From Haematococcus lacustris (Eukaryota > Chlorophyta > Chlorophyceae > Chlamydomonadales > Haematococcaceae), in contig JASKMD010000008.1 in assembly GCA_030144725.1 (NCBI GenBank), forward strand, positions 15,284,716-15,348,715: a DNA stretch of 64,000 nucleotides, read 5' to 3'. The notes beneath the pieces were generated by a model. It saw only the letters and a list, made by a program, of their open reading frames with translations, did no database searches and was not told the origin of the DNA. Below, in pieces: positions 1 through 64,000 of the stretch. The number at the start of each line of letters is the position of its first letter. Position 1 is the stretch's first letter. Position numbers and translations under genes: made by a program.

Positions 1-25
1 CTGTCCGTTTGTCCCCTCTCCGCAG

Positions 26-572
26 GTGACCCCTGCAAAAAAGTGCAGGCGGGCGGCCCCCTCTTTGTCTTTCCCTCCTGGTCATGTGGACTGAGGGTGG
101 AGGGCAGATCCACGTGCACAAGTAAGGGAATGGGAGGGAATGGGAGTGCTGGACTGCAACTGCGACCAGACGCAGTTACAGCACATGGGGCACGTGGGGT
201 TGCAACAGATGGGGGGGATCTGGGATCTCATTTTTGGGGGGTGGGGGGTTGAGGGGGGGGTGCTGGGGGGGGTATTGGGGGGGTGTTGGGGGGGTGTTAA
301 GGGGGTGTTAAGGGGGTGTTGGGGGGGTGTTGTTTGGGTGTTGGGGTTTAAGGTTGGGGAGTAAGGATGGGCGTGGTGACAGTAGGTTTTAGACATGTTT
401 TGGTGGCATGCCTCCCATGGTTACCCCCCTGGCTGCCCCAGGCGATGAAGCGGTCAGCAGCCCCCTGGCCCCAGTGAGTGTGGACCTCAGCATCCCCGCC
501 ACCAGCTACGCGATGTCAGTGGTGCGGTTGCGGTGCCTGGACCCCAGCCACTTGGACTTGGATTTCTTGTAG
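26..572 (+). CDS. 3' end of an unrecognised split gene
   Basis: Two exons can be joined in frame: 26-121 (acceptor CGCAG at 21-25, donor GTAAGG at 122) and 442-572 (acceptor CCCAG, stop TAG at 570-572). The split codon is A at 121 plus GC at 442-443, giving Ser, and the frame then stays open to the stop. The last 40 residues include the stretch IPATSYAMSVVRLR. This weakly recalls the beta-sandwich C-terminus of family 51 arabinofuranosidases, which end on a proline/serine-rich strand before the last hydrophobic strand, but the match is too short for a name. The 320-base intron is G-rich (GTTGGGG runs at 235-345). The start lies outside the window. Confidence 0.5.
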
Positions 573-1525
573 TTAGGGCCCGGTGCGGCGGCAGCAGGGT
601 GGCCCCACACCAGCCATGTCGGGACCTCCAATGGGAGCTGGCGCCCTGCCCCTCACCTACCACCTACCCAGCACGGCAGCAGGCTGGCCCCACGCCAGCC
701 CCGACTGGCCCTCGGTAGCCAGGCAAGCGCACAGCCAGCAGCCCCAGCCCCAGGAGCCAGCCGCTGCACAGCCCCAGGACCTGGCGCCCTGCCCCTCACC
801 CAGCAAGCCAGGGCAGCAGCAGCAGCAGGGCAGTGAAGCAAGGGCTCCTAGCTGGATCTGAACCATAGCGCAGCACTGGTCATGTGGCGCCATCATGGGA
901 TGGGACGGAGGAGGAGGAGGAGGAGGAGGAGGAGGAGGAGGAGGAGCTGGTGGTGGTGGTGCCAGCTGGAGCTGTGCTCATAGCCTCAGTGGGCCTGCAC
1001 CGCCTGCCCACTGTGAGGACGGGCCAGGCCTGGGCAGCAAGGGGCTGCAGGGGACTGTACACCTATGGCCGTGGGGAGCATAGCGCCTTCGGGGCTGCAA
1101 TGTGTGAGTGTGGTGGCTGGGTGGATGTTACGGCAGGCTTGGCCAGGGCCATCACGAGTTCATCACCATTGCAGTTGCCCACAGCATGGCAGCCAGGAAA
1201 TGTGGTTGAATGGAAGAGAGGTGCATGAACTCATTGTTCAAGCAGCAACCACATGTCAGTTTAGGAAGGGTGTTGTGTGAGACCAGTTGTTCGGATGTCA
1301 AGGCGCATGGCACATATGAGGCCATCACTTATATGAGCTTGGTGGCTGAGTCACGGTCACTGTGGCCTTCATAGCATCATCCGGCTGGGTGGGGGCCCAG
1401 CCCGGCTGGGAGGAGTTATCATATTGAAAGGTGGTGGTGGTAAGCACATGGTGCACAGCAGGGGTGGGCAAGGCCAATCAATGCAGTTTGATGTCTGCAC
1501 ATGTAAGCTGGGCTGCACATGCAAG
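573..1525. other. intergenic stretch with a GGA repeat
   Basis: No gene is supported. It holds a CAG/CCAG-rich stretch (620-840) with accidental Pro/Ala/Gln frames and a (GGA)n microsatellite at about 905-946. From about 1430 the sequence leads into the GGGCT minisatellite. Confidence 0.5.
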
Positions 1526-1927
1526 CTGGGCTGGGCTGGGCTGGGCTGGGCTGGGCTGGGCTGGGCTGGGCTGGGCTGGGCTGGGCTGGGCTGGGCTGGG
1601 CTGGGCTGGGCTGGGCTGGGCTGGGCTGGGCTGGGCTGGGCTGGGCTGGGCTGGGCTGGGCTGGGCTGGGCTGGGCTGGGCTGGGCTGGGCTGGGCTGGG
1701 CTGGGCTGGGCTGGGCTGGGCTGGGCTGGGCTGGGCTGGGCTGGGCTGGGCTGGGCTGGGCTGGGCTGGGCTGGGCTGGGCTGGGCTGGGCTGGGCTGGG
1801 CTGGGCTGGGCTGGGCTGGGCTGGGCTGGGCTGGGCTGGGCTGGGCTGGGCTGGGCTGGGCTGGGCTGGGCTGGGCTGGGCTGGGCTGGGCTGGGCTGGG
1901 CTGGGCTGGGCTGGGCTGGGCTGGGCT
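1526..1927. repeat. (GGGCT)n pentamer minisatellite, about 80 units
   Basis: About 400 bases of the perfect pentamer CTGGG/GGGCT, reading as Trp-Ala-Gly-Leu-Gly in all + frames and Pro-Ser-Pro-Ala-Gln in all - frames. The long open frames here are products of the repeat. Runs of GGG every 5 bases could form G-quadruplexes. Confidence 0.95.
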
Positions 1928-2166
1928 GGTGCTGGTGCTGGTGCTGGTGCTGGTGCTGGTGCTGGGCTGCCCACCCCTCCTGCTGCCCCCCCCTGGCAGC
2001 AGCTGGCAGCTGCTGCTGGTGCCGCTCCTGGGCTGCCCACCCCTCCTGCTGCCCCCCCCTGGCAGCAGCTGGCAGCTGGTGTTGGTGCCGCCCCTGGGCT
2101 GCCCACCCCTCCTGCTGCCCCCCCCTGGCAGCAGCTGGAAGCTGGTGCTGGTGCCGCCCCTGGCAT
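1928..2166. repeat. (GGTGCT)n and three 66-bp direct repeats
   Basis: Six to seven GGTGCT hexamers (1928-1963) are followed by three copies of a 66-bp unit starting GGGCTGCCCACCCC near 1963, 2029 and 2096. The same unit is found three times, inverted, at about 5970-6192, so it belongs to the arms of the large inverted repeat. Confidence 0.85.
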
Positions 2167-3741
2167 GCTCACCCCTCCATCTAAGCAGCAGGGGGCCACA
2201 GCGGAGCTGAACACAAGCTCGACACGCAAGCGGAACATGGAGGGATCGGACCCAACATGTCGAGCAAGGTAACGTAGCAATGGCATACACACCTTGTGAG
2301 GCATTGCAGAGTGGCCAGACAAACAGTACTGCTCACGACGGGGGTCAAGCATCGCAGCAACCTTGCATGTTTCCGAGCATGGGTGGAGTGGCGCTGTTAC
2401 ATCGGTTTGGCATGCAATGTGAACCGTTTTGACTGCGGCGACTGTCCCTCACTATGTGCAGGTGCTCCTGGGCCACGTAGGTCGCGGCGGTCTCTCGCGG
2501 CGAGGCCCGCATGAGCAAAAAAGGCATGAATTTGAATGTGAAGATTTGAGCCGCCATAGCACCCAGCACACTGCACAGTATTTAATGATACAGGTTGCAC
2601 CGCATAGCTAACGGAGTCTTCAATCCAGTGATGTGCGAAACATAGATAGAAACTACATGGCTGAGACGCGGCGTCGTTTTGATTACCAGGGGTCGGTTTC
2701 CTGTCATTTTCTGTTAGTTGGAGACACCTGAATTTTACATGCCAAAACATCAGAGCTGGAAGGCTTTGACCCTCAGGGGTCAGGCAATAGTGTAGGTGGT
2801 AGGTCAGGCGTTCCCAACTACCTGAAAACCACCCCCCTGTGATAGGAAGCCCGTATCTCCGCAGCCACTCAGTTAAAAATATATGTAAACAGTGCTTTAA
2901 ACAGAGGAGACTCAAAGCTACGAGATGGCCGACGCAGCAAAAACTATCTCGCTCTCAGCGGTGCTCAGTGCCTGCCCAAAGATCGACATTTGAATTCATG
3001 CGATTTTGCCTCATGCGAGGCGCGCCACACTAGCACGCTTCGCCACACTGTTGTGAGCTGGCACCTGCAACGCGCAGCAGCAGTCGGAACATGATTTGAT
3101 TTTGGCATGTGGACGCGACGACGGCAGTCGTGACGACTGGATACCACTATTAGCATTTGGAGCTGCTGCTGGCGCTGGTGCATTCCCGGCTGCTCTACTA
3201 CGCTTAACAAGGTGCTAGGTGCAGTACGTGGTGTTGTCTCACCTTGCTTTGCTGCCCTCGACTTGTTAGCTGCAGGTGCCTCACGCTTCCGTGACGTGCT
3301 TGCCGCTGCCTGCTGTGCTTGCCGCTGCCAGCTCAGGGATGGTGCCTGCAGGTGTCAGCTGCTGCTGAGGGGGCGCAGCTGCGGCGACCTTCCCACGGAT
3401 GTGGGTGCACACGTGGCTTTGTAGCTTGGGCACCCTCCAGCTCGTGTGTACCTCCTGCTTGTGAAACTGGAGGTATGATTGAAGCTGCTTTCCTGTCATC
3501 TTCATTGCCTCCTCAACAGTCGTGTGGCTAAAATCACGCCCCCCAAAGGCAAGGGCATGGGCCGCTGCAAGCCGCTCTTGGCACGCATGGTCACTAGATG
3601 GCACGCATGGTCTCTAGATGCAACCTGACGGTGCTCAAGCAGTGGTGAGCATTATAGGGTGCAGTCCTGGCTGCTGGCCTCCCCACAGGGCCCTCTTGAG
3701 TTGGAATGAAGATGTCTGTTGGTGAGGGTGCGAGGCCGGCT
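1965..3741 (+). repeat. left arm of a 4.2-kb inverted repeat
   Basis: This arm is the reverse complement of 4394-6170 with an axis sum of 8135: GTTGGAGACACCTG ending 2730 pairs with CAGGTGTCTCCAAC from 5405, and CAGGCGTTCCCAAC at 2805 pairs with GTTGGGAACGCCTG ending 5330. The inner parts (3100-3741) look nearly identical. The outer parts (2250-2900) show scattered substitutions and small indels. The arm carries the 3' part of a hAT-like element (to 2730), a 74-base spacer, and the left half of element B. Confidence 0.85.
3281..3604 (-). CDS. 107-aa SAP-like ORF, left-arm copy
   Basis: Its protein is identical to the one at 4532-4855 on the + strand. It starts MPSSDHACQERL and has a central segment around MTGKQLQSYLQFHKQ with the spacing of a SAP-type helix-turn-helix (Leu..Tyr-Leu..His....Val..Leu..His-Ile), a DNA-binding fold. 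The Ala/Pro/Gln-rich tail follows. SAP-likeness is pattern recognition, not a proven homology. Confidence 0.35.
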   Translation of the reverse strand: MPSSDHACQERLAAAHALAFGGRDFSHTTVEEAMKMTGKQLQSYLQFHKQEVHTSWRVPKLQSHVCTHIRGKVAAAAPPQQQLTPAGTIPELAAASTAGSGKHVTEA

Positions 3742-4430
3742 GGGCTGAGCTGCTCTGCCATGCTGCCCATGGGCCGGCCATGGCTATCCAGCCTTCCGTA
3801 GCCAGCCTCAGCACACCGCCTCAACACCTCCACTGAGACGGGGTGCTGCTCCAAAACCAGCAGCTGCTGCCTCTGCTTGAAGGTGAGTGGGGAGTGGTGG
3901 GGGCGGCGTTTGTGCCGGTAGTTATGCACCTGACCTTGGAGGCTGCGTTGACCAGCCCGTAGGGAGTGGTTGGTAGCTGCCCCTCTGGATGCCACCTGCT
4001 GCAAAGCCGTATGCTCACCCTGCAGGCGTTGGTGTGCTGCCTGCAGGTCGACTAAGTCGCTCTGCAACCCATCCACGGTGCCCATCAGGGACTGCTCTAC
4101 ATCCCGCAGCCGCTGCACCTCAGCCTGCAGGTCACGAATTGTCGCTTGTGCCCTACTGGCTGCAGCCTTGATGTTGATAGGGCAATGCCGATTGCCAGCC
4201 CTTAGCGAGTTGTTTAGTGCATTGAGCTGGGCAATATGGGCCTTGCTTATTCTCTTACCCATGGTTAGGGATTGAGAGGGGGTGGGTGAGTTGCTGAGCG
4301 GGGCTACGGTTGAAGGAGAGGTAGGGGAGAGGCGGTGGGGGAGGTAGGGGAGGTGGGGGAGGTAGGGGAGGTAGGGGAGAGGTAGGAGGCGAGTAGCCGG
4401 CCTCGCACCCTCACCAACAGACATCTTCAT
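3594..4430 (-). CDS. hypothetical coiled-coil protein in the palindrome centre
   Basis: A 278-codon open frame spans the unique centre and enters both arms. After a Pro/Leu/Tyr-rich head encoded by a short GGGGAGGTA repeat, a second Met begins MGKRISKAHIAQLNALNNS. This leads into a heptad-like coiled coil of about 75 residues (QATIRDLQAEVQRLRDVEQ and following), a basic patch (HNYRHKRRPHH) and a C-terminal tail coded by the left arm. The more likely start is the internal Met of MGKRIS near 4263. I do not recognise a family. It could be a TE accessory protein or a captured host fragment; the intact frame in a repeat-rich region suggests recent activity. Confidence 0.45.
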   Translation of the reverse strand: MKMSVGEGARPATRLLPLPYLPYLPHLPYLPHRLSPTSPSTVAPLSNSPTPSQSLTMGKRISKAHIAQLNALNNSLRAGNRHCPINIKAAASRAQATIRDLQAEVQRLRDVEQSLMGTVDGLQSDLVDLQAAHQRLQGEHTALQQVASRGAATNHSLRAGQRSLQGQVHNYRHKRRPHHSPLTFKQRQQLLVLEQHPVSVEVLRRCAEAGYGRLDSHGRPMGSMAEQLSPAGLAPSPTDIFIPTQEGPVGRPAARTAPYNAHHCLSTVRLHLETMRAI

Positions 4431-6192
4431 TCCAACTCAAGAGGGCCCTGTGGGGAGGCCAGCAACCAGGACTGCACCCTATAATGCTCACCACTGCTTG
4501 AGCACCGTCAGGTTGCATCTAGAGACCATGCGTGCCATCTAGTGACCATGCGTGCCAAGAGCGGCTTGCAGCGGCCCATGCCCTTGCCTTTGGGGGGCGT
4601 GATTTTAGCCACACGACTGTTGAGGAGGCAATGAAGATGACAGGAAAGCAGCTTCAATCATACCTCCAGTTTCACAAGCAGGAGGTACACACGAGCTGGA
4701 GGGTGCCCAAGCTACAAAGCCACGTGTGCACCCACATCCGTGGGAAGGTCGCCGCAGCTGCGCCCCCTCAGCAGCAGCTGACACCTGCAGGCACCATCCC
4801 TGAGCTGGCAGCGGCAAGCACAGCAGGCAGCGGCAAGCACGTCACGGAAGCGTGAGGCACCTGCAGCTAACAAGTCGAGGGCAGCAAAGCAAGGTGAGAC
4901 AACACCACGTACTGCACCTAGCACCTTGTTAAGCGTAGTAGAGCAGCCGGGAATGCACCAGCGCCAGCAGCAGCTCCAAATGCTAATAGTGGTATCCAGT
5001 CGTCACGACTGCCGTCGTCGCGTCCACATGCCAAAATCAAATCATGTTCCGACTGCTGCTGCGCGTTGCAGGTGCCACTCACAACAGTGTGGCGAAGCGT
5101 GCTAGTGTGGCGCGCCTCGCATGAGGCAAAATCGCATGAATTCAAATGTCGATCTTTGGGCAGGCACTGAGCACCGCTGAGAGCGAGATAGTTTTTGCTG
5201 CGTCGGCCATCTCGTAGCTTTGAGTCTCCTCTGTTTAAATCACTGTTTACATATATTTTTAACTAAGGGGCTGCGGAGATACGGGCTTCCTATCACAGGG
5301 GGGTGGTTTTCAGGTAGTTGGGAACGCCTGACCTACCACCTACACTATTGCCTGACCCCTGAGGGTCAAAGCCTTCCAGCTCTGATGTTTTGGCATGTAA
5401 AATTCAGGTGTCTCCAACTAACAGAAAATGACAGGAAACCGACCCCTGGTAATCAAAACGACGCCGCGTCTCAGCCACGTGGTTTCTATTTATGTTTCGC
5501 ACATCACTGGATAGAGGACTCCATCAGCTATGCGGTGAAACATGTATCATTAAATACTGTGCACTGTGCTGAGTGCTATGGCGGCTCGAATCTTGACATT
5601 CAAATTCATGTCAGTTTTGCTCATGCGGGCCTCGCCGCGACCGACCGCCGCGACCGAAGTGGCCCAGTAGCATCTGCAAACAGTCAGGGACAGTCGCCGC
5701 AGTCAAAACAATTCACATGGCACGCCAAACCGATGTAACGACGCCCCTCCACCCATGCTCGGAAGTATACAAGGCTGCTGCATTGCTTGACCGCTTCGTG
5801 AGTAGTACCTACTACCTGGCCACTCGGTAAGGCCACTCAAGGTGTGTAGGACATTGCTACGTTACCTTGCTCGACATGTTGCGTCCGATCCCTCCCGCCC
5901 GCCCTCCGCTTGCGTGTCGAGCTTGTGTCCAGCTCCGCCCTGACCCCCTGCTGCTCAGATGGAGGGGTGGGCAGCCCAGGGGCAGCACCAACACCAGCTG
6001 CCTGCTGCTGCCAGGGGGGTGCAGCAGGAGGGGGGGGCAGGTCAGGGGCAGCACCAGCACCAGCTGCCTGCCGCTGCCAGGGGGGTGCAGCAGGAGGGGG
6101 GGGCAGGTCAGGGGCAGCACCAGCACCAGCTGCCTGCTGCTGCCAGGGGGGTGCAGCAGGAGGGGGGGGCAGGTCAGGGGCAGCACCAGCAC
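4394..6192 (-). repeat. right arm of the 4.2-kb inverted repeat
   Basis: Partner of 1965-3741, separated by a 650-base unique centre. Because the arms differ by point changes outside the core, they were not produced by a simple hairpin read artefact; they have diverged since duplication. Confidence 0.85.
4532..4855 (+). CDS. 107-aa SAP-like ORF, right-arm copy
   Basis: Mirror copy of 3281-3604, giving the same 107 residues from the opposite strand. The two copies run away from the palindrome centre. Identity at the protein level in both arms points to recent duplication or gene conversion between arms. Confidence 0.35.
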   Translation: MPSSDHACQERLAAAHALAFGGRDFSHTTVEEAMKMTGKQLQSYLQFHKQEVHTSWRVPKLQSHVCTHIRGKVAAAAPPQQQLTPAGTIPELAAASTAGSGKHVTEA

Positions 6193-7013
6193 CAGGGGGG
6201 AGGGGGGAGGGGGGGGGCGGGGCTAGGAGGGGGTGGGAGGGGGTAGGAGGGCGGGGCTGGGGGTGGGAGGGGCTGGGAGGGGGTGGAAAGGTGGGGGTGG
6301 GGCTTAATAGGGGGTGAGGCTTGATAGGATAGGGAGGGCGGGGCTAGGGCTGCGAGGGGGTGGGAGGGGGTGGGAGGGTGGGGCTGGGGCTGGGAGGGGG
6401 TGGGAATGCGGGCTGGGGGTGGGGTGGGCTAGTCATTACTGCAAGGCAAAGTTGAGTCACGCCAAAGTCATTTCCAACCGGCCTGATCGATGAAATGCAG
6501 TGCTATCTTCTCCAGCAGATGCTTCGTTAAGTAATAAACAAAGTTGACACTCGAAGTTTTGCAAAGTCAGAGTGGTCAGCTCACAACATGCCGATTTGTG
6601 CAAGGGGGTCCCTTTTTCTGTGTGGCTGGCCAGAGAGAGACGCACCTTTGTCGCGTTTGCAGCAATGTCGAGTGTCAACTCGCCCAACGATGGTCTTCCG
6701 ACGCCGCCTGTACCAATGAAAAGTTCGCGGAGCGAGCCTGGCGGGCTGAAATGTGATTGTACTACTGGCTCGATGCCAGGCGCAGTTCGCTTATTGATGC
6801 CGCTACATACCACTAGTACGATTGATGGTGAGCAGCTGAGGTGTGTCCGTGATCGCTTGCGCCGGCATGGCCTCAAACACTTGAACTAACGCGCCGCTTG
6901 CCAGTAGATGCATTATAATTCGCAGCTGTCAATGTTACAAACGCTATCGAAAACGGTGCAGTATTGAGTGAGTATTTGCATGAAGATTACCAACCCCATG
7001 TTGGGACATCCTG
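5405..7013 (-). mobile_element. hAT-like element A2 (minus orientation)
   Basis: Ends are CAGGTGTCTCCAAC at 5405 and GTTGGGACATCCTG ending 7013. Read on the - strand, the left end ATGGGGTTGGTAATCTTCAT and about 500 following bases (7010-6440) match 36475-36990, and 5880-5405 matches 37390-37870. A2 and A3 are therefore copies of one element, here expanded by the 66-bp repeats (5970-6192) and a G-rich minisatellite (6193-6430). No intact transposase is seen. Confidence 0.6.
6193..6430. repeat. G-rich minisatellite (GGGAGGGGGT type)
   Basis: Degenerate tandem GGGAGGGGGTGGGAGG units. The complementary C-rich version occurs at 37075-37195 in the matching part of element A3, so the tract is part of the element. 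Confidence 0.8.
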
Positions 7014-8074
7014 AGTGGCAGGACTAGAGGTGACAAACGTAAGCGCAAAGCTTGGTGCCAGCTGGAGTCAGCCAGGCAGCCAACCGCAGCCAGGCCAACA
7101 GCAGCCAACAGCCAACAGCAGCCAACAGCAGCCAACAGCAGCCAACAGCCAACAGCCAGGCCAGGTGAAGCAGCTCACAACAACATATGGAGCAGCCATG
7201 GCTGAGCTCCTGAGTCATGGTGTGCCTGTCGAGCAGCTACTGCAGCATCTACCACGGCCTACGCCAATGCCCTGGCAAGGGCAGGGCCAGCAGCTGCAGC
7301 AGCAAGGGGCGAGGCTTTTTTGCATGCAAGATGCTTTCCTTTAGACAGTTCTTTACGACGTCGTAACGATGTAAGTACAATGCATTACCACTGCGCGACA
7401 ACGAGGCTGTCGATGACACACTTATGCCTCAGCCAACCATGCATTCTGACCATGCAAACACATAGTTACTTAGTGCCCTGCAGGCAAGCGGGCAGTGGTG
7501 CCTTGCAGGCGGGCAGATAGACGTCCCTAGCGAGCGGAGCGGGCGGAGTGAAAATCATTCCATTTAAAAAAACCTGTCTAGTCTAGTCAATCTAGCCTAG
7601 ATCTAGCCTAGATTTGACTAGCCTAGATCTAGGCTAGATCTAGGCTAGATTGCGCTCCCTAAACGCCTGATGGTAGGCACTCATGCTCCATGTCCATGTG
7701 CGTTGGGTATACTCCACATAACCCCTTTACAGCAGTTAAGTGGTCCCGCTACTAATCCCTAGTATTCCTTAATGGTTCGACTAAAGTGGAGGCCCTAGTG
7801 AGGGACGAGGGGGCTGAGCGTCAGCTAAGTATTTGAACAACATCCTGCTGCCTTGCGTTTCGTCTGGCCCCATTACCCCAGAAGAGAAGGCTGAAGTCAG
7901 ACATCCTGCCACTTCCCCACACCAATGCAATGTGAATTCAAGCGGTTGCTTTGCGACATGCATCGTTAGTTCAGCATAGGAACCAGCTTCACACATCCAC
8001 GCACACACATCCACACACCAACAGCCAGTGGAAAGTGCGAGGACGCATCGCAACCACTGCTGGCTCCTTAGCTG
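7014..8074. other. intergenic region upstream of the prolyl hydroxylase gene
   Basis: Holds a CAGCCAA/CAGCAGCCAA tandem tract (7075-7160, giving a Gln/Pro-rich accidental frame) and a cluster of CTAG-rich palindromes (TCTAGCCTAGATC and relatives, about 7590-7655). No promoter motif could be assigned with confidence. Confidence 0.4.
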
Positions 8075-9799
8075 ATGATGCGCCTTCGCTCTCAGCCAGT
8101 CGCGAGCTGGGCACGAGGAATTGTCTTGCTCATTTTGGCAGTTGCATCTACAGGCTCGGAGCTGCCGAGCGGGGTGATCACAGGCACGGGGCATACCATC
8201 GGCTTTGGTGAATTGAAGGTGCGTGTCGGGACAGCTGGACATGCAGTTTGGACGTACCACATGCTTGCACGCTGTTAGCTGTGCACAGGAAGAGTGGAGG
8301 GGTGAAGTCATCCACTTGTCATGGTCACCCCGTGCCTTCCTGCTCAAGAACTTCTTATCAGACGAAGAGTGCGACCATGTGATCAATAAAGCAAGTGTCA
8401 GTCAGCAACTTGTTGCTTATGGCTGCCATTGACAGCAGCGCTCACCAGAATCATTTACCTTACAGTACAACTATCAGTCTAATGCAGCTGTTCTTGCCCT
8501 GTTTTGCTTACATCCTCAGGCCAAGCCTATGATGGTCAAGTCTCATGTGGTAGACAGCGCATCTGGGAAGAGCGTCGACAGCCAGATTCGCACAAGCACA
8601 GGCACATTCTTCAGCAAAGGAGAGGACGACATTATTGCACGGATTGAGAAGAGGGTTGCTCAAGTCACCATGATCCCCGTTGGTCAGTGCCAGCGCCTAA
8701 GCAAATGAGTGCCCCATGCACTATTCGTAGGCGTACTTTCATGTGAACTTGGGTTTTCACAGGTCCATGTGTATGTCTACATCATGTGTTTATTAGTTGA
8801 TGGCACCCAGTTTTTAGGTCGAATAAGCTTCAGACAGCCTACAACTCTTATTACTGCCACTAAAGGCTGGGTGCTGCTTTGTGCATGCAGAGAACCAAGA
8901 AGGTTTGCAGGTCCTCAACTACCACAATGGGCAGAAATACGAGCCTCACTTTGACTTCTTCCATGACCAGCTAAACGCTGCACCTGAGAAAGGCGGTCAG
9001 CGTGTGGTTACTGTGCTCATGTACCTGTGAGTACCTGGCAGGGGCTAAGAGCGCACAGGCACCAGGCAGCAGCCATGTTTGCCATCCAAGTGCACACCAC
9101 AGCCAGCAACTGCTGCATGATCACAGTAAGTGCACGGCCATGGGTGCTGTGCTCTGGCGCCTGCGTGTGAGCAGGACCACCCCTGAGGAGGGGGGCGAGA
9201 CGGTGTTCCCCAATGCTGACAAGAAGAGCAGCGGGCCTGAGTGGAGCGAGTGCGCCAAGAAGGGGCTGGCGGTGAAGACGCTGCGCGGCGATGCCCTCAT
9301 GTTCTACTCCCTGAAGCCTGATGGCTCCAACGACCAGGCCAGCCTGCACGGCAGCTGCCCCACGCTGAAGGGTGATAAGTGGAGTGCCACCAAGTGGATC
9401 CATGTGGGCCCTATCCGGTAGGTCATGGCGCTGAAGCAGGGATCAGCCATGCTCCTGGTTTGGCCTAGTAGTAGTGGGCAGTGCTGACCTGGACCGGACC
9501 TGGACTGTTGAAGTCTTGCTGTAGCCAGCTGTGCAGAAGGCGTGTGCATGTCGCTTGCATTGGGCCTGGCACCACTGGCGAGCTGGCGGGTCATGCGTTT
9601 GCTTTGACGGCGCAGGCAAGGCGCCACCTCATCTCCAGCTCTGGCGCCCGGGGCATGTCATGATGGACACGAGCAATGCAAGGAGTGGGCATTCTTTGGA
9701 GAGTGCGAGAAGAACCCAGGCTTCATGGAGGCCACATGCAAGATGAGCTGCGGCATATGCCCTGGCTCCAAGAAGGTGCCTCTGCAAGTCACATCATAG
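8075..9799 (+). CDS. prolyl 4-hydroxylase with C-terminal ShKT domain
   Basis: Six exons: 8075-8218, 8289-8390, 8520-8682, 8891-9026, 9175-9417, 9616-9799. All phases agree and give 323 residues. It belongs to the 2-oxoglutarate/Fe(II) family that hydroxylates peptidyl proline in cell-wall and secreted glycoproteins in the ER/Golgi. The N-terminus (MMRLRSQPV...IVLLILAVAS) is a signal peptide or type II anchor. The Fe ligands are His and Asp of YEPHFDFFHD and the His of ASLHGSCP; the 2-oxoglutarate Lys is in TLKGDKWSATKW. The last exon carries a six-Cys ShKT domain (ACHDGHEQC to SCGIC), as in Chlamydomonas P4H proteins. Intron 2 appears to use a GC donor (GCAAGT at 8391); this joins INK to AKPMMVKS exactly as the family alignment expects. 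GT alternatives 4 or 6 bases further on break the frame or add a residue. Confidence 0.9.
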
Positions 9800-10423
9800 A
9801 GTAGGGGTTGCCTCAGCTCTCAGCAAGCATACAGATCATAGCATGATGGTGACGGTTTTGGATGCTGATGTTGGTTGGCTTCATCCATGACTGCATGTGA
9901 CTAGTCTTGTCCCACATGTTGTCGGTCCAGCTGAGACAACGTCTGTAGCAATGCTTGGCATACGTCTGGGTTGTTTTGTACCCATTCACCGTTGACAAGC
10001 CGTCAGCAGCTAGGCTCCTTGGCTCCCACCTCATCCCCACTGGGGCTACGGACGTCTTGCAACGAACTCCATGGTAAGATACGCAACGAAAGTGCACAAG
10101 GCTTTGACTGAAAGTACGCAAACTCCATCACCCCAGCTGATAAATCTTGGCAATTGGGGAGGGGGGGTTCTGAGCCCGTAGAACGTTGTATGTTACAAGT
10201 ATATGTAACAAGGTTGTTACCAGACCGCATGGTCAGGCGTTCCCAACATGGTGTTGGTGATCACCATGCAATTTAATGAACATACTGTTTAGTCCCGACT
10301 TTGTAACAAGTACATGTACGTAAAGCCGGTCCCTCGTAAGAAGCTGCCCCGTACGAGGTCACGTGGCAGTGTATTCATCTTCATGGTTTGGCCGTATACA
10401 CAGAATCGTGCTGCAGCTCCAAT
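9800..10423. other. intergenic region with a hAT-like end
   Basis: No gene seen. At 10234-10247 the terminus CAGGCGTTCCCAAC is followed by ATGGTGTTGGTGATCACCAT, a diverged left end of the A-type hAT-like element. No partner end is recognisable nearby. Confidence 0.45.
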
Positions 10424-10682
10424 CAGCACCTTGGCCCTCAACCTTGGGCCTTCATTGCAGTCGAACACACTAATTGTGAACCACTACAAAACAGTGTTTT
10501 TTCTGTGTGGAGTTCCCATCGCATGGCATGCACATGGCCTACACATGGCATACACATGGTCATGGTCGCCTACCACCTGAAGCATTGCCTGACCCCTTTG
10601 ACAGGGCAATGCTTAGAGTTGGCATGACAAAACATGCACTAATTGTAAGCTGATGACAGCTCAAAGTGGGGGGGGGCACACA
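10424..10682 (-). ncRNA. candidate Fanzor guide-RNA (omega RNA) block, copy 1
   Basis: This non-coding block directly follows the Fanzor stop codon. It is conserved in four places (also 39782-40040, 54985-55213, 57857-58101) and always ends CAAGGTGCTG, after which the sequences diverge. In TnpB and Fanzor elements the guide RNA is transcribed from this position, overlapping the transposon right end. The block contains direct CATGGCCTACACATGGCATACACATGG-type motifs and GTCAAAGGGGTCAGGCAATGC. RNA production is inferred, not seen. Confidence 0.45.
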
Positions 10683-10967
10683 CTACTGTGCCACAGCGGG
10701 CTGCTGCTGCTGGGCTGTGTGTGGCTTGTCTCGCAGCCGCTTGTACCCCAGGCCAGGGTACTCCTCGCCCTTGGCTGGCAGCGCTCCCTGGTCTGGCCAG
10801 AAGCACAGCTCCAGTGGGCGCCACCTGCTCTCCCCAATGCGCTGCATGTTCTGCGCTGCATTGCAGTCCCTATCTACCCACCTGCCTGCCTGTGGGGCTG
10901 GCTTGGCTTTAGCAGCCTTGCCCTGGGCCTTGCCTTTGCCCTTGGTGGGCTGGGTGGGCTCACCAAT
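10683..10967 (-). pseudogene. Fanzor C-terminal fragment (RuvC-III)
   Basis: Encodes a basic linker (GKAAKAKPAP), then RWVDRDCNAAQNMQRIG and the tail ending QQQQPAVAQ with stop TAG. DRDxNAAxNM is the RuvC-III signature of TnpB/Fanzor nucleases, whose Asp is catalytic. The N-terminal domains and the rest of RuvC are missing. Confidence 0.75.
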
Positions 10968-11189
10968 ATTAGTTGGTATTAATTGGTATTGCCAGGCCCC
11001 AGGGTGACAATGACAAGCGTCCTCTGGAACGCATGGTGAATGTGCTCACATGTGCACCTTTTTTTAGTAGCTCCAATCAGCATGGTCCTGGTGATGTAGC
11101 ATCAGGCTTGTGAATCTTCAGATTTTCAGTATTTCAGATTTTCAATTTTCAATGAAAAGCTACAGTAGCAGGCCCTCGAATGCTACGGC

Positions 11190-11395
11190 ATACGGAATGC
11201 ATATGCAACTCCTGAACCCCACAGCCCTCATGCTACACCAAAATTAAGCATGAGTTGGAATCGAACCGGGCTGCGAGCTCATCATTGTAAAGGCTACCGA
11301 CAGTGTGCCTAATGCGCACTTCAGCTCAGCCTTCTGGTGTGTGTGCCTATGCCAGTGCCTGCGCCACACACATCCCCTTTGTGAGGGGTTCATTG
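11190..11395 (-). repeat. tRNA-like dispersed repeat (family-2 3' block)
   Basis: On the - strand it starts CCCCTCACAAAGGGGATGTG, contains the Pol III B-box-like GGTTCGATTCC (near 11262), and ends near TGGTGTAGCATGAGGGCT. A diverged copy lies at 63010-63205 (sharing AAGGGGATGTGTGTG, GATGAGCTCGCAGCC, GTAGCATGAGGGCTAT) and a partial one at 63465-63560. In both full cases it sits just after a family-2 Fanzor-like C-terminus. It could be a tRNA-derived SINE or that family's guide-RNA region. Confidence 0.5.
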
Positions 11396-11400
11396 TTTTT

Positions 11401-12233
11401 TTATTGTGTCGTACTTCTTGGTACGCTCAGGGGTGCGGCCTGCGGTGAGGTGCGAAACAAATGTAAGTGACACGACATGTTCACCCAATGCACTAGGTGT
11501 AGCGGTGTAGCGGTGTACCTGATGCGGACAGCACAGCGGCGAATGTTCAGCGCTGCTAACAAGTCCCGGTCACCCGGCCTGCGGTGCAAGGCGCCATGCT
11601 CAATGCCCAGCCCAGCCCAGCCCAACCCAACCCAACCCAGCCCAGCCCAGCCCTTCTTGTATGTGCAGACATCTGAATGCATATGCAGTGGGTCACCCCG
11701 GCCATTGGCCATGCCAATCCGTGACAGGCCTGCGCATCGCACCACGCGCTAGTGAAGGGTAGCTGAAACTATCGCGGTAAGTCACGCGCGCTGAAACCCG
11801 CGTTTTGCACTGAAGCCTTGTCCCAGATCACCGCCCTTAACCAGGTCGAAACTTGAGATAGCGCAAACAGCAGCGACCCACCTACAAGAGCAGGATGGCG
11901 AGTACGGTCGCACCCCGTTGAGCCCCAGGCTGCAGCGAGCGACCATGTTCACAGTTCGCGGGAATGGCGGGCGGGGTGACCAATGGCAGCGAAGGGTTGC
12001 TCCCAAAGCTCTTGCGGGAGGTGGTCGGTGAGGTGGGCTAACTTGGCCTTTCTTGCGTGGAACGTATTGTCCCTGCTGCGGGCAGCGCGGGCCTCTCCTG
12101 AAGCCTTCCTTTTGCGCTGTGCCTCGGTCAAGTCAGGTTGGGCTGCCTCGTCGCGGTCAACTATGTCGAAGTCGGGGTCCTCCGGCACTGCTCTAGGCCC
12201 ACCCACACCGGTTCGTCTCTTCTTCCTCGCCAT
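11401..12233 (-). pseudogene. Fanzor/TnpB-like relic, family 2
   Basis: A Met at 12233 begins a basic N-terminus (MARKKRRTGVGGPRAVPEDP, later QRKRKASGEARAARSRDNTF) resembling the basic heads of algal Fanzor proteins. After about 600 bases without domains, a C-terminal piece at 11630-11560 reads RRPGDRDLLAALNIRRC, the RuvC-III motif (DRDxxAAxNIR). A short GGGCT tract (11607-11655) interrupts the region. The middle of the nuclease is absent, as in copy 3 of family 1. Assignment rests mainly on DRDLLAALNIRR. Confidence 0.45.
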
Positions 12234-13169
12234 AAACAATAGCAACGCGAGGCAGCTACAAATACTAAGGATTTTCGTGCTTGTCACACACATGTCCACA
12301 TGGTTGTTTCAAGTGAGCCCGGTAGGCTACCCCTCCCATTGAACCACCACGTAAGGGACATTTGACTTTGTGGCGCGCCTGGTGAGAGTTGAGTTGTCAA
12401 TTTCACGCGAAATGCCTTATCTCTGCGCCGCGCTTGCGCCTGCGCGCCCGAGCTGCTGGCACCCACGGTGACCGGCAGTCTGCCAGGCACGCGAACGGTT
12501 TCGCTGTGCGCGATGGGCCTTTTAAGTGCTGCCTAACAACACCCACAACGCGGGATGCAGAGTTCTCCGCTGCGGTACACTTTACGCATGGAGCCCAGTT
12601 TTCTCAACATCATCTTACACAGCCTCCCCCTCCACATGAATCTCCACCCAGCCAGTGCTGGCAGCTTGCGTAGACCTCACACAACACGCACAGCGGGCAG
12701 CCTGGCCCCCCTGCCGTTTGCAGAGGTGATATTTGGGTGTCGGCATGCTGCAGACATGTGCACACGCCATCTTCTAAAACACATATCGGCAAATCTCAGC
12801 AAGAGTTGAGACTTTGGCAGGGGGTTCACAGTGACTTCCCTAACCAGTGACGCAAGGCTGGAGAGTTGCAATGAGTTGCATGGTTGTCAGACGGGCATCA
12901 GCAGAGTGGGCAGCATGGGGGAGGTTTAGCCCACCTTTATGGAGCTTAATTAGCAAGTGAATGATGCAGTTGCCCCTGCTATGCTCATGCCGTGGTCTCC
13001 ACCTACTTTCAGAGCCCCTGAGCCTAGTTTCGTCGCCTCAGAGCCAGCGCATGTGGGTTATTATGTTGGACATGAGGTCGGGCTCCTCGCACATCGCGCA
13101 CTAACCATCGCGTTTAACAAGGACTCACTACTACTGGGTCAACGTACATCAAGTCCGCAGGCTCGGTAG
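12234..13169. other. intergenic region without recognised gene
   Basis: Nothing convincing is coded here. At 12325-12350 the + strand carries the motif translating to ATPPIEPP, also seen on the - strand next to 35829 and at 38160, so part of a dispersed coding repeat ends here. Confidence 0.4.
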
Positions 13170-13307
13170 GGTCGGATACCCGGCAACATGCCCGACCAGC
13201 TCAGCGTGTGGCTCAGCGCGGCCTCATTCCGACGCTTCAATCCGCGTGTAAATCCGTGCAGAAATGAGTGCGGAAAAGCCGTTGTCCCTTATCGTTAGGG
13301 GGGTTGG
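13170..13307 (-). repeat. dispersed SAP-ORF repeat interrupted by the outer LTR element
   Basis: It closely matches 38024-38150, which continues uninterrupted through GGGGTTGGTGGTTCAATGGGAGGGG. Here the repeat breaks after GTTGG (13303-13307) at the LTR start and resumes at 35824 with GTTGGTGGTTCAATGGGAGG. The 38-kb copy is thus an empty-site paralogue that proves the 5-bp target duplication. Confidence 0.85.
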
Positions 13308-13537
13308 TGTGACGGTGCGCTTATGCGTATCCGTATACCACACTTTAGCAGAGTGACTGAGGAGGTCAATGGTGGGCTGCTACCAGCTCACCATTCGGGT
13401 TCGACTCCCGAGGGTCCCGTTCAAAACCTGGGCTCAGTTGCTGTGCGAGAGTGTGGATAGTAGAGACTGCGGTGGACATTTCTAAGTGGACATGCCGCTC
13501 ACACTGTAAGATTTAAGGCAGCGGCTGCGCCGTGACA
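13308..13537 (+). repeat. 5' LTR of outer element, with tRNA-like core
   Basis: 230 bp, matching 35594-35823 base for base by eye. It contains an A-box-like TAGCAGAGTGACTGAGG (13346), a hairpin ATGGTG..CACCAT, and a T-arm/B box CGGGTTCGACTCCCG (13396-13410), an arrangement like a class II tRNA. The primer-binding site should follow at 13538 (TTTCCGACC shared with the inner element). Confidence 0.9.
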
Positions 13538-13568
13538 AATTGTTTCCGACCGACGTCGGTACAGCAAC

Positions 13569-15091
13569 ATGACAGACAATCCAGGCAATGGCGGGCCACC
13601 CGCCGGAGCCGAACCACCTGCTAACACTCCTTCAGAGCCCGATATGCTAGATAAGCTCCTGGAGGCGGCTCGGACTAATCCGCAGCTGCGTGCGAAGTTC
13701 AACGCCGTGGTTGAGACTTTCTCAGGTGGCTCTAAAGCCCCTGATGACCAGCCTTCTGGCGATAACCCAGAGGATACCCCTGGTGGTGATATGGAAGAAG
13801 GCGAGATGGACGAGCAACGACCCCGCTACATGGGAGGAGACGAAGACTACATCCTCGAGCTGGAGGCTCAACAGCTGCAAATTCAGGCTGAGAATGAAGC
13901 CCTGCGTCAAGCCCTGTCGACAATTACGTCTCAGGTGAAGTCGCCTACTCTTCCACCTCGCAGGCCAGATCTAGCAGGCAGGGCAGCTGCTCCTGCGTCG
14001 ACTAGACAGCCTGGTGCAGGTCCTGCAGGCCCAGGACGAGCCGCCCCTACGGGTCCCTCGCCTCTTGCCTTGCCTCTTCCCTTGTCTTTGGGTTCAAGGT
14101 CTATACCTGGCCCTGACAAGTGGACTGATGCGTGCAGTAGCACCCATCGCAGAGCCTTAGCGTTCTGCGATGACCTTGAGCGTCACTGTGAACGCTGTCG
14201 CCTTGATGTTGCATCGACACTGCCTGCTTTCCTGACTGGCGCTGCTCGCAACACCTGGTATCCATCCATCAAGGAGTCCTATGCTGCCATGTATGCTGAT
14301 GTCCCCGACTGGTCTTACCTGCGTACTGCATTCTGCGAGTGTACAGGAGATGACCTGCGGGATGACTGTAACGTCGCCTGAACTAAGCTGCTTGATGGTG
14401 CCATCAAGATGACCGCAGGAATGCTCCTGGGGCAATACATTATTGAGTTCAGGAATAACCTGCTGTTTGCAGGGAACGACAGCATGTGTCAGCCTCTGCT
14501 GGCCATGGTGTTCACTAGGGGCCTCAGCTCAGCTTTACAGCCTGCTGTGCTTAAGGACCTGGCTCAATTAAAGAACCCCACACTGTCTCAGGCTATGGAG
14601 GCTGCTAAGCAGGCTCAGCGCAATGTGGTCATGCTGTCCACCACCACACCTGCTAAGGGTGCTGGTTCTTCTGGTGTTCATGCTGTGCAGGCGTCAAGTG
14701 CCCTGGGAGGTGAGGCCCACCCCGGCAGGCGTGGCTCTAAGCCCCCTGTTTCTGGTGGTGCTGGCAAGAGGCCCAGACACGATGAGCTGTGGTCCAAGAA
14801 ACCCCTGTTGCCTGGGCAATACTGCTTCAAGTGCAACCATCCCGGCCACCTGACCAACCACCCCTACCCCTTCCGCCACTTCACGGCTATTGAGGCCCGG
14901 CGCAGGTCTGGGTATGCTCACCCACCTGAGGGTGCCAGGAAGCCTGGCCAAGCCAAGTCCAAGCCTCCTTTAGAGTCTGGTGCTTCTGAGTCAGACCAGG
15001 AGCCAGAGCCTCAGCCCCCACCTAAGGCTTCTAGGCCTAAGGATCAGGGCATGCGCCGTGGTGTCAGCCGGGCCCGTATTGCCACCACACT
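13569..15091 (+). pseudogene. gag of outer Gypsy element, with in-frame TGA and 3' interruption
   Basis: Starts MTDNPGNGGPPAG 31 bases after the LTR. It shows an acidic/coiled-coil segment (LELEAQQLQIQAENEAL), a Pro-rich linker, the capsid-like region, and a zinc knuckle CFKCNHPGHLTNH (14824-14862), in which the last Cys of CCHC is replaced by His. A TGA at 14379-14381 interrupts the frame, which continues unchanged on both sides (DDCNVA, stop, TKLLDGAIKM). The gene then runs into the left end of element D near 15092. Confidence 0.85.
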
Positions 15092-15210
15092 CAGGCAAAT
15101 TAGTAACAGCATTTTTGAGATTCGGAGCCTCGGACTTGGTACATAGTCAAATGAAGGCATTGTAAGATTGGGGGTTGAAACTAAAATTCGTGATTTTGCG
15201 CGGTTGGTGA

Positions 15211-15570
15211 GATACGGCCATGCTACAGTACTGTAGATGTCTACAGTACTGTCGGGGTACCTCGCGAGTACACGAACAGTACTGTAGATGTCTACAGTAC
15301 TGTAGATGTCTACAGTACTGTAGGTGTCTACAGTACTGTCGGGGTACCTCGAGAGACCACTTACAGTACTGTAGACATCTACAGTACTGTAGACATCTAC
15401 AGTAATGTAGACATCTACAGTACTGTAGGTACCTTGAGGTACCTCGAGAGACCATTTACAGTACTGTAGACATCTACAGTACTGTAGACATCTACAGTAC
15501 TGTAGACATCTACAGTACCTCGAGGTACCTCGAGGTACCTCGAGAGACCATTTACAGTACTGTAGCCTTT
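15211..15570. repeat. left CTACAGTACTGTAG array of element D
   Basis: About 14 copies of the 14-bp palindrome spaced by GTGTCT, ATGTCT or ACATCT, with GGTACCTCGAGAGACCA inserts. Spacing is irregular and units abut, unlike a CRISPR. Confidence 0.85.
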
Positions 15571-15659
15571 CAGCACTTAGAAAAATTCTGAACATCTCAC
15601 TTGCATTCAGGCATCCGTCCAACACTTAGTCGCAGCATCGTGTAGCCGGTATTGCAGCG

Positions 15660-16015
15660 ATGGCATCGCACGAGGTTACCCATACTCGCAGCCGCATCTA
15701 GCCCATACTCGCAGCCACATACTCGGCAATCAACCTCGCGGCCACACAGCTGGTCCACAGATGGCATCGCACGAGGTTACCCATACTCGCAGCCGCATCT
15801 AGCCCATACTCGCAGCCACATACTCGGCAATCAATCTCGCGGCCACACAGCTGGTCCAGCAGCGCAGAAGCATACCTGTGAGGCAGCTCGGTGCGAGGAT
15901 CTCACCTCGCAGCCAGCCTCGCAGCCATTTTCGTCGCAGCCAGCCTCGCAGCCAGTTTCGCAGCCACCCTCGCAGCCAGCATCGCAGCTAGCCTCGCGGC
16001 CAGTTTCCTCGCAAC
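15660..16015. repeat. two 101-bp direct repeats and a TCGCAGCCA minisatellite
   Basis: A 101-bp unit starting ATGGCATCGCACGAGGTTAC occurs at 15660 and 15761. It is followed by CTCGCAGCCAG-type units up to about 16015. Confidence 0.85.
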
Positions 16016-16139
16016 GATTCTCCGCAATCATCGCAAGCATTGATGCACCAACGCAAGGCAGGTGCAACGTGTTGTGAGGAGCGAAGAGGCCAGACGGACT
16101 ATGGTAAGAGCTTAGGACCAAGGTAAGAGCTTAGAAGGA

Positions 16140-18035
16140 GCTAGCATTGCGCAGCATAGCCCTTAGTATCCAGCCTAACCGCTACCACACCTGGTTGCTG
16201 CAGGTCTTACAATCACGCCTAGTACCCCCCTGATTACCACCCCCTCCCAGTCCCCCTCACCACCACCACCACCACCACCACCACCACCACCACCACCACC
16301 ACCACCACCACCACCACCACCATTTCATCACCATTTCATCACCTCTCACAACGTTCCCACTGTTGCCTCCCTTGTGTTGCAGCCCAGCCCAGCCCAGCCC
16401 AGCCCAGCCCAGCCCAGCCCAGCCCAGCCCAGCCCAGCCCAGCCCAGCCCAGCCCAGCCCAGCCCAGCCCAGCCCAGCCCAGCCCAGCCCAGCCCAGCCC
16501 AGCCCAGCCCAGCCCAGCCCAGCCCAGCCCAGCCCAGCCCAGCCCAGCCCAGCCCAGCCCAGCCCAGCCCAGCCCAGCCCAGCCCAGCCCAGCCCAGCCC
16601 AGCCCAGCCCAGCCCAGCCCAGCCCAGCCCAGCCCAGCCCAGCCCAGCCCAGCCCAGCCCAGCCCAGCCCAGCCCAGCCCAGCCCAGCCCAGCCCAGCCC
16701 AGCCCAGCCGAGCCCAGCCCAACCCTACTCTCCCACCCTGCACTTCCTACTGAGGTGAGGACAAAGGAAGGTGGGTTGTAATGGAGGGCTGCTACACCTG
16801 CCCCTCCATCTGCCAGCTCTACATCTCCCTACTCTAATGGTGAGTGCATCCAGTACCCATGTCCAATGTTTGCTTCGTTACACAAATCGTCACACCATTG
16901 CCGCAGGTCTTGTGCGCCTACACCTGAGACTATCAATGCCCTCCCCACTTCTCTCGCCCTCCCCATGGACCTCCCCTTCCCTTCCCTCCCCTTCCTCCCC
17001 TTCCTCCCACACACATATACACCACACCCCAGCAAAAGGTGAGTGCAGGTATGTGGCAACCTGTACCCACCTTAACCGCTAGCATGCCCCTTGTCCCGCT
17101 GCAGGGTTGATCGTCACACCCTTCCCCATCCCCTTTTCCTCCCCTTTCCCACGCCCACCACCAACGCCCAGCTTGTCGTCCCTACACTTCCACCTCTACC
17201 CACCCCCCACTTCCCCCCTCCCTGTCACCTCTCCCCTGACATCCCAGCAGCCAGGAGAAAGCCCACCCCACCCACCCTCTTCCCACCCCTCCCATCCCCC
17301 TCTCCCTCCCTCTTCCCTCCCATACTTGTCAAGCCTACCCTTCCCCTCTCCCACCCTTCGATTGACGTGGCATCGCAACCCCCACCTCACCCCACCTTCC
17401 CTTCCCTACACCCTACACTCCCCACCGCTGTCCCACCCCACTGGTGCATGGGATATGTTGCCTGGTGTGAGCAGGTAGGAGGCCAGGAGGACCACAAAGG
17501 TAAGGCCACGGTGATAGCTAACACAGTGCCCAGCCTGGTCACCCTACCGCACGTGCACGCCCCTTGGTTGCAGGTCTAGTGGGCACCTCCCTTCCACTTC
17601 GCTTTCCCCTACACAACCACCCCCTTCCAATTCATCCTCCCCCGCCCCCGCCCCCGCCCCCGCCCCCGCCCCCGCCCCCGCCCCCGCCCCCGCCCCCGCC
17701 CCCGCCCCCGCGCCCCCGCCCCCGCCCCCGCCCCCGCCCCCGCCCCCGCTCCCTCCCCTGCCCCCACCCCCACCCATGCCCCCACCCACCCCAACCCATG
17801 CCCCCAACCCATGCCCCCACCCACCCAGACCCATGCCCCCAACCCAACCCACCCCCGCCCAGCCCAACCCGGTTGAGCCTCCCGCCTCCCCACCTCCCGC
17901 CTCCCTGCCTCCCGCCTCCCCGTCTCCCGCCTCCCTGCCTCCCACCTCCCGCCTTCCACATCTACCCCCCCTCCCCGCCTCCACTCTTCCACTCCCCCCC
18001 CTTCCTAGCAGCAGTCATCAAGCAGCCAAAAGGTA
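16140..18035 (+). other. intron-like segments between low-complexity blocks
   Basis: At least four segments look like spliceosomal introns on the + strand: GTGAGTGCATCC...TTGCCGCAG (16840-16908), GTGAGTGCAGG...CCCGCTGCAG (17041-17104), GTAAGGCCACGG...TTGGTTGCAG (17501-17574), and the tail CCTAACCGC...TTGCTGCAG (16173-16203). CTAAC branch-like sites stand 20-40 bases before the acceptors. Between them are Pro/Ser-rich frames from C-rich repeats, including (CCCCCG)n at 17636-17752. Similar intron tails lie in element C (29226-29330). They may be remains of a captured gene whose exons have expanded; no protein family is recognisable. Confidence 0.4.
16255..16718. repeat. (CCA)n and (CAGCC)n minisatellite in element D
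   Basis: About 68 bases of CCA repeats (16255-16323), then about 338 bases of the CCCAG/CAGCC pentamer (16380-16718), the complement of the tract at 1526. Open frames here (PSPAQ repeats) are not genes. Confidence 0.95.
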
Positions 18036-18054
18036 GGTAGGTGCTACAGTGCCC

Positions 18055-18866
18055 CTACTATATCTGCTGCTGCTGCCACTGCTGCTGCTGCTGCTGCGCC
18101 CCTACTGCTGCTGCTGCCCCCCTACTGCTGCTACTGCCCCCCTGCTGCTGCTGCTGCTGCTGCCCCCCTGCTGCTGCTGCTGCGCCCCTGCTGCTGCTGC
18201 TGCCCCCCTACTGCTGCTGCTGCTGCCCCCCTGCTGCTGCTGCTGCTGCCCCCCTACTGTTGCTGCTGCTGCGCCCCTGCTGCTGCTGCTGCCCCCCTAC
18301 TGCTGCTGCTGCCCCCCTACTGCTGCTGCTGCCCCCCTACTGCTGCTGATGCCCCCCTGCTGCTGCTGCTGCTGCCCCCCTACTGCTGCTGCTGCTGCCC
18401 CCCTACTGCTGCTGCTGCTGCGCCCCTGCTGCTGCTGCTGCCCCCCTACTGCTGCTGCTGCCACTGCTGCTGCTGTTGCTGCCCCCCTGCTGCTGCTGCT
18501 GCTGCCCCCCTACTGCTGCTGCTGCTGCGCCCCTGCTGCTGCTGCTGCCCCCCTACTGCTGCTGCTGCCCCCCTACTGCTGCTGCTGCCCCCCTACTGCT
18601 GCTGATGCCCCCCTGCTGCTGCTGCTGCTGCCCCCCTACTGCTGCTGCTGCTGCCCCCCTACTGCTGCTGCTGCTGCCCCCCTGCTGCTGCTGCTGCCCC
18701 CCTACTGCTGCTGCTGCCCCCCTGCTGCTGCTGCTGCCCCCCTGCTGCTGCTGCTGCTGCCCCCCTACTGCTGCTGCTGCTGCGCCCCTACTGCTGCTGC
18801 TGCTGCCCCCCTACTGCTGCTGCTGCCCCCCCCCCTGCTGCTGCTGCCACCCATGCTGCTGCTGCC
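18055..18866. repeat. (CTG)n-CCCCC compound tandem repeat
   Basis: About 800 bases of CTGCTGCTGCTGCCCCCCTA-type units of 18-24 bp. Cys/Leu/Ala-rich frames in it are not credible proteins. Confidence 0.95.
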
Positions 18867-18867
18867 T

Positions 18868-19228
18868 ACAGTACTGTATGTGTCTACAGTACTGTAGGTG
18901 TCTACAGTACTGTAGGTGTCTACAGTACTGTAGGTGTCTACAGTACTGTAGGTGTCTACAGTACTGTAGGTGTCTACAGTACTGTAGGTATCTACAGTAC
19001 TGTAGGTGTCTACAGTACTGTAGATGTCTACAGTACTGTAGACACCTACAGTACTGTAGACACCTACAGTACTGTAGCTAGTCTACAGTACTGTAGGTGT
19101 CTACAGTACTGTAGGTGTCTACAGTACTGTAGCTAGTCTACAGTACTGTAGGTGTCTACAGTACTGTAGGTGTCTACAGTACTGTAGCTAGTCTACAGTA
19201 CTGTAAGTGTCTACAGTACTGTAGGTGC
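18868..19228. repeat. internal CTACAGTACTGTAG array
   Basis: Some 19 palindrome copies separated mainly by GTGTCT, some by CTAGT. A further short array lies at 19949-19994, and the phrase GTCAAATCTGACCTACAG precedes both that array (19936) and the right array (21603), forming a direct duplication. Confidence 0.9.
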
Positions 19229-20170
19229 CTTCCCCCCATGCATCCTTAACCCCCATGCCCCCTTCACCCCCATGCAGGAACAACTCAATGTAGCCCAAGC
19301 TCGTTTGCTATCCCGACAATGCTATGCAAATGCGCTGACAACAAAGCGTGCCTATGTTGCCGAGCCCAGCCTCATTCAGCCTCTAGGATTCGGTATCGAC
19401 CCTGAGCCTTGCAAGAGTCAGAGCCCTTGCCCATACCATGCATGCAGTGATTGGCAGGACCACAAGTGGTGATGTAATGATGTAGGCTAAGAGTCATGAT
19501 GTAATGATGTGAGGTTAGATGTAATGATGGATGGTTGAGGGCCAACCGCAAACAACTTTTGGGGCAATCTCTGCCGCACTCGATATTACACGGGAGGGTG
19601 CGGTGCAGGAGGTTGTTGTGATTGCGGGGCATCATCAACATCCACAGCTTTGCGGGAGCTTGCAAGCCGCGCTACCCAGTACAACCGACAGAACGGACCT
19701 AGCTTGCGATAGAGATGGGCCCCGGCCTTAGACCTTACACGTATGTATGTAGCTCCCTATGGCGACCTTATTGCGTGGACACAACTTTCGGCACAAATAT
19801 CCATATCGAGCTTGCGGGCCTACGGTTCGACGCCTCTCACTATTTATAGCACGCAGAAGCTGACGGTGCAATCGCGGTAGCAAATGGTGGTTTGAATGTG
19901 GAGAACAGCATGGTACCCTATTTACAAGAGACCTTGTCAAATCTGACCTACAGTACTGTAGATGTCTACAGTACTGTAGGTGTCTACAGTACTGAAAGAA
20001 AGAAAGACTACGCCCTCGCCGTCGGGCGTGCATTAAGGGGGGAGAGTAGCCTCGGGGCGTGCCCTTGCTACCCTCCCACCGGAGACAGGTGGGGGGGGTG
20101 GGGAGGGAGGGTTGCCAGGCTACCGGGCGCACCCAGGGGCCATGTCAAGATCCTCCCTCCCCCGCATAGC

Positions 20171-21606
20171 TCATCCAGCCGGTGCCCTTGCCGTTCGTGT
20201 CCATTGTTTGGTTTGCTTTCTTTGCTGTTTCGGCGGTTCAGCTTGCCGTCTCGCTACAACGAGTGCATGTGCAGTTTGTATCGCATGTCGGTGTAGCCAC
20301 TTCAGCAGGTTGTCGTTTGTGTCATTTACTCCTAGCTCTAGAAGTCGCTTATGGGTGTGGTCCTTGTATATTGTGCCACCCACTCCTAGCATGATGTTGA
20401 TTTGTTTTGCGGAGGCACAGTTGATGCCTGGTTGGAGTGCTTGAAGCAAGTTGGCGTGCTGCGCGGTCGCTTTGTGTAGTTGTTCCGTTGGGTCGGTGTC
20501 CATGCAATATTTTATTTCTATCAGAGTCACATGTCTATGCCTCAGCGGGATCTTCGTCGCCGGTCCTTCGTAGGGCCCGTTTGGGGAGATGATCACGGCG
20601 TCCGGGTAGGTGATTCGTCCTGTAGTGGTGGGGTCTATGTCGAGCGCGCGTCTCAGGTTTCTGCGTTTGAGCTTGCTTTTGATCGGAGAAGCTGTGTCGC
20701 TGTCCTCGTACAGGTCGCCGACATCGGTGAAGACCAGGCCGGCGCCGAGGGCTCCATCCTGCACGGCTCGGAGGATGGCGCGGCCGGCCGCATTGTGGCG
20801 GTGCGTGACTAGCTTGTTCGTAGCAGTGCAGCCTGACAGGATGTGTAGGGCGCTGTCCGGCTGGCCGCATAGTGGGCAGTTTGTGCTGTCGCTGAGCCCA
20901 AAACGGACTGCGTGCTTCTGATTGTAGAGAGTGCCAGTTCTATAGCGCATTATGCACCGTTGTTGTGGCGTGGTGATGGCCCCATCGCGCCAAAGGAAGT
21001 TGCTCATCTTGTGTGCTACGAGGGTGATGGACTGCCATGCCTCGTAGTAGATGGAGTCTTGGTTGGCCAGTCCAAGTCTATGTCTGGTGTGCATGTGTGT
21101 TTTCAGGCTGCCCATCAGGTCTCCTAGTGGCTGGGGGGGGTGGTCCTCCTTCCCAGGAGTTTGCAGCCAATGGGTGTCGTGGTAGGGATCCTTGCAACCT
21201 GGGATGGTGATATCATGGTTATCATGTTGTGCTGCCAGTTTGGCTGTGTGGTCGGCGTATTCGTTGCCAATGATGCCAGTGTGTGCTCTCACCTTGAAGA
21301 GGTGTATCGTGGTAGGGCTAGCTTTGATTGTTTGTACTATGGTGGTAAGGATATCCTTGTGCTTGTGCAGGTGGAGACGCATGGGTTGGAGGACAGCCAT
21401 CCTTATTTGAAACATGGCGGTGAGGCTGTCGGTGGCGATGTGTGTGTGCCCTTGGTCTAGTGCTGCCTTGATGGCTGCGAGCTCGGCTCTTGTGATCGTG
21501 TTGGTAGCCCCCTCTCCACTGGGGTTGATGGTTTGGTGTTGTTGTGTGCCCTGGGGGTGGTAGATGCCTGCTCCAATGCGTTGGACTGCTCCTGGTGCTG
21601 TTGTCA
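20171..21606 (-). pseudogene. captured retroelement fragment: RNase H, zinc finger, PD-(D/E)XK-like nuclease
   Basis: A continuous - strand frame begins in palindrome-repeat translation and becomes protein-like after TTAPGAVQRIG. It shows an RNase H domain (RAELAAIKAAL, TDSLTAM, VRAHTGIIGNEYADHTAK), a Cys/His finger (CPLCGQPDSALHILSGC), and a C-terminal segment with YPDAVII and LIEIKYC, the pattern of a restriction-like endonuclease. RNase H combined with a restriction-like endonuclease recalls the Dualen/RandI non-LTR clade described from Chlamydomonas. Reverse transcriptase is absent and palindrome arrays bracket the piece, so it looks captured by element D. The frame is intact over more than 470 codons. 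Confidence 0.6.
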
Positions 21607-21849
21607 AATCTGACCTACAGTACTGTAGATGTCTACAGTACTGTAGGTGTCTACAGTACTGTAGACATTTACAGTACTGTAGACATCTACAGTACTGTAG
21701 GTACCTACTATCCAACTGCTCACATACTCAGAATTTCAACAAGCGTCAAGTGGCGTTGGAGTCGCAAGGACAATCCGAGGCGAACCGCATCAAAAAACTA
21801 TCCCCCTAGGATGACGAATATCCGCACTAATTTGCCTGTGTGCAAACGT

Positions 21850-24012
21850 TAGGGTGTTGCCCAGCCAGCCAGCCAGGACTGTGCTGTGGTTCAATCTGAA
21901 CAACTGTTGCATGATGCTGCTGTTGTAGGAGCTGATGATGATGTGAGTGTGCCCAGAGCCAACTCAACAACAGCTTCTTTGCCTGCCTGCCCTGTAGAGC
22001 CCCTGCCTGCCCTGTCAGCGAGACTGTGCAGTCCTGCTTTGAATGATGTGCCATGTAAGACTGCTGTTCCCCCTGTGGCTCAGCATCAACAGGCACATGT
22101 GCTGGGTATGGTGGGACGTGATGGCAAGGTGAGATTCAGATTTGCTGGCACCCTTGACCGTCAGCATGCATGCTTCTGCCTTGCTGATGGTGGCGCTGAT
22201 GACTCTTTCATCAGTGAAGCATTTGTGTCTACACACAAGTTGAGACTGCATGATTACCCTGTGGCACTTCGTTATGAGGTAGCTAACAATCAATCAGTGT
22301 ACTGTACACAATATGTCAAAGTGCACTTGTCCATCCAACAGTTTAGCTGCTTCTGCACCTTGACTGTGATGCCAGAGCTGGTACATGAGTATGACATTCT
22401 GCTTGGTGCTGATTGGCTGACTGTGCAGGGGGCCTTGCTTGACTATGTCGACAAGTCTCTCACCCTGCGGACCCCTAAGGGCCAGCCTACCTTACTACCT
22501 TCAGCGGTAAGCAAGAAGGGTTCAGTTAACTGTACAGTTGAGTCTCTACAAACTGTAAAACCTGTAAAAGAAGCCTATATTCCTCCTGGTTTCCTAGTGC
22601 CCGGCCCTGAGGTGGTTTATACCCCTCTGTCTGCCAAAACGGCTGCTAAGTGGCTCAAAGATGGAGGCACAGGTGTGGTGGCACTGGTCTCTTATGAGAA
22701 CCTGCAAGACCCACCTGGTGTTCCCCCTGAGCAGGCTGCACAGTTAAAGAGCCTCCTTATGGAGTTCTCTGATGTGTTTGAGCCTATCACTGGGTTGCCT
22801 CCTGCACGTGATGTAGGGCACTCTATACCCCTGCAGGATGGTGCTAAACCTCCTGCCAGGCCCAGTTAAAGGATGAGCCAGCCAGAACAGGAAGAAGTTA
22901 AAAAACAGGTTACTGACATGTTGTCCAAAGGGCTGATAGAGCCTAGCTCCTCCCCATTTGCAGCACCAGTTCTTTTTGTAAAGAAAAAGTCCGGTGAGCT
23001 ACGCATGTGCGTAGACTACCGCCAGCTTAACAAGCTCACTATACGTGATCAGTACCCTCTCCCCAGAATTGATGATTTATTTGATAAATTGTCAGGTATG
23101 ACTGTATTTTCCTCCCTGGATCTCCAGGCTGGCTATCATCAAATCAGAATACCTGATGAAGATATTCCTAAAACTGCGTTTAGGACGCCCATGGGACACT
23201 ATCAGTATAAAGTGTTATGCTTTGGTTTAACCAATGCTCCCGCTACATTTCAACGGGCAATGAACCAGGCCTTTGCCGCAGTTATTGACAGATGTGCTCT
23301 GGTGTACCTTGATGACATTCTAATCATGTCCAAGTCTATCCAGGAGCACCTGTCACACCTTCGCGAAATATTCAGTCTGCTAAGAAAGCACAAATATTTT
23401 GCTAAATTATCTAAATGTGAATTCATGAAAGAGTCTCTACCTTTCCTGGGGCACATCATCTCTAAAGATGGTGTAGCTGTAGACCCCAGCAAGGTGACTG
23501 CAATCAAAGACTGGCCTGTTCCTACGAACCTGACAGCTCTGCAGTCATTCCTTGGCATGGCTAATTATGTACGTAAATTTGTGCGTAATTTTAGTTCCAT
23601 TGCTGTTCCTCTTACTAATTTAACTGGCCCTGAAGGCAAAACATTCAACTGGGCACAATGGCCTAAACCCCAGCTGGATGCTTTCAATGCTCTAAAGCAG
23701 GCCATTATCAAGGTGCCTATGCTCCGCTTACCTGATATAACCAAGCCCTTTGAAGTCTACTGTGACGCCTCACTCTTGGGTGTTGGCGCAGTATTGACGC
23801 AGGCTGGTTACCCCCTGGCATATTACTCACGTAAGCTGTCAAAAGCTGAAATGAATTATACCACTGGGGAACAGGAAACTTTGGCCATTATTGCTGCGTG
23901 TACACAGTGGCGGTGCTACCTTGAGGGAGTACCATTCACCCTGTTTACTGATCACCGCCCTCTAGAGGCCCTACCTACGCAGTCTACACTGTCCCGTAGG
24001 CAGAGCCGCTGG
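21850..24012 (+). pseudogene. pol (protease-RT-RNase H, first part) of outer Gypsy element
   Basis: The open frame starts directly after TAG at 21850-21852 (TAGGGTGTTGCCCAGCC, also found before the inner pol). Protease motif LADGGADDSFIS; RT with FVKKKSGELRMCVDYRQLN, SSLDLQAGYHQIRI and the catalytic YLDDIL; RNase H with YCDASLLGVGAVL and TDHRPLE. A TAA at 22867-22869 replaces an expected Tyr codon (RPS, stop, RMSQPEQ) with the frame unchanged on both sides. The reading breaks at SRRQSRW where the inner LTR begins and resumes with LEFLSRFNYTI at 33598, after the GCTGG duplication. Confidence 0.9.
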
Positions 24013-24249
24013 TGTAGCGTTCCGATTCTGCACTAAGCAGTCGGCCGCTAGTGTCACTGGCGAAGTGTGATACAGGCAGGTTAAATGGTGGGCTGTATTG
24101 CCTGCCCACCATTCGGGTTCGATCCCCGGGGGCCGTTCTATGTCCTGGCCTGGTTACGCTGAGACAGTCTGACACCTGTAACAGCTATTAGCGTTGCATG
24201 GCGCTCACACGTTGAAAAGATTTAAGGCGCGCTCTTCCTGAACGCTACA
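24013..24249 (+). repeat. 5' LTR of inner element, with tRNA-like core
   Basis: Contains A-box-like TGGCGAAGTGTGAT (24058), the perfect hairpin ATGGTGGGC..GCCTGCCCACCAT, and T-arm/B box CGGGTTCGATCCCCG (24114-24128). The layout matches that of the outer LTR although most of the rest differs. Confidence 0.9.
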
Positions 24250-24553
24250 TTGGTTTCCGACCATGTGACCCAGTGGTAGAGTCCCACCACGAGATGGGCT
24301 CCGAACCCGGGTTCGAGTCTTGGCCTGTGCAAAGTGCGATATGCTCCCGAGTCATGAGGGGGGCATGACAAGCTAAAGCGACGGTTCGGAGTGAACAACC
24401 CAAAGAGGTGCTCACAGAGACGTTCGCAGCTAAGGGGGGAGCTATGTAACGAAGTATATATACCGAAATAGGTAATACTCGTACATTCCGGATATCCCTT
24501 TGTTACAGTGGTTTCTGCCAACGCCAAATAGGGCCTCTGCCAACGCCAAATAG
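24250..24553 (+). other. inner leader: primer site, tRNA-like segment, conserved TAGGG
   Basis: TTGGTTTCCGACC directly after the LTR fits a primer-binding site (TGG plus sequence complementary to a tRNA 3' end). A tRNA-like segment follows at about 24265-24330 (CCAGTGGTAGAG, CCCACCACGAGATGGG, GGGTTCGAGTC), but no acceptor stem can be paired, so it is not called as a tRNA gene. CTGCCAACGCCAAATAGGG occurs twice in tandem (24518-24555). No gag sequence is present. Confidence 0.5.
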
Positions 24554-26775
24554 GGTGTTGCCCAGCCTGGCAGGTGCTGTTCCTGTGCTGCGGTAGCAAC
24601 AACTGCTGAGCCTGATCAACTGTCTGCTGCATGCAACTGTGCTGCTGTTGCCTGCACACAGCCTGAGAAGCAGACTGATGCACTCTGTGTTTCATTGCCT
24701 GCCAACAACAAACCAAGGCCACAGGGTCCTGCCATGAGTGCTGTGGACAACTGCAAGTGTGCTGTGCCTGTGTCTGAGTCAAAGCCTGAGAAGACTGCCG
24801 TGCTGGCAGCTAGCTTTGCTGGTTTCTGTTGTGAGGCTGCTGACCCATGCTTAAGTCATGTGGTATCATGTAAGACAGCCCTTTGTTGCCCCATGCTGCC
24901 GTCCCAAGTCATCCTGGGGGTTGCTGGACAAGACAACAAGGTAAGGTTCCAGTTTACTGGCACCATCAACAGCCATGTCTGCCATATGTTAGCTGATGGT
25001 GGTGCTGACGCGTCATTCATTAGTGCTAGCTATGTTCAGCTGCATGGTATTCCTCTCTATACCTATCCTGTGTCACTTAGGTTTGATGTTGCTAACAATC
25101 AACCTGTGATCTGTGAGCACTATGTCAAGGTACAGTTGCACATTGCCAGCTTTAGCTGCATGTGCCTGCTGACTGTCATGCCTGACCTTGTTCATGCTTA
25201 TGACGTGCTCCTGGGTGCTGACTGGCTGTCTGTGCAGGGGGCCTTGATCGACTACGTCGACCAGACCCTGACCCTGCGCACTGCCCAAGGTAACACAACC
25301 TTGCATCCACACACAGGTGACATGAGTGCTGCTGGCCAGTGTGTTGCCAACAGGCCACCTGGGTCCACCCACTCACTGCCCCGCCCACCTGCTGCTGTAC
25401 TTGCTGCTGTGTCCAAAGCCAACCCAAAGGCCTTTGTGACAGCTAAGCAAGCAGCCAGATGGTTGCGTAAAGGGGGCTCTGCTATGGTTGCTATGGTGTC
25501 TTTGGAAGACCTTACCTTGCCAGCAGATGTTTCACCTGTCCATAGACAGCATCTCCAAGCTCTGCTTGATGAATACTCTGATGTATTCGAACCCATCACT
25601 GGACTCCCACCAGAGCGTGCAGTAGGGCACTCCATCCCCTTGCAGCCTGATGCTAAGCCTCCAGCTAGGCCCAGCTATAGGATGTCCAAACCTGAGCATG
25701 ATGAACTGCGTAGACAGATCACTGATCTCCTTGCCAAAGGCCTGATAGAGCCCAGCTCCTCTCCCTTTGCTGCACCAGTGCTGTTTGTCCAGAAGAAATC
25801 AGGTGAGCTGCGCATGTGCATTGATTACCGCCAGCTCAATAAAATTACAATCAGGGACCAGTATCCTTTGCCACGCATTGATGATCTGTTTGATCAGCTC
25901 GCAGGAAAAACTGTGTTCTCCTCCCTTGACTTGCAGGCTGGTTACCACCAGATCCGCATCCCGGCTGAGGATGTCCCTAAAACTGCGTTCAGGACACCTG
26001 AAGGACACTACCAATTCAAGGTATTGTGTTTTGGCCTGACAAATGCTCCTGCCACGTTCCAGCGTGTAATGAATGAAGCATTTGCTGAGGTGATAAATGA
26101 CTGTGCCCTCGTGTATCTCGATGATATCCTGGTGATGTCCGAAAACACTGAGCAGCACCTAGTCCACCTCAGACGTGTATTTGACTTACTGCGTAAGAAT
26201 AAATTCTATGCTAAGTTATCTAAATGTGAGTTTATGAAACGCACCCTGATGTTCCTGGGCCATATCATAAGTGCTCAGGGTATATCTGTCGACCCTTGTA
26301 AAGTTACTGCCATCTCTAACTGGCCTGTCCCTACAAGCCTCAAAACCCTGCAGTCTTTCCTGGGCGCTGCTAATTATGTCCGTAAATTCGTACATAATTT
26401 TAGCACCATTGCTGCACCCCTCACTAACCTGACTGGCCCCAAGAAGGACTCGTTCCCTTGGAAAGCATGGCCTCAGGCTGAGTTGGATGCATTCAATGCC
26501 TTGAAGCAGGCCATTTCTAATGTGCCTATGCTCAAGCTTCCTGATCACAGCAAACCCTTCCAGGTGCACTGCGATGCGTCCCTTGAGGGCATCGGTGCAG
26601 TCCTGATGCAGGATGGCTACCCGTTGGCGTATTACTCCAGGAAATTAATCCCTGCTGAGGTTAATTACACCACGGGCGAACAGGAACTGCTGGCATTGGT
26701 ATCTGCGTGTCAACAGTGGAGGTGTTACCTGGAAGGGGTACCATTCACTCTGTACACAGATCACCGGCCACTCAT
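24554..26775 (+). pseudogene. inner pol, first part (protease-RT-RNase H)
   Basis: The frame is open from GGTGTTGCCCAG just after TAG (24551). Protease LADGGADASFIS; RT with FVQKKSGELRMCIDYRQLN and YLDDIL; RNase H with HCDASLEGIGAVL and YTDHRPLI. No internal stop. The frame breaks in element C at 26776 and resumes after 31233 with SLPTQNILSRRQTRW, so removing element C and one AT restores the frame. Confidence 0.9.
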
Positions 26776-26954
26776 CACTCACGATAAATAAGGCCGACGC
26801 GAGGGTCTTTTTTGCAGCGGAAGGACTTTCTGCTCCGATAGAACGATAGAGCGTTGAGTTTAAGGGGGACCTCGCTCTTGAATGAAGTCCTAACTCGCAG
26901 CGGTTGCGGAGATACAACGATCCGCGCGCGAGGTACCCCCCCCTTTTTGGGAAT

Positions 26955-27785
26955 CTGCACAGATGTCGGTTAAATGAGCCCGGCATCTGTGCAGATGCAT
27001 GTAGATGCCCTATGGACATACGACATCTGCACAGATGCATCCCTCGACATCTGCACAGATGCCGACAATGTCGACATCTGCACAGATGCATCCCTCGACA
27101 TCTGCACAGCCGCCGACTTGAACGACATCTTCACAGATGCATCCCTCGACATCTGCACAGCTGTCGACACAGTCGACATCTGCACAGCCAAGCATCCCTC
27201 GACATCTGCACAGCTGTCGACACAGTCGACATCTGCACAGATGCATCCCTCGACATCTGCACAGCCGCCGACTTGAACGACATCTGCACAGATGCATCCC
27301 TCGACATCTGCACAGCTGTCGACACAGTCGACATCTGCACAGCCAAGAATCCCTCGACATCTGCACAGCTGTCGACACAGTCGACATCTGCACAGATGCA
27401 TCCCTCGACATCTGCACAGCCGCCGACTTGAACGACATCTGCACAGATGCATCCCTCGACATCTGCACAGCTGTCGACACAGTCGACATCTGCACAGCCA
27501 AGCATCCCTCGACATCTGCACAGCTGTCGACACAGTCGACATCTGCACAGATGCATCCCTCGACATCTGCACAGCTGTCGACACAGTCGACATCTGCACA
27601 GATGCATCCCTCGACATCTGCACAGCTGTCGACACAGTCGACATCTGCACAGCCAAGCATCCCTCGACATCTGCACAGCTGTCGACACAGTCGACATCTG
27701 CACAGCCAAGCATCCCTCGACATCTGCACAGCTGTCGACACAGTCGACATCTGCACAGCCAAGCATCCCTCGACATCTGCACCAC
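26955..27785. repeat. left CGACATCTGCACAG array of element C
   Basis: About 30 copies of CGACATCTGCACAG linked by a small set of spacers (CTGTCGACACAGT, ATGCATCCCT, CCAAGCATCCCT, CCGCCGACTTGAA) in a higher-order pattern. Frames of STSAQLSTQ type are repeat products. Confidence 0.9.
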
Positions 27786-28420
27786 TGAATAGCACTGAAT
27801 AGCACTGAACCGCAAAGGAAGCAAGACTCTTCCAACATAACACGGTATGCCCTAAGGTTTCAAAATAACCAGGCTGCATGGAGACCTGCATGAAGGTACC
27901 GCGAAGGAAGCAAAGGAATCACGCAAGAATCCAGACTGCCCCGCTCAGCTGGCATGAGCAGGCAGGAGCGGCCAGGAGCAGCCAACAAAACCGTCGCCAA
28001 AAGGCTAGCTATGAGCCGACCAGCCGCATAGCATTGGCGACCAGCCATAAAAAGATGCCATCAGGTCAAGCGATGATCAAGAGATAGCGACAGAAAACGG
28101 AAGGAGGTGCAGCGATGCAGCGACCCAGCGATGCAGCGATGCGGCATAAGAAATGCACGAGGTGCAACTAGGACACGTAGCCCGAATCCTATGAGACGGA
28201 GCGGAAGAGGAGTGGAGGAGCCCGGAGAGGCGGTCAGGAGCCATGCAAGAGACGAAGCTGGGTGCACATGAAACAAAGTTGGGTGCACCCACACAAACCC
28301 CACCCTAGCGAATGGTGAGTATTCTATCTTGCAGTCATGTGGCTCCAAGTACCTTGCCTGATTATTCGCCAACCACTGAATTGCTTCAGGTTCAATGGTC
28401 CCAACCTCCCCTTCCCTACA
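27786..28420. other. unique interior of element C, no gene recognised
   Basis: About 500 bases of non-repetitive sequence with no credible ORF, then a possible intron (GTGAGTATTC at 28315 to TTGCTTCAG at 28390) leading straight into the pentamer tract. Confidence 0.35.
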
Positions 28421-29132
28421 CCCAGCCCAGCCCAGCCCAGCCCAGCCCAGCCCAGCCCAGCCCAGCCCAGCCCAGCCCAGCCCAGCCCAGCCCAGCCCAG
28501 CCCAGCCCAGCCCAGCCCAGCCCAGCCCAGCCCAGCCCAGCCCAGCCCAGCCCAGCCCAGCCCAGCCCAGCCCAGCCCAGCCCAGCCCAGCCCAGCCCAG
28601 CCCAGCCCAGCCCAGCCCAGCCCAGCCCAGCCCAGCCCAGCCCAGCCCAGCCCAGCCCAGCCCAGCCCAGCCCAGCCCAGCCCAGCCCAGCCCAGCCCAG
28701 CCCAGCCCAGCCCAGCCCAGCCCAGCCCAGCCCAGCCCAGCCCAGCCCAGCCCAGCCCAGCCCAGCCCAGCCCAGCCCAGCCCAGCCCAGCCCAGCCCAG
28801 CCCAGCCCAGCCCAGCCCAGCCCAGCCCAGCCCAGCCCAGCCCAGCCCAGCCCAGCCCAGCCCAGCCCAGCCCAGCCCAGCCCAGCCCAGCCCAGCCCAG
28901 CCCAGCCCAGCCCAGCCCAGCCCAGCCCAGCCCAGCCCAGCCCAGCCCAGCCCAGCCCAGCCCAGCCCAGCCCAGCCCAGCCCAGCCCAGCCCAGCCCAG
29001 CCCAGCCCAGCCCAGCCCAGCCCAGCCCAGCCCAGCCCAGCCCAGCCCAGCCCAGCCCAGCCCAGCCCAGCCCAGCCCAGCCCAGCCCAGCCCAGCCCAG
29101 CCCAGCCCAGCCCAGCCCAGCCCAGCCCAGCC
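28421..29132. repeat. (CAGCC)n pentamer minisatellite, about 142 units
   Basis: 712 bases of perfect CCCAG pentamer, the longest of three such tracts in the window. The 357- and 398-residue frames across it are repeat products. Confidence 0.97.
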
Positions 29133-29499
29133 ACCCCACCACCACCTCCTTCATCACCCTACCACAAGAAGCAGGTGCATGGAGCGCAGGAGCAGCCAGG
29201 AGCTGCAGCCATGGAGGCGCTGCCAGGTAGGTATAGAAGTGGCGCTAGCAAAGAGTGAGTGGCCAGCCCTTGCACATGGGTGGTCGGATGCCCAGCCTAA
29301 CCGCAAAGATGCCCACTGTTTACTGCAGGTCCCACGGTCAGCCCTTCCCTCTTCCCCCCTTCCTCCTTCCCCCTTCCCCCTCCCCTCCCCTGTCCCACCA
29401 CCTCCAAGTCTGCCGCCCCAGCCTGGCACCCCACCTACCTCCCGCCTTTCCCACCCCCCGCCCCACGACACACGCTGCAGCCCTCTCCCTACCATACCC

Positions 29500-29695
29500 T
29501 TGGCATAGCAGCCCTCTCCCTACCCTACCCTTGGCGTAGCAGCCCTCTCCCTACCCTACCCTTGGCGTAGCAGCCCTCTCCCTACCCTACCCTTGGCGTA
29601 GCAGCCCTCTCCCTACCCTACCCTTGGCGTAGCAGCCCTCTCCCTACCCTACCCTTGGCGTAGTAGCCCTCTCCCTACCCTACCCTTGGCGTAGC
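29500..29695. repeat. 31-bp tandem repeat, six to seven copies
   Basis: Unit AGCAGCCCTCTCCCTACCCT plus ACCCTTGGCGT, nearly perfect. Confidence 0.9.
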
Positions 29696-29870
29696 AACCT
29701 GGAGCGGGCAACCTGGAGCGGGCAGCTTGGAGTAGCAGCCCACCCAGCCCACCCTGGCCATGCCATGCCCACACACCACAATGACCCTACCCATCCCTCT
29801 CAAAAGGGATAGCTGAGCGCTTGGGTGGTTGTCAGCCCGTGCTTGTTGTCCTCGTCATCTTGCCGCCTGG

Positions 29871-30270
29871 TGTGGTGTGGTGTGGTGTGGTGTGGTGTGG
29901 TGTGGTGTGGTGTGGTGTGGTGATGGTGATGGTGATGGTGATGGTGATGGTGATGGTGATGGTGATGGTGATGGTGATGGTGATGGTGATGGTGATGGTG
30001 ATGGTGATGGTGATGGTGATGGTGATGGTGATGGTGATGGTGATGGTGATGGTGATGGTGATGGTGATGGTGATGGTGATGGTGATGGTGATGGTGATGG
30101 TGATGGTGATGGTGATGGTGATGGTGATGGTGATGGTGATGGTGATGGTGATGGTGATGGTGATGGTGATGGTGATGGTGATGGTGATGGTGATGGTGAT
30201 GGTGATGGTGATGGTGATGGTGATGGTGATGGTGATGGTGATGGTGATGGTGATGGTGATGGTGATGGTG
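29871..30270. repeat. (GTGGT)n then (GATGGT)n
   Basis: Ten GTGGT pentamers, then about 58 GATGGT hexamers, reading as poly-His, Asp-Gly, Met-Val or Ser-Pro depending on frame. Not coding. Confidence 0.95.
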
Positions 30271-30404
30271 GCGTGTGGTGTCCCCATCGTAGGGGGGTGT
30301 TGCGGTCATTGGGTGCATCAATGCATGTGCTTAGCATTTCCATATTGAGGTGTTGTGGAGTGATGGTGCATCGAGACATGTGCTTGCAAGTCCCGTAGCG
30401 AGGT

Positions 30405-30690
30405 GTTGCGGGATGTTTGGGTGTCCACACATGTGTTTTGCGGGGATGTTGCGGGGTGTTGGGTCGTCAATGCATGTGTTTTGCGGGGGTGTAGCGAGGT
30501 GTTGGGGGGTGTTTGGTCGTCAATACATGTGTTTTGCGGGGGTGTAGCGAGGTGTTGGGGGGTGTTTGGTCGTCAATACATGTGTTTTGCGGGGGTGTAG
30601 CAAGGTGTTGCGGGGTGTTTGGTGGTCAATACATGTGTTTTGCGGGGGTGTTGCGGGATGTTTGCGTGTCAATACATGTGTTTTGCGGAT
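30405..30690. repeat. 53-bp tandem repeat, about five copies
   Basis: Unit begins ATGTGTTTTGCGGGGGTGTA and ends GGTCGTCAATAC; the outer copies are diverged. Confidence 0.85.
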
Positions 30691-30704
30691 GTAAGAGTCG
30701 ATGA

Positions 30705-31085
30705 AATAGTCGACATCTGTGCATATGAAGCCACGACATCTGCACAGCCAAGCCGCGAATGTAAGAGTCGACATCTGTGCAGATGCTACAAACAACATCT
30801 GCACAGCCAAGCATCAAATGTAATAGTCGACATCTGTGCAGATGTCGTTGTCAGCAGCTGCACAGATGTCGGTCACGACATCTGCACAGCCAAGCATTGA
30901 ATGGAATAGTCGACATCTGTGCAGATGTCGTCGTCAGCAGCTGCACAGATGTTGGTCGCGGTATACGACATCTGTGCAGATGTCGACTTTCCGCAGCTGC
31001 ACAGATGTCGACATCGCCTGCATCTGTGCAGATGTCGACTAGCAGAAGCTGTGCAGACTAAGGACAACCGACATCTGTGCAGATT
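30705..31085. repeat. right CGACATCTGTGCAGATG array of element C
   Basis: Roughly 14 half-sites of the same motif as the left array, many arranged as inverted pairs (CATCTGTGCAGATG), so it is a potential multimeric transposase-binding region. Confidence 0.85.
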
Positions 31086-31231
31086 GCTTGGTTGAGAAAT
31101 TCGCGGTCCAACTACGTCGCAACGGATGCACGGATTCACGTAAAACGTATACCGTTCGAACGGCCTTCTACTCTAGTTTTCAAAGAGCTATGGTCGGTCC
31201 AATCGCGACCGGTCCTTGTTTATCATGAGTG

Positions 31232-33070
31232 ATCTCTCTGCCCACTCAAAACATACTCTCACGCAGGCAGACTAGATGGATGGAATTCCTGGCCCGCTTC
31301 TCATATACCATTGAGTATTTACCTGGTATATCTAATCCCGCTGATCCGTTGTCACGCATTCCAGCTGCCACAGTACAGACGTGTAAAGGCCCTGGTGCTG
31401 ATAATGTGAAGAGTATCCTTGTCATGACTAGGAGTAAGCGGCGTTCTCAGAAGGGGGAGGAAATTGGTGCTGAGGCACGTAAAACGAGTGCTGGTGATGC
31501 CGCTGTGCCACCCACACAACCACCACCAGGCCAAGGTGATGGTGCTGCCGTAAGGCCACCCACCAAACGTGTCACTTGGGCTGCTGATGTACCAGCAGAT
31601 GGAGAACCCAGTGCACCCAAACCACCAGGTCCCTTGTCAAACCTGCATGAGTGGTTGGTCAGAGCCTATGCTGCTGATTCCAACTTCACCAAGCGTAGGA
31701 AGACTAAGAACTACTACCTGGATGATAATGGCCTATGGAGACATAACAAACGACGCACCGTCATTGTGCCCCGTGACAAACAGCTACGAGAGCATATCCT
31801 GCATGAGATGCACGATGCTAAGTATGCTGGCCACGTTGGGATCACTAAGACGTTGGAGCATGTCATGCGTGTGTTCTGGTGGAAACACTTACGCACTGAT
31901 GTGCGTCACTATGTAACAACATGTGATGCATGCCAGAGAAACAAGTCGGTTACAGCTAAGCCATGGGGGTTCCTTCACCCTCTGTCTATACCTGGATACC
32001 GCTGGGAAGTCATGCACATGGACTTCATAACCAAACTACCGTCCGGATCACATGGATATGATTCCATTTGTGTATTCGTTGACAGGCTCTCTAAGATGGT
32101 ACATCTGGTGCCCTGCAAAGAGAGCATGGACGCTCCTGAGTTTGCACAACTCTTCATTGATAAGGTATTTGTCCACCATGGGCTACCCTCTGAAGTTGTG
32201 AGTGATCGGGGTTCCCTCTTTGTGAGTAAGTTCTGGCAAGCTGTATGCAAGCTAATGGGCATGAAGCACTCACTCACCTCCAGCTATCACCCCCAGTCAA
32301 ACGGGCAGGTTGAGCGTTATAACAAAGTGTTGGAGGAGATGCTTAGGCATTATATCTCTCCCACTCAAAGAGACTGGCCTAAACACCTCTCGTTTGCCGA
32401 GTTTGCAATTAATAACTCATGGCAAGAAAGTATTAAGTCCACACCTTTCCTGGTTAACTACGGACAGTCCCCTGTGACACCGGTGACTGCTGAGTTACCT
32501 CGGTTGCCACCTCCTATGGCCCAGTTCTTCTCTGAAGGCTGGGAAAAGGGTGTCCAAGAGGCCAGGCGTTGCATGAAACTGGCACAGAGCCGCCAGGCTA
32601 ATGGTGCTAATCCACACAGGAAATCCTCGGACAGTGTGTTCCAAGTGGGTGACCGTGTGCTGCTTAGTACCATGAACCTGCGTAACATGGTGGGCAAAGC
32701 CAGGAAGCTGCTGCCACGGTATGTGGGGCCTTTCAGGATCGAAGCTCATGTGGGTGAGGACGCTGTAAAGCTGACACTACCACCAGCCATGTCCAGGATT
32801 CATCCTGTGTTCCATGTTTCATTGCTAAGACCCTATGAGGGCAATTTTGGTCGTCTACCCCCCACTGAGTTGGGCTGGCTAGATGATTCCCCACAGTATG
32901 AGGTAGAACGCATTGTGAACCACCGGCATGTGCGTGCAGGTAAAGCAAAGGAGTACCTTGTCAAGTGGAAGGGCTATGAAGACTCTGACAACACTTGGGA
33001 GCCTGCCAGCAATCTAGCAAATGCCCCTGACTGCGTGAACTTGTACAAGGCTCAGCATGGCTTGCTGTGA
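31232..33070 (+). pseudogene. inner pol, second part (RNase H end, integrase, chromodomain)
   Basis: Follows element C. It shows the tether YLPGISNPADPLSR, the HHCC zinc domain (HEMHDAKYAGHVGITK ... CDACQRNK), the catalytic Asp residues in MDFITKLP and VSDRGSLF, the Glu in SNGQVERYN, and a C-terminal chromodomain (YEVERIVNHR, EYLVKWKGYEDSDNTWEP). Ends TGA at 33068. The frame is intact. Chromodomains direct integration to heterochromatin in this clade. Confidence 0.93.
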
Positions 33071-33355
33071 TTTAAATGTGGGACATGGGCTCCATGTAGT
33101 CTTGCTGGTTGCTTTGCTGCATGCTATGTGCCTTGGTGTGCTATGAGTCCAGTTGCTCATATGAGCCTGGCTAATCTGGTTCCCAGCGTCCACTGGCTCT
33201 GTGAGTCTGGGCTGGAATGGTCCATGGTGACCCCGATCTCCTTAGAGCGACCTGCATCCGGATGGGCAGGAGTTCTCAAATAGTGGTCATAGTACTGCGA
33301 GTCCATGCCATGATGGCCTATGGGCGGAACGGCCATCCCTTAGGAGAGGGAGGAA
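33071..33355 (+). other. inner 3' untranslated region and polypurine tract
   Basis: No ORF. The purine-rich stretch AGGAGAGGGAGGAA (33342-33355) abuts the 3' LTR and is the likely plus-strand primer. Confidence 0.6.
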
Positions 33356-33592
33356 TGTAGCGTTCCGATTCTGCACTAAGCAGTCGGCCGCTAGTGTCAC
33401 TGGCGAAGTGTGATACAGGCAGGTTAAATGGTGGGCTGTATTGCCTGCCCACCATTCGGGTTCGATCCCCGGGGGCCGTTCTATGTCCTGGCCTGGTTAC
33501 GCTGAGACAGTCTGACACCTGTAACAGCTATTAGCGTTGCATGGCGCTCACACGTTGAAAAGATTTAAGGCGCGCTCTTCCTGAACGCTACA
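33356..33592 (+). repeat. 3' LTR of inner element
   Basis: 237 bp, the same as 24013-24249 by eye, which indicates a recent insertion. Confidence 0.93.
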
Positions 33593-33597
33593 GCTGG

Positions 33598-35382
33598 TTG
33601 GAGTTCTTATCCCGATTTAATTACACCATTAAATACCTACCTGGCAACACTAATCCTGCCGATCCACTGTCACGTATTCCAGTAACTTCAGCGACGGCTA
33701 AGACTGATACTGACAAAATCCTGGTGACGACCAGGCAGCAGAAGCGGAGATTACAGGAGGGGGAGGACGTCGGTGCGGGTACACCGTTAGACAGCGGCAG
33801 CGGAGGCAGCGAACAGCAGCCTACCGCTGGATCAGACCCTGACCATGATGCTGACTCTGATGATGCTCTAAAGCCATCAGAGCCTAAGCGGTTAAGGTGG
33901 GCTGACCCGGTCTCTAATGACTGTGAGTCACAGGTCCCTGAGTGTCCTGGTCACCCTTCTCAGGTCACAGATTGGCTAATTAGTGCCTATAGCACTGATC
34001 CCGCCTTTGCTGAGCCTAATGAGGGGTGGGAAATGACCCAGGAGGGACTGTGGCGACACCTTGATAAGGGTACTATTATAGTTCCTAATGATATTCAGCT
34101 ACGAGAGCATATCTTGCACGAAATGCATGATGCTAAGTATGCTGGCCATGTGGGCATCACCAAAACCCTTGAACGTGTGCGTAGGGTGTTCTGGTGGAAA
34201 ACCATGCGTGCTGACGTTAGACACTATGTGACTAACTGTGATGCATGCCAACGAAACAAAGCGTCACGCCAGGTACCTGGTGGGCTGCTTAATCCCCTGT
34301 CTATACCGGGGTACCGCTGGGAATCTGTCACCATGGATTTGGTGGTTAAGCTTCCAGTCGGTGTGCATGGCTATGATTCTATCTGTGTGGTCGTGGATCG
34401 TCTATCAAAGATGGTTTACCTAATACCATGCGTTGAAGCCATGGATGCTAAAGAATTTGCTGAATTATACATTGACCATGTATTTAAATACCATGGCCTT
34501 TCTAAAGTGACCATCTCCGATCGTGGAGCGACCTTTAACAACCAGTTCTGGATTGAGGTCAGAAAGCTGATAGGCGTAGACCCTGCTTTCAGCACCGCGT
34601 ATCATCCCCAGTCAGATGGTCAGACTGAGCGTACAAACCAAATTGTGGAAGAAATGCTTAGACATTATATCCTACCTACCCAAGAAGATTGGCCTAGGCA
34701 TTTAGCCTTTGCCGAGTTTGCTATTAATAATTCATGGCAAGAGTCTATTCAGTCCACACCATTCCTGGTGAACTATGGACAGTCACCCATTACACCTGTG
34801 CTGCATAAGCTGCCCAGGCCGTGCCTATCTCCCTCCGCTGAGAGCTTCGCCAAGAAGTGGGAGCATGAGGTAAAGCATGCTCAGGAGTGCATGAGGGTGG
34901 CTCAGGACCGCCAACAAAGGTATGCTAATAAGCGTAGGCGTGATGTCACGTTCAGCTTGGGTGACAGCGTCCTGCTGAGCACCAAGAACCTGCGCAATGC
35001 ACCTGGCAGAGCACGTAAGTTCTTGCCTAGGTATGTAGGACCTTTCAAGGTCACAGGCAGGCTAGGTGAGGCTGCCTACCGGTTGGAGTTACCTCCCACC
35101 ATGAGCAGGTTACATCCTGTGTTCCATGTGTCACTTCTTAAGAAGTACACTGGCAGCCAGGGGTTTCACCCCCCTCCTGTGATGGAGTGGCTGGAAGATG
35201 CGCCTCACTATGAAGTGCATAGCTTGTTGAGCCACAGGCAGGTACGTTTCAAGAAGCGTATGGAGTACCTGGTCAAGTGGACAGGCTACGATGATACCTA
35301 CAACACCTGGGAGCCAGAGGCTATGCTGGCTGGTGCTCCCCAGATATTGTCTAGGTACAAGGCTGTGCATAACCTGCCTTGA
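33598..35382 (+). CDS. outer pol, second part (integrase and chromodomain)
   Basis: The continuation of the outer pol after the GCTGG duplication. Zinc domain HEMHDAKYAGHVGITKTLER ... CDACQRNK; core residues in MDLVVKLP, ISDRGATF and SDGQTERTN; chromodomain YEVHSLLSHRQ ... EYLVKWTGYDDTYNTWEP. Stop TGA at 35380. Intact over 594 codons although upstream gag and pol carry stops. The region to the 3' LTR (35383-35593) holds no ORF and ends in AAGAGGGGGAGGAA. Confidence 0.92.
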   Translation: MEFLSRFNYTIKYLPGNTNPADPLSRIPVTSATAKTDTDKILVTTRQQKRRLQEGEDVGAGTPLDSGSGGSEQQPTAGSDPDHDADSDDALKPSEPKRLRWADPVSNDCESQVPECPGHPSQVTDWLISAYSTDPAFAEPNEGWEMTQEGLWRHLDKGTIIVPNDIQLREHILHEMHDAKYAGHVGITKTLERVRRVFWWKTMRADVRHYVTNCDACQRNKASRQVPGGLLNPLSIPGYRWESVTMDLVVKLPVGVHGYDSICVVVDRLSKMVYLIPCVEAMDAKEFAELYIDHVFKYHGLSKVTISDRGATFNNQFWIEVRKLIGVDPAFSTAYHPQSDGQTERTNQIVEEMLRHYILPTQEDWPRHLAFAEFAINNSWQESIQSTPFLVNYGQSPITPVLHKLPRPCLSPSAESFAKKWEHEVKHAQECMRVAQDRQQRYANKRRRDVTFSLGDSVLLSTKNLRNAPGRARKFLPRYVGPFKVTGRLGEAAYRLELPPTMSRLHPVFHVSLLKKYTGSQGFHPPPVMEWLEDAPHYEVHSLLSHRQVRFKKRMEYLVKWTGYDDTYNTWEPEAMLAGAPQILSRYKAVHNLP

Positions 35383-35593
35383 TGTGTAAATGTCTCAGTG
35401 ACCTATGTCACTTGGCCTGGTCCTATGACCATGGTCCCCATGCGGCGCCTTATGGTGATGCATGTGTTTCTGTGGGTGGCTGGTACCCCTATGGGTCAGC
35501 CCTATTGTCAGTGGTCTCTATAGACTGCGAGTCTTGGTGCTCTGGGCTATCCCAGGTACCTTGGCGGAACGGATCTCTTAAGAGGGGGAGGAA

Positions 35594-35823
35594 TGTGACG
35601 GTGCGCTTATGCGTATCCGTATACCACACTTTAGCAGAGTGACTGAGGAGGTCAATGGTGGGCTGCTACCAGCTCACCATTCGGGTTCGACTCCCGAGGG
35701 TCCCGTTCAAAACCTGGGCTCAGTTGCTGTGCGAGAGTGTGGATAGTAGAGACTGCGGTGGACATTTCTAAGTGGACATGCCGCTCACACTGTAAGATTT
35801 AAGGCAGCGGCTGCGCCGTGACA
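35594..35823 (+). repeat. 3' LTR of outer element
   Basis: 230 bp, the same as 13308-13537 by eye; followed by GTTGG (35824-35828), the target duplication. Confidence 0.93.
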
Positions 35824-35861
35824 GTTGGTGGTTCAATGGGAGGGGTAGCCGGTACTCATGT

Positions 35862-35965
35862 CGGGCGGCCCCAACATGGGGTTGGTAGTTTTCATTCAAG
35901 TACTCTCTCAATACTGCACTGTTTTCGATAGCGTTTATCACATTGGCATTGACGGTTTAGTCCGC
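35862..35965 (+). mobile_element. diverged left end of an A-type hAT-like element
   Basis: GTCGGGCGGCCCCAACATGG and the following 85 bases match the first 100 bases of element A3 (36462 onwards), including CACTGTTTTCGATAGCGTTT. No right end follows before A3 begins; 35966-36463 shows no gene. Confidence 0.55.
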
Positions 35966-36463
35966 GTAATCTGACCATCAGCGCTAGCCATTGGAGTCTT
36001 TGCTCGCGTACTGCCACATGTGCCCGCGAACAAATCACATCGGCGAGACGGGTCTCCTTGGCACGGTGAGCCACATCGCTGAGGCCCCACCTACCTAGCG
36101 TAGTGAGCAGGTTGTGCACAAATGGAATGTCCGGCTGACACCCAACGCGATGTCTGCCGGGCGTGCAGGGCACCTTGACGGGGTGTTTGGAACATATAAA
36201 TATACTCGCTTCCGCCAAATACACCATTTGGGTCGGCGCACACTAAGGTATCACCGGCTTACACACCCCCTCCTCCACTGTGTCCTCCACTGTGTTGCAC
36301 CCGCTGCACCCACAAGAAAATGGCTATACAATGTTTGTTCTAGACCCGTTGGCGAGTTTCTTGAAACAAATAGCACATTGAACAGCTCAGGCCTCTATCA
36401 GTTTGACATCTTCAAAGTGACATCATGTTCTCCAAGCAGAATCAGGGCCACGGGGCTGTGGGT

Positions 36464-37882
36464 CAGGAGTCCCCAACATGGGGTTGGTAATCTTCATGCA
36501 AATACTCACTCTATACTGCACCGTTTTCGATAGCGTTTGTCACATTGGCACCGGCGAATTACTACGCGTCTACTGGCAAGCGGCGCGTTAATCCTTGCAA
36601 GTGGGGCCATGCCGGCGCAAGCGATCGCGGACACACCTCAGCTGCTCACAACCGATTGTTCTAGTGGTATGTAGCGGCATCAGTGATAGAACTGCGCTTG
36701 CTATCGAGCCAGAAGTACAATCAATGTTTAGCCCGCCAGGCTCACTCCGCAAGCCTTTCATTGGTGCAGGCGGTGTCGGAGGACCGTCGTTGGGCAAGTT
36801 GACACTCGACATTGCTGCGAGGTGCGATTGGAAAGAGGTCTCTCTAGCCAGCCACACAGAAAAAGGGACCCCCTTGCACAAATCGGCATGTTGTGAGCTG
36901 ACCACTATGACTTTCAAGACTTTCGAGTGTCAACATTGTTCCTAACTCAACGACACTGCTGTAGGAGAAGAAAGCACGTCATTTCATTGAGTAGGCTTGC
37001 GGGAACATACTTTGGCGTGACCTAACTTTGCCTTGCAGTGCTGCCTAGCCCAACCGGACCACCCTTTGGCAGCCCCACCCCCTCCCAGCCCCAGCCCCAC
37101 CCCCTCCCACCCCCTCCCACCCCCTCCCACCTCCCCCCTCCCACCCCCTCCCACCCCCTCCCAGCCCCAGCCCCACCCCCTCCCACCCCTGGGCAGCCCA
37201 CCCCTCTTGCTGCTGAGCTGAGCTGAGCTGCTGAGCTGAGCTGAGCAGCAGGGGTCAGGGCTGTCTGGGGTCAGGGCTGAGCAGCAGGGGTCAGGGCTGT
37301 CAGGGGTCAGGGCTGAGCAGCAGGGGTCAGGGGTCAGGGCGGAGCTGGACACCAGCTCGACACGCAAGCGGAGGGCGGGCGGGAGGGACCGGACCCAACA
37401 AGTCGAGCAAGGTGACGTAGCAATGGCCTACACACCTTGTGTGGCCTCACAGAGTGGCCAGGTAGTAGGTACTACTCACGAAGCGGTCAAGCAATGCAGC
37501 AGCCTTGTATACTTCCGAGCATGGGTGGAGGGGCGTCGTTACATCGGTTTGGCGTGCCATGTGCATTGTTTTGACTGCGGCGACTGTCCCTGACTGTTTG
37601 CAGAGGCTACTGGGCCACGTCGGTCGCGGCGGTCGGTCGCGGCGAGGCCCGCATGAGCAAAACTGGCATGCATTTGAATGTCAAGATTTGAGCCGCCTTA
37701 GCACTCAGCACACTGCACAATATTTAATGTTACAAGCTGCACCGCATAGCTGACAGAGTCCTCTATCCAGGGATGTGCGAATCATAAATAGAAACCACGT
37801 GGCTGAGACGCGGCGTCGTTTTGATTACCAGGGGTCGGTTTCCGATCATTTCCAGCCAGTTTTTGAAAGTTGGGGTCGCCTG
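36464..37882 (+). mobile_element. hAT-like element A3, 1.4 kb
   Basis: The most complete A copy: CAGGAGTCCCCAAC at 36464 and GTTGGGGTCGCCTG ending 37882. It carries the C-rich minisatellite (37075-37195), TGAGC repeats (37215-37350), and the GGGTCGGTTTCC motif near its right end. No 8-bp duplication is visible at these ends. No transposase, so non-autonomous. A separate copy of just the right end lies at 38468-38518. Confidence 0.6.
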
Positions 37883-37887
37883 ACAGC

Positions 37888-38190
37888 TCAATCCCACTCT
37901 GCCTGCCCATTGAGATGCTCCAGTACCATGTACCGTAGGTCAGCACGCAAGGTGCTGGCTGGCACATACAACCCCACTGCCTTGCAATACTCGTTTAACA
38001 TTTTCACGCTCAGCTTCTTGCCGGTCGGATACCCGGCAACATGCCCGACCAGCTCGGCGCGTGCCTCAGCGCGGCCGCATTCCGACGCTTCAATCCGCGT
38101 GTAAACCCGTGCAGAGATGAGTCCGGAAAAGCCGTTGTCCCTTATCGTTAGGGGGGTTGGTGGTTCAATGGGAGGGGTGACCAGGTAGGC
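37888..38190 (-). CDS. SAP-like ORF of a dispersed repeat family
   Basis: An uninterrupted - strand frame of about 100 codons: proline-rich start (VTPPIEPPTPLTIRDNGF), then RVYTRIEAS, AELVGHVAGYPTGKKL, and a C-terminal segment KMLNEYCKAVGLYV ... LRADLRYMVLEHL, which has the leucine/Gly spacing of a SAP DNA-binding helix pair. It ends TGA at 37888. A second copy (13170-13307 plus 35824-35850) has a TGA in place of a Cys codon and is split by the outer LTR element. The start codon is not apparent, so it may be an exon. Confidence 0.4.
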   Translation of the reverse strand, partial: AYLVTPPIEPPTPLTIRDNGFSGLISARVYTRIEASECGRAEARAELVGHVAGYPTGKKLSVKMLNEYCKAVGLYVPASTLRADLRYMVLEHLNGQAEWD

Positions 38191-38193
38191 TCA

Positions 38194-38850
38194 GTGCCAC
38201 ATTCCCGCAACCGCTCTCCGATCCGACTGCTGCTGTCGACGCGCATGCTCATGTAGAGCAGCCTAAGCGGCGCGGGCGGTCGAAGCGATGACTGCATGCC
38301 TCGCTGTGGCTCAAATTTGAATTAGTAACCTTGAAGCTTTGCTGTGCACGGCCTACTGACTGCATAACTATTCTGGATGGGATAAGGGTAGCTGGACGGG
38401 TTGGCTACATTGTGCGCCATTTAACATAGTTTTTGGCGTAGTGAGTGCAGAGTAACAGCCGTCCTACTAACAGGGGTCGGTTTCCTGTCATTTTTTGTTA
38501 GTTGGGGTCGCCCGAACTCATGTACTCATGTACTCATGAAGCTGCCAGCCAGGATACACAAGCCACGGCACCCCGCCGACACTGACACTGAGCGATACAG
38601 AGTGGTCATTGAACCGCGCGGTGCAGGGTTTTTCATCACGCACGACGTTGTTTTGTGTGGTATTGTCACTGTGGTATTGTCACTGTGTACACACATACAT
38701 TTTCCCAAAGGTTTTTTCAAGCCAAACTCATAAACAAAGCCACACTCATAAACATTTGGCATGTTAGTGCGATGTCGGTGAGTGCGCTGTAAAGCTTGGA
38801 AACGGGAGGATGGGGAGGCGATAGCAAGGGGCAGCATCTTCAAACTAGAA
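38194..38850. other. region upstream of WDR60
   Basis: No gene recognised. It contains the right-end remnant of an A element (38468-38518). The WDR60 promoter should lie in the last few hundred bases but shows no clear TATA box. Confidence 0.4.
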
Positions 38851-41800
38851 ATGTCGGACGCATATTCAGAGGAGAGCTTCGATGACTACGAAGAGGACGA
38901 TTTTGAGGTGCGCTGGCCCCATCAGGTCATAACTTGTCGGCTTGTAGCTTACGCAATTCAGACCCACCCTGGCATGGCAGGCTGAGGAAGAGTACGATGT
39001 TCTCCCAAAGTCTATGATGAAGAGCAGTGCAGCCTCCCCTAAGCCAGCAGTCGCTGCAGTCACTCGCACCCAAGCTCCAGCCAGGGCATCACCCGCTGCA
39101 GGCAATCGACCTGTGTCAGGTGTGAAAACCTGCAGCACCTTGATCATCATAAACGCTGCGAGCACCAGGTGCCTGAGAAAAGGGAAGCCTTGTGGGACAC
39201 CCACACTAGGAACTGTCCCACACATACTCTGTGGGCGCCCAGGAACACAGGCGTGACAGGACCATAGCCAAGGCAGACATGCACCAATGCAGGTTCACAG
39301 CAGCTTGTGAGGGGCCAAACTCACACTGCTGTGCCGCAAGCTTCTGATGTTGTGTCCAAGGCGGATGGCCTCACAGTTGCTTGTAGAGGGGCAGCATCAA
39401 TGCTCCTTGCCCCTAGAGGGCAAAGAAGGCAGTCCCTGGTCCCACACTAGGGCCCTTAAAAGAGTCGAACCACCAGGGACCCCTAGAAATCAATAGGGAC
39501 CACTCAAATGGTGTTGAGCGGCTGTGTGGTGTATACCCAATGCACATGGACATGGTGCATGAGTGCCTATGACCTACACTATTGCCTGACCCCTGAGGGC
39601 TAGACGGCTGTCCATGTGCAATCACTGCTACCAAAGGCTGGAATGCTGATGCCCAGGGCAAAGCAGGCAGGCCAGGCACAAATGCAGCTCCGTATGGCTC
39701 CACAAGCTCTCCCCATATTGCTGCATTGTCAGTCGCAGCTGGTGCATTTGCAGCACATGCACAGCCTTCCAGTGACCCATGCAGCACCTTGGCCCTCAAC
39801 CTTGGGCCTTCATTGCAGTCGAACACACTAATTGTGAACCACTACAAAACAGTGTTTTTTCTGTGTGGAGTTCCCATCGCATGGCATGCTCATGGCCTAC
39901 ACATGGCATACACATGGTCACGGTCGCCTACCACCTGAAGCATTGCCTGACCCCTTTGACAGGGCGATGCTTAGAGTTGGCATGACAAAACATGCACTAA
40001 TTGTAAGCTGATGACAGCTTCAAGTGGGGGGGGGCACACACTACTGTGCCACAGCAGGCTGCTGCTGCTGGGCTGTGTGTGGCTTGTCTCGCAGCCGCTT
40101 GTAGCCCAGGCCAGGGTACTCCTTGCCCTTGGCTGGCAGCGCTCCCTGCTCTGGCCAGAAGCACAGCTCCAGCGGGCGCCACTTGCTCTCCCCAATACGC
40201 TGCATGTTCAGCGCTGCATTGCAGTCCCTGTCCAGCCACCTGCCTGGCTGCGGTGCTGGCTTGGCTTTAGCAGCCTTGCCCTGGGCCTTGCCTTTGGTGC
40301 GCTTGCTGCGCTTGGCTTGCGGTGGAGTGTTGGGCCCAGGCTCTGAGGCTGCTGCCTGTGTGGCTGCCTGGCTGCTGCGTGGGGTCTGTGGGGGCTTTCG
40401 GGGGGCCACCACTGGGCACCACATCATGCCCCGCACTGGCTGGTCACGCTGCTGGCTCCAGGCTGGGCGCACCAGGCGACGTTCCACCTGCCCTGCTGGG
40501 GGCTTCCAGCCTGCAGGCCTGGTGGCCCTGCGCTTGTTCAGCTGCCTCTCACAGGGCTGCTGGCCATTCACCGCTGAGCTGACCCGGCTGGTGCGGTGCT
40601 CATCCACAAGCACAACCCTGCCCCGCCTCTGGTCTGTCCCCCTGGATCTGCACACCACCTTGCAGCAGGCCCGCAGCACCGCATCAGCACCCCACCCACC
40701 CCTGGTGCCAATGCCAGCTGCTCCAAAAAAGACCACCAGCTGCTTGGCACACCCATGGCGCTCCATGGACACCGCCGCCATGTCGTCCTCCAACTGCAGC
40801 CATGCACACAAGGCACACACATGGTGGCTGACATGGTGGCACAAGGTTAGGCATGGCACAGTCAGCTACTCTTTCACTTCATGCCCAACCCCCACTCTCC
40901 TATCTATCACCCCCCACCCACCCTCACCTTGTTGAAGAACTGCTCCAGCGTCCGGTCCTGAGCTCCGTACAGCCTCAGCCGCTGCTCTGCCCACTTGGGG
41001 TCCAGGTACACCTCCCAGGTACCTACTTATAGCCAGGAGGCGATGTCACTCACTCTCGCACTCCCAAAGGGCACTCCGAAGGGCACTTCCAAAGGGCACT
41101 CCGAAGGGCACTTCCAAAGGGCACTCCGAAGGGCACTTCCTAAGGGCACCTCCAATATTATGTACTACCAGCATGGAAGAACCCCTCCACATCATGGCCA
41201 GATGCGAGTCAAGAAGGTGCAGGAGCTATACTCCAAGTACTCCAAGCTATACTCCAAGCTATACTCCAAGACCCATGCAGCAATGCACTGTGGGACAGCC
41301 TCTGTGCAGACCTCCATGACCTGCAGCCTAGCTCTTGTATACTGGCATTGTGCAGCACGCGGCACCGCTGCCCACGCACCTGCTCTGGCACTGAGCCATC
41401 ATCTCTCATCACCTGCGTTGCACCTCCTGCAGCACAGAGGCCGCTGGCCATCCCCACCACACCGCTGCTGTCGGATGCCGAGCTGCGAGCTCGGCGAGCT
41501 CGCCTGGCGCGTGCAAGGGAGAAGCTGCCGCACATCCCCTTGCAGGTAACCCTGAGGTAGCCATGCCTGCGTCATGCTGCCTTCCAGCAAGTCCAGCATT
41601 CCTCCCAGTGTGTGGCCCTAGACTGACAGTCAAAGCTGGTTCAGCTCAGGACACCGACCCCCTGCTCAGCACACTCTGCAGCTGCCAGCAGGAGTTCCGA
41701 CCACGCCGTGCCCTGTGCCCTGTGTCATTGCCTGTATCATTGCCTGTGCCTGTGCCAGGGTTAGGCTGTGTTCAGCAGTTACACACTTCACATCACTGCA

Positions 41801-44800
41801 ATTTCCATGCACTCGGTCACCATGTCATGAAGCCAGTGGCTCCATGCCCTGCAGGCTGTTGCCATGGAGGACGTGTTCGTGATGGTTTCGCTGTCAAAGT
41901 ACGACTTGTACAGCATGGCACGAGGGCCCTATGCCGGCTGCAAGGTAGCAGCTGTGCAGACCAACGATGATGCCAAAGAGGAGGAGACGCAGACAAACGA
42001 GGTGAGCAGCCAGACCCACACCATAGTGCTGGAAACACCTCCTTCACCCAGTTTCCTGCCATCGCAGGCTGGGGGCTGATGCCAATGCAGGCAGGCATAC
42101 GGCTGCTCACACGTACTCAGTTGTGTAGTGGTTGCAGTGTCATGATACTGTCAAGGCCATCAGGAAACTGGGCATGAGGGGTATCATGGGATGTCCAGAG
42201 CTGTCCACTCAGCGCTCCCTGTCATCCAGGACTGCTGAACACACTGTCCGTTTCCTTTCCTTGTCCCCCTCCTCCTCCTCCTCCTCCTCCTCCTCCTCCT
42301 TCCCCTCCTCCTCCTCATCATCATCATCATCACATCCCTGCACCCCTTCCCTTCCTCCTGCTCGGCCCCTCCGGCTCACCCTCAAACACACCTGCAGCCA
42401 GCGCAACGGGCCTACGCCGCCCAAGTCCCAGACGACCGCAACAAGATGAGTGAGGCCGAGGTGTTTGCCTTCAGCATGGAGGTCGGGGCCAGCGGTGGCG
42501 CGGAGGCCAGGTCCAGGGTCCAGGCCAGCAGCACCATGGGCGCCGCCACCTCACGCGTGATGAACATGTCGCCAGGCATGGAGCTCAAGCTGGCGCAGTT
42601 CATACGCTGGGCAGGGCCGCTGATGCTGGCCTGCCTGGGCATGGCCCCCAGTAGGTGCCTGGCCTGCCTGCTAGCCTCACCACTTGCCTCCTCGCCTGCT
42701 CACCTGCCTGCTCACCTGCTCACCTGCTCACCTGCCTGCCCACGGCTTTGCCTGCCCGCCCACGGCTTCAGCTGCCTGCCGCGCCCTCACTGCTCCACTG
42801 CTCACTGTGGTGTGTCAGAGGCAAAGCAGACACCCCTACCCTGGTCCCAAGGAGCTGGAGCAATGGCCGGCCTGCCTGCCCGCCTGTTTGCCTGTCCGCC
42901 TGCCTGCCTGCGGCCCACCTTCATGGCCCTTCCCTGCCCCTGCATGTTGTCCACTCTGTCTGACCAGGTGGCAAGGAGGTGACGTTCAGGCCGCCAGCAG
43001 CAGGCAGCCAGGGCCTCAGCGGCGGCCTGCTGCACCTCAACTGGCCAGAGCTGCTGGACCAGCGGCCTGTCACCGCCCTGGCAGCCTGCCCTAACCCACT
43101 GGAGCCGCTGCTGCTGGTCGCATACGGGCCTGTGGGGGCGCAGTTGGGGCCGGCTCAGCTCCTCAAGGCATGTGGCCAGCTGCCCCGGCCGGCCTCTGCC
43201 TGAGCCCTGCTGCAGCTACTGCCGTTTGCTGAATGCTCCTCAGCCTTTCATTCCTTCCTCCTTCAGCCACTGCCCTCTGATGCACTGCACATGCATGGTT
43301 CACAATACATCCATGTTCCATGCATGCCCACCACCCCTGGTGGACCTGGGCAGACCTGTGCTGACCTGCGCCTGCTGCCCTTGTGCTGCGCCTGTGTAAG
43401 GGTGCAGGACCATTCGCTGGGCAGCCGGGGCTGCCTGTGCGTGTGGGACCTCAGTGCTCCAGAGCGCCCACGCCATGTGCTCATCAGCGAGGGCGCACCC
43501 ACATGCTGTGCCTTCGGCCCACCGCCCGCCTCACACCTCGTGTTTGCCGGTGGGTGGCCTGAGACAACAACCCCAACACCCTGCTGTTCCCCTGCTGCCT
43601 TGCATGGCCTCACTATGACTGGTTGGGCCAAGCGCCTGCCTCCACACCTAGCCATGCCCACACAGTCACAGCCGCAGCTGTGTGGGCATGCCATGCCCAC
43701 ACAGTCACAGCAGCAGCAGCAGCAGCAGCAATGTCATCACCATCATGACGGGGTAGTGATCAGTGTTTCATGGACAGTGATGTGTGACGTTGGGTGCAAC
43801 CTGCCCATTGGTCTGCCATGGGTTGCGCAGGTATGGAGGAGGGCGGCGTTTGTGCCTGGGACTTGGATGAACCAAGCAGCCGGCACCCCAGCGAGCTGCT
43901 GGGCGGAAAGCCCACCCCCGCCCGCCGCCCAAGCTTCAGCACTGAGGGCGCCCCCATCATTGACACTGGGCTGTCTCCTTGCCTGGGCCCCATCACTGGG
44001 GTGGCCACGGTGAGCAAGGAAGGCGGCAGTCGCACCACGCCTTGCAATGTGCTGGCAGTCACCGCCTGGGGCGAGGTGCACGTGTACACGGCGAGCTTGG
44101 TGTCCGGCGCCGACGGCGGCGCCGCCGACATGGACACCGGGATGCGCATCGGCAGTCGCCTGCGCTTGTTGCGGAATGCGGGCGTGGTCAGGCTGGGGCT
44201 GGCGGCGCTGCAATCCGTGGACACGCTCATGACGCCCGTGCCCGCCTTTTGCCTCATGCCCCTCAGCGGTCCCAAGTATTCGGGGCAGGTGATCGTGGGG
44301 TCAGATGCCGGTCGATGCCTGCGAGGCTCATGGGTCGGGACAGCGCCAGCGCCCAAGGTTTTCCTCGCCGCGGACCAGACGTCGCCCGCTGCCGTGTCTT
44401 CCGCAGCAGCAAGAGTGCTTGCGTCCACCACACGTTGCCTGGCGGCTTCGCCGTTCTTACCTCAGGTGCGAGCGCGTGTGCCGTGGTGCCAGCTGTCCCT
44501 GGCTGTCACCCGCACCACACTCGCCTCTGCAGCTCCCACCTGCGTCGTCGTCTTCCTACTCATCGCCACCATTGGCTACTTCCCGTCATTCCGTGACGCT
44601 TTGCTGACGCGGTGCTTTCTTTTACTGTCTGCTGGCAGGCCTTCTTAGCTGGGCACAGCAATGGCAGCGTGGCGCTCCACACCTGCCTATCCGGCCCTGC
44701 ACACCTCCTATGGCCGGAATTGTCCGCTGGAGCCATCCTCGCACTAGCCTGGTCGCCCTGCCGGCCAGCATGCTTCTGGGTCCTGGACGCCTTATGTACG

Positions 44801-45362
44801 TTGCACGCATTCGACCTCACCAAGGTCAGCTTCCACAGCTCGCCACAAGTAACTGCCACCAACCACGGGGGCAAAGGAAGAACGTGCTATGGGTGGGGCA
44901 GTGTAGTCGTTTCATTGAGACAATGCATTGCATGAGGCCGGGGGGGGTGGCATCAGCATGGCGCAAGGGAGAAGATCGATCACAAAGCTTTAGCCGTCAG
45001 CCATGAAGTTACCGGGCCAAGAGTGCCTAAACGACGAGAAAAGTGTTGGCATGTGCCTGCAAGTGCAGGACGCATCCCGGCCTGTGCTCCAAGAAGCTTT
45101 CATGGTTCAAGGCAACGACCCCACCCTGGCCGCCCTGCCCACTCAGCTGGTCGCTGCTGGGCTGCAGCCCGGAGGCAAGTCCACGGCCGCTGTGCCTATG
45201 TTCGCGCTTGGGTATGACGATGGCAGCGTGCGGGCTCACGCCCTCGCACCCGCTCACCAGGCAGGTCCGGGTGTTGAGGTGGAGGTGCGGGTGATGCAGC
45301 AGCTGCTGAACCTGCCGCAGCAAACCTTGGTGGCGAATGGACACGGTGGAGCTGGGAAGTGA
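38851..45362 (+). CDS. WDR60: WD-repeat protein WDR60, dynein-2 intermediate chain
   Basis: The intermediate chain of cytoplasmic dynein-2, the retrograde intraflagellar-transport motor (human DYNC2I1; FAP163 in Chlamydomonas). Exons: 38851-38907 (MSDAYSEESFDDYEEDDFE), 38981-about 39119, a gap, then 41433-41545, 41855-42001, 42398-42650, 42968-43167, 43408-43549, 43831-44465, 44639-44824, 45069-45362; phases agree from 41433 to the stop. Diagnostic segments: the acidic DYE/DDFE head; LSKYDLYSMARG ... QTNDDAKEEETQTNE, matching the light-chain-binding region of animal WDR60; and WD blades (GCLCVWDLSAPERPRHVLI, TCCAFGPPPASHLVFAG, GGVCAWDLDEP, FLAGHSNGSVALH). The 43167 donor is probably GC (GCATGT). 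Exons between 39120 and 41433 are not resolved because a Fanzor element lies there on the other strand. TGTAA at 45394 is a candidate poly(A) signal. Confidence 0.87.
39782..40040 (-). ncRNA. candidate Fanzor guide-RNA block, copy 2
   Basis: Begins right after the TAG at 40043-40041, with GTGTGTGCCCCCCCCC, and runs to CAAGGTGCTG at the right end. It is nearly identical to copy 1 over its last 220 bases. Confidence 0.45.
40041..41011 (-). pseudogene. Fanzor (eukaryotic TnpB-like) RNA-guided nuclease, core and C-terminus
   Basis: Two exons: 41011-40928 (VYLDPKWAEQRL ... DRTLEQFFNK, donor GTGAGG) and 40793-40041. Features in order: QLVVFFGAAGIGT, a strand-loop typical of the Fanzor RuvC core; LVDEHRTSRVSS, matching the DE(F/Y)RTSKxCxxC region where the Glu serves as the rearranged RuvC-II residue and zinc ligands begin; MMWCPVVAP; a basic linker; RWLDRDCNAALNMQRIGE (RuvC-III); and the tail ending PAVAQ. 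The first zinc-ligand Cys positions read Ser here (RVSS; copy 4 has RVCS), so the zinc site is impaired. RuvC-I and the N-terminal guide-binding domains are absent: an inactive fragment with an open core. Confidence 0.78.
41024..41150 (-). promoter_or_regulatory. Fanzor 5' region: iterons and TATA box, copy 2
   Basis: Four 25-bp units made of alternating AAGTGCCCTTCGG and AGTGCCCTTTGG halves, then GAGTGAGTGACATCGCCTCC and TATAAGTA. The same arrangement precedes copy 3 (57016-57117). Confidence 0.6.
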
Positions 45363-45892
45363 GAGCTGTAAGAAGTTGGGTGGGTGCGGATGGTGTAACA
45401 CAGTAGCAAGCCCCTCCTTTCGCTTGCATAGTGCGCCCACAGCAGGCAAAGTGATATGTTTCACACACACGGGCAGGGCGCAGTCTTCATTCAGGTTCAC
45501 GAGGGAATGGGTGCGGGACTGATGCTGATGCGCGACCATGTACGGGTAGTCTGGTCGAGCCTCAACTCCCACTGCACATCGCGCACACACACACACACAG
45601 TGCTTAGGGTCCCTCACTGCACTCGGCCAATGACGGGGTGGCGACATGGTCATGACTATGACGGGAGTGTGACAGGAAGCAGGAGTAACCTGACCCTAGG
45701 AGGACGGGGTGGGACCCCCAGATGATGAAGAACAGGTTAAGGAGGGAGTCGATCAGGGTCAGGGAGTAGGACCTTCATGCAGCACCAGCAGGCTGCACCA
45801 GGCTGCCACCTTGATACCTCCACCGGCCTTCACCCCCCGCCAGCCCCCGACCCTTGCCAGCATCCTCCCCTGCCACTCATGCTAGCACTAAC
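45363..45892. other. convergent 3' region between WDR60 and DEGP7
   Basis: Contains TGTAA at 45367 and 45394 for WDR60 and a CA microsatellite at 45583-45598. The last short coding piece of DEGP7 (family ending ELRFDPxTAxW) should be here on the - strand but was not found. Confidence 0.45.
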
Positions 45893-48800
45893 CGTGGGCC
45901 AGTAGTTGAGGTCCAGCTTCAGTGTCAGCACCTTGGGCTGGCACGTCTCCAGGTGATGCATCTTGATGCGCACAAACTCACCATGGCCAAGGCCGCGAAC
46001 AACCTGCACAGCCACGTGTGAGGGGCCAAGCCTCGAATTTAGTCAAGCCGTCCGCCTGAACCAGCCCGGTCACGGAAGATGGGCCGCCGGGAAAGAGTTA
46101 GATGCCTGTGTGATGATCAGCATATATTCGCGGGCCCCATGCACCAGCATGGCCCTGCGGGGTGTGAACTCACACGCACCTCGAGGAATGTGTCGAGGTC
46201 AGGGGTAGGCTGACCATTGGCTTCTGTGATCCAATGCAGCGCGTACAGGCCGTAACGATGTGCAGGCGAGCCGTGGTGCCAGCGGCTGATGTACACGCCC
46301 GCGCCTTGTGGCAGTGACCCCAGCTCACGCACAGCGCGATGCGACGACTGTAGCTGCGCCCCGCACCAGTGTAGCACGCGACTTGTGCCCATGCCCGCCT
46401 CGCTACCCAGCTGCACCGTCACTTGCATCAGCTCAGTGCCGCGGAATATTGTGATTGGCAGCGACGGCAGAGGTGTGAGCGGCGACGCGGCCTGCTCGGT
46501 CACGGGGGCTGTTGTGTGGGGCCGTGCGACACTGCCTGTGTGCGCGCTGTCTTGAATCTGCGCGTCCACTCCGACCAGCTCCTGTGTCGCTTGGCTGCCT
46601 GCCATAGCGCTCGCTTTGCATATTGGCGCCTGCTGCCCCTGCTGCGCTTCGTTCTCTTGGCTTGGTTTCTCTAGCACCTCCTCTGCCTTGCGCTTCTTGC
46701 CTAAGTGCTGGCCTGGCGGTGCCTGCTCACATAGCCCCACAGCTCCTTCTGCAGCCACATAATGAGGCACTGGGCATGCCGCTGTTGCCTCTGGCTGTTC
46801 TTGAGCCAGGATTATGGCCTCCACGTCCCTAAAGCAGGTCACGGGGGTGCCAGCTATGGCCAGCACCATGTCACCGCAGCGGAGCTGGCTGGCAGCATGG
46901 CTGTCAGCCACGGTACCACGCACTCGCAGTACCTGTGGAGCGCAGGAGGGGCTTGGGTGGGGCAAGGTTGGGCAAGAAATCGTGTTTGCCTCCTGGGTGT
47001 GTGCGGGCCTGCCCCTGGCCACCGGAGGAGGGTAGCCCCTTGCCGCCGTTCCCATTAACACGGCAGGGAGGCTCTGCCGACACCGCTGCCTGCTGTCGCC
47101 AGCCTGCTCCTCAGCCTGCTCTTCTGGCTCCTGGACCCGGACGTTGCTCGTCAGCCTGCCTGCTTGGGTCTGAATATGTCATCAGACGAGCTGCAGTACA
47201 CCACCTCCTCCTCCTTCTCCTGCCAGCCTGCCCCACCGCCCTGCCGGCTCTCACCTGCCGTCTCTCAGGGTCCCGGCGGTCAAGCCGGCTCACCCAGCTA
47301 GCCGGCAGCCCAAACTGCGCAGCCTTGGACAGCAGCAGCGGCTCCAGCTCAGCGTCCAGGGTCCTGCAGGGCAAGAGTGCAGCAGTGCAGCACAGCAGTG
47401 CATGTGGGCCCCTCTCCTTCCACGTTTGCATCTTGTACCCCTCCCACCTCTCCCACGTGACTCTCCTGCTACCCCCTGCAACCATTCACTTGCAGCCTCC
47501 ATCTGTCCGTTTCCCATGCCAGCTGCTCCTCCTAACCCTGCCCTCCTCCCCCAGCCCCTCCCCCCTTGCTGGCCTGCTCCAGCCCCTGCCCTCCTGCAAC
47601 TGCCCTGCCCCCTTGCTGGCCTGCTCCCTGCCCTCCTGCTCCTCTGCTTCTGCCGGCCGCCCCTTGCTGCCCCTTGGCCGCACCAGACCCGTGGCGGCGG
47701 CAAGTCAGGCTGCTCCTCCAGGACCAGCAGCCGCTGCACCCAGGGCTGGAAGCAGGCGGTGGGCAGCCCCGCACACCACTCCCGCTCCTCCTTGTCCACC
47801 TGGTGCCAGCCAGGTAGCCAGGCAGTCAGGTAGCCAGCCATGCAGGGAGGCAGGCACGCAGCCAGGGGCACAGCAGCAGTCAGGCAGGCAGTCAGACAGT
47901 CAGGCCCAGGGCAGTGCGGGGAGCGGTGTTGCAGTGTTGTGTAGGGCGACAGGGGCACATGAGATCAACATGTGCCTGTACCCAGTATACACACCACACG
48001 ACAGACAGGGTGCAGGTCGTCATCCTTCAGCCTTGACACCCTGTCCCTCTGCTCTCTGAAGGGGCTGCCTGCACCCAACACCTCCTCTCAGCCTCAGCAA
48101 CCTCACCCACCCCAGCAACCACGGCACACCAGCACCCCCCAGCACCCTCAACACCCTCAGCCTCCATCACCTGGCTGGAACCTACAGACAGGCTGGCACG
48201 CCCCACCTGCCTGACTGCTGGCTGCTGCTGCCTGACCCGAGGGGCCTGTCCAGAAAGATAGAAATGAAATAAACAAATCTACGCAAAGCGTTCGCCTGCG
48301 TGACAGGGCCAAATAGGCCCCCACAAGCACATTTCTGCGTCTGGCTAGGTTCGAACCCGCGACCTTAGCATCCGCCGGAGCGACTTCCCTTGAGGATGAG
48401 GGGCCTGTCTACACACCTGCTCGGCATAGGACCCCCACAGGGCGCGTACTCGGCCTTCTGCATCCGTGAGCACCCCGCTGAAGGTGGCGCCAAAGTCCTG
48501 GTCCAGCTTCACCACCTCCTCGTGAACTGCACGGAACCTGCAGCAGCAGCCCCACACTCACCATTCTCGACCCGACCCAACCCAAACACTTTCAACCACT
48601 CGCTCACACTCACACATGCATGTGTGGCAAAGAAAGTGTGAGGAGGTGTGATGTCCGGCAGTCGTCTGGCACAAGGGGTGTCAACTTTGCCCTGATGCCT
48701 GGCGGTGGGCAGTGCTGCTGTTGCAAGCTGTCAGGCAAGACATGTGTGGCGCAGATGGCCTGCCTCCCACAGCATTACGTCAGCAGGCAGTGGCCTGACG

Positions 48801-51800
48801 CAAGCAGTGGTGGCGGCGAGCCAGGCCCAGCAGCAGGACTGACCGAGGCACATCAGCCGCAGGGATGGTGATGGCAGAGGTGGCGGTGGTGACCACAGAC
48901 TTGCGCTGCATGATCCGCAAAAACTTTGTGAGGCCTGCCTGCACAACACACGGGAGGCAAGGAGGGGCGAGGCCCTGCTCAGGCAACCACTCAGCAGGCC
49001 GTTGAGACCAGAGCTGCGGGCCATCGAGTACTGTGAGGTGGGTGCAATAACATTAAGGGCTCAGCACCTCGCACCAGCTGCCATCCTGGTCCTGCCTTGC
49101 CTCTGGTGCACAGGGCTTGCGCCCCTGAGGGGGCCTTACTGCACCTGAGCTCCCTCCTGCCATCCAGTGTGGGCCAGTGAGGTTATCTGCAAGCTGGGTG
49201 CCATACCCGGCCATGACTCGTTGTTGCCCTACAGGAGTTGTGTTTGCCTCATGCCCAGCAGCCAATAACCCCCAACCCCTCCTGCCTGCTCTCCTGCCTG
49301 CATGTTGGCCAGCAAACCCCACCCCAGCCCAGCCCCTTCAGACCTGAGCAAACTATGACACCCTGGCTGCCAGGGCATGAGTGCAGCAGTGTCCGGGTTG
49401 TTTGCCTGATGCCCAGCAACTCTTCCATTTCAGCACCAACCTTCCCTTTCAGTCCAAACAAACTGCCCACACGCACGCTCGCCTGCCTCTTGCACTGCCA
49501 GACCTGAACAGACTGTGACACCCCCTCTGATAGCACCGCAGGGGTGTTGCAGGGGGGTTTCACTACTGACCAGCTGACCAGCAGCCCTGGATGTGCTGGT
49601 GTGTGACTGACAGTGTTGCCTGGCTTGCCTGACTGGGAATCGTGCCCATAGTGGAGCCCCTCGCTCCCAGCTGTGCTGCATTGTGTGTTGACTCGTGCAT
49701 CCTCCCCCATACACCCATACAGCATCTGACACAAAACACACCACTGCCACATCTTCACCACCACCAGGCGGCAGCAGCAGCAGCAGACGCCAAAGGAGAG
49801 GGGATGCAGCCAGGCCTGCCTGGCCCTACCCAGGCCCTCTTTGTATACAGACAGGCATTGTGAGCGCCTGTCTGACTGTCCAGCTGCACGCCGCCCTCCC
49901 GCCTGCCTGCGCCCGTTGTAACGCACCAGGACCACGGTGTCGCCCCGGTGCAGGTGCGGGTGCGGCAGCAGCTCCGCTGCCAACACCTTGGCCCGCGCCT
50001 CAGCAGGCAACGCTCGGGGGTCGTAGCTGACCAAGGCAAAGTTGTAGAGAGGGTGGAGGAAGCTGCGTAGGGGTCAGCCAGGCCAGACTGCCAGTGTCAT
50101 ACAGTGCTGGGTGTACCTCCCTGCCTGACTGCCACCGGGCGTTTGCCCGCCCATGTCCTTGCTCACACGTGTGCCTTCCTACTTCCCTGTCCGAAATCCC
50201 CGCCCCGTCCCACCCCGCCCCGCCCCGCCCCGCCTGACGCCCTGCACTGTGTGACCCACCACACGGTTGCGCTGATCTCTGCTGGGTGGGCCCCAAAGGA
50301 CAGGTTGCAGTCACAGGGCCCCACAGCCACGGTGTTGCGGTCCACCAGTACCAGGCCCAGCCTCGCTCCGTGGTGCACCACCAGACCATTGCCCTGGGTC
50401 AGCAGCAGCAGCAGCAGCAGCAGCAGGTATGCGTCTGTCTGGGCAGGTTCAGGTCTGGGCAGGGTTTGGTCTGGGCAGGGTCCCTGGTCAGGTTGTCAGG
50501 CATAGGCAGGGTGATGAGAGAGCGGGTGTGTTGTGGAAGCAGGGGGGCCAGCTGTGGCCTATAGCATGCTGTACAGGGTGGTGCAAGGGCTCAGGGTCAG
50601 GGTTGACCACAACGCTGTGGAGGGCAATGTATGGGCTACAGCATAATGTGTGCAACATCAGGTCGAGTGGGCTGGGAGGCGGGGGTTGAGGGGCACAATG
50701 GGGAGCGGTGAAGCTGAGCTGAGAGCCGGCAGAGGTCAGAGCAGGGTCAGGTCTGAGTCACAGCATGGGGTCGAGCGGGGTGTGTAGGGGTTGTGGGGCG
50801 CAATGTGGAGCGGTGCCGACCACCCTACCCCTAGGCGCCGCGCCCTACCGCAAAGCTGCGTGCATGCACGCCGTCAGTGAGTGCCACCAGGGGGATGTCC
50901 ACGTCCACCAGCACTAGGCTACAGCGCAACCGCTCCTCCAGCTGCACCCAGGTGGTCCAGCCACAACCAGGCAGTGGCTCAGGAGGACTGGGGTGAGTGC
51001 CTGGGTTGATGGCGCCGATGGTGGCAGTGGTGGTGGCAGTGGTGGCAATGCTGCTGCTGCTGCTGCTGCTAATGGTAATGATCAGTACATGGCGTTACAT
51101 GGCATTTGTCAAACATGGCGTTGCTGCTGGCTCAGCACCACCAGCATCAGCGCTGCTGCTCATGATGGCCAGGTTGTCATCCTGTGCCCAGTGCACAGCC
51201 TGCCCAGCTGCTGCCTACTGCCAGCGTGATGTCAGCAGTGGCATAAGCCTGCAACGCGTGAGCTGTGCTGTGTAGGCCCCGCACCTTCCTGTCCTGGTAC
51301 TCGCTGCCAAGGGGCTGCTCAGGCTCCAGGGAGGAGGTGGTGGACAGCCCACACACCCCATTCACGTGCACGCTCCTGGAGCTGCCCGCTGGTGAGGGGC
51401 TGGCAGGCGGGGCGGGCTCCGCAGGAGTCTCAACCTCTTGTGTGGCTTCAGCAGGCTGGGCAGCTGCCCCTGCACCCACCCCTGGCTGGGGGCCTGGGCC
51501 AGCGCAGTGAGGGGTGCCAGCTGCCACTGCTCCCTCCTGGGGTGCTGGGGTCAGGGGGGGGCAGCTGGTGGTCAGGGGTGAGGGGGGGCCTGCTGGGGCA
51601 GGCTGGGGGTCGGGCACCCCTGGCGGGTAGTCAGTGGTGGAGCGCCATGTACCTAGGGGGGAGGCAGCAGGGCAGGCGGGCAGGGGAAAGGGGAAAGGGG
51701 GGTGGCAGTAGTGCAGGGGGTGTAGTGAGGGGCTTGAGCTTATGCTTAAGCAGCTTGGGAAGCAAGTGCGCATCAGGGCAGGAAGGAGTTTGGCATACAG

Positions 51801-54800
51801 CAAGGTTGGGCTGTGGCGCAGCATGCGGTGCTGCTGCCATGGTGGTTACTGTAATGGCTGAGGAGAGCTGTGACCGACTTTGCATATTGAATGAAGCCAG
51901 CCCTCAAAGGACGCCCCTTGAGCCAGCCTTGTCCCTGTCAATGCTGCAGAGCGCTGTTCACCTCAGGCAGTCCTGGGCGGTGCAACGGCTTCAAGGCGGC
52001 ATCAGGATGAGGGGCGATGCCACTCCACCCTGACCCCAGTCACTCCTGTGTGGTCTGTGCATTCAGCTTTTTTTGTACTGTGCCACTGACCCGCACCTAG
52101 CAGCCGACCAGGTGGCAGAGGGGGCCCGGATCTGAACCCACCTGTTGCATCATCTCGCTGCCAGTACACCGGAGGCCCGTACCTGGAGGGCGCAGCAGGC
52201 AGGGAGGGGGAGGGGGAAGGGGTGTGGAGCTCGAGTAGGGTGGAAAACCCGTATCCCTCCTGTCACATGGGAGGGGGGCCCCAGGCTTACTTGGTGAGCT
52301 GGTCACCTCAGAACATGCCAGGCAGCTGCCAGTCCTACCCGCAGGCCTGTGTGGCGCCCCAGTCTCCCTCCCTCCTTGCGCAGCTGCCCACTCACCTGCT
52401 GGCCGGCCCTGCCCTTGAGGTTTGCTTGCCTGCCCATCCTCTTCAATCAAAACCGCAAGCGCTGCCCGCCCGCCCGCCCGCCCGCCCACCGGCGTGCACA
52501 CTCGCCCGCCCGCCCGCCCGCCCGCCGGCGTGCACGCTTGCCCGCCCGCCTCACCACTGCCGGTCCATGTGCAGGATTGCATGCAGGCGGCGGTTGCGGT
52601 CCTTGTGTGTGAAGTACTCCAGGGGGGTGCGGGCGCCATGAGGCAGGCCACGCAGCACACGGGCAAAGCTGAGCAGGTCAGGGGTGGGCTGGCCCGCCAG
52701 GGCAGTGATGATGGCGTGCTTGGGAAGGGCGGAACGGCCCTGGGTGCAGCACGCAATCTTCCTCATCAAGGGCAGTGAAGGAGCCACTGTAGCCCGCACT
52801 GTGCCACTAGGCCACATTTGCTTGCCCTTCCTTGTCCCATGCCCACCCTCCCCTAAGAAGGGGTGTTTGTATGCATGCATCTGCACTTGAGATGATGCCG
52901 TGCCTAGCTCTCACACTGCATGGGTGGTGAGCGCTGGGTCATATTGCACTCACTGCCCCCTGCCCACCCTTCCCCCTGCCCACCCTTCCCCCTGCCCACC
53001 CTTCCCCCTGCCTGCCCTCCCCCCTGCCCGCCCTCCCCCTTGCCTGGCTTCACTGACCAGCATGTATCCCGGCTCTGCCACATAGACCTGTCCTGGTCTG
53101 GTCCGCTGGTTCCTTGCTGCCTGGTAGCTGAGTGCGTGCACAGTGCCGCCACACAGCTCTAGGAAGGATGCAGGGGTCACGCTGTGCAGGTCCGTGGCCA
53201 CCACTGACACCTCAACCTACGAGGCCACCAGGGGCATGGATGAAAAAGGGTGCGCATGTGAGCACATTCACCATGCGTTCCAGACACTGACACTGACGTT
53301 CCAGACACTGACACCTCAACCTACGAGGCCACCAGGGGCAGGGGCAGAAGCACGGGCAGGGGCACGGGCAGGGGCAGGGCAGGGGCAGGGTGCAGGGGCA
53401 ACAAGGGTGAACTCAGCTTGAATAGAGAGCACAAAGGTGAGCAGGGAGATGAGTAGGGAAGGGGAAGTAAGGGGGCAGGCCAGCGGGCCAGCAGGCATGC
53501 ATGCGGTCGGGCGAGAGGGGGGCCGGCAGGAGGGGAAAGGAGGGGTGTGTGGGCAGGCGGGGATGACTCACCGGCAGTCCGCCTCGCTCCAGGCTGAGGG
53601 CCACAGGCTGGCCCACTGCATCGTCAAGGATTTCCTCCAGGGGCAGGAAGTGCGTGACCACCTGCAAGCAGCCAGCCAGGCGGGAGGACCATGGGGTCGG
53701 GCCTGTTTCAATGCTGCCGCTAGTTACCCGGCATGAGGGGATTCAATCTTGATAGGGACAAGGTAGTTCAGAGCAGAGGAGGTTTTGGCCTGTAAGGCTT
53801 GTGCCCGCTGGTCACGTGCAGAAGGGATAGGTGTGTGTAGGCTGAACGTCTGCGCTGCTGAACCATGCAGTCTATGACCTGCTGTGCCTGCCTGGCAACC
53901 TGGCCTCGACGGCGCTGGAGGGCTCTGGCCTGGGCCCTGGCGAGCTCCCACCAACACATGATAAAATCCGTGACCACGTGGAGCGTCATTGCTCTCAGAA
54001 CCCCAGCCCAAGAGCCCTGGCGACCTCTAGGGCTGGTTAGGGTTGGTTTGTGTCGCCAGGCTGTCAGCCTTCAAGCATTAAAGCTGTTAGTTTTGATGAG
54101 GTGCCCAGTGGTCAAGGGGGTTTGCCCCAGGAACGAGTGCCACCGGAGTGGGGTTGGTAGTCATCAAGGGTGCGACCGAGGATGCTACTACTTGTTTGTA
54201 GTAGCTGAGTGAGATTACCCACAGACCAACATGTTGTTCCTTGTTGAATAAGTTTTGTTTGTCTGTAAGGCTTGTGCAACACACATGACTGCACACTCTA
54301 TGGCTGGGGGAGAACTACAAGGCGACACTAGGTTGTTGTGTGCCCTGGGGATGGTGTGCTAGGCTGCCTGCCTGGCTGAGGGGGTGCAGCGCACCTGGCC
54401 GTTCACGCGGACCAGCACATCCCCCACCTCCAGCACCCCGTCCGCAGGGCTGCCCGGCACCACGCTGTCCACCACCAGCAGGCCAGTGGTGGACAGCTCC
54501 CCGTCCCCTGCACTGCCACAGCGCTCAGCAGGGGAGGCGGTGGATGCGCGGTTGAGGGGCAGTTGAGTGGCGGTTGAGCGGCCGTTTGAGGGCGGTTGAA
54601 GTGCACGGTTGAAGAGGGGCGATTGAGGGGCGGTTATGGGGTGATGGAGGTAGCTTTGTGGGTCAGCCTCGTCCTCACCTGCCGTGGCCCTCACCTGCAG
54701 CTCACCTCACCTGCATGACCATGGGTGCGAGCAGGGGCAGCCCGCACACAGCGCTCTGTCTCCTGCCGCAGGCCCAGCCGCCGCACCTGCAGCCAGACGC

Positions 54801-57800
54801 CATGCCAGTCCTCAACTGCGCCATGAAGCCGCCTGGCTCCTGGCTCCTGGCTGAATCCTACCAGGGCGGCTGCGCACAACACCCTCGGCCTGCTGGCTGC
54901 TGGACCTTCAAGTGTGTGTTTATCTCAACCTAGAACTGCATGCTGACATGCGCAGCAGGCACTGGGCCTGGCAATACCAATTAATACCAAACAATTAGTG
55001 CATGTTTTGTCATGCCAACTCTAAGCATCGCCCTGTCAAAGGGTTCAGGCAATGCTTCAGGTGGTAGGCGACCGTGACCATGTGTATGCCATGTGTAGGC
55101 CATGCGCATGCCATGCGATGGGAACACCATACAGACAAAACACTGTTTTGTAGTGGTTCACAATTAGTGTGTTCAACTGCAATGAAGGCTCAAGGTTGAG
55201 GGCCAAGGTGCTGAACTGAGGCGGTAGGGTTACTGTTACACCGGTTGAGGGCCTCAGTTCCGGCTGCCTCAGTTCAGCACCTAGCCGTGTCAAGTCAGGC
55301 AGAGCTGCAGCTGATGCACTACCCTCTACCCCGTTGTGGTGCCTACAATCCAGTAGCAGGGGTCACCTCCCCCTTACCCCCTCCCACCCAATTCCTGGTC
55401 ATGGGATCAGCCCCTAACCCCCCAACCCTAACCCTGATCCTAAACGGATCAACCCTCCTTCCCCCTGCCCGTCTGGTCTGGCTAGATCAGGTCTGGCCTA
55501 ACCTGGGCTGGCCTGGCCTGCTCCGTCTTCCACCCAGCTGCCTGGTCTGCCAGTTACCCCAGAACATCGCACAGCCATGCCGGGGCGCACCTCGTCAAAG
55601 CCGCGGAAGCTGAAGGTGACCTGCAGGTCGCCCCGAGGCACCGAGGGGGCGGGCCACTGGTCTGCCGGGCTGCCCACCTCCTTGCTGGCCTGAGGGGCAG
55701 ACAGGGCAGGCAGGGCAGGCAGGGCAGGCAGGGCAGGCAGTGCGCAGTGAGGACACTGCTGTGTGCAGCAGCCACAAGCAGGTCACAGCATCAGCTAAGG
55801 GGTAGGGGCAGTTCCATGTGTCATTGTGTTCAGTTGCTGGGCCACAGACTGTCGTGACCGCAGCACTGCAGGCACTGAACCTGGCAAGGCAGCTGCACTG
55901 TGCCTGCTCTGTGCATCCCCCTGTGCCCCGAGGCGTTGCGCCTTGCCCGGCTATCGCCCCACACTGCCCACAATGCTCGCATGCATCATGTGGTGCCAGC
56001 ACCCATGACCACAGAGCTGCTCTGCCTCCTACACTGCCTTCTTGACTCGCATCTGACCATCTTGAAAACCCTCCATAATGTGGAAGGGTTCTTCCATGCT
56101 GGTAGTAAACGCTGGCCATAATAGTGCTGGTCACTATTGCTTTGCCACCTCCGCATCGTTGCTGCCAGGAAAGGCCGCTCCAGCACCTGGATGATGCGCA
56201 GGGCTCGCTGCACCCGCTCCAGGGGCAGGTAGTAAGCAGAGGCCGCCTTGTTCTTGCCCCCAGCGTTTAGGCCCACGGCCCGGCCTTGAATGTCGATGAC
56301 TGGAGAACCGCTGCTGCCACCCTTGGTGCCAGAGGCAGCTTGCAGGTAGACTACGCAGAAACGAGCAGAGCAGTCCGGCGGTGCGGTGTGGTGCGGGGCG
56401 GCTACTGGGTGGGGGCCTACCCAGCCAAGCTGTGTGCCAGCAATCTTATCTGTGGTGGTGCTGATGTCAGTGATGCAGCCAGCGGAAGTGCTCAAGCAGA
56501 GCAAGACTGCCAGGAACAGTGCGTGTGTTCCTCCCCACCCACCCTTCCTTGTCAGGGATGACCTAGGTGTTGGTATTAGTCTGGCTTACAGGTGTTGAAG
56601 TCGTTGTAGCCTTTGCCATACACAGGGGCATCCCGGTCCAGGCGAGCTATCACGCCTGGCAGGATTGACACCTGCAGCCACACCAGCAGCCAGGCTGTGT
56701 GTGCCTGGTCTGGGTGGGGTCACAGCGCTGGGTGCTGACAGTGCAGGCAGCTTCTTAGCTGTGGGCTGCCAGCATTGCTCACGTCATGCTCACTGGAAGC
56801 AAAGTGGCCTGCATGACGAGCTTTGTCCTAGACCCTGCAGCTAGAGTTGTAGCATAGTGTCGAGCATGAGAGCAGGGACATGAGGTTCGGCCACACTCTG
56901 AGCACCTCTGTCATGCTGTCAGTGCGTGTGAGCACATTCACCATGCGTTCCAGAGGACGCTGGTCATTGTCACCCTGGGGCCTGGCAATACCAATTAATA
57001 CCAACTAATATTGGAGGTGCCCTTAGGAAGTGCCCTTCGGAGTGCCCTTTGGAAGTGCCCTTCGGAGTGCCCTTTGGGAGTGCGAGAGTGAGTGACATCG
57101 CCTCCTGGCTATAAGTAGGTATCAGCAGGTGTTAGCTGATAGGAGCCTAGTGGCGCAATGCCTCCTAGGAAGCGGCCCAGTGCCGCGGAGGAAGAGCCGC
57201 TTCCGATTGAAAGCCCGCGAAAACAAGGTTCGTTGTAGTCGCAGTGTGGTCCGCTGCAACTGTGCAGTCCGGTGACCTCCGCGCTGCTCACATCGCTTCT
57301 GTTCATGCCAGCGCAGGTCCTAGCAGTCCTCCAAGCAAACAACGCGAGGAGCGAAGGGCTGAATGGAAAACCCAGCGCCGACAGGTACGCACCCCCGCCT
57401 TGTATGCCCCAGCACTGCTCGTGTCCCCGCACTATTGGTGTCCCCGCATTGCCGGCCTGTCAAAATATTGATCGTAATTGGCTGCAGGTGATCAAAGTCC
57501 CGGGTGGCGCCGTGCTGCGCGGCTGCAAGAAGACGAAGCGAAAGCTACTGGCCCATTTCCAGCTGATGGCTGGGGTGCACAGTCAGCTCCGCGTCATCGC
57601 CTCGCTATTTGTGCTGCGGATCTTCCTGACATGCCTGGTGGGCTACCCCACCCCGGGGTACCGCAGCGCCCCCACACCTCCAGCCGTGCAGCCTCCCCTA
57701 GCCCCTGATGCTGCACCCCTACCGCTGGAGCTGTGCTTCTGGCCAGACCAGGGAGCTCTGCCAGCCAGGGGCAAGGAGTACCCTGGCCTGGGGTACAAGC

Positions 57801-60800
57801 GGCTGCGAGACAAGCCACCCAAGGCCCAGCAGCAGCAGCCCGCTGTGGCACAGTAGTGTGTGCCCCCCCACTCGAATACCAAACAATTAGTGCATGTTTT
57901 GTCATGCCAACTCTAAGCATCGCCCTGTCAAAGGGGTCAATGTTGTAGGTGGTAGGCGACCTCGACCATGTGTATGCCATGTGTAGGCCATGAGCATGCC
58001 ATGCGATGGGAACACCACACAGACAAAACACGGTTTTCTAGTGGTTCACAATTAGTGTGTTCGACTGCAATGAAGGCTCAAGGTTGAGGGCCAAGGTGCT
58101 GTCAGTGCATGCTGCCATAGGTTGAACTGGAAGATGTTGCGCCAGGATTGCTGGCAGTTGAGGCCACCAGCCTGTATGATTAACGAAATTGACAAAAAAA
58201 CTAGCTCCTCAGTGACCACAAGAATGCACCTTGGCCAAACCACGTACTTCAATTGTGGGCAGCTCAAAGGAGGTCCACAGCACAGCACAGCACAGCACAG
58301 CACAGCACAGCACAGCACAGCACAGCACAGCACAGCACAGCACAGCACAGCACAGCGCAGCGCAGCGCAGCGCAGCACAGCACAGCACAGCGCAGCACAG
58401 CACAGCACAGTACAGCAGTCAGTGAAGGGCGTGATCTGCCGGCCTCCCAGCGCACCTTTTCTCCTGAATCATTGCCCACCACCCTGATGTCCAGCCCCAC
58501 ACTGGCGGCCTCAGGCGCAAGAGGCACCTCCGATACCGTCATGAACGTCAGCTTGGCGGGGTCAAAGCGCAGCAGCGCAAAGTCGTGGACAGGGTCTGCA
58601 GGCAGGAGGAGCTGTAACTAGCTGCATGCCCTGCAGGCCCTCCTGGACACACAGGGCCAAACAGCCTGAGCTGACTACTGTCAGACACTGCGACAGCCAC
58701 AATCTAAACCCTGCCCATCCCCATCCCCATCCCCATCCCCATCCCCATCCCCATCCCCATCCCCATCCCCATCCCCATCCTGCCCCTGCCCCTGCCCCTG
58801 CCCCTGCCCCTGCCCCTGCCCCTGCCCCTGCCCCTGCCCCTGCCCCTGCCCCTGCCCCTGCCCCTGCCCCTGCCCTGGCCCTGCCCCTGCCCCTGCCCCT
58901 GCCCCTGCCCCTGCCCCTGCCCCTGCCCCTGCCCCTGCCCTGGCCCGGCCCTGGCCCTGCCCCTGCCCCTGCCCCTGCCCTGCCCCTGCCCTGGCCCTGC
59001 CCCTGCCCCTGCCCCTGCCCCTGCCCTGGCCCTGCCCCTGCCCTGGCCCTGCCCCTGCCCTGGCCCTGGCCCTGCCCCTGCCCCTGCCCCTGCCCCTGCC
59101 CCTGCCCCTGCCCCTGCCCTGGCCCTGCCCCTGCCCCTGCCCTGCCCCTGCCCCTGCCCTGGCCCTGCCCCTGCCCTGGCCCTGCCCCGGCCCTGGCCCT
59201 GCCCCTGCCCCTGCCCCTGCCCCTGCCCCTGCCCCTGCCCCTGCCCCTGCCCCTGCCCCTGCCCTGGCCCTGCCCCTGCCCCTGCCCCTGCCCTGCCCCT
59301 GCCCCTGCCCTGGCCCTGCCCCTGCCCTGGCCCTGCCCCTGCCCCTGCCCTGGCCCTGCCCCTGCCCTGGCCCTGCCCCTGCCCTGGCCCTGCCCCTGCC
59401 CTGGCCCTGCCCCTGCCCTGGCCCTGCCCCTGCCCCTGCCCTGCCCCTGCCCCTGCCCCTGCCCCTGCCCTGGCCCTGCCCCTGCCCTGGCCCTGCCCCT
59501 GCCCTGGCCCTGCCCCTGCCCCTGCCCCTGCCCCTGCCCCTGCCCCTGCCCCTGCCCCTGCCCCTGCCCCTGCCCCTGCCCCTGCCCCTGCCCTGCCCCT
59601 GCCCTGGCCCTGCCCCTGCCCTGGCCCTGCCCCTGCCCCTGCCCCTGGCCCTGCCCCTGCCCTGCCCCTGCCCTGGCCCTGCCCCTGCCCTGGCCCTGCC
59701 CCTGCCCTGGCCCTGCCCCTGCCCTGGCCCTGCCCCTGCCCTGGCCCTGGCCCTGCCCTGGCCCTGCCCCTGCCCTGGCCCTGCCCCTGCCCTGGCCCTG
59801 CCCCTGCCCTGGCCCTGCCCCTGCCCCTGCCCTGGCCCTGCCCCTGCCCTGGCCCTGCCCCTGCCCCTGCCCCTGCCCCTGCCCCTGCCCTGCCCCTGCC
59901 CCTGCCCTGCCCCTGCCCCTGCCCTGCCCCTGCCCTGGCCCTGCCCTGGCCCTGGCCCTGCCCCTGCCCCTGCCCTGGCCCTGCCCCTGCCCCTGCTTCT
60001 GCCCTGCCCCTGCCCTGCCCCTGCCCTGGCCCTGCCCCTGCCCTGGCCCTGCCCCTGCCCTGGCCCTGCCCCTGCCCCTGCCCTGGCCCTGCCCCTGCCC
60101 TGGCCCTGCCCCTGCCCCTGCCCCTGCCCCTGCCCCTGCCCTGCCCCTGCCCCTGCCCTGCCCCTGCCCCTGCCCTGCCCCTGCCCTGGCCCTGCCCCTG
60201 CCCTGGCCCTGCCCCTGCCCCTGCCCCTGCCCCTGCCCCTGCCCTGCCCCTGCCCCTGCCCTGCCCCTGCCCCTGCCCTGCCCCTGCCCTGGCCCTGCCC
60301 TGGCCCTGGCCCTGCCCCTGCCCCTGCCCTGGCCCTGCCCCTGCCCCTGCCCCTGCCCTGCCCCTGCCCTGCCCCTGCCCTGGCCCTGCCCCTGCCCTGG
60401 CCCTGCCCCTGCCCTGGCCCTGCCCCTGCCCCTGCCCTGGCCCTGCCCCTGCCCTGGCCCTGCCCCTGCCCCTGCCCCTGCCCCTGCCCCTGCCCTGCCC
60501 CTGCCCCTGCCCTGCCCCTGCCCCTGCCCTGCCCCTGCCCTGGCCCTGCCCTGGCCCTGGCCCTGCCCCTGCCCCTGCCCTGGCCCTGCCCCTGCCCCTG
60601 CCCCTGCCCCTGCCCTGCCCCTGCCCTGCCCCTGCCCTGGCCCTGCCCCTGCCCTGGCCCTGCCCCTGCCCCTGCCCCTGCCCCTGCCCCTGCCCTGCCC
60701 CTGCCCCTGCCCTGCCCCTGCCCCTGCCCTGCCCCTGCCCTGGCCCTGCCCTGGCCCTGGCCCTGCCCCTGCCCCTGCCCTGGCCCTGCCCCTGCCCCTG

Positions 60801-62624
60801 CCCCTGCCCTGCCCCTGCCCTGCCCCTGCCCTGGCCCTGCCCCTGCCCTGGCCCTGCCCCTGCCCCTGCCCCTGCCCCTGCCCCTGCCCTGCCCCTGCCC
60901 CTGCCCTGCCCCTGCCCCTGCCCTGCCCCTGCCCTGGCCCTGCCCTGGCCCTGGCCCTGCCCCTGCCCCTGCCCTGGCCCTGCCCCTGCCCCTGCCCCTG
61001 CCCTGCCCCTGCCCTGCCCCTGCCCTGGCCCTGCCCCTGCCCCTGCCCCTGCCCTGCCCCTGCCCTGCCCCTGCCCTGGCCCTGCCCCTGCCCTGGCCCT
61101 GCCCTGGCCCTGGCCCTGCCCCTGCCCCTGCCCTGGCCCTGCCCCTGCCCCTGCCCCTGCCCTGCCCCTGCCCTGCCCCTGCCCTGGCCCTGCCCCTGCC
61201 CCTGCCCCTGCCCTGCCCCTGCCCTGCCCCTGCCCTGGCCCTGCCCCTGCCCTGGCCCTGCCCTGGCCCTGGCCCTGCCCCTGCCCCTGCCCTGGCCCTG
61301 CCCCTGCCCCTGCCCCTGCCCTGCCCCTGCCCTGCCCCTGCCCTGGCCCTGCCCCTGCCCTGGCCCTGCCCTGGCCCTGGCCCTGCCCCTGCCTTGTCCC
61401 TGCCTTGTCCCTGCCACCAGCTTTCACAATCACCCAGCTACAGTAGGGACACTTGGATGCTGCCCCTGCCTCCCCTGCTGCCCCTTCCCAGCTGTGCTCC
61501 TCTACGCTGGCATGGTCACGTCTGAGTGGCAGGTGAGACCCGCACCAAAGTACAAGGGGTATACCGGCAGCTCTTCACGGTTCAGGAAGATGGCCTCGGC
61601 CACTATGGGCCCTGCAGCAGGCGGTAACCCATGGGCTGCCTGGTCGCAGCTGGTGCTGGCTCCTTGGCTGACGCCACATCAGGCAAACGCAGCAGCCACT
61701 ACCTTGCTCCCTGCTGCAGGGACCACGCTGCAGGGGCCATCATACAGTGCAGGCCGGCCGCGGTAGTGGGCATGCACACATGGCGCAGCTGGTGCTGCCC
61801 CGGTGAGCCTGAGCTGACACTGCGGCGCAGCACTGGCCATGCAGCGCCCTGGAGGGAGAGATGGAGCAAGCGCTTTATGTGGGCTGGAGGCCTAGGTTGA
61901 TCTGACTGTCATCCATGTTCTAAAGAACCGAAGGGCAAGGTTGTGATTATTATAACGCATCCCTTTTTCCGCACTAAAAGATAGGGCTGCTGGCTAGAAC
62001 TGTCATCCACACTCTTCATATTGAGAGTAGTAATCAATAAAAGAGGGCAACCTGAATTGAAAGTTGGGTGACTGCGGTCATAGTTTGTTGAATATGACAT
62101 CACCATGTAAACAGCCATGTTGATTGCAGCGAATGCGCATCAGTCCGTGTGCCTGCAAGGGCTTGCCTGGGGTGTGCACGTGACGGTTGGTGAGTAGGAT
62201 GCCTCGGGCTTTATCCACAATGAAGCCAGTGGCATAGGAGGAACTGGCGGGCTCTGTGTCGACTGGACGGGTCAGGGTCACTCTGCCAGCAGGTGTAAAG
62301 GAAAGGCAGCATCCACCATCATCACCATCACATCGCCACTTGCCTACCAGTGTTGCTACAAAGTACACACTCTCTTGACCCTATGACAGTCCTAACCTGG
62401 GTGCACACAAACTCCAGGTAGCATTGAGAGCTTCAGGGTGCAGGTAGGGCAACTGACTTGAAGGGCAGCAAGGCTTGCACTCACTTCAGCACGACGCAGC
62501 AGGGTACCACTGCATCGAGAGCACGACGCCAAGCCGCGGGGGACGCAAACTCTGCCTCCACGGCTGTCGGCGCGGCATCGGCCTCCAGGCCCGGCCCTTG
62601 CGCCTCGGCCCCATCCACATCCAT
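45893..62624 (-). CDS. DEG7: DEGP7-type double protease-domain HtrA protein
   Basis: The plant/algal relative of Arabidopsis DEGP7 and yeast NMA111: tandem HtrA domains, the second degenerate, with PDZ domains. Exons, from the start: 62624-62485, 62282-62167, 61611-61546, 58595-58456, 56671-56590, 56350-56187, 55689-55591, 54786-54711, 54507-54395, 53661-53572, 53216-53058, 52739-52555, 52182-52142, 51652-51285, 50941-50849, 50393-50260, 50062-49927, 48938-48844, 48537-48417, 47799-47684, 47363-47255, 46932-46180, 46003-45893. All 22 junctions keep phase: 1,169 codons. Catalytic His in LLTNRHV, Asp in DPVHDFALL, Ser in [16 protein letters not shown]-like [14 protein letters not shown] and [15 protein letters not shown]. 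The degenerate second protease has [11 protein letters not shown] and [11 protein letters not shown]. Intron 2 uses a GC donor (GCAAGC). The final exon is unresolved; read-through would add 20 residues to a stop at 45830. Confidence 0.9.
48251..48397 (-). mobile_element. tRNA-derived SINE in a DEGP7 intron
   Basis: 147 bases flanked by a perfect 12-bp duplication GAGGGGCCTGTC (48239-48250, 48398-48409). On the - strand it has a tRNA-like segment with B box GCGGGTTCGAACC, then a body ending in an A/T-rich tail (TTTGTTTATTTCATTTCTATC on that strand, shown in part). It lies in the same orientation as DEGP7, starting 8 bases after the donor side of exon 48537-48417. No A box is clear, so the 5' end may be truncated. 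Confidence 0.7.
52455..52550. repeat. (CCCG)n microsatellite in DEGP7 intron
   Basis: Two CCCG/GCCC runs, each followed by GGCGTGCAC, just downstream of the donor at 52554. Confidence 0.8.
53208..53345 (-). repeat. duplicated acceptor segment of a DEGP7 exon, with a Fanzor left-end scrap
   Basis: ACACCTCAACCTACGAGGCC and ACCAGGGGCA occur at 53208-53239 and again at 53309-53340. The first copy includes the acceptor of the exon starting 53216. Between them, 53255-53282 matches the Fanzor left-flank phrase GAGCACATTCACCATGCGTT. Confidence 0.7.
54964..55213 (+). mobile_element. terminal-only derivative of the Fanzor element
   Basis: The left-end phrase GGGCCTGGCAATACCAATTA is joined to ACAATTAGTGCATGTTTTGT and the full 3' block, ending CAAGGTGCTG at 55213. 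No ORF remains: it is a MITE-like product of about 250 bp that keeps both ends and the candidate guide-RNA block. It lies in a DEGP7 intron. Confidence 0.75.
57015..57117 (+). promoter_or_regulatory. Fanzor 5' region: iterons and TATA box, copy 3
   Basis: Three repeats of AGTGCCCTT(C/T)GG (57028-57082), then GAGTGAGTGACATCGCCTCC and TATAAGTA at 57110-57117, 41 bases before the ATG at 57158. Position and conservation suggest a core promoter; the iterons could alternatively be binding sites near the transposon left end. Confidence 0.55.
57158..57856 (+). CDS. internally deleted Fanzor ORF (N-terminus fused to C-terminal tail)
   Basis: Exons 57158-57227, 57317-57384 and 57488-57856 join in phase to 168 residues. 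Basic head [53 protein letters not shown] and [19 protein letters not shown] (N-terminal domain); then a Pro-rich junction and the tail [19 protein letters not shown] to PAVAQ, stop TAG. RuvC-I, -II, -III and the zinc finger are all missing, yet the frame is open and splice sites are intact. It cannot be a nuclease; it could bind nucleic acid. Confidence 0.65.
57857..58101 (+). ncRNA. candidate Fanzor guide-RNA block, copy 3
   Basis: Starts after the TAG with TGTGTGCCCCCCCACTCGAA, then AATACCAAACAATTAGTGCA. The rest follows the family consensus except for a short deletion of GCAATGCTTCAGG near 57940. Confidence 0.45.
58276..58412. repeat. (CACAG)n microsatellite in DEGP7 intron 4
   Basis: About 27 pentamers CACAG with a few CGCAG variants. 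Confidence 0.93.
58712..61405. repeat. 2.7-kb (CCCCAT)n and (CCCCTG)n minisatellite in DEGP7 intron 3
   Basis: About 11 CCCCAT units, then about 2.6 kb of CCCCTG with CCCTGGC/CCTGCC variants arranged in higher-order blocks of roughly 130-250 bp from 59880 on. Both strands are open for over 900 codons (Pro/Cys/Leu on +, Gly/Gln/Arg/Ala on -), purely because of the repeat. The intron containing it runs 61545-58596. Confidence 0.95.
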
Positions 62625-62741
62625 GTCCAGCTAATGTGCTGGGGTAGCGCGACGGCCTGCCACCTTGCTATTGTTGCGTTGCTGCGTCCACATGACATGA
62701 CACATGACTTGACTTCGCCCCCACTCCCACACCCCTGCAGG

Positions 62742-63055
62742 TTCTATGACCAGGGCGTTTCAACCGCACTCGGCATTCGCAACTGCTCAGTTGGCCCAGG
62801 ACCACATACCACTGAGTGGACAGATGCGGACACTGTAACACAACGACAGCGTTTACATGGCCGCCCAGCCATGCCAGAGCCGGGCAAGCCAGGCCAGGTC
62901 TGGCCCAGACTCTGGGTGTGCGTGCCCGACAAGGCCCTGTTGCGCAAGTGGCGGCACAAGATAGCCAGCTTTAGCATGCCAACCCCACCATACAATACTG
63001 AACTCTTCGCCAAGGGGATGTGTGTGAGCAAGAGCTATAGGGACTCTAGCTAGTC
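62742..63055 (+). pseudogene. Fanzor/TnpB-like C-terminal exon, family 2
   Basis: After an acceptor (ACACCCCTGCAG, 62729-62740) the frame reads RFYDQGVSTALGIRNC, a decayed RuvC-III pattern (DRDVxxALxIR), then GPGPHTTEW, GRPAMPEPGKPGQ and DKALLRKWRHK, stop TAG at 63051. The first Asp is kept. The tail differs from family 1. No earlier exons are identified; the DEGP7 start lies just upstream on the other strand. Confidence 0.42.
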
Positions 63056-63205
63056 ATAGAGGCACACACACGAGATGGGCGGAGCTGAAGTGGGCGATAG
63101 GCACACTAGCATCAGCCTTACACTGATGAGCTCGCAGCCTGTATATAGATAGAACTCTTGCGTTGTTTTGGAGTAGCATGAGGGCTATAGGAATGTGTGT
63201 TGCTT
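63010..63205 (+). repeat. family-2 3' block (tRNA-like repeat), second copy
   Basis: Diverged copy of 11190-11395: AAGGGGATGTGTGTG, GGAGCTGAAGTGGG, AGGCACACTAG, TTACACTGATGAGCTCGCAG, GTAGCATGAGGGCTAT. It overlaps the stop of the preceding ORF. The B box is lost here. A partial third copy (ACCCCTCACAAAGGGGATTTGTG) lies at 63465-63560. Confidence 0.5.
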
Positions 63206-63559
63206 GCATGGAAGGAGACATGAGCCCGACAATATCTGAGCTGCCTGCTGCAACAGTGGTGGTGTGATAATCATGCACATGACATGTGCAACGTGAGGTT
63301 CAGCTGTCCACTGGGCCGGCTGTCGCAGCTCTGCCATGAGGTGCATTAAATCTACCATGTTCCTTCCGGTGCTGCTGCTGCGCACATCTGCAGCAACAGC
63401 TTTCCCTCCCTATTCAACAAACGAGCCTGTGGCCCACGGAAAATCAACCCCGTCATAAACTACGCAACCCCTCACAAAGGGGATTTGTGAGAGAAAGAGT
63501 TATAGGGGCTTAGGCTAGCAATGGAGACGCACACACCACATAGCCGGGGCTGTTTAACG

Positions 63560-64000
63560 GGCTGTTGGATGTGTGGCTGCAAGGCTGTTGCATGGGGGGC
63601 CTGTGGGGGCTTGCGGGGGGCCACTACCGGGCACCACATTGTGCCCCGCATTGGTTGATCACGCTTCCAACTCCAGGCTGGGCGCAGCTGGCGCAGGTCC
63701 ACCTGCCCTGCAGGGAGCTTCCAGCCTGCAGGCCTGGTGGGCTGCTTATGGTCCAGCTCCTCCTCACAGGGCTGCTGGCCACTCACTGCTGAGCAGACCC
63801 GGCTGGTGCGGTGCTCATCCACAAGCACCACCCTGACCCGCCGCTGGTCTGTGCCCCTAGGCCAGCACACCACCTTGCAGCAGGCCCGCAGCACCGCTTC
63901 AGCACCCCACCCTTACCTGGTGCCAATGCCAGTTGCACCAAAAAACACCACCAGCTGCTTGGCATGGTCATGGCGCTCCATGGACACCTCAGCCATGTCG
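63560..64000 (-). pseudogene. Fanzor family 1, copy 4 (runs off the window end)
   Basis: The - strand from 64000 reads a diverged version of copy 2: KQLVVFFGATGIGTR, then an in-frame TAA (about 63919) where copy 2 has GGT, then LRACCKVVCWPRGTDQRR, LVDEHRTSRVCSAVSG, RPAGWKLPAGQV and MRGTMWCPVVAPRK. One zinc-ligand Cys (RVCS) absent from copy 2 is kept here. Similarity to copy 2 stops near 63560, before RuvC-III. An intron with donor GTAAGG at the TAA is an alternative, but the frame resumes at once, favouring a stop. Confidence 0.7.

Follow-up and report, generated by a model that had tools for sequence, protein, structure and literature searches.

In the stretch of Haematococcus lacustris DNA analyzed here (the window, 64,000 nucleotides in all), one Fanzor-like element is represented by four deletion derivatives, copies A, B, C, and E, and one edge fragment, D. 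The repeats at 39782-40175, 54983-55213, and 57722-58101 are real, and an iteron/promoter block is common to 41020-41124 and 57017-57121, with E-values across the shared repeats and blocks of 1e-46 to 1e-154. The features are as follows, with parental positions referring to a 3,550-bp copy outside the window.

10415..10428, minus strand: right target-site duplication of copy E, TGCTGATTGGAGCT
10429..11068, minus strand: copy E, 640 bp, the 5' module fused to parental 3056-3550
11069..11082, minus strand: left target-site duplication of copy E, TGCTGATTGGAGCT
39774..39786, minus strand: right target-site duplication of copy A, TGCTGCATGGGTC
39787..41269, minus strand: copy A, 1,483 bp, with a non-parental 5' module, seven iterons, a TATA-like box, parental 2315-3550, and the tail
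40080..40796, minus strand: Fanzor C-terminal coding part of copy A, VVLVDEHRTS ... DRDCNAALNM
41022..41034, minus strand: TATA-like box of copy A, GGCTATAAGTAGG
41064..41149, minus strand: seven iterons of copy A, 12/13 bp, up to one mismatch
41270..41282, minus strand: left target-site duplication of copy A, TGCTGCATGGGTC
54964..55208, plus strand: copy B, 245 bp, 27 nt of the 5' module fused to a 218-nt tail
56914..56925, plus strand: left target-site duplication of copy C, TGCTGTCAGTGC
56926..58096, plus strand: copy C, 1,171 bp, with the 5' module, iterons, a TATA-like box, and N-terminal exons (parental 54-670) fused to parental 3170-3550
57017..57077, plus strand: five iterons of copy C, up to one mismatch
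57107..57119, plus strand: TATA-like box of copy C, GGCTATAAGTAGG
58097..58108, plus strand: right target-site duplication of copy C, TGCTGTCAGTGC
63560..64000, minus strand: fragment D, parental 2560-2977, with a stop; no tail is seen, and it continues past the window edge

A preliminary description of this DNA had proposed that the copies are complementary deletion states which together outline the full parental element, with one shared left end, within a single locus. The complementary Fanzor-like derivatives are there, but the full element is not. When the parental copy was compared with the whole window by blastn (E-values up to 1e-6, with low-complexity filtering), we found no match anywhere in the window for parental 671-2314, a segment of about 1.6 kb that includes RuvC-I (at parental base 2050), which is thus absent from every window copy. 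Copy A, said to keep the promoter and the RuvC core, has the promoter and a C-terminal part with the alternative Glu and RuvC-III; since it begins at parental 2315, past RuvC-I, its core is incomplete. The accounts of copy C (promoter, N-terminal exons, and tail kept) and of a copy with short ends only (B) agree with our maps, and a copy that fits the account of a left end plus tail is E, though outside the interval 39782..58101 to which it had been assigned. The left end is not shared: A, C/E, and the parental copy each open with different sequence. The 3,550-bp copy used as our map lies elsewhere in the genome; it is the sole near-full-length copy and is itself damaged, with a possibly truncated 5' end and an imperfect 15-bp duplication containing 2 mismatches.

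The target-site duplications looked for at the CAAGGTGCTG end are present and perfect in copies A (13 bp), C (12 bp), and E (14 bp), and all start with TGCTG. As TGCTG also stands in the left duplications, the target carries this motif too, and the CAAGGTGCTG end thus consists of element ...CCAAGG followed by target TGCTG. For copy B we found no clear duplication; a 6-bp match, TGCTGA, is visible by eye, and the best match of 8 bp is on a par with the control. Across the genome, the right end GGTTGAGGGCCAAGGTGCTG with up to 2 mismatches occurs at 1,477 + 1,531 sites, compared to 2 + 1 for the reversed control, which puts the family at approximately 3,000 right ends. A count based on CAAGGTGCTG (3,452 + 3,491 sites, compared to 66 + 69 when reversed) was dropped, as 25 of the 28 sites inspected were unrelated. 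Duplications of 12 to 17 bp were found in 13 of 42 copies, 12 of them independent (two share one flank), while the other 29 had no exact duplication of at least 12 bp within 2.2 kb. In a swapped-flank control, 6 of 1,706 pairings gave duplications of at least 12 bp, and 5 of these 6 pair loci with common flanking sequence. The base at position -1 is A in 9 of the 13 copies with duplications.

In all four window copies identified by similarity, TGCTG stands immediately 3' of the right end; it also adjoins 85 of 100 exact right ends picked without regard to this motif. Among the 15 exceptions in these first 100 ends, one is shifted (TTGCTG) and the others are one letter off (TTCTG, CGCTG, TACTG, TGCTT, TGCTA, TGGTG, and TGATG), which may reflect either later mutation or loose target choice. 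This constancy would suit a process in which the Fanzor nuclease itself makes the target cut and the 3' end of the RNA continues into TGCTG as the start of the guide, making target choice partly RNA guided, and the duplications are about as long as a Fanzor guide (the SpuFz1 heteroduplex is described as 15 bp; PMC10432273). A fixed TGCTG is, however, explained equally well if an endonuclease prefers this site or if the RNA end pairs with it. In addition, priming requires a nick at the start of TGCTG, whereas published Fanzor cuts are TAM-distal, and we regard a Fanzor-made cut as very improbable.

The identity of the protein as Fanzor-like is supported by its sequence, and membership rests on motifs. 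The signatures described for Fanzors (PMC10711439, PMC3627910) include the DPG of RuvC-I, an alternative Glu, and the DRD of RuvC-III. In homologues, the RuvC-I Asp lies in DPG at 79 of 84 matched sites, the alternative Glu follows [TS][TS] and precedes the first zinc-knuckle position by six residues at 254 matched sites, and DRD is present at 297 of 314 sites. In 47 of 69 proteins, D and E lie 185 residues apart, which exceeds the 120 to 160 of the search expression in PMC10711439 and falls within the 125 to 275 given in PMC3627910. Judged from these residues, the RuvC site is mostly retained in the family. In contrast, the C4 zinc finger is absent: none of 254 first-knuckle sites has CxxC (SSAV at 182, SSIL at 32, SSAM at 11, others at 29), and none of 277 second-knuckle sites has CPxC. 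This motif is called "strictly conserved" in PMC3627910, while PMC10711439 describes it in many, but not all, Fanzors. The agreement with Fanzor/TnpB profiles expected in the preliminary description was also partial, since the highest PF07282 score, 25.3 bits for the protein P0002, lies below the curated cutoff of 26.3; P0005 scored 22.7, other scanned proteins gave weaker matches or none, and the window's own open reading frame (ORF) had no PF07282 match. PF07282 does appear in the precomputed annotation of five homologues among those listed. NCBIfam models gave nothing over the cutoff for the four proteins scanned, sequence searches of solved structures returned no Fanzor or TnpB chain, a protein alignment scan of viral contigs found no relative, and the AlphaFold2 model had a mean pLDDT of 45. 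As a large lineage with the RuvC residues but no zinc finger, the family offers a useful way to test what Fanzors require.

The family pattern is a fixed 3' end, variable 5' ends, and frequent internal deletions. Three further copies (L034, L067, and L032) begin within coding sequence and have duplications of 12, 14, and 12 bp, respectively, and in another (L037), which has a 15-bp duplication, no more of the tail remains than its last 17 to 18 nt. Copies C, E, L053, L065, and L036b are internally deleted but retain short stretches of both the 5' and the 3' side. An ordinary cut-and-paste DNA transposon could leave derivatives of this kind, but duplications that range in length from 12 to 17 bp and an unfixed 5' end make that origin a poor fit, and we give it little credence. 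We think it less probable still that this is an IS607-like Fanzor2 element mobilized by a serine recombinase: Fanzor2 proteins are found in IS607-type elements, but elements moved by this recombinase are described as producing no duplications (PMC3627910), and those of the Haematococcus family are clear. The predicted intron at FFKK/LEEDM is retained in all six copies whose sequence clearly runs across it (A, L034, L039, L059, L067, and L068; L031 and L048 were left out of this count). At the deletion junctions that can be placed on both sides (A, C, L053, and L037), there is no GT..AG, so the deletions do not look like splice products, and we rejected that origin for them.

The explanation that we favor, and hold to be about evenly poised between right and wrong, is that a Fanzor1-like gene family of H. 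lacustris was amplified as a retroposon-like element. Variable-length duplications, a fixed 3' end, and 5' truncation are all traits of target-primed retroposons, and the pattern agrees with machinery, acting in trans, that reverse transcribes unspliced RNA by target priming. In this scheme, an endonuclease supplied in trans would nick the target at CA|TGCTG, and a reverse transcriptase, also supplied in trans, would copy onto it an RNA that ends in ...AAGGTTGAGGGCCAAGG and is unspliced (or made in some other way); early stops and template jumps would give the 5'-truncated and internally deleted copies. The retention of the predicted introns counts against ordinary mRNA retroposition, and the short 5' sequence fused to a 3' part in several copies is not predicted by a process that starts purely from the 3' end. 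The most natural machinery is perhaps of the Penelope-like class, since this class is reported to spread intron-containing genes: Arkhipova et al. (2013, PMC3846280) describe a rotifer in which Penelope elements mobilize such genes in trans, accompanied by target-site duplications. Dispersed intron-containing genes, target-site duplications, and 5' truncations are common to that case as described and to ours; the duplication is 8 bp in the rotifer case shown, and we identified no pLTR-like terminal repeats or partner in Haematococcus. No reverse-transcribing partner with a matching tail was found among the RVT_1 matches, of which the best 150 of 4,540 candidates were scored, unsorted by class. 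The GIY-YIG family PF01541 has only 3 matches in the genome, and one locus with a PF14529 endonuclease match (L083) has no similar tail. Two candidates were set aside. For the RNase H ORF at 20171-21715, considered as the 3' end of a LINE, the matches listed were mostly due to short repeats and no convincing duplication was seen, and a 2,047-bp tandem unit bearing the tail (L082), considered as an autonomous partner, matches the parental copy over about 131 nt of tail and in short repeats.

A different origin, which we consider possible but clearly less probable than retroposition, is a non-autonomous Helitron2-like rolling-circle element that starts at its 3' end and whose early stop (one-ended transposition) leaves duplications at truncated copies. 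DNA copying would account for the kept introns, the Haematococcus genome has 18 matches to Helitron_like_N domains, and the same pattern is described for the CRe-1/2/3 Fanzor1 elements of Chlamydomonas reinhardtii, which Bao and Jurka (2013, PMC3627910) assigned to Helitron2. By that description, these are multi-exon Fanzor1 elements of a green alga with an intact 3' end, 5' truncation, internal deletions, variable duplications (about 7 to 19 bp in CRe), and occasional extra 5' sequence, as also found here, so that the Haematococcus family closely resembles this known group, with another target motif (TGCTG instead of a position after TTTT). The families also differ in scale, as the CRe percentages are given over 150, 70, and 35 loci, compared to our approximately 3,000 right ends, and, unlike for CRe, we found no link to Helitron ends in Haematococcus. 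Exact right ends were listed completely for the contigs that carry three of the Helitron_like_N loci (C1, C2, and C22), and none of the three has such an end within 189 kb, where diverged ends are possible. Verified Chlamydomonas Helitrons are described as inserting after TTTT without duplications (PMC3627910), and L037 lacks one arm of the 3' hairpin and yet has its duplication. Introns kept in a retroposon-like pattern in both Haematococcus and Chlamydomonas bear on whether the Helitron label of the Chlamydomonas elements is correct.

An intact Fanzor of this family is probably an RNA-guided nuclease that uses the tail RNA, and the short tail-bearing copies would serve as "ghost" guide units. 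Saito et al. (2023, PMC10432273) describe a comparable arrangement for SpuFz1, with Fanzor gene copies and many ORF-less copies that carry the ends and a presumed guide RNA region; the SpuFz1 elements have inverted repeats and 134 ghost loci, whereas the Haematococcus family has variable duplications and variable 5' ends. In a consensus fold of 19 tails, compensatory changes affect 2 of 45 pairs and the covariation term is +0.39, which gives no support for a conserved RNA structure of the tail. Rfam models gave no match at the gathering threshold within the window and two subthreshold matches in 8 loci. Under the retroposition reading, the guide would begin with each copy's own target-site duplication, so each tail-bearing copy would match its own empty site. 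We therefore raise, as a rather doubtful proposal, that the Fanzor gene spreads as a retroposon with its introns, the tail serving both as the 3' end for copying and as the presumed guide scaffold, and that tail-bearing copies, even ORF-less ones, guide intact Fanzor to their own empty sites and so favor spread. If this is true, the intact nuclease could cleave the empty homologue of this diploid alga and help thousands of copies to spread.

The Haematococcus family makes the question of how Fanzor genes move in eukaryotes testable through its approximately 3,000 ends, clean duplications, defined target motif, and fixed 3' end. The earlier view that such elements are poorly described in green algae was only partly right: the closely similar Fanzor1 elements of Chlamydomonas were described in 2013 (PMC3627910), and a Fanzor-encoding element, there called uncharacterized, is reported as the most abundant repeat of Auxenochlorella (PMC12636532). 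By that description, Auxenochlorella, like Haematococcus, has a Fanzor-encoding element as a dominant green-algal repeat.

The Fanzor-like family of Haematococcus is real. Self-comparison of the window recovered the three repeats that the preliminary description had read as one Fanzor family in complementary deletion states (39782..58101), and revealed a further copy (match at 10424-11050) and a fragment at 63560-64000. We numbered all copies on a near-full-length parental copy of 3,550 bp on contig C32 (locus L068 joined to its neighbor L069), which has parts from the promoter repeats to the tail and is flanked by a 15-bp duplication that is imperfect at two positions. This copy is damaged: bases are missing at RuvC-I when its printed sequence is compared with that of locus L034, and residues after the alternative Glu are also missing. 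Its 5' end falls within the iterons and may be truncated. In each window copy, the element was read to end, in the gene direction, in AAGGTTGAGGGCCAAGG. Genome counts refer to the 308-Mb assembly of 597 contigs, in which the window is C476:15284716-15348715.

Copies of the family in the window, with the parental bases that they retain
39787-41269, minus strand: copy A, 5' module plus parental bases 2315-3550, bounded by identical duplications TGCTGCATGGGTC
54964-55208, plus strand: copy B, parental bases 3338-3550; by eye, the left flank matches the right flank over TGCTGA only
56926-58096, plus strand: copy C, parental bases 54-670 plus 3170-3550, bounded by identical duplications TGCTGTCAGTGC
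10429-11068, minus strand: copy E, 5' module plus parental bases 3056-3550, bounded by identical duplications TGCTGATTGGAGCT
63560-64000: fragment D, parental bases 2560-2977

The target-site duplications left to be looked for are thus present as identical pairs at A, C, and E. The proposal that the full parental element is outlined within this locus does not hold, because parental bases 671-2314 have no match anywhere in the window and RuvC-I lies at base 2050. A short match of 78 bp at 74% identity (window 687-761, parental bases 2918-2995) is perhaps a remnant, or perhaps chance similarity in repetitive coding sequence. Copies A and C have in common iterons (seven and five, respectively) and the box GGCTATAAGTAGG. 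The 5' module of A (41165-41269, minus strand) resembles a separate stretch near C (about 56031-56115, plus strand), so it may be an independent repeat. Another dispersed repeat, at 11223-11348 and 63060-63186 (78% identity), adjoins copy E and fragment D.

For the wider family, we fetched 36 of 100 listed right-end places, leaving out L033 and L055 as too short; with the four window copies, L005, L022, and the inner copies L036b and L047b, and with L019 left out as a twin, this gave 42 copies. A duplication was scored when an exact right-flank prefix of at least 12 bp recurred within 2.2 kb upstream, and the control paired the right flank of one copy with the upstream sequence of another. Duplications of 12 to 17 bp were found in 13 of the 42 copies, compared to 6 of 1,706 control pairings, five of which pair loci with common flanks. 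Since L036b and L057 have one flank in common, 12 of the 13 are independent. In 9 of the 13 copies, an A precedes the duplication. TGCTG formed part of the pattern that selected genome copies; where it was not selected for, it follows the right end in all four window copies and in 85 of the first 100 exact ends. We conclude that, in this family, the evidence is strong both for duplications of variable length and for TGCTG as the target.

A 20-mer right end with up to two mismatches occurs at 1,477 plus 1,531 places in the genome (2 plus 1 for the reversed control), the exact 17-mer without TGCTG at 553 plus 595 (control, 0 plus 0), and an exact RuvC-I 14-mer at 322 plus 328 (control, 0 plus 0). 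Because these patterns differ in length, the ratio of right-end to RuvC-I counts is no more than a hint of a 3' excess. Haploid copy numbers are lower, because the assembly holds apparent haplotype twins (L019/L022, and L046 and L062 with common flanks); Haematococcus is described as diploid in the available text of PMC7617258, which also gives 47.3% repeats, most of them short and arranged in complex tandem patterns. Locus L082 (C32:739300-746800) is a tandem array of 2,047-bp units, in every one of which the Fanzor tail comes last and CGCTG follows, and the nearly even spacing of RuvC-I matches on contig C56 suggests arrays.

Of 1,339 homologues found, 120 were listed; 119 of these carry the name Haematococcus lacustris, and the other is the window's own protein. 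Long predicted homologues (P0132, P0133, P0136, and P0142) combine N-terminal parts with GIDPG, VVLVDEHRT[ST], and [DG]RDCNAALN. In 325 homologous proteins (328 less three), 79 of 84 RuvC-I matches have DPG and 297 of 314 RuvC-III matches have DRD, while the zinc knuckles are never CxxC (0 of 254 first-knuckle sites) or CPxC (0 of 277 second-knuckle sites); DEF, at 51 of the 254, marks a second subfamily. The motifs fit the Fanzor signatures in the portion of PMC10711439 consulted, which gives a zinc finger for many Fanzors; in contrast, here the zinc finger is absent and the D-to-E distance is longer, within the range given in the PMC3627910 excerpt. The expected match to Fanzor/TnpB profiles had a mixed outcome: the RuvC-I and RuvC-III signatures are present, the zinc finger is absent, and Pfam PF07282 scores below its cut-off in the homologues scanned and does not match the window's own open reading frame (ORF). 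A sequence search of solved structures matched no Fanzor or TnpB chain, and the AlphaFold2 model was poor. For these reasons, we call the family protein Fanzor-like on the basis of its motifs and not of its fold.

The copies have a constant 3' end and variable 5' ends. L034, L067, and L032 have their 5' ends within the coding sequence, and all three are flanked by perfect duplications; in other copies, a short 5' segment is fused to a 3' segment, and A, L037, and L045 carry 5' sequence absent from the parental copy. No deletion junction that could be placed is splice-like. All six copies clearly spanning the site between FFKK and LEEDM keep the intron predicted there (L031 and L048 left out), and C, L059, and L068 keep the non-coding sequence that separates the first N-terminal blocks. 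Target-primed reverse transcription leaves duplications of variable length and truncated 5' ends, but not retained introns. As an exception, Penelope-like elements are reported, in the part of PMC3846280 consulted, to disperse intron-containing genes in trans. From these sequence patterns, with introns that are predicted, there is moderate evidence for retroposon-like spread.

Searches of the genome with GIY-YIG (3 matches), RVT_1 (best 150 of 4,540 candidates scored, unsorted by class), PF14529 (9 matches), and Helitron_like_N (18 matches) named no partner for mobilization. On contigs with a complete listing of exact right ends, the nearest of these ends lay at about 166 kb and about 447 kb from the GIY-YIG and PF14529 loci of C1, respectively, and at least 189 kb from the Helitron_like_N loci on C1, C2, and C22; diverged ends may lie nearer. 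The one PF14529 locus fetched had no tail similar to that of the Fanzor element. Most of the tail is gone from several copies (L037 keeps 17 to 18 nt, with a 15-bp duplication), so little of it may be needed for mobility. A consensus fold of 19 tails from the 42 copies has an energy of -39.3 kcal/mol; covariation gives it no net support (2 of 45 pairs). By analogy with Fanzors in general, we infer that the tail may act as a guide RNA.

The family is best regarded as a variant within the CRe type of Fanzor elements known from algae. In the available text of Bao and Jurka (PMC3627910), CRe-1/2/3 of Chlamydomonas have nearly the same structure and are assigned to Helitron2 since their ends match Helitrons. 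Here, placing the exact right ends against the Helitron_like_N loci of C1, C2, and C22 brought no such match to light, although diverged ends may match. Ghost loci without an ORF are described in the consulted part of Saito et al. (PMC10432273). Within incomplete literature coverage, we found no published description of this family: the available portions of two Haematococcus genome papers (PMC7617258 and PMC10400597) do not mention Fanzor, and those of Auxenochlorella work naming both Haematococcus and Fanzor do not describe it.

Other features of the window
20171-21715, minus strand: ORF with an RNase H domain (PF00075), adjoining CTACAGTACTGTAG-type short repeats
21886-26791 and 31229-35382, plus strand: Gypsy-type LTR retrotransposon coding parts (protease, reverse transcriptase, RNase H, integrase, chromodomain)
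about 46117-58600, minus strand: likely host gene with PDZ domains and, by eye, serine-protease-like sequence
58704-61766: CCTGCC-type low-complexity repeat of about 3 kb

Putative introns of the PDZ-domain gene seem to hold copies B and C, both antisense to it. The long ORFs on both strands of the CCTGCC-type repeat are probably spurious.
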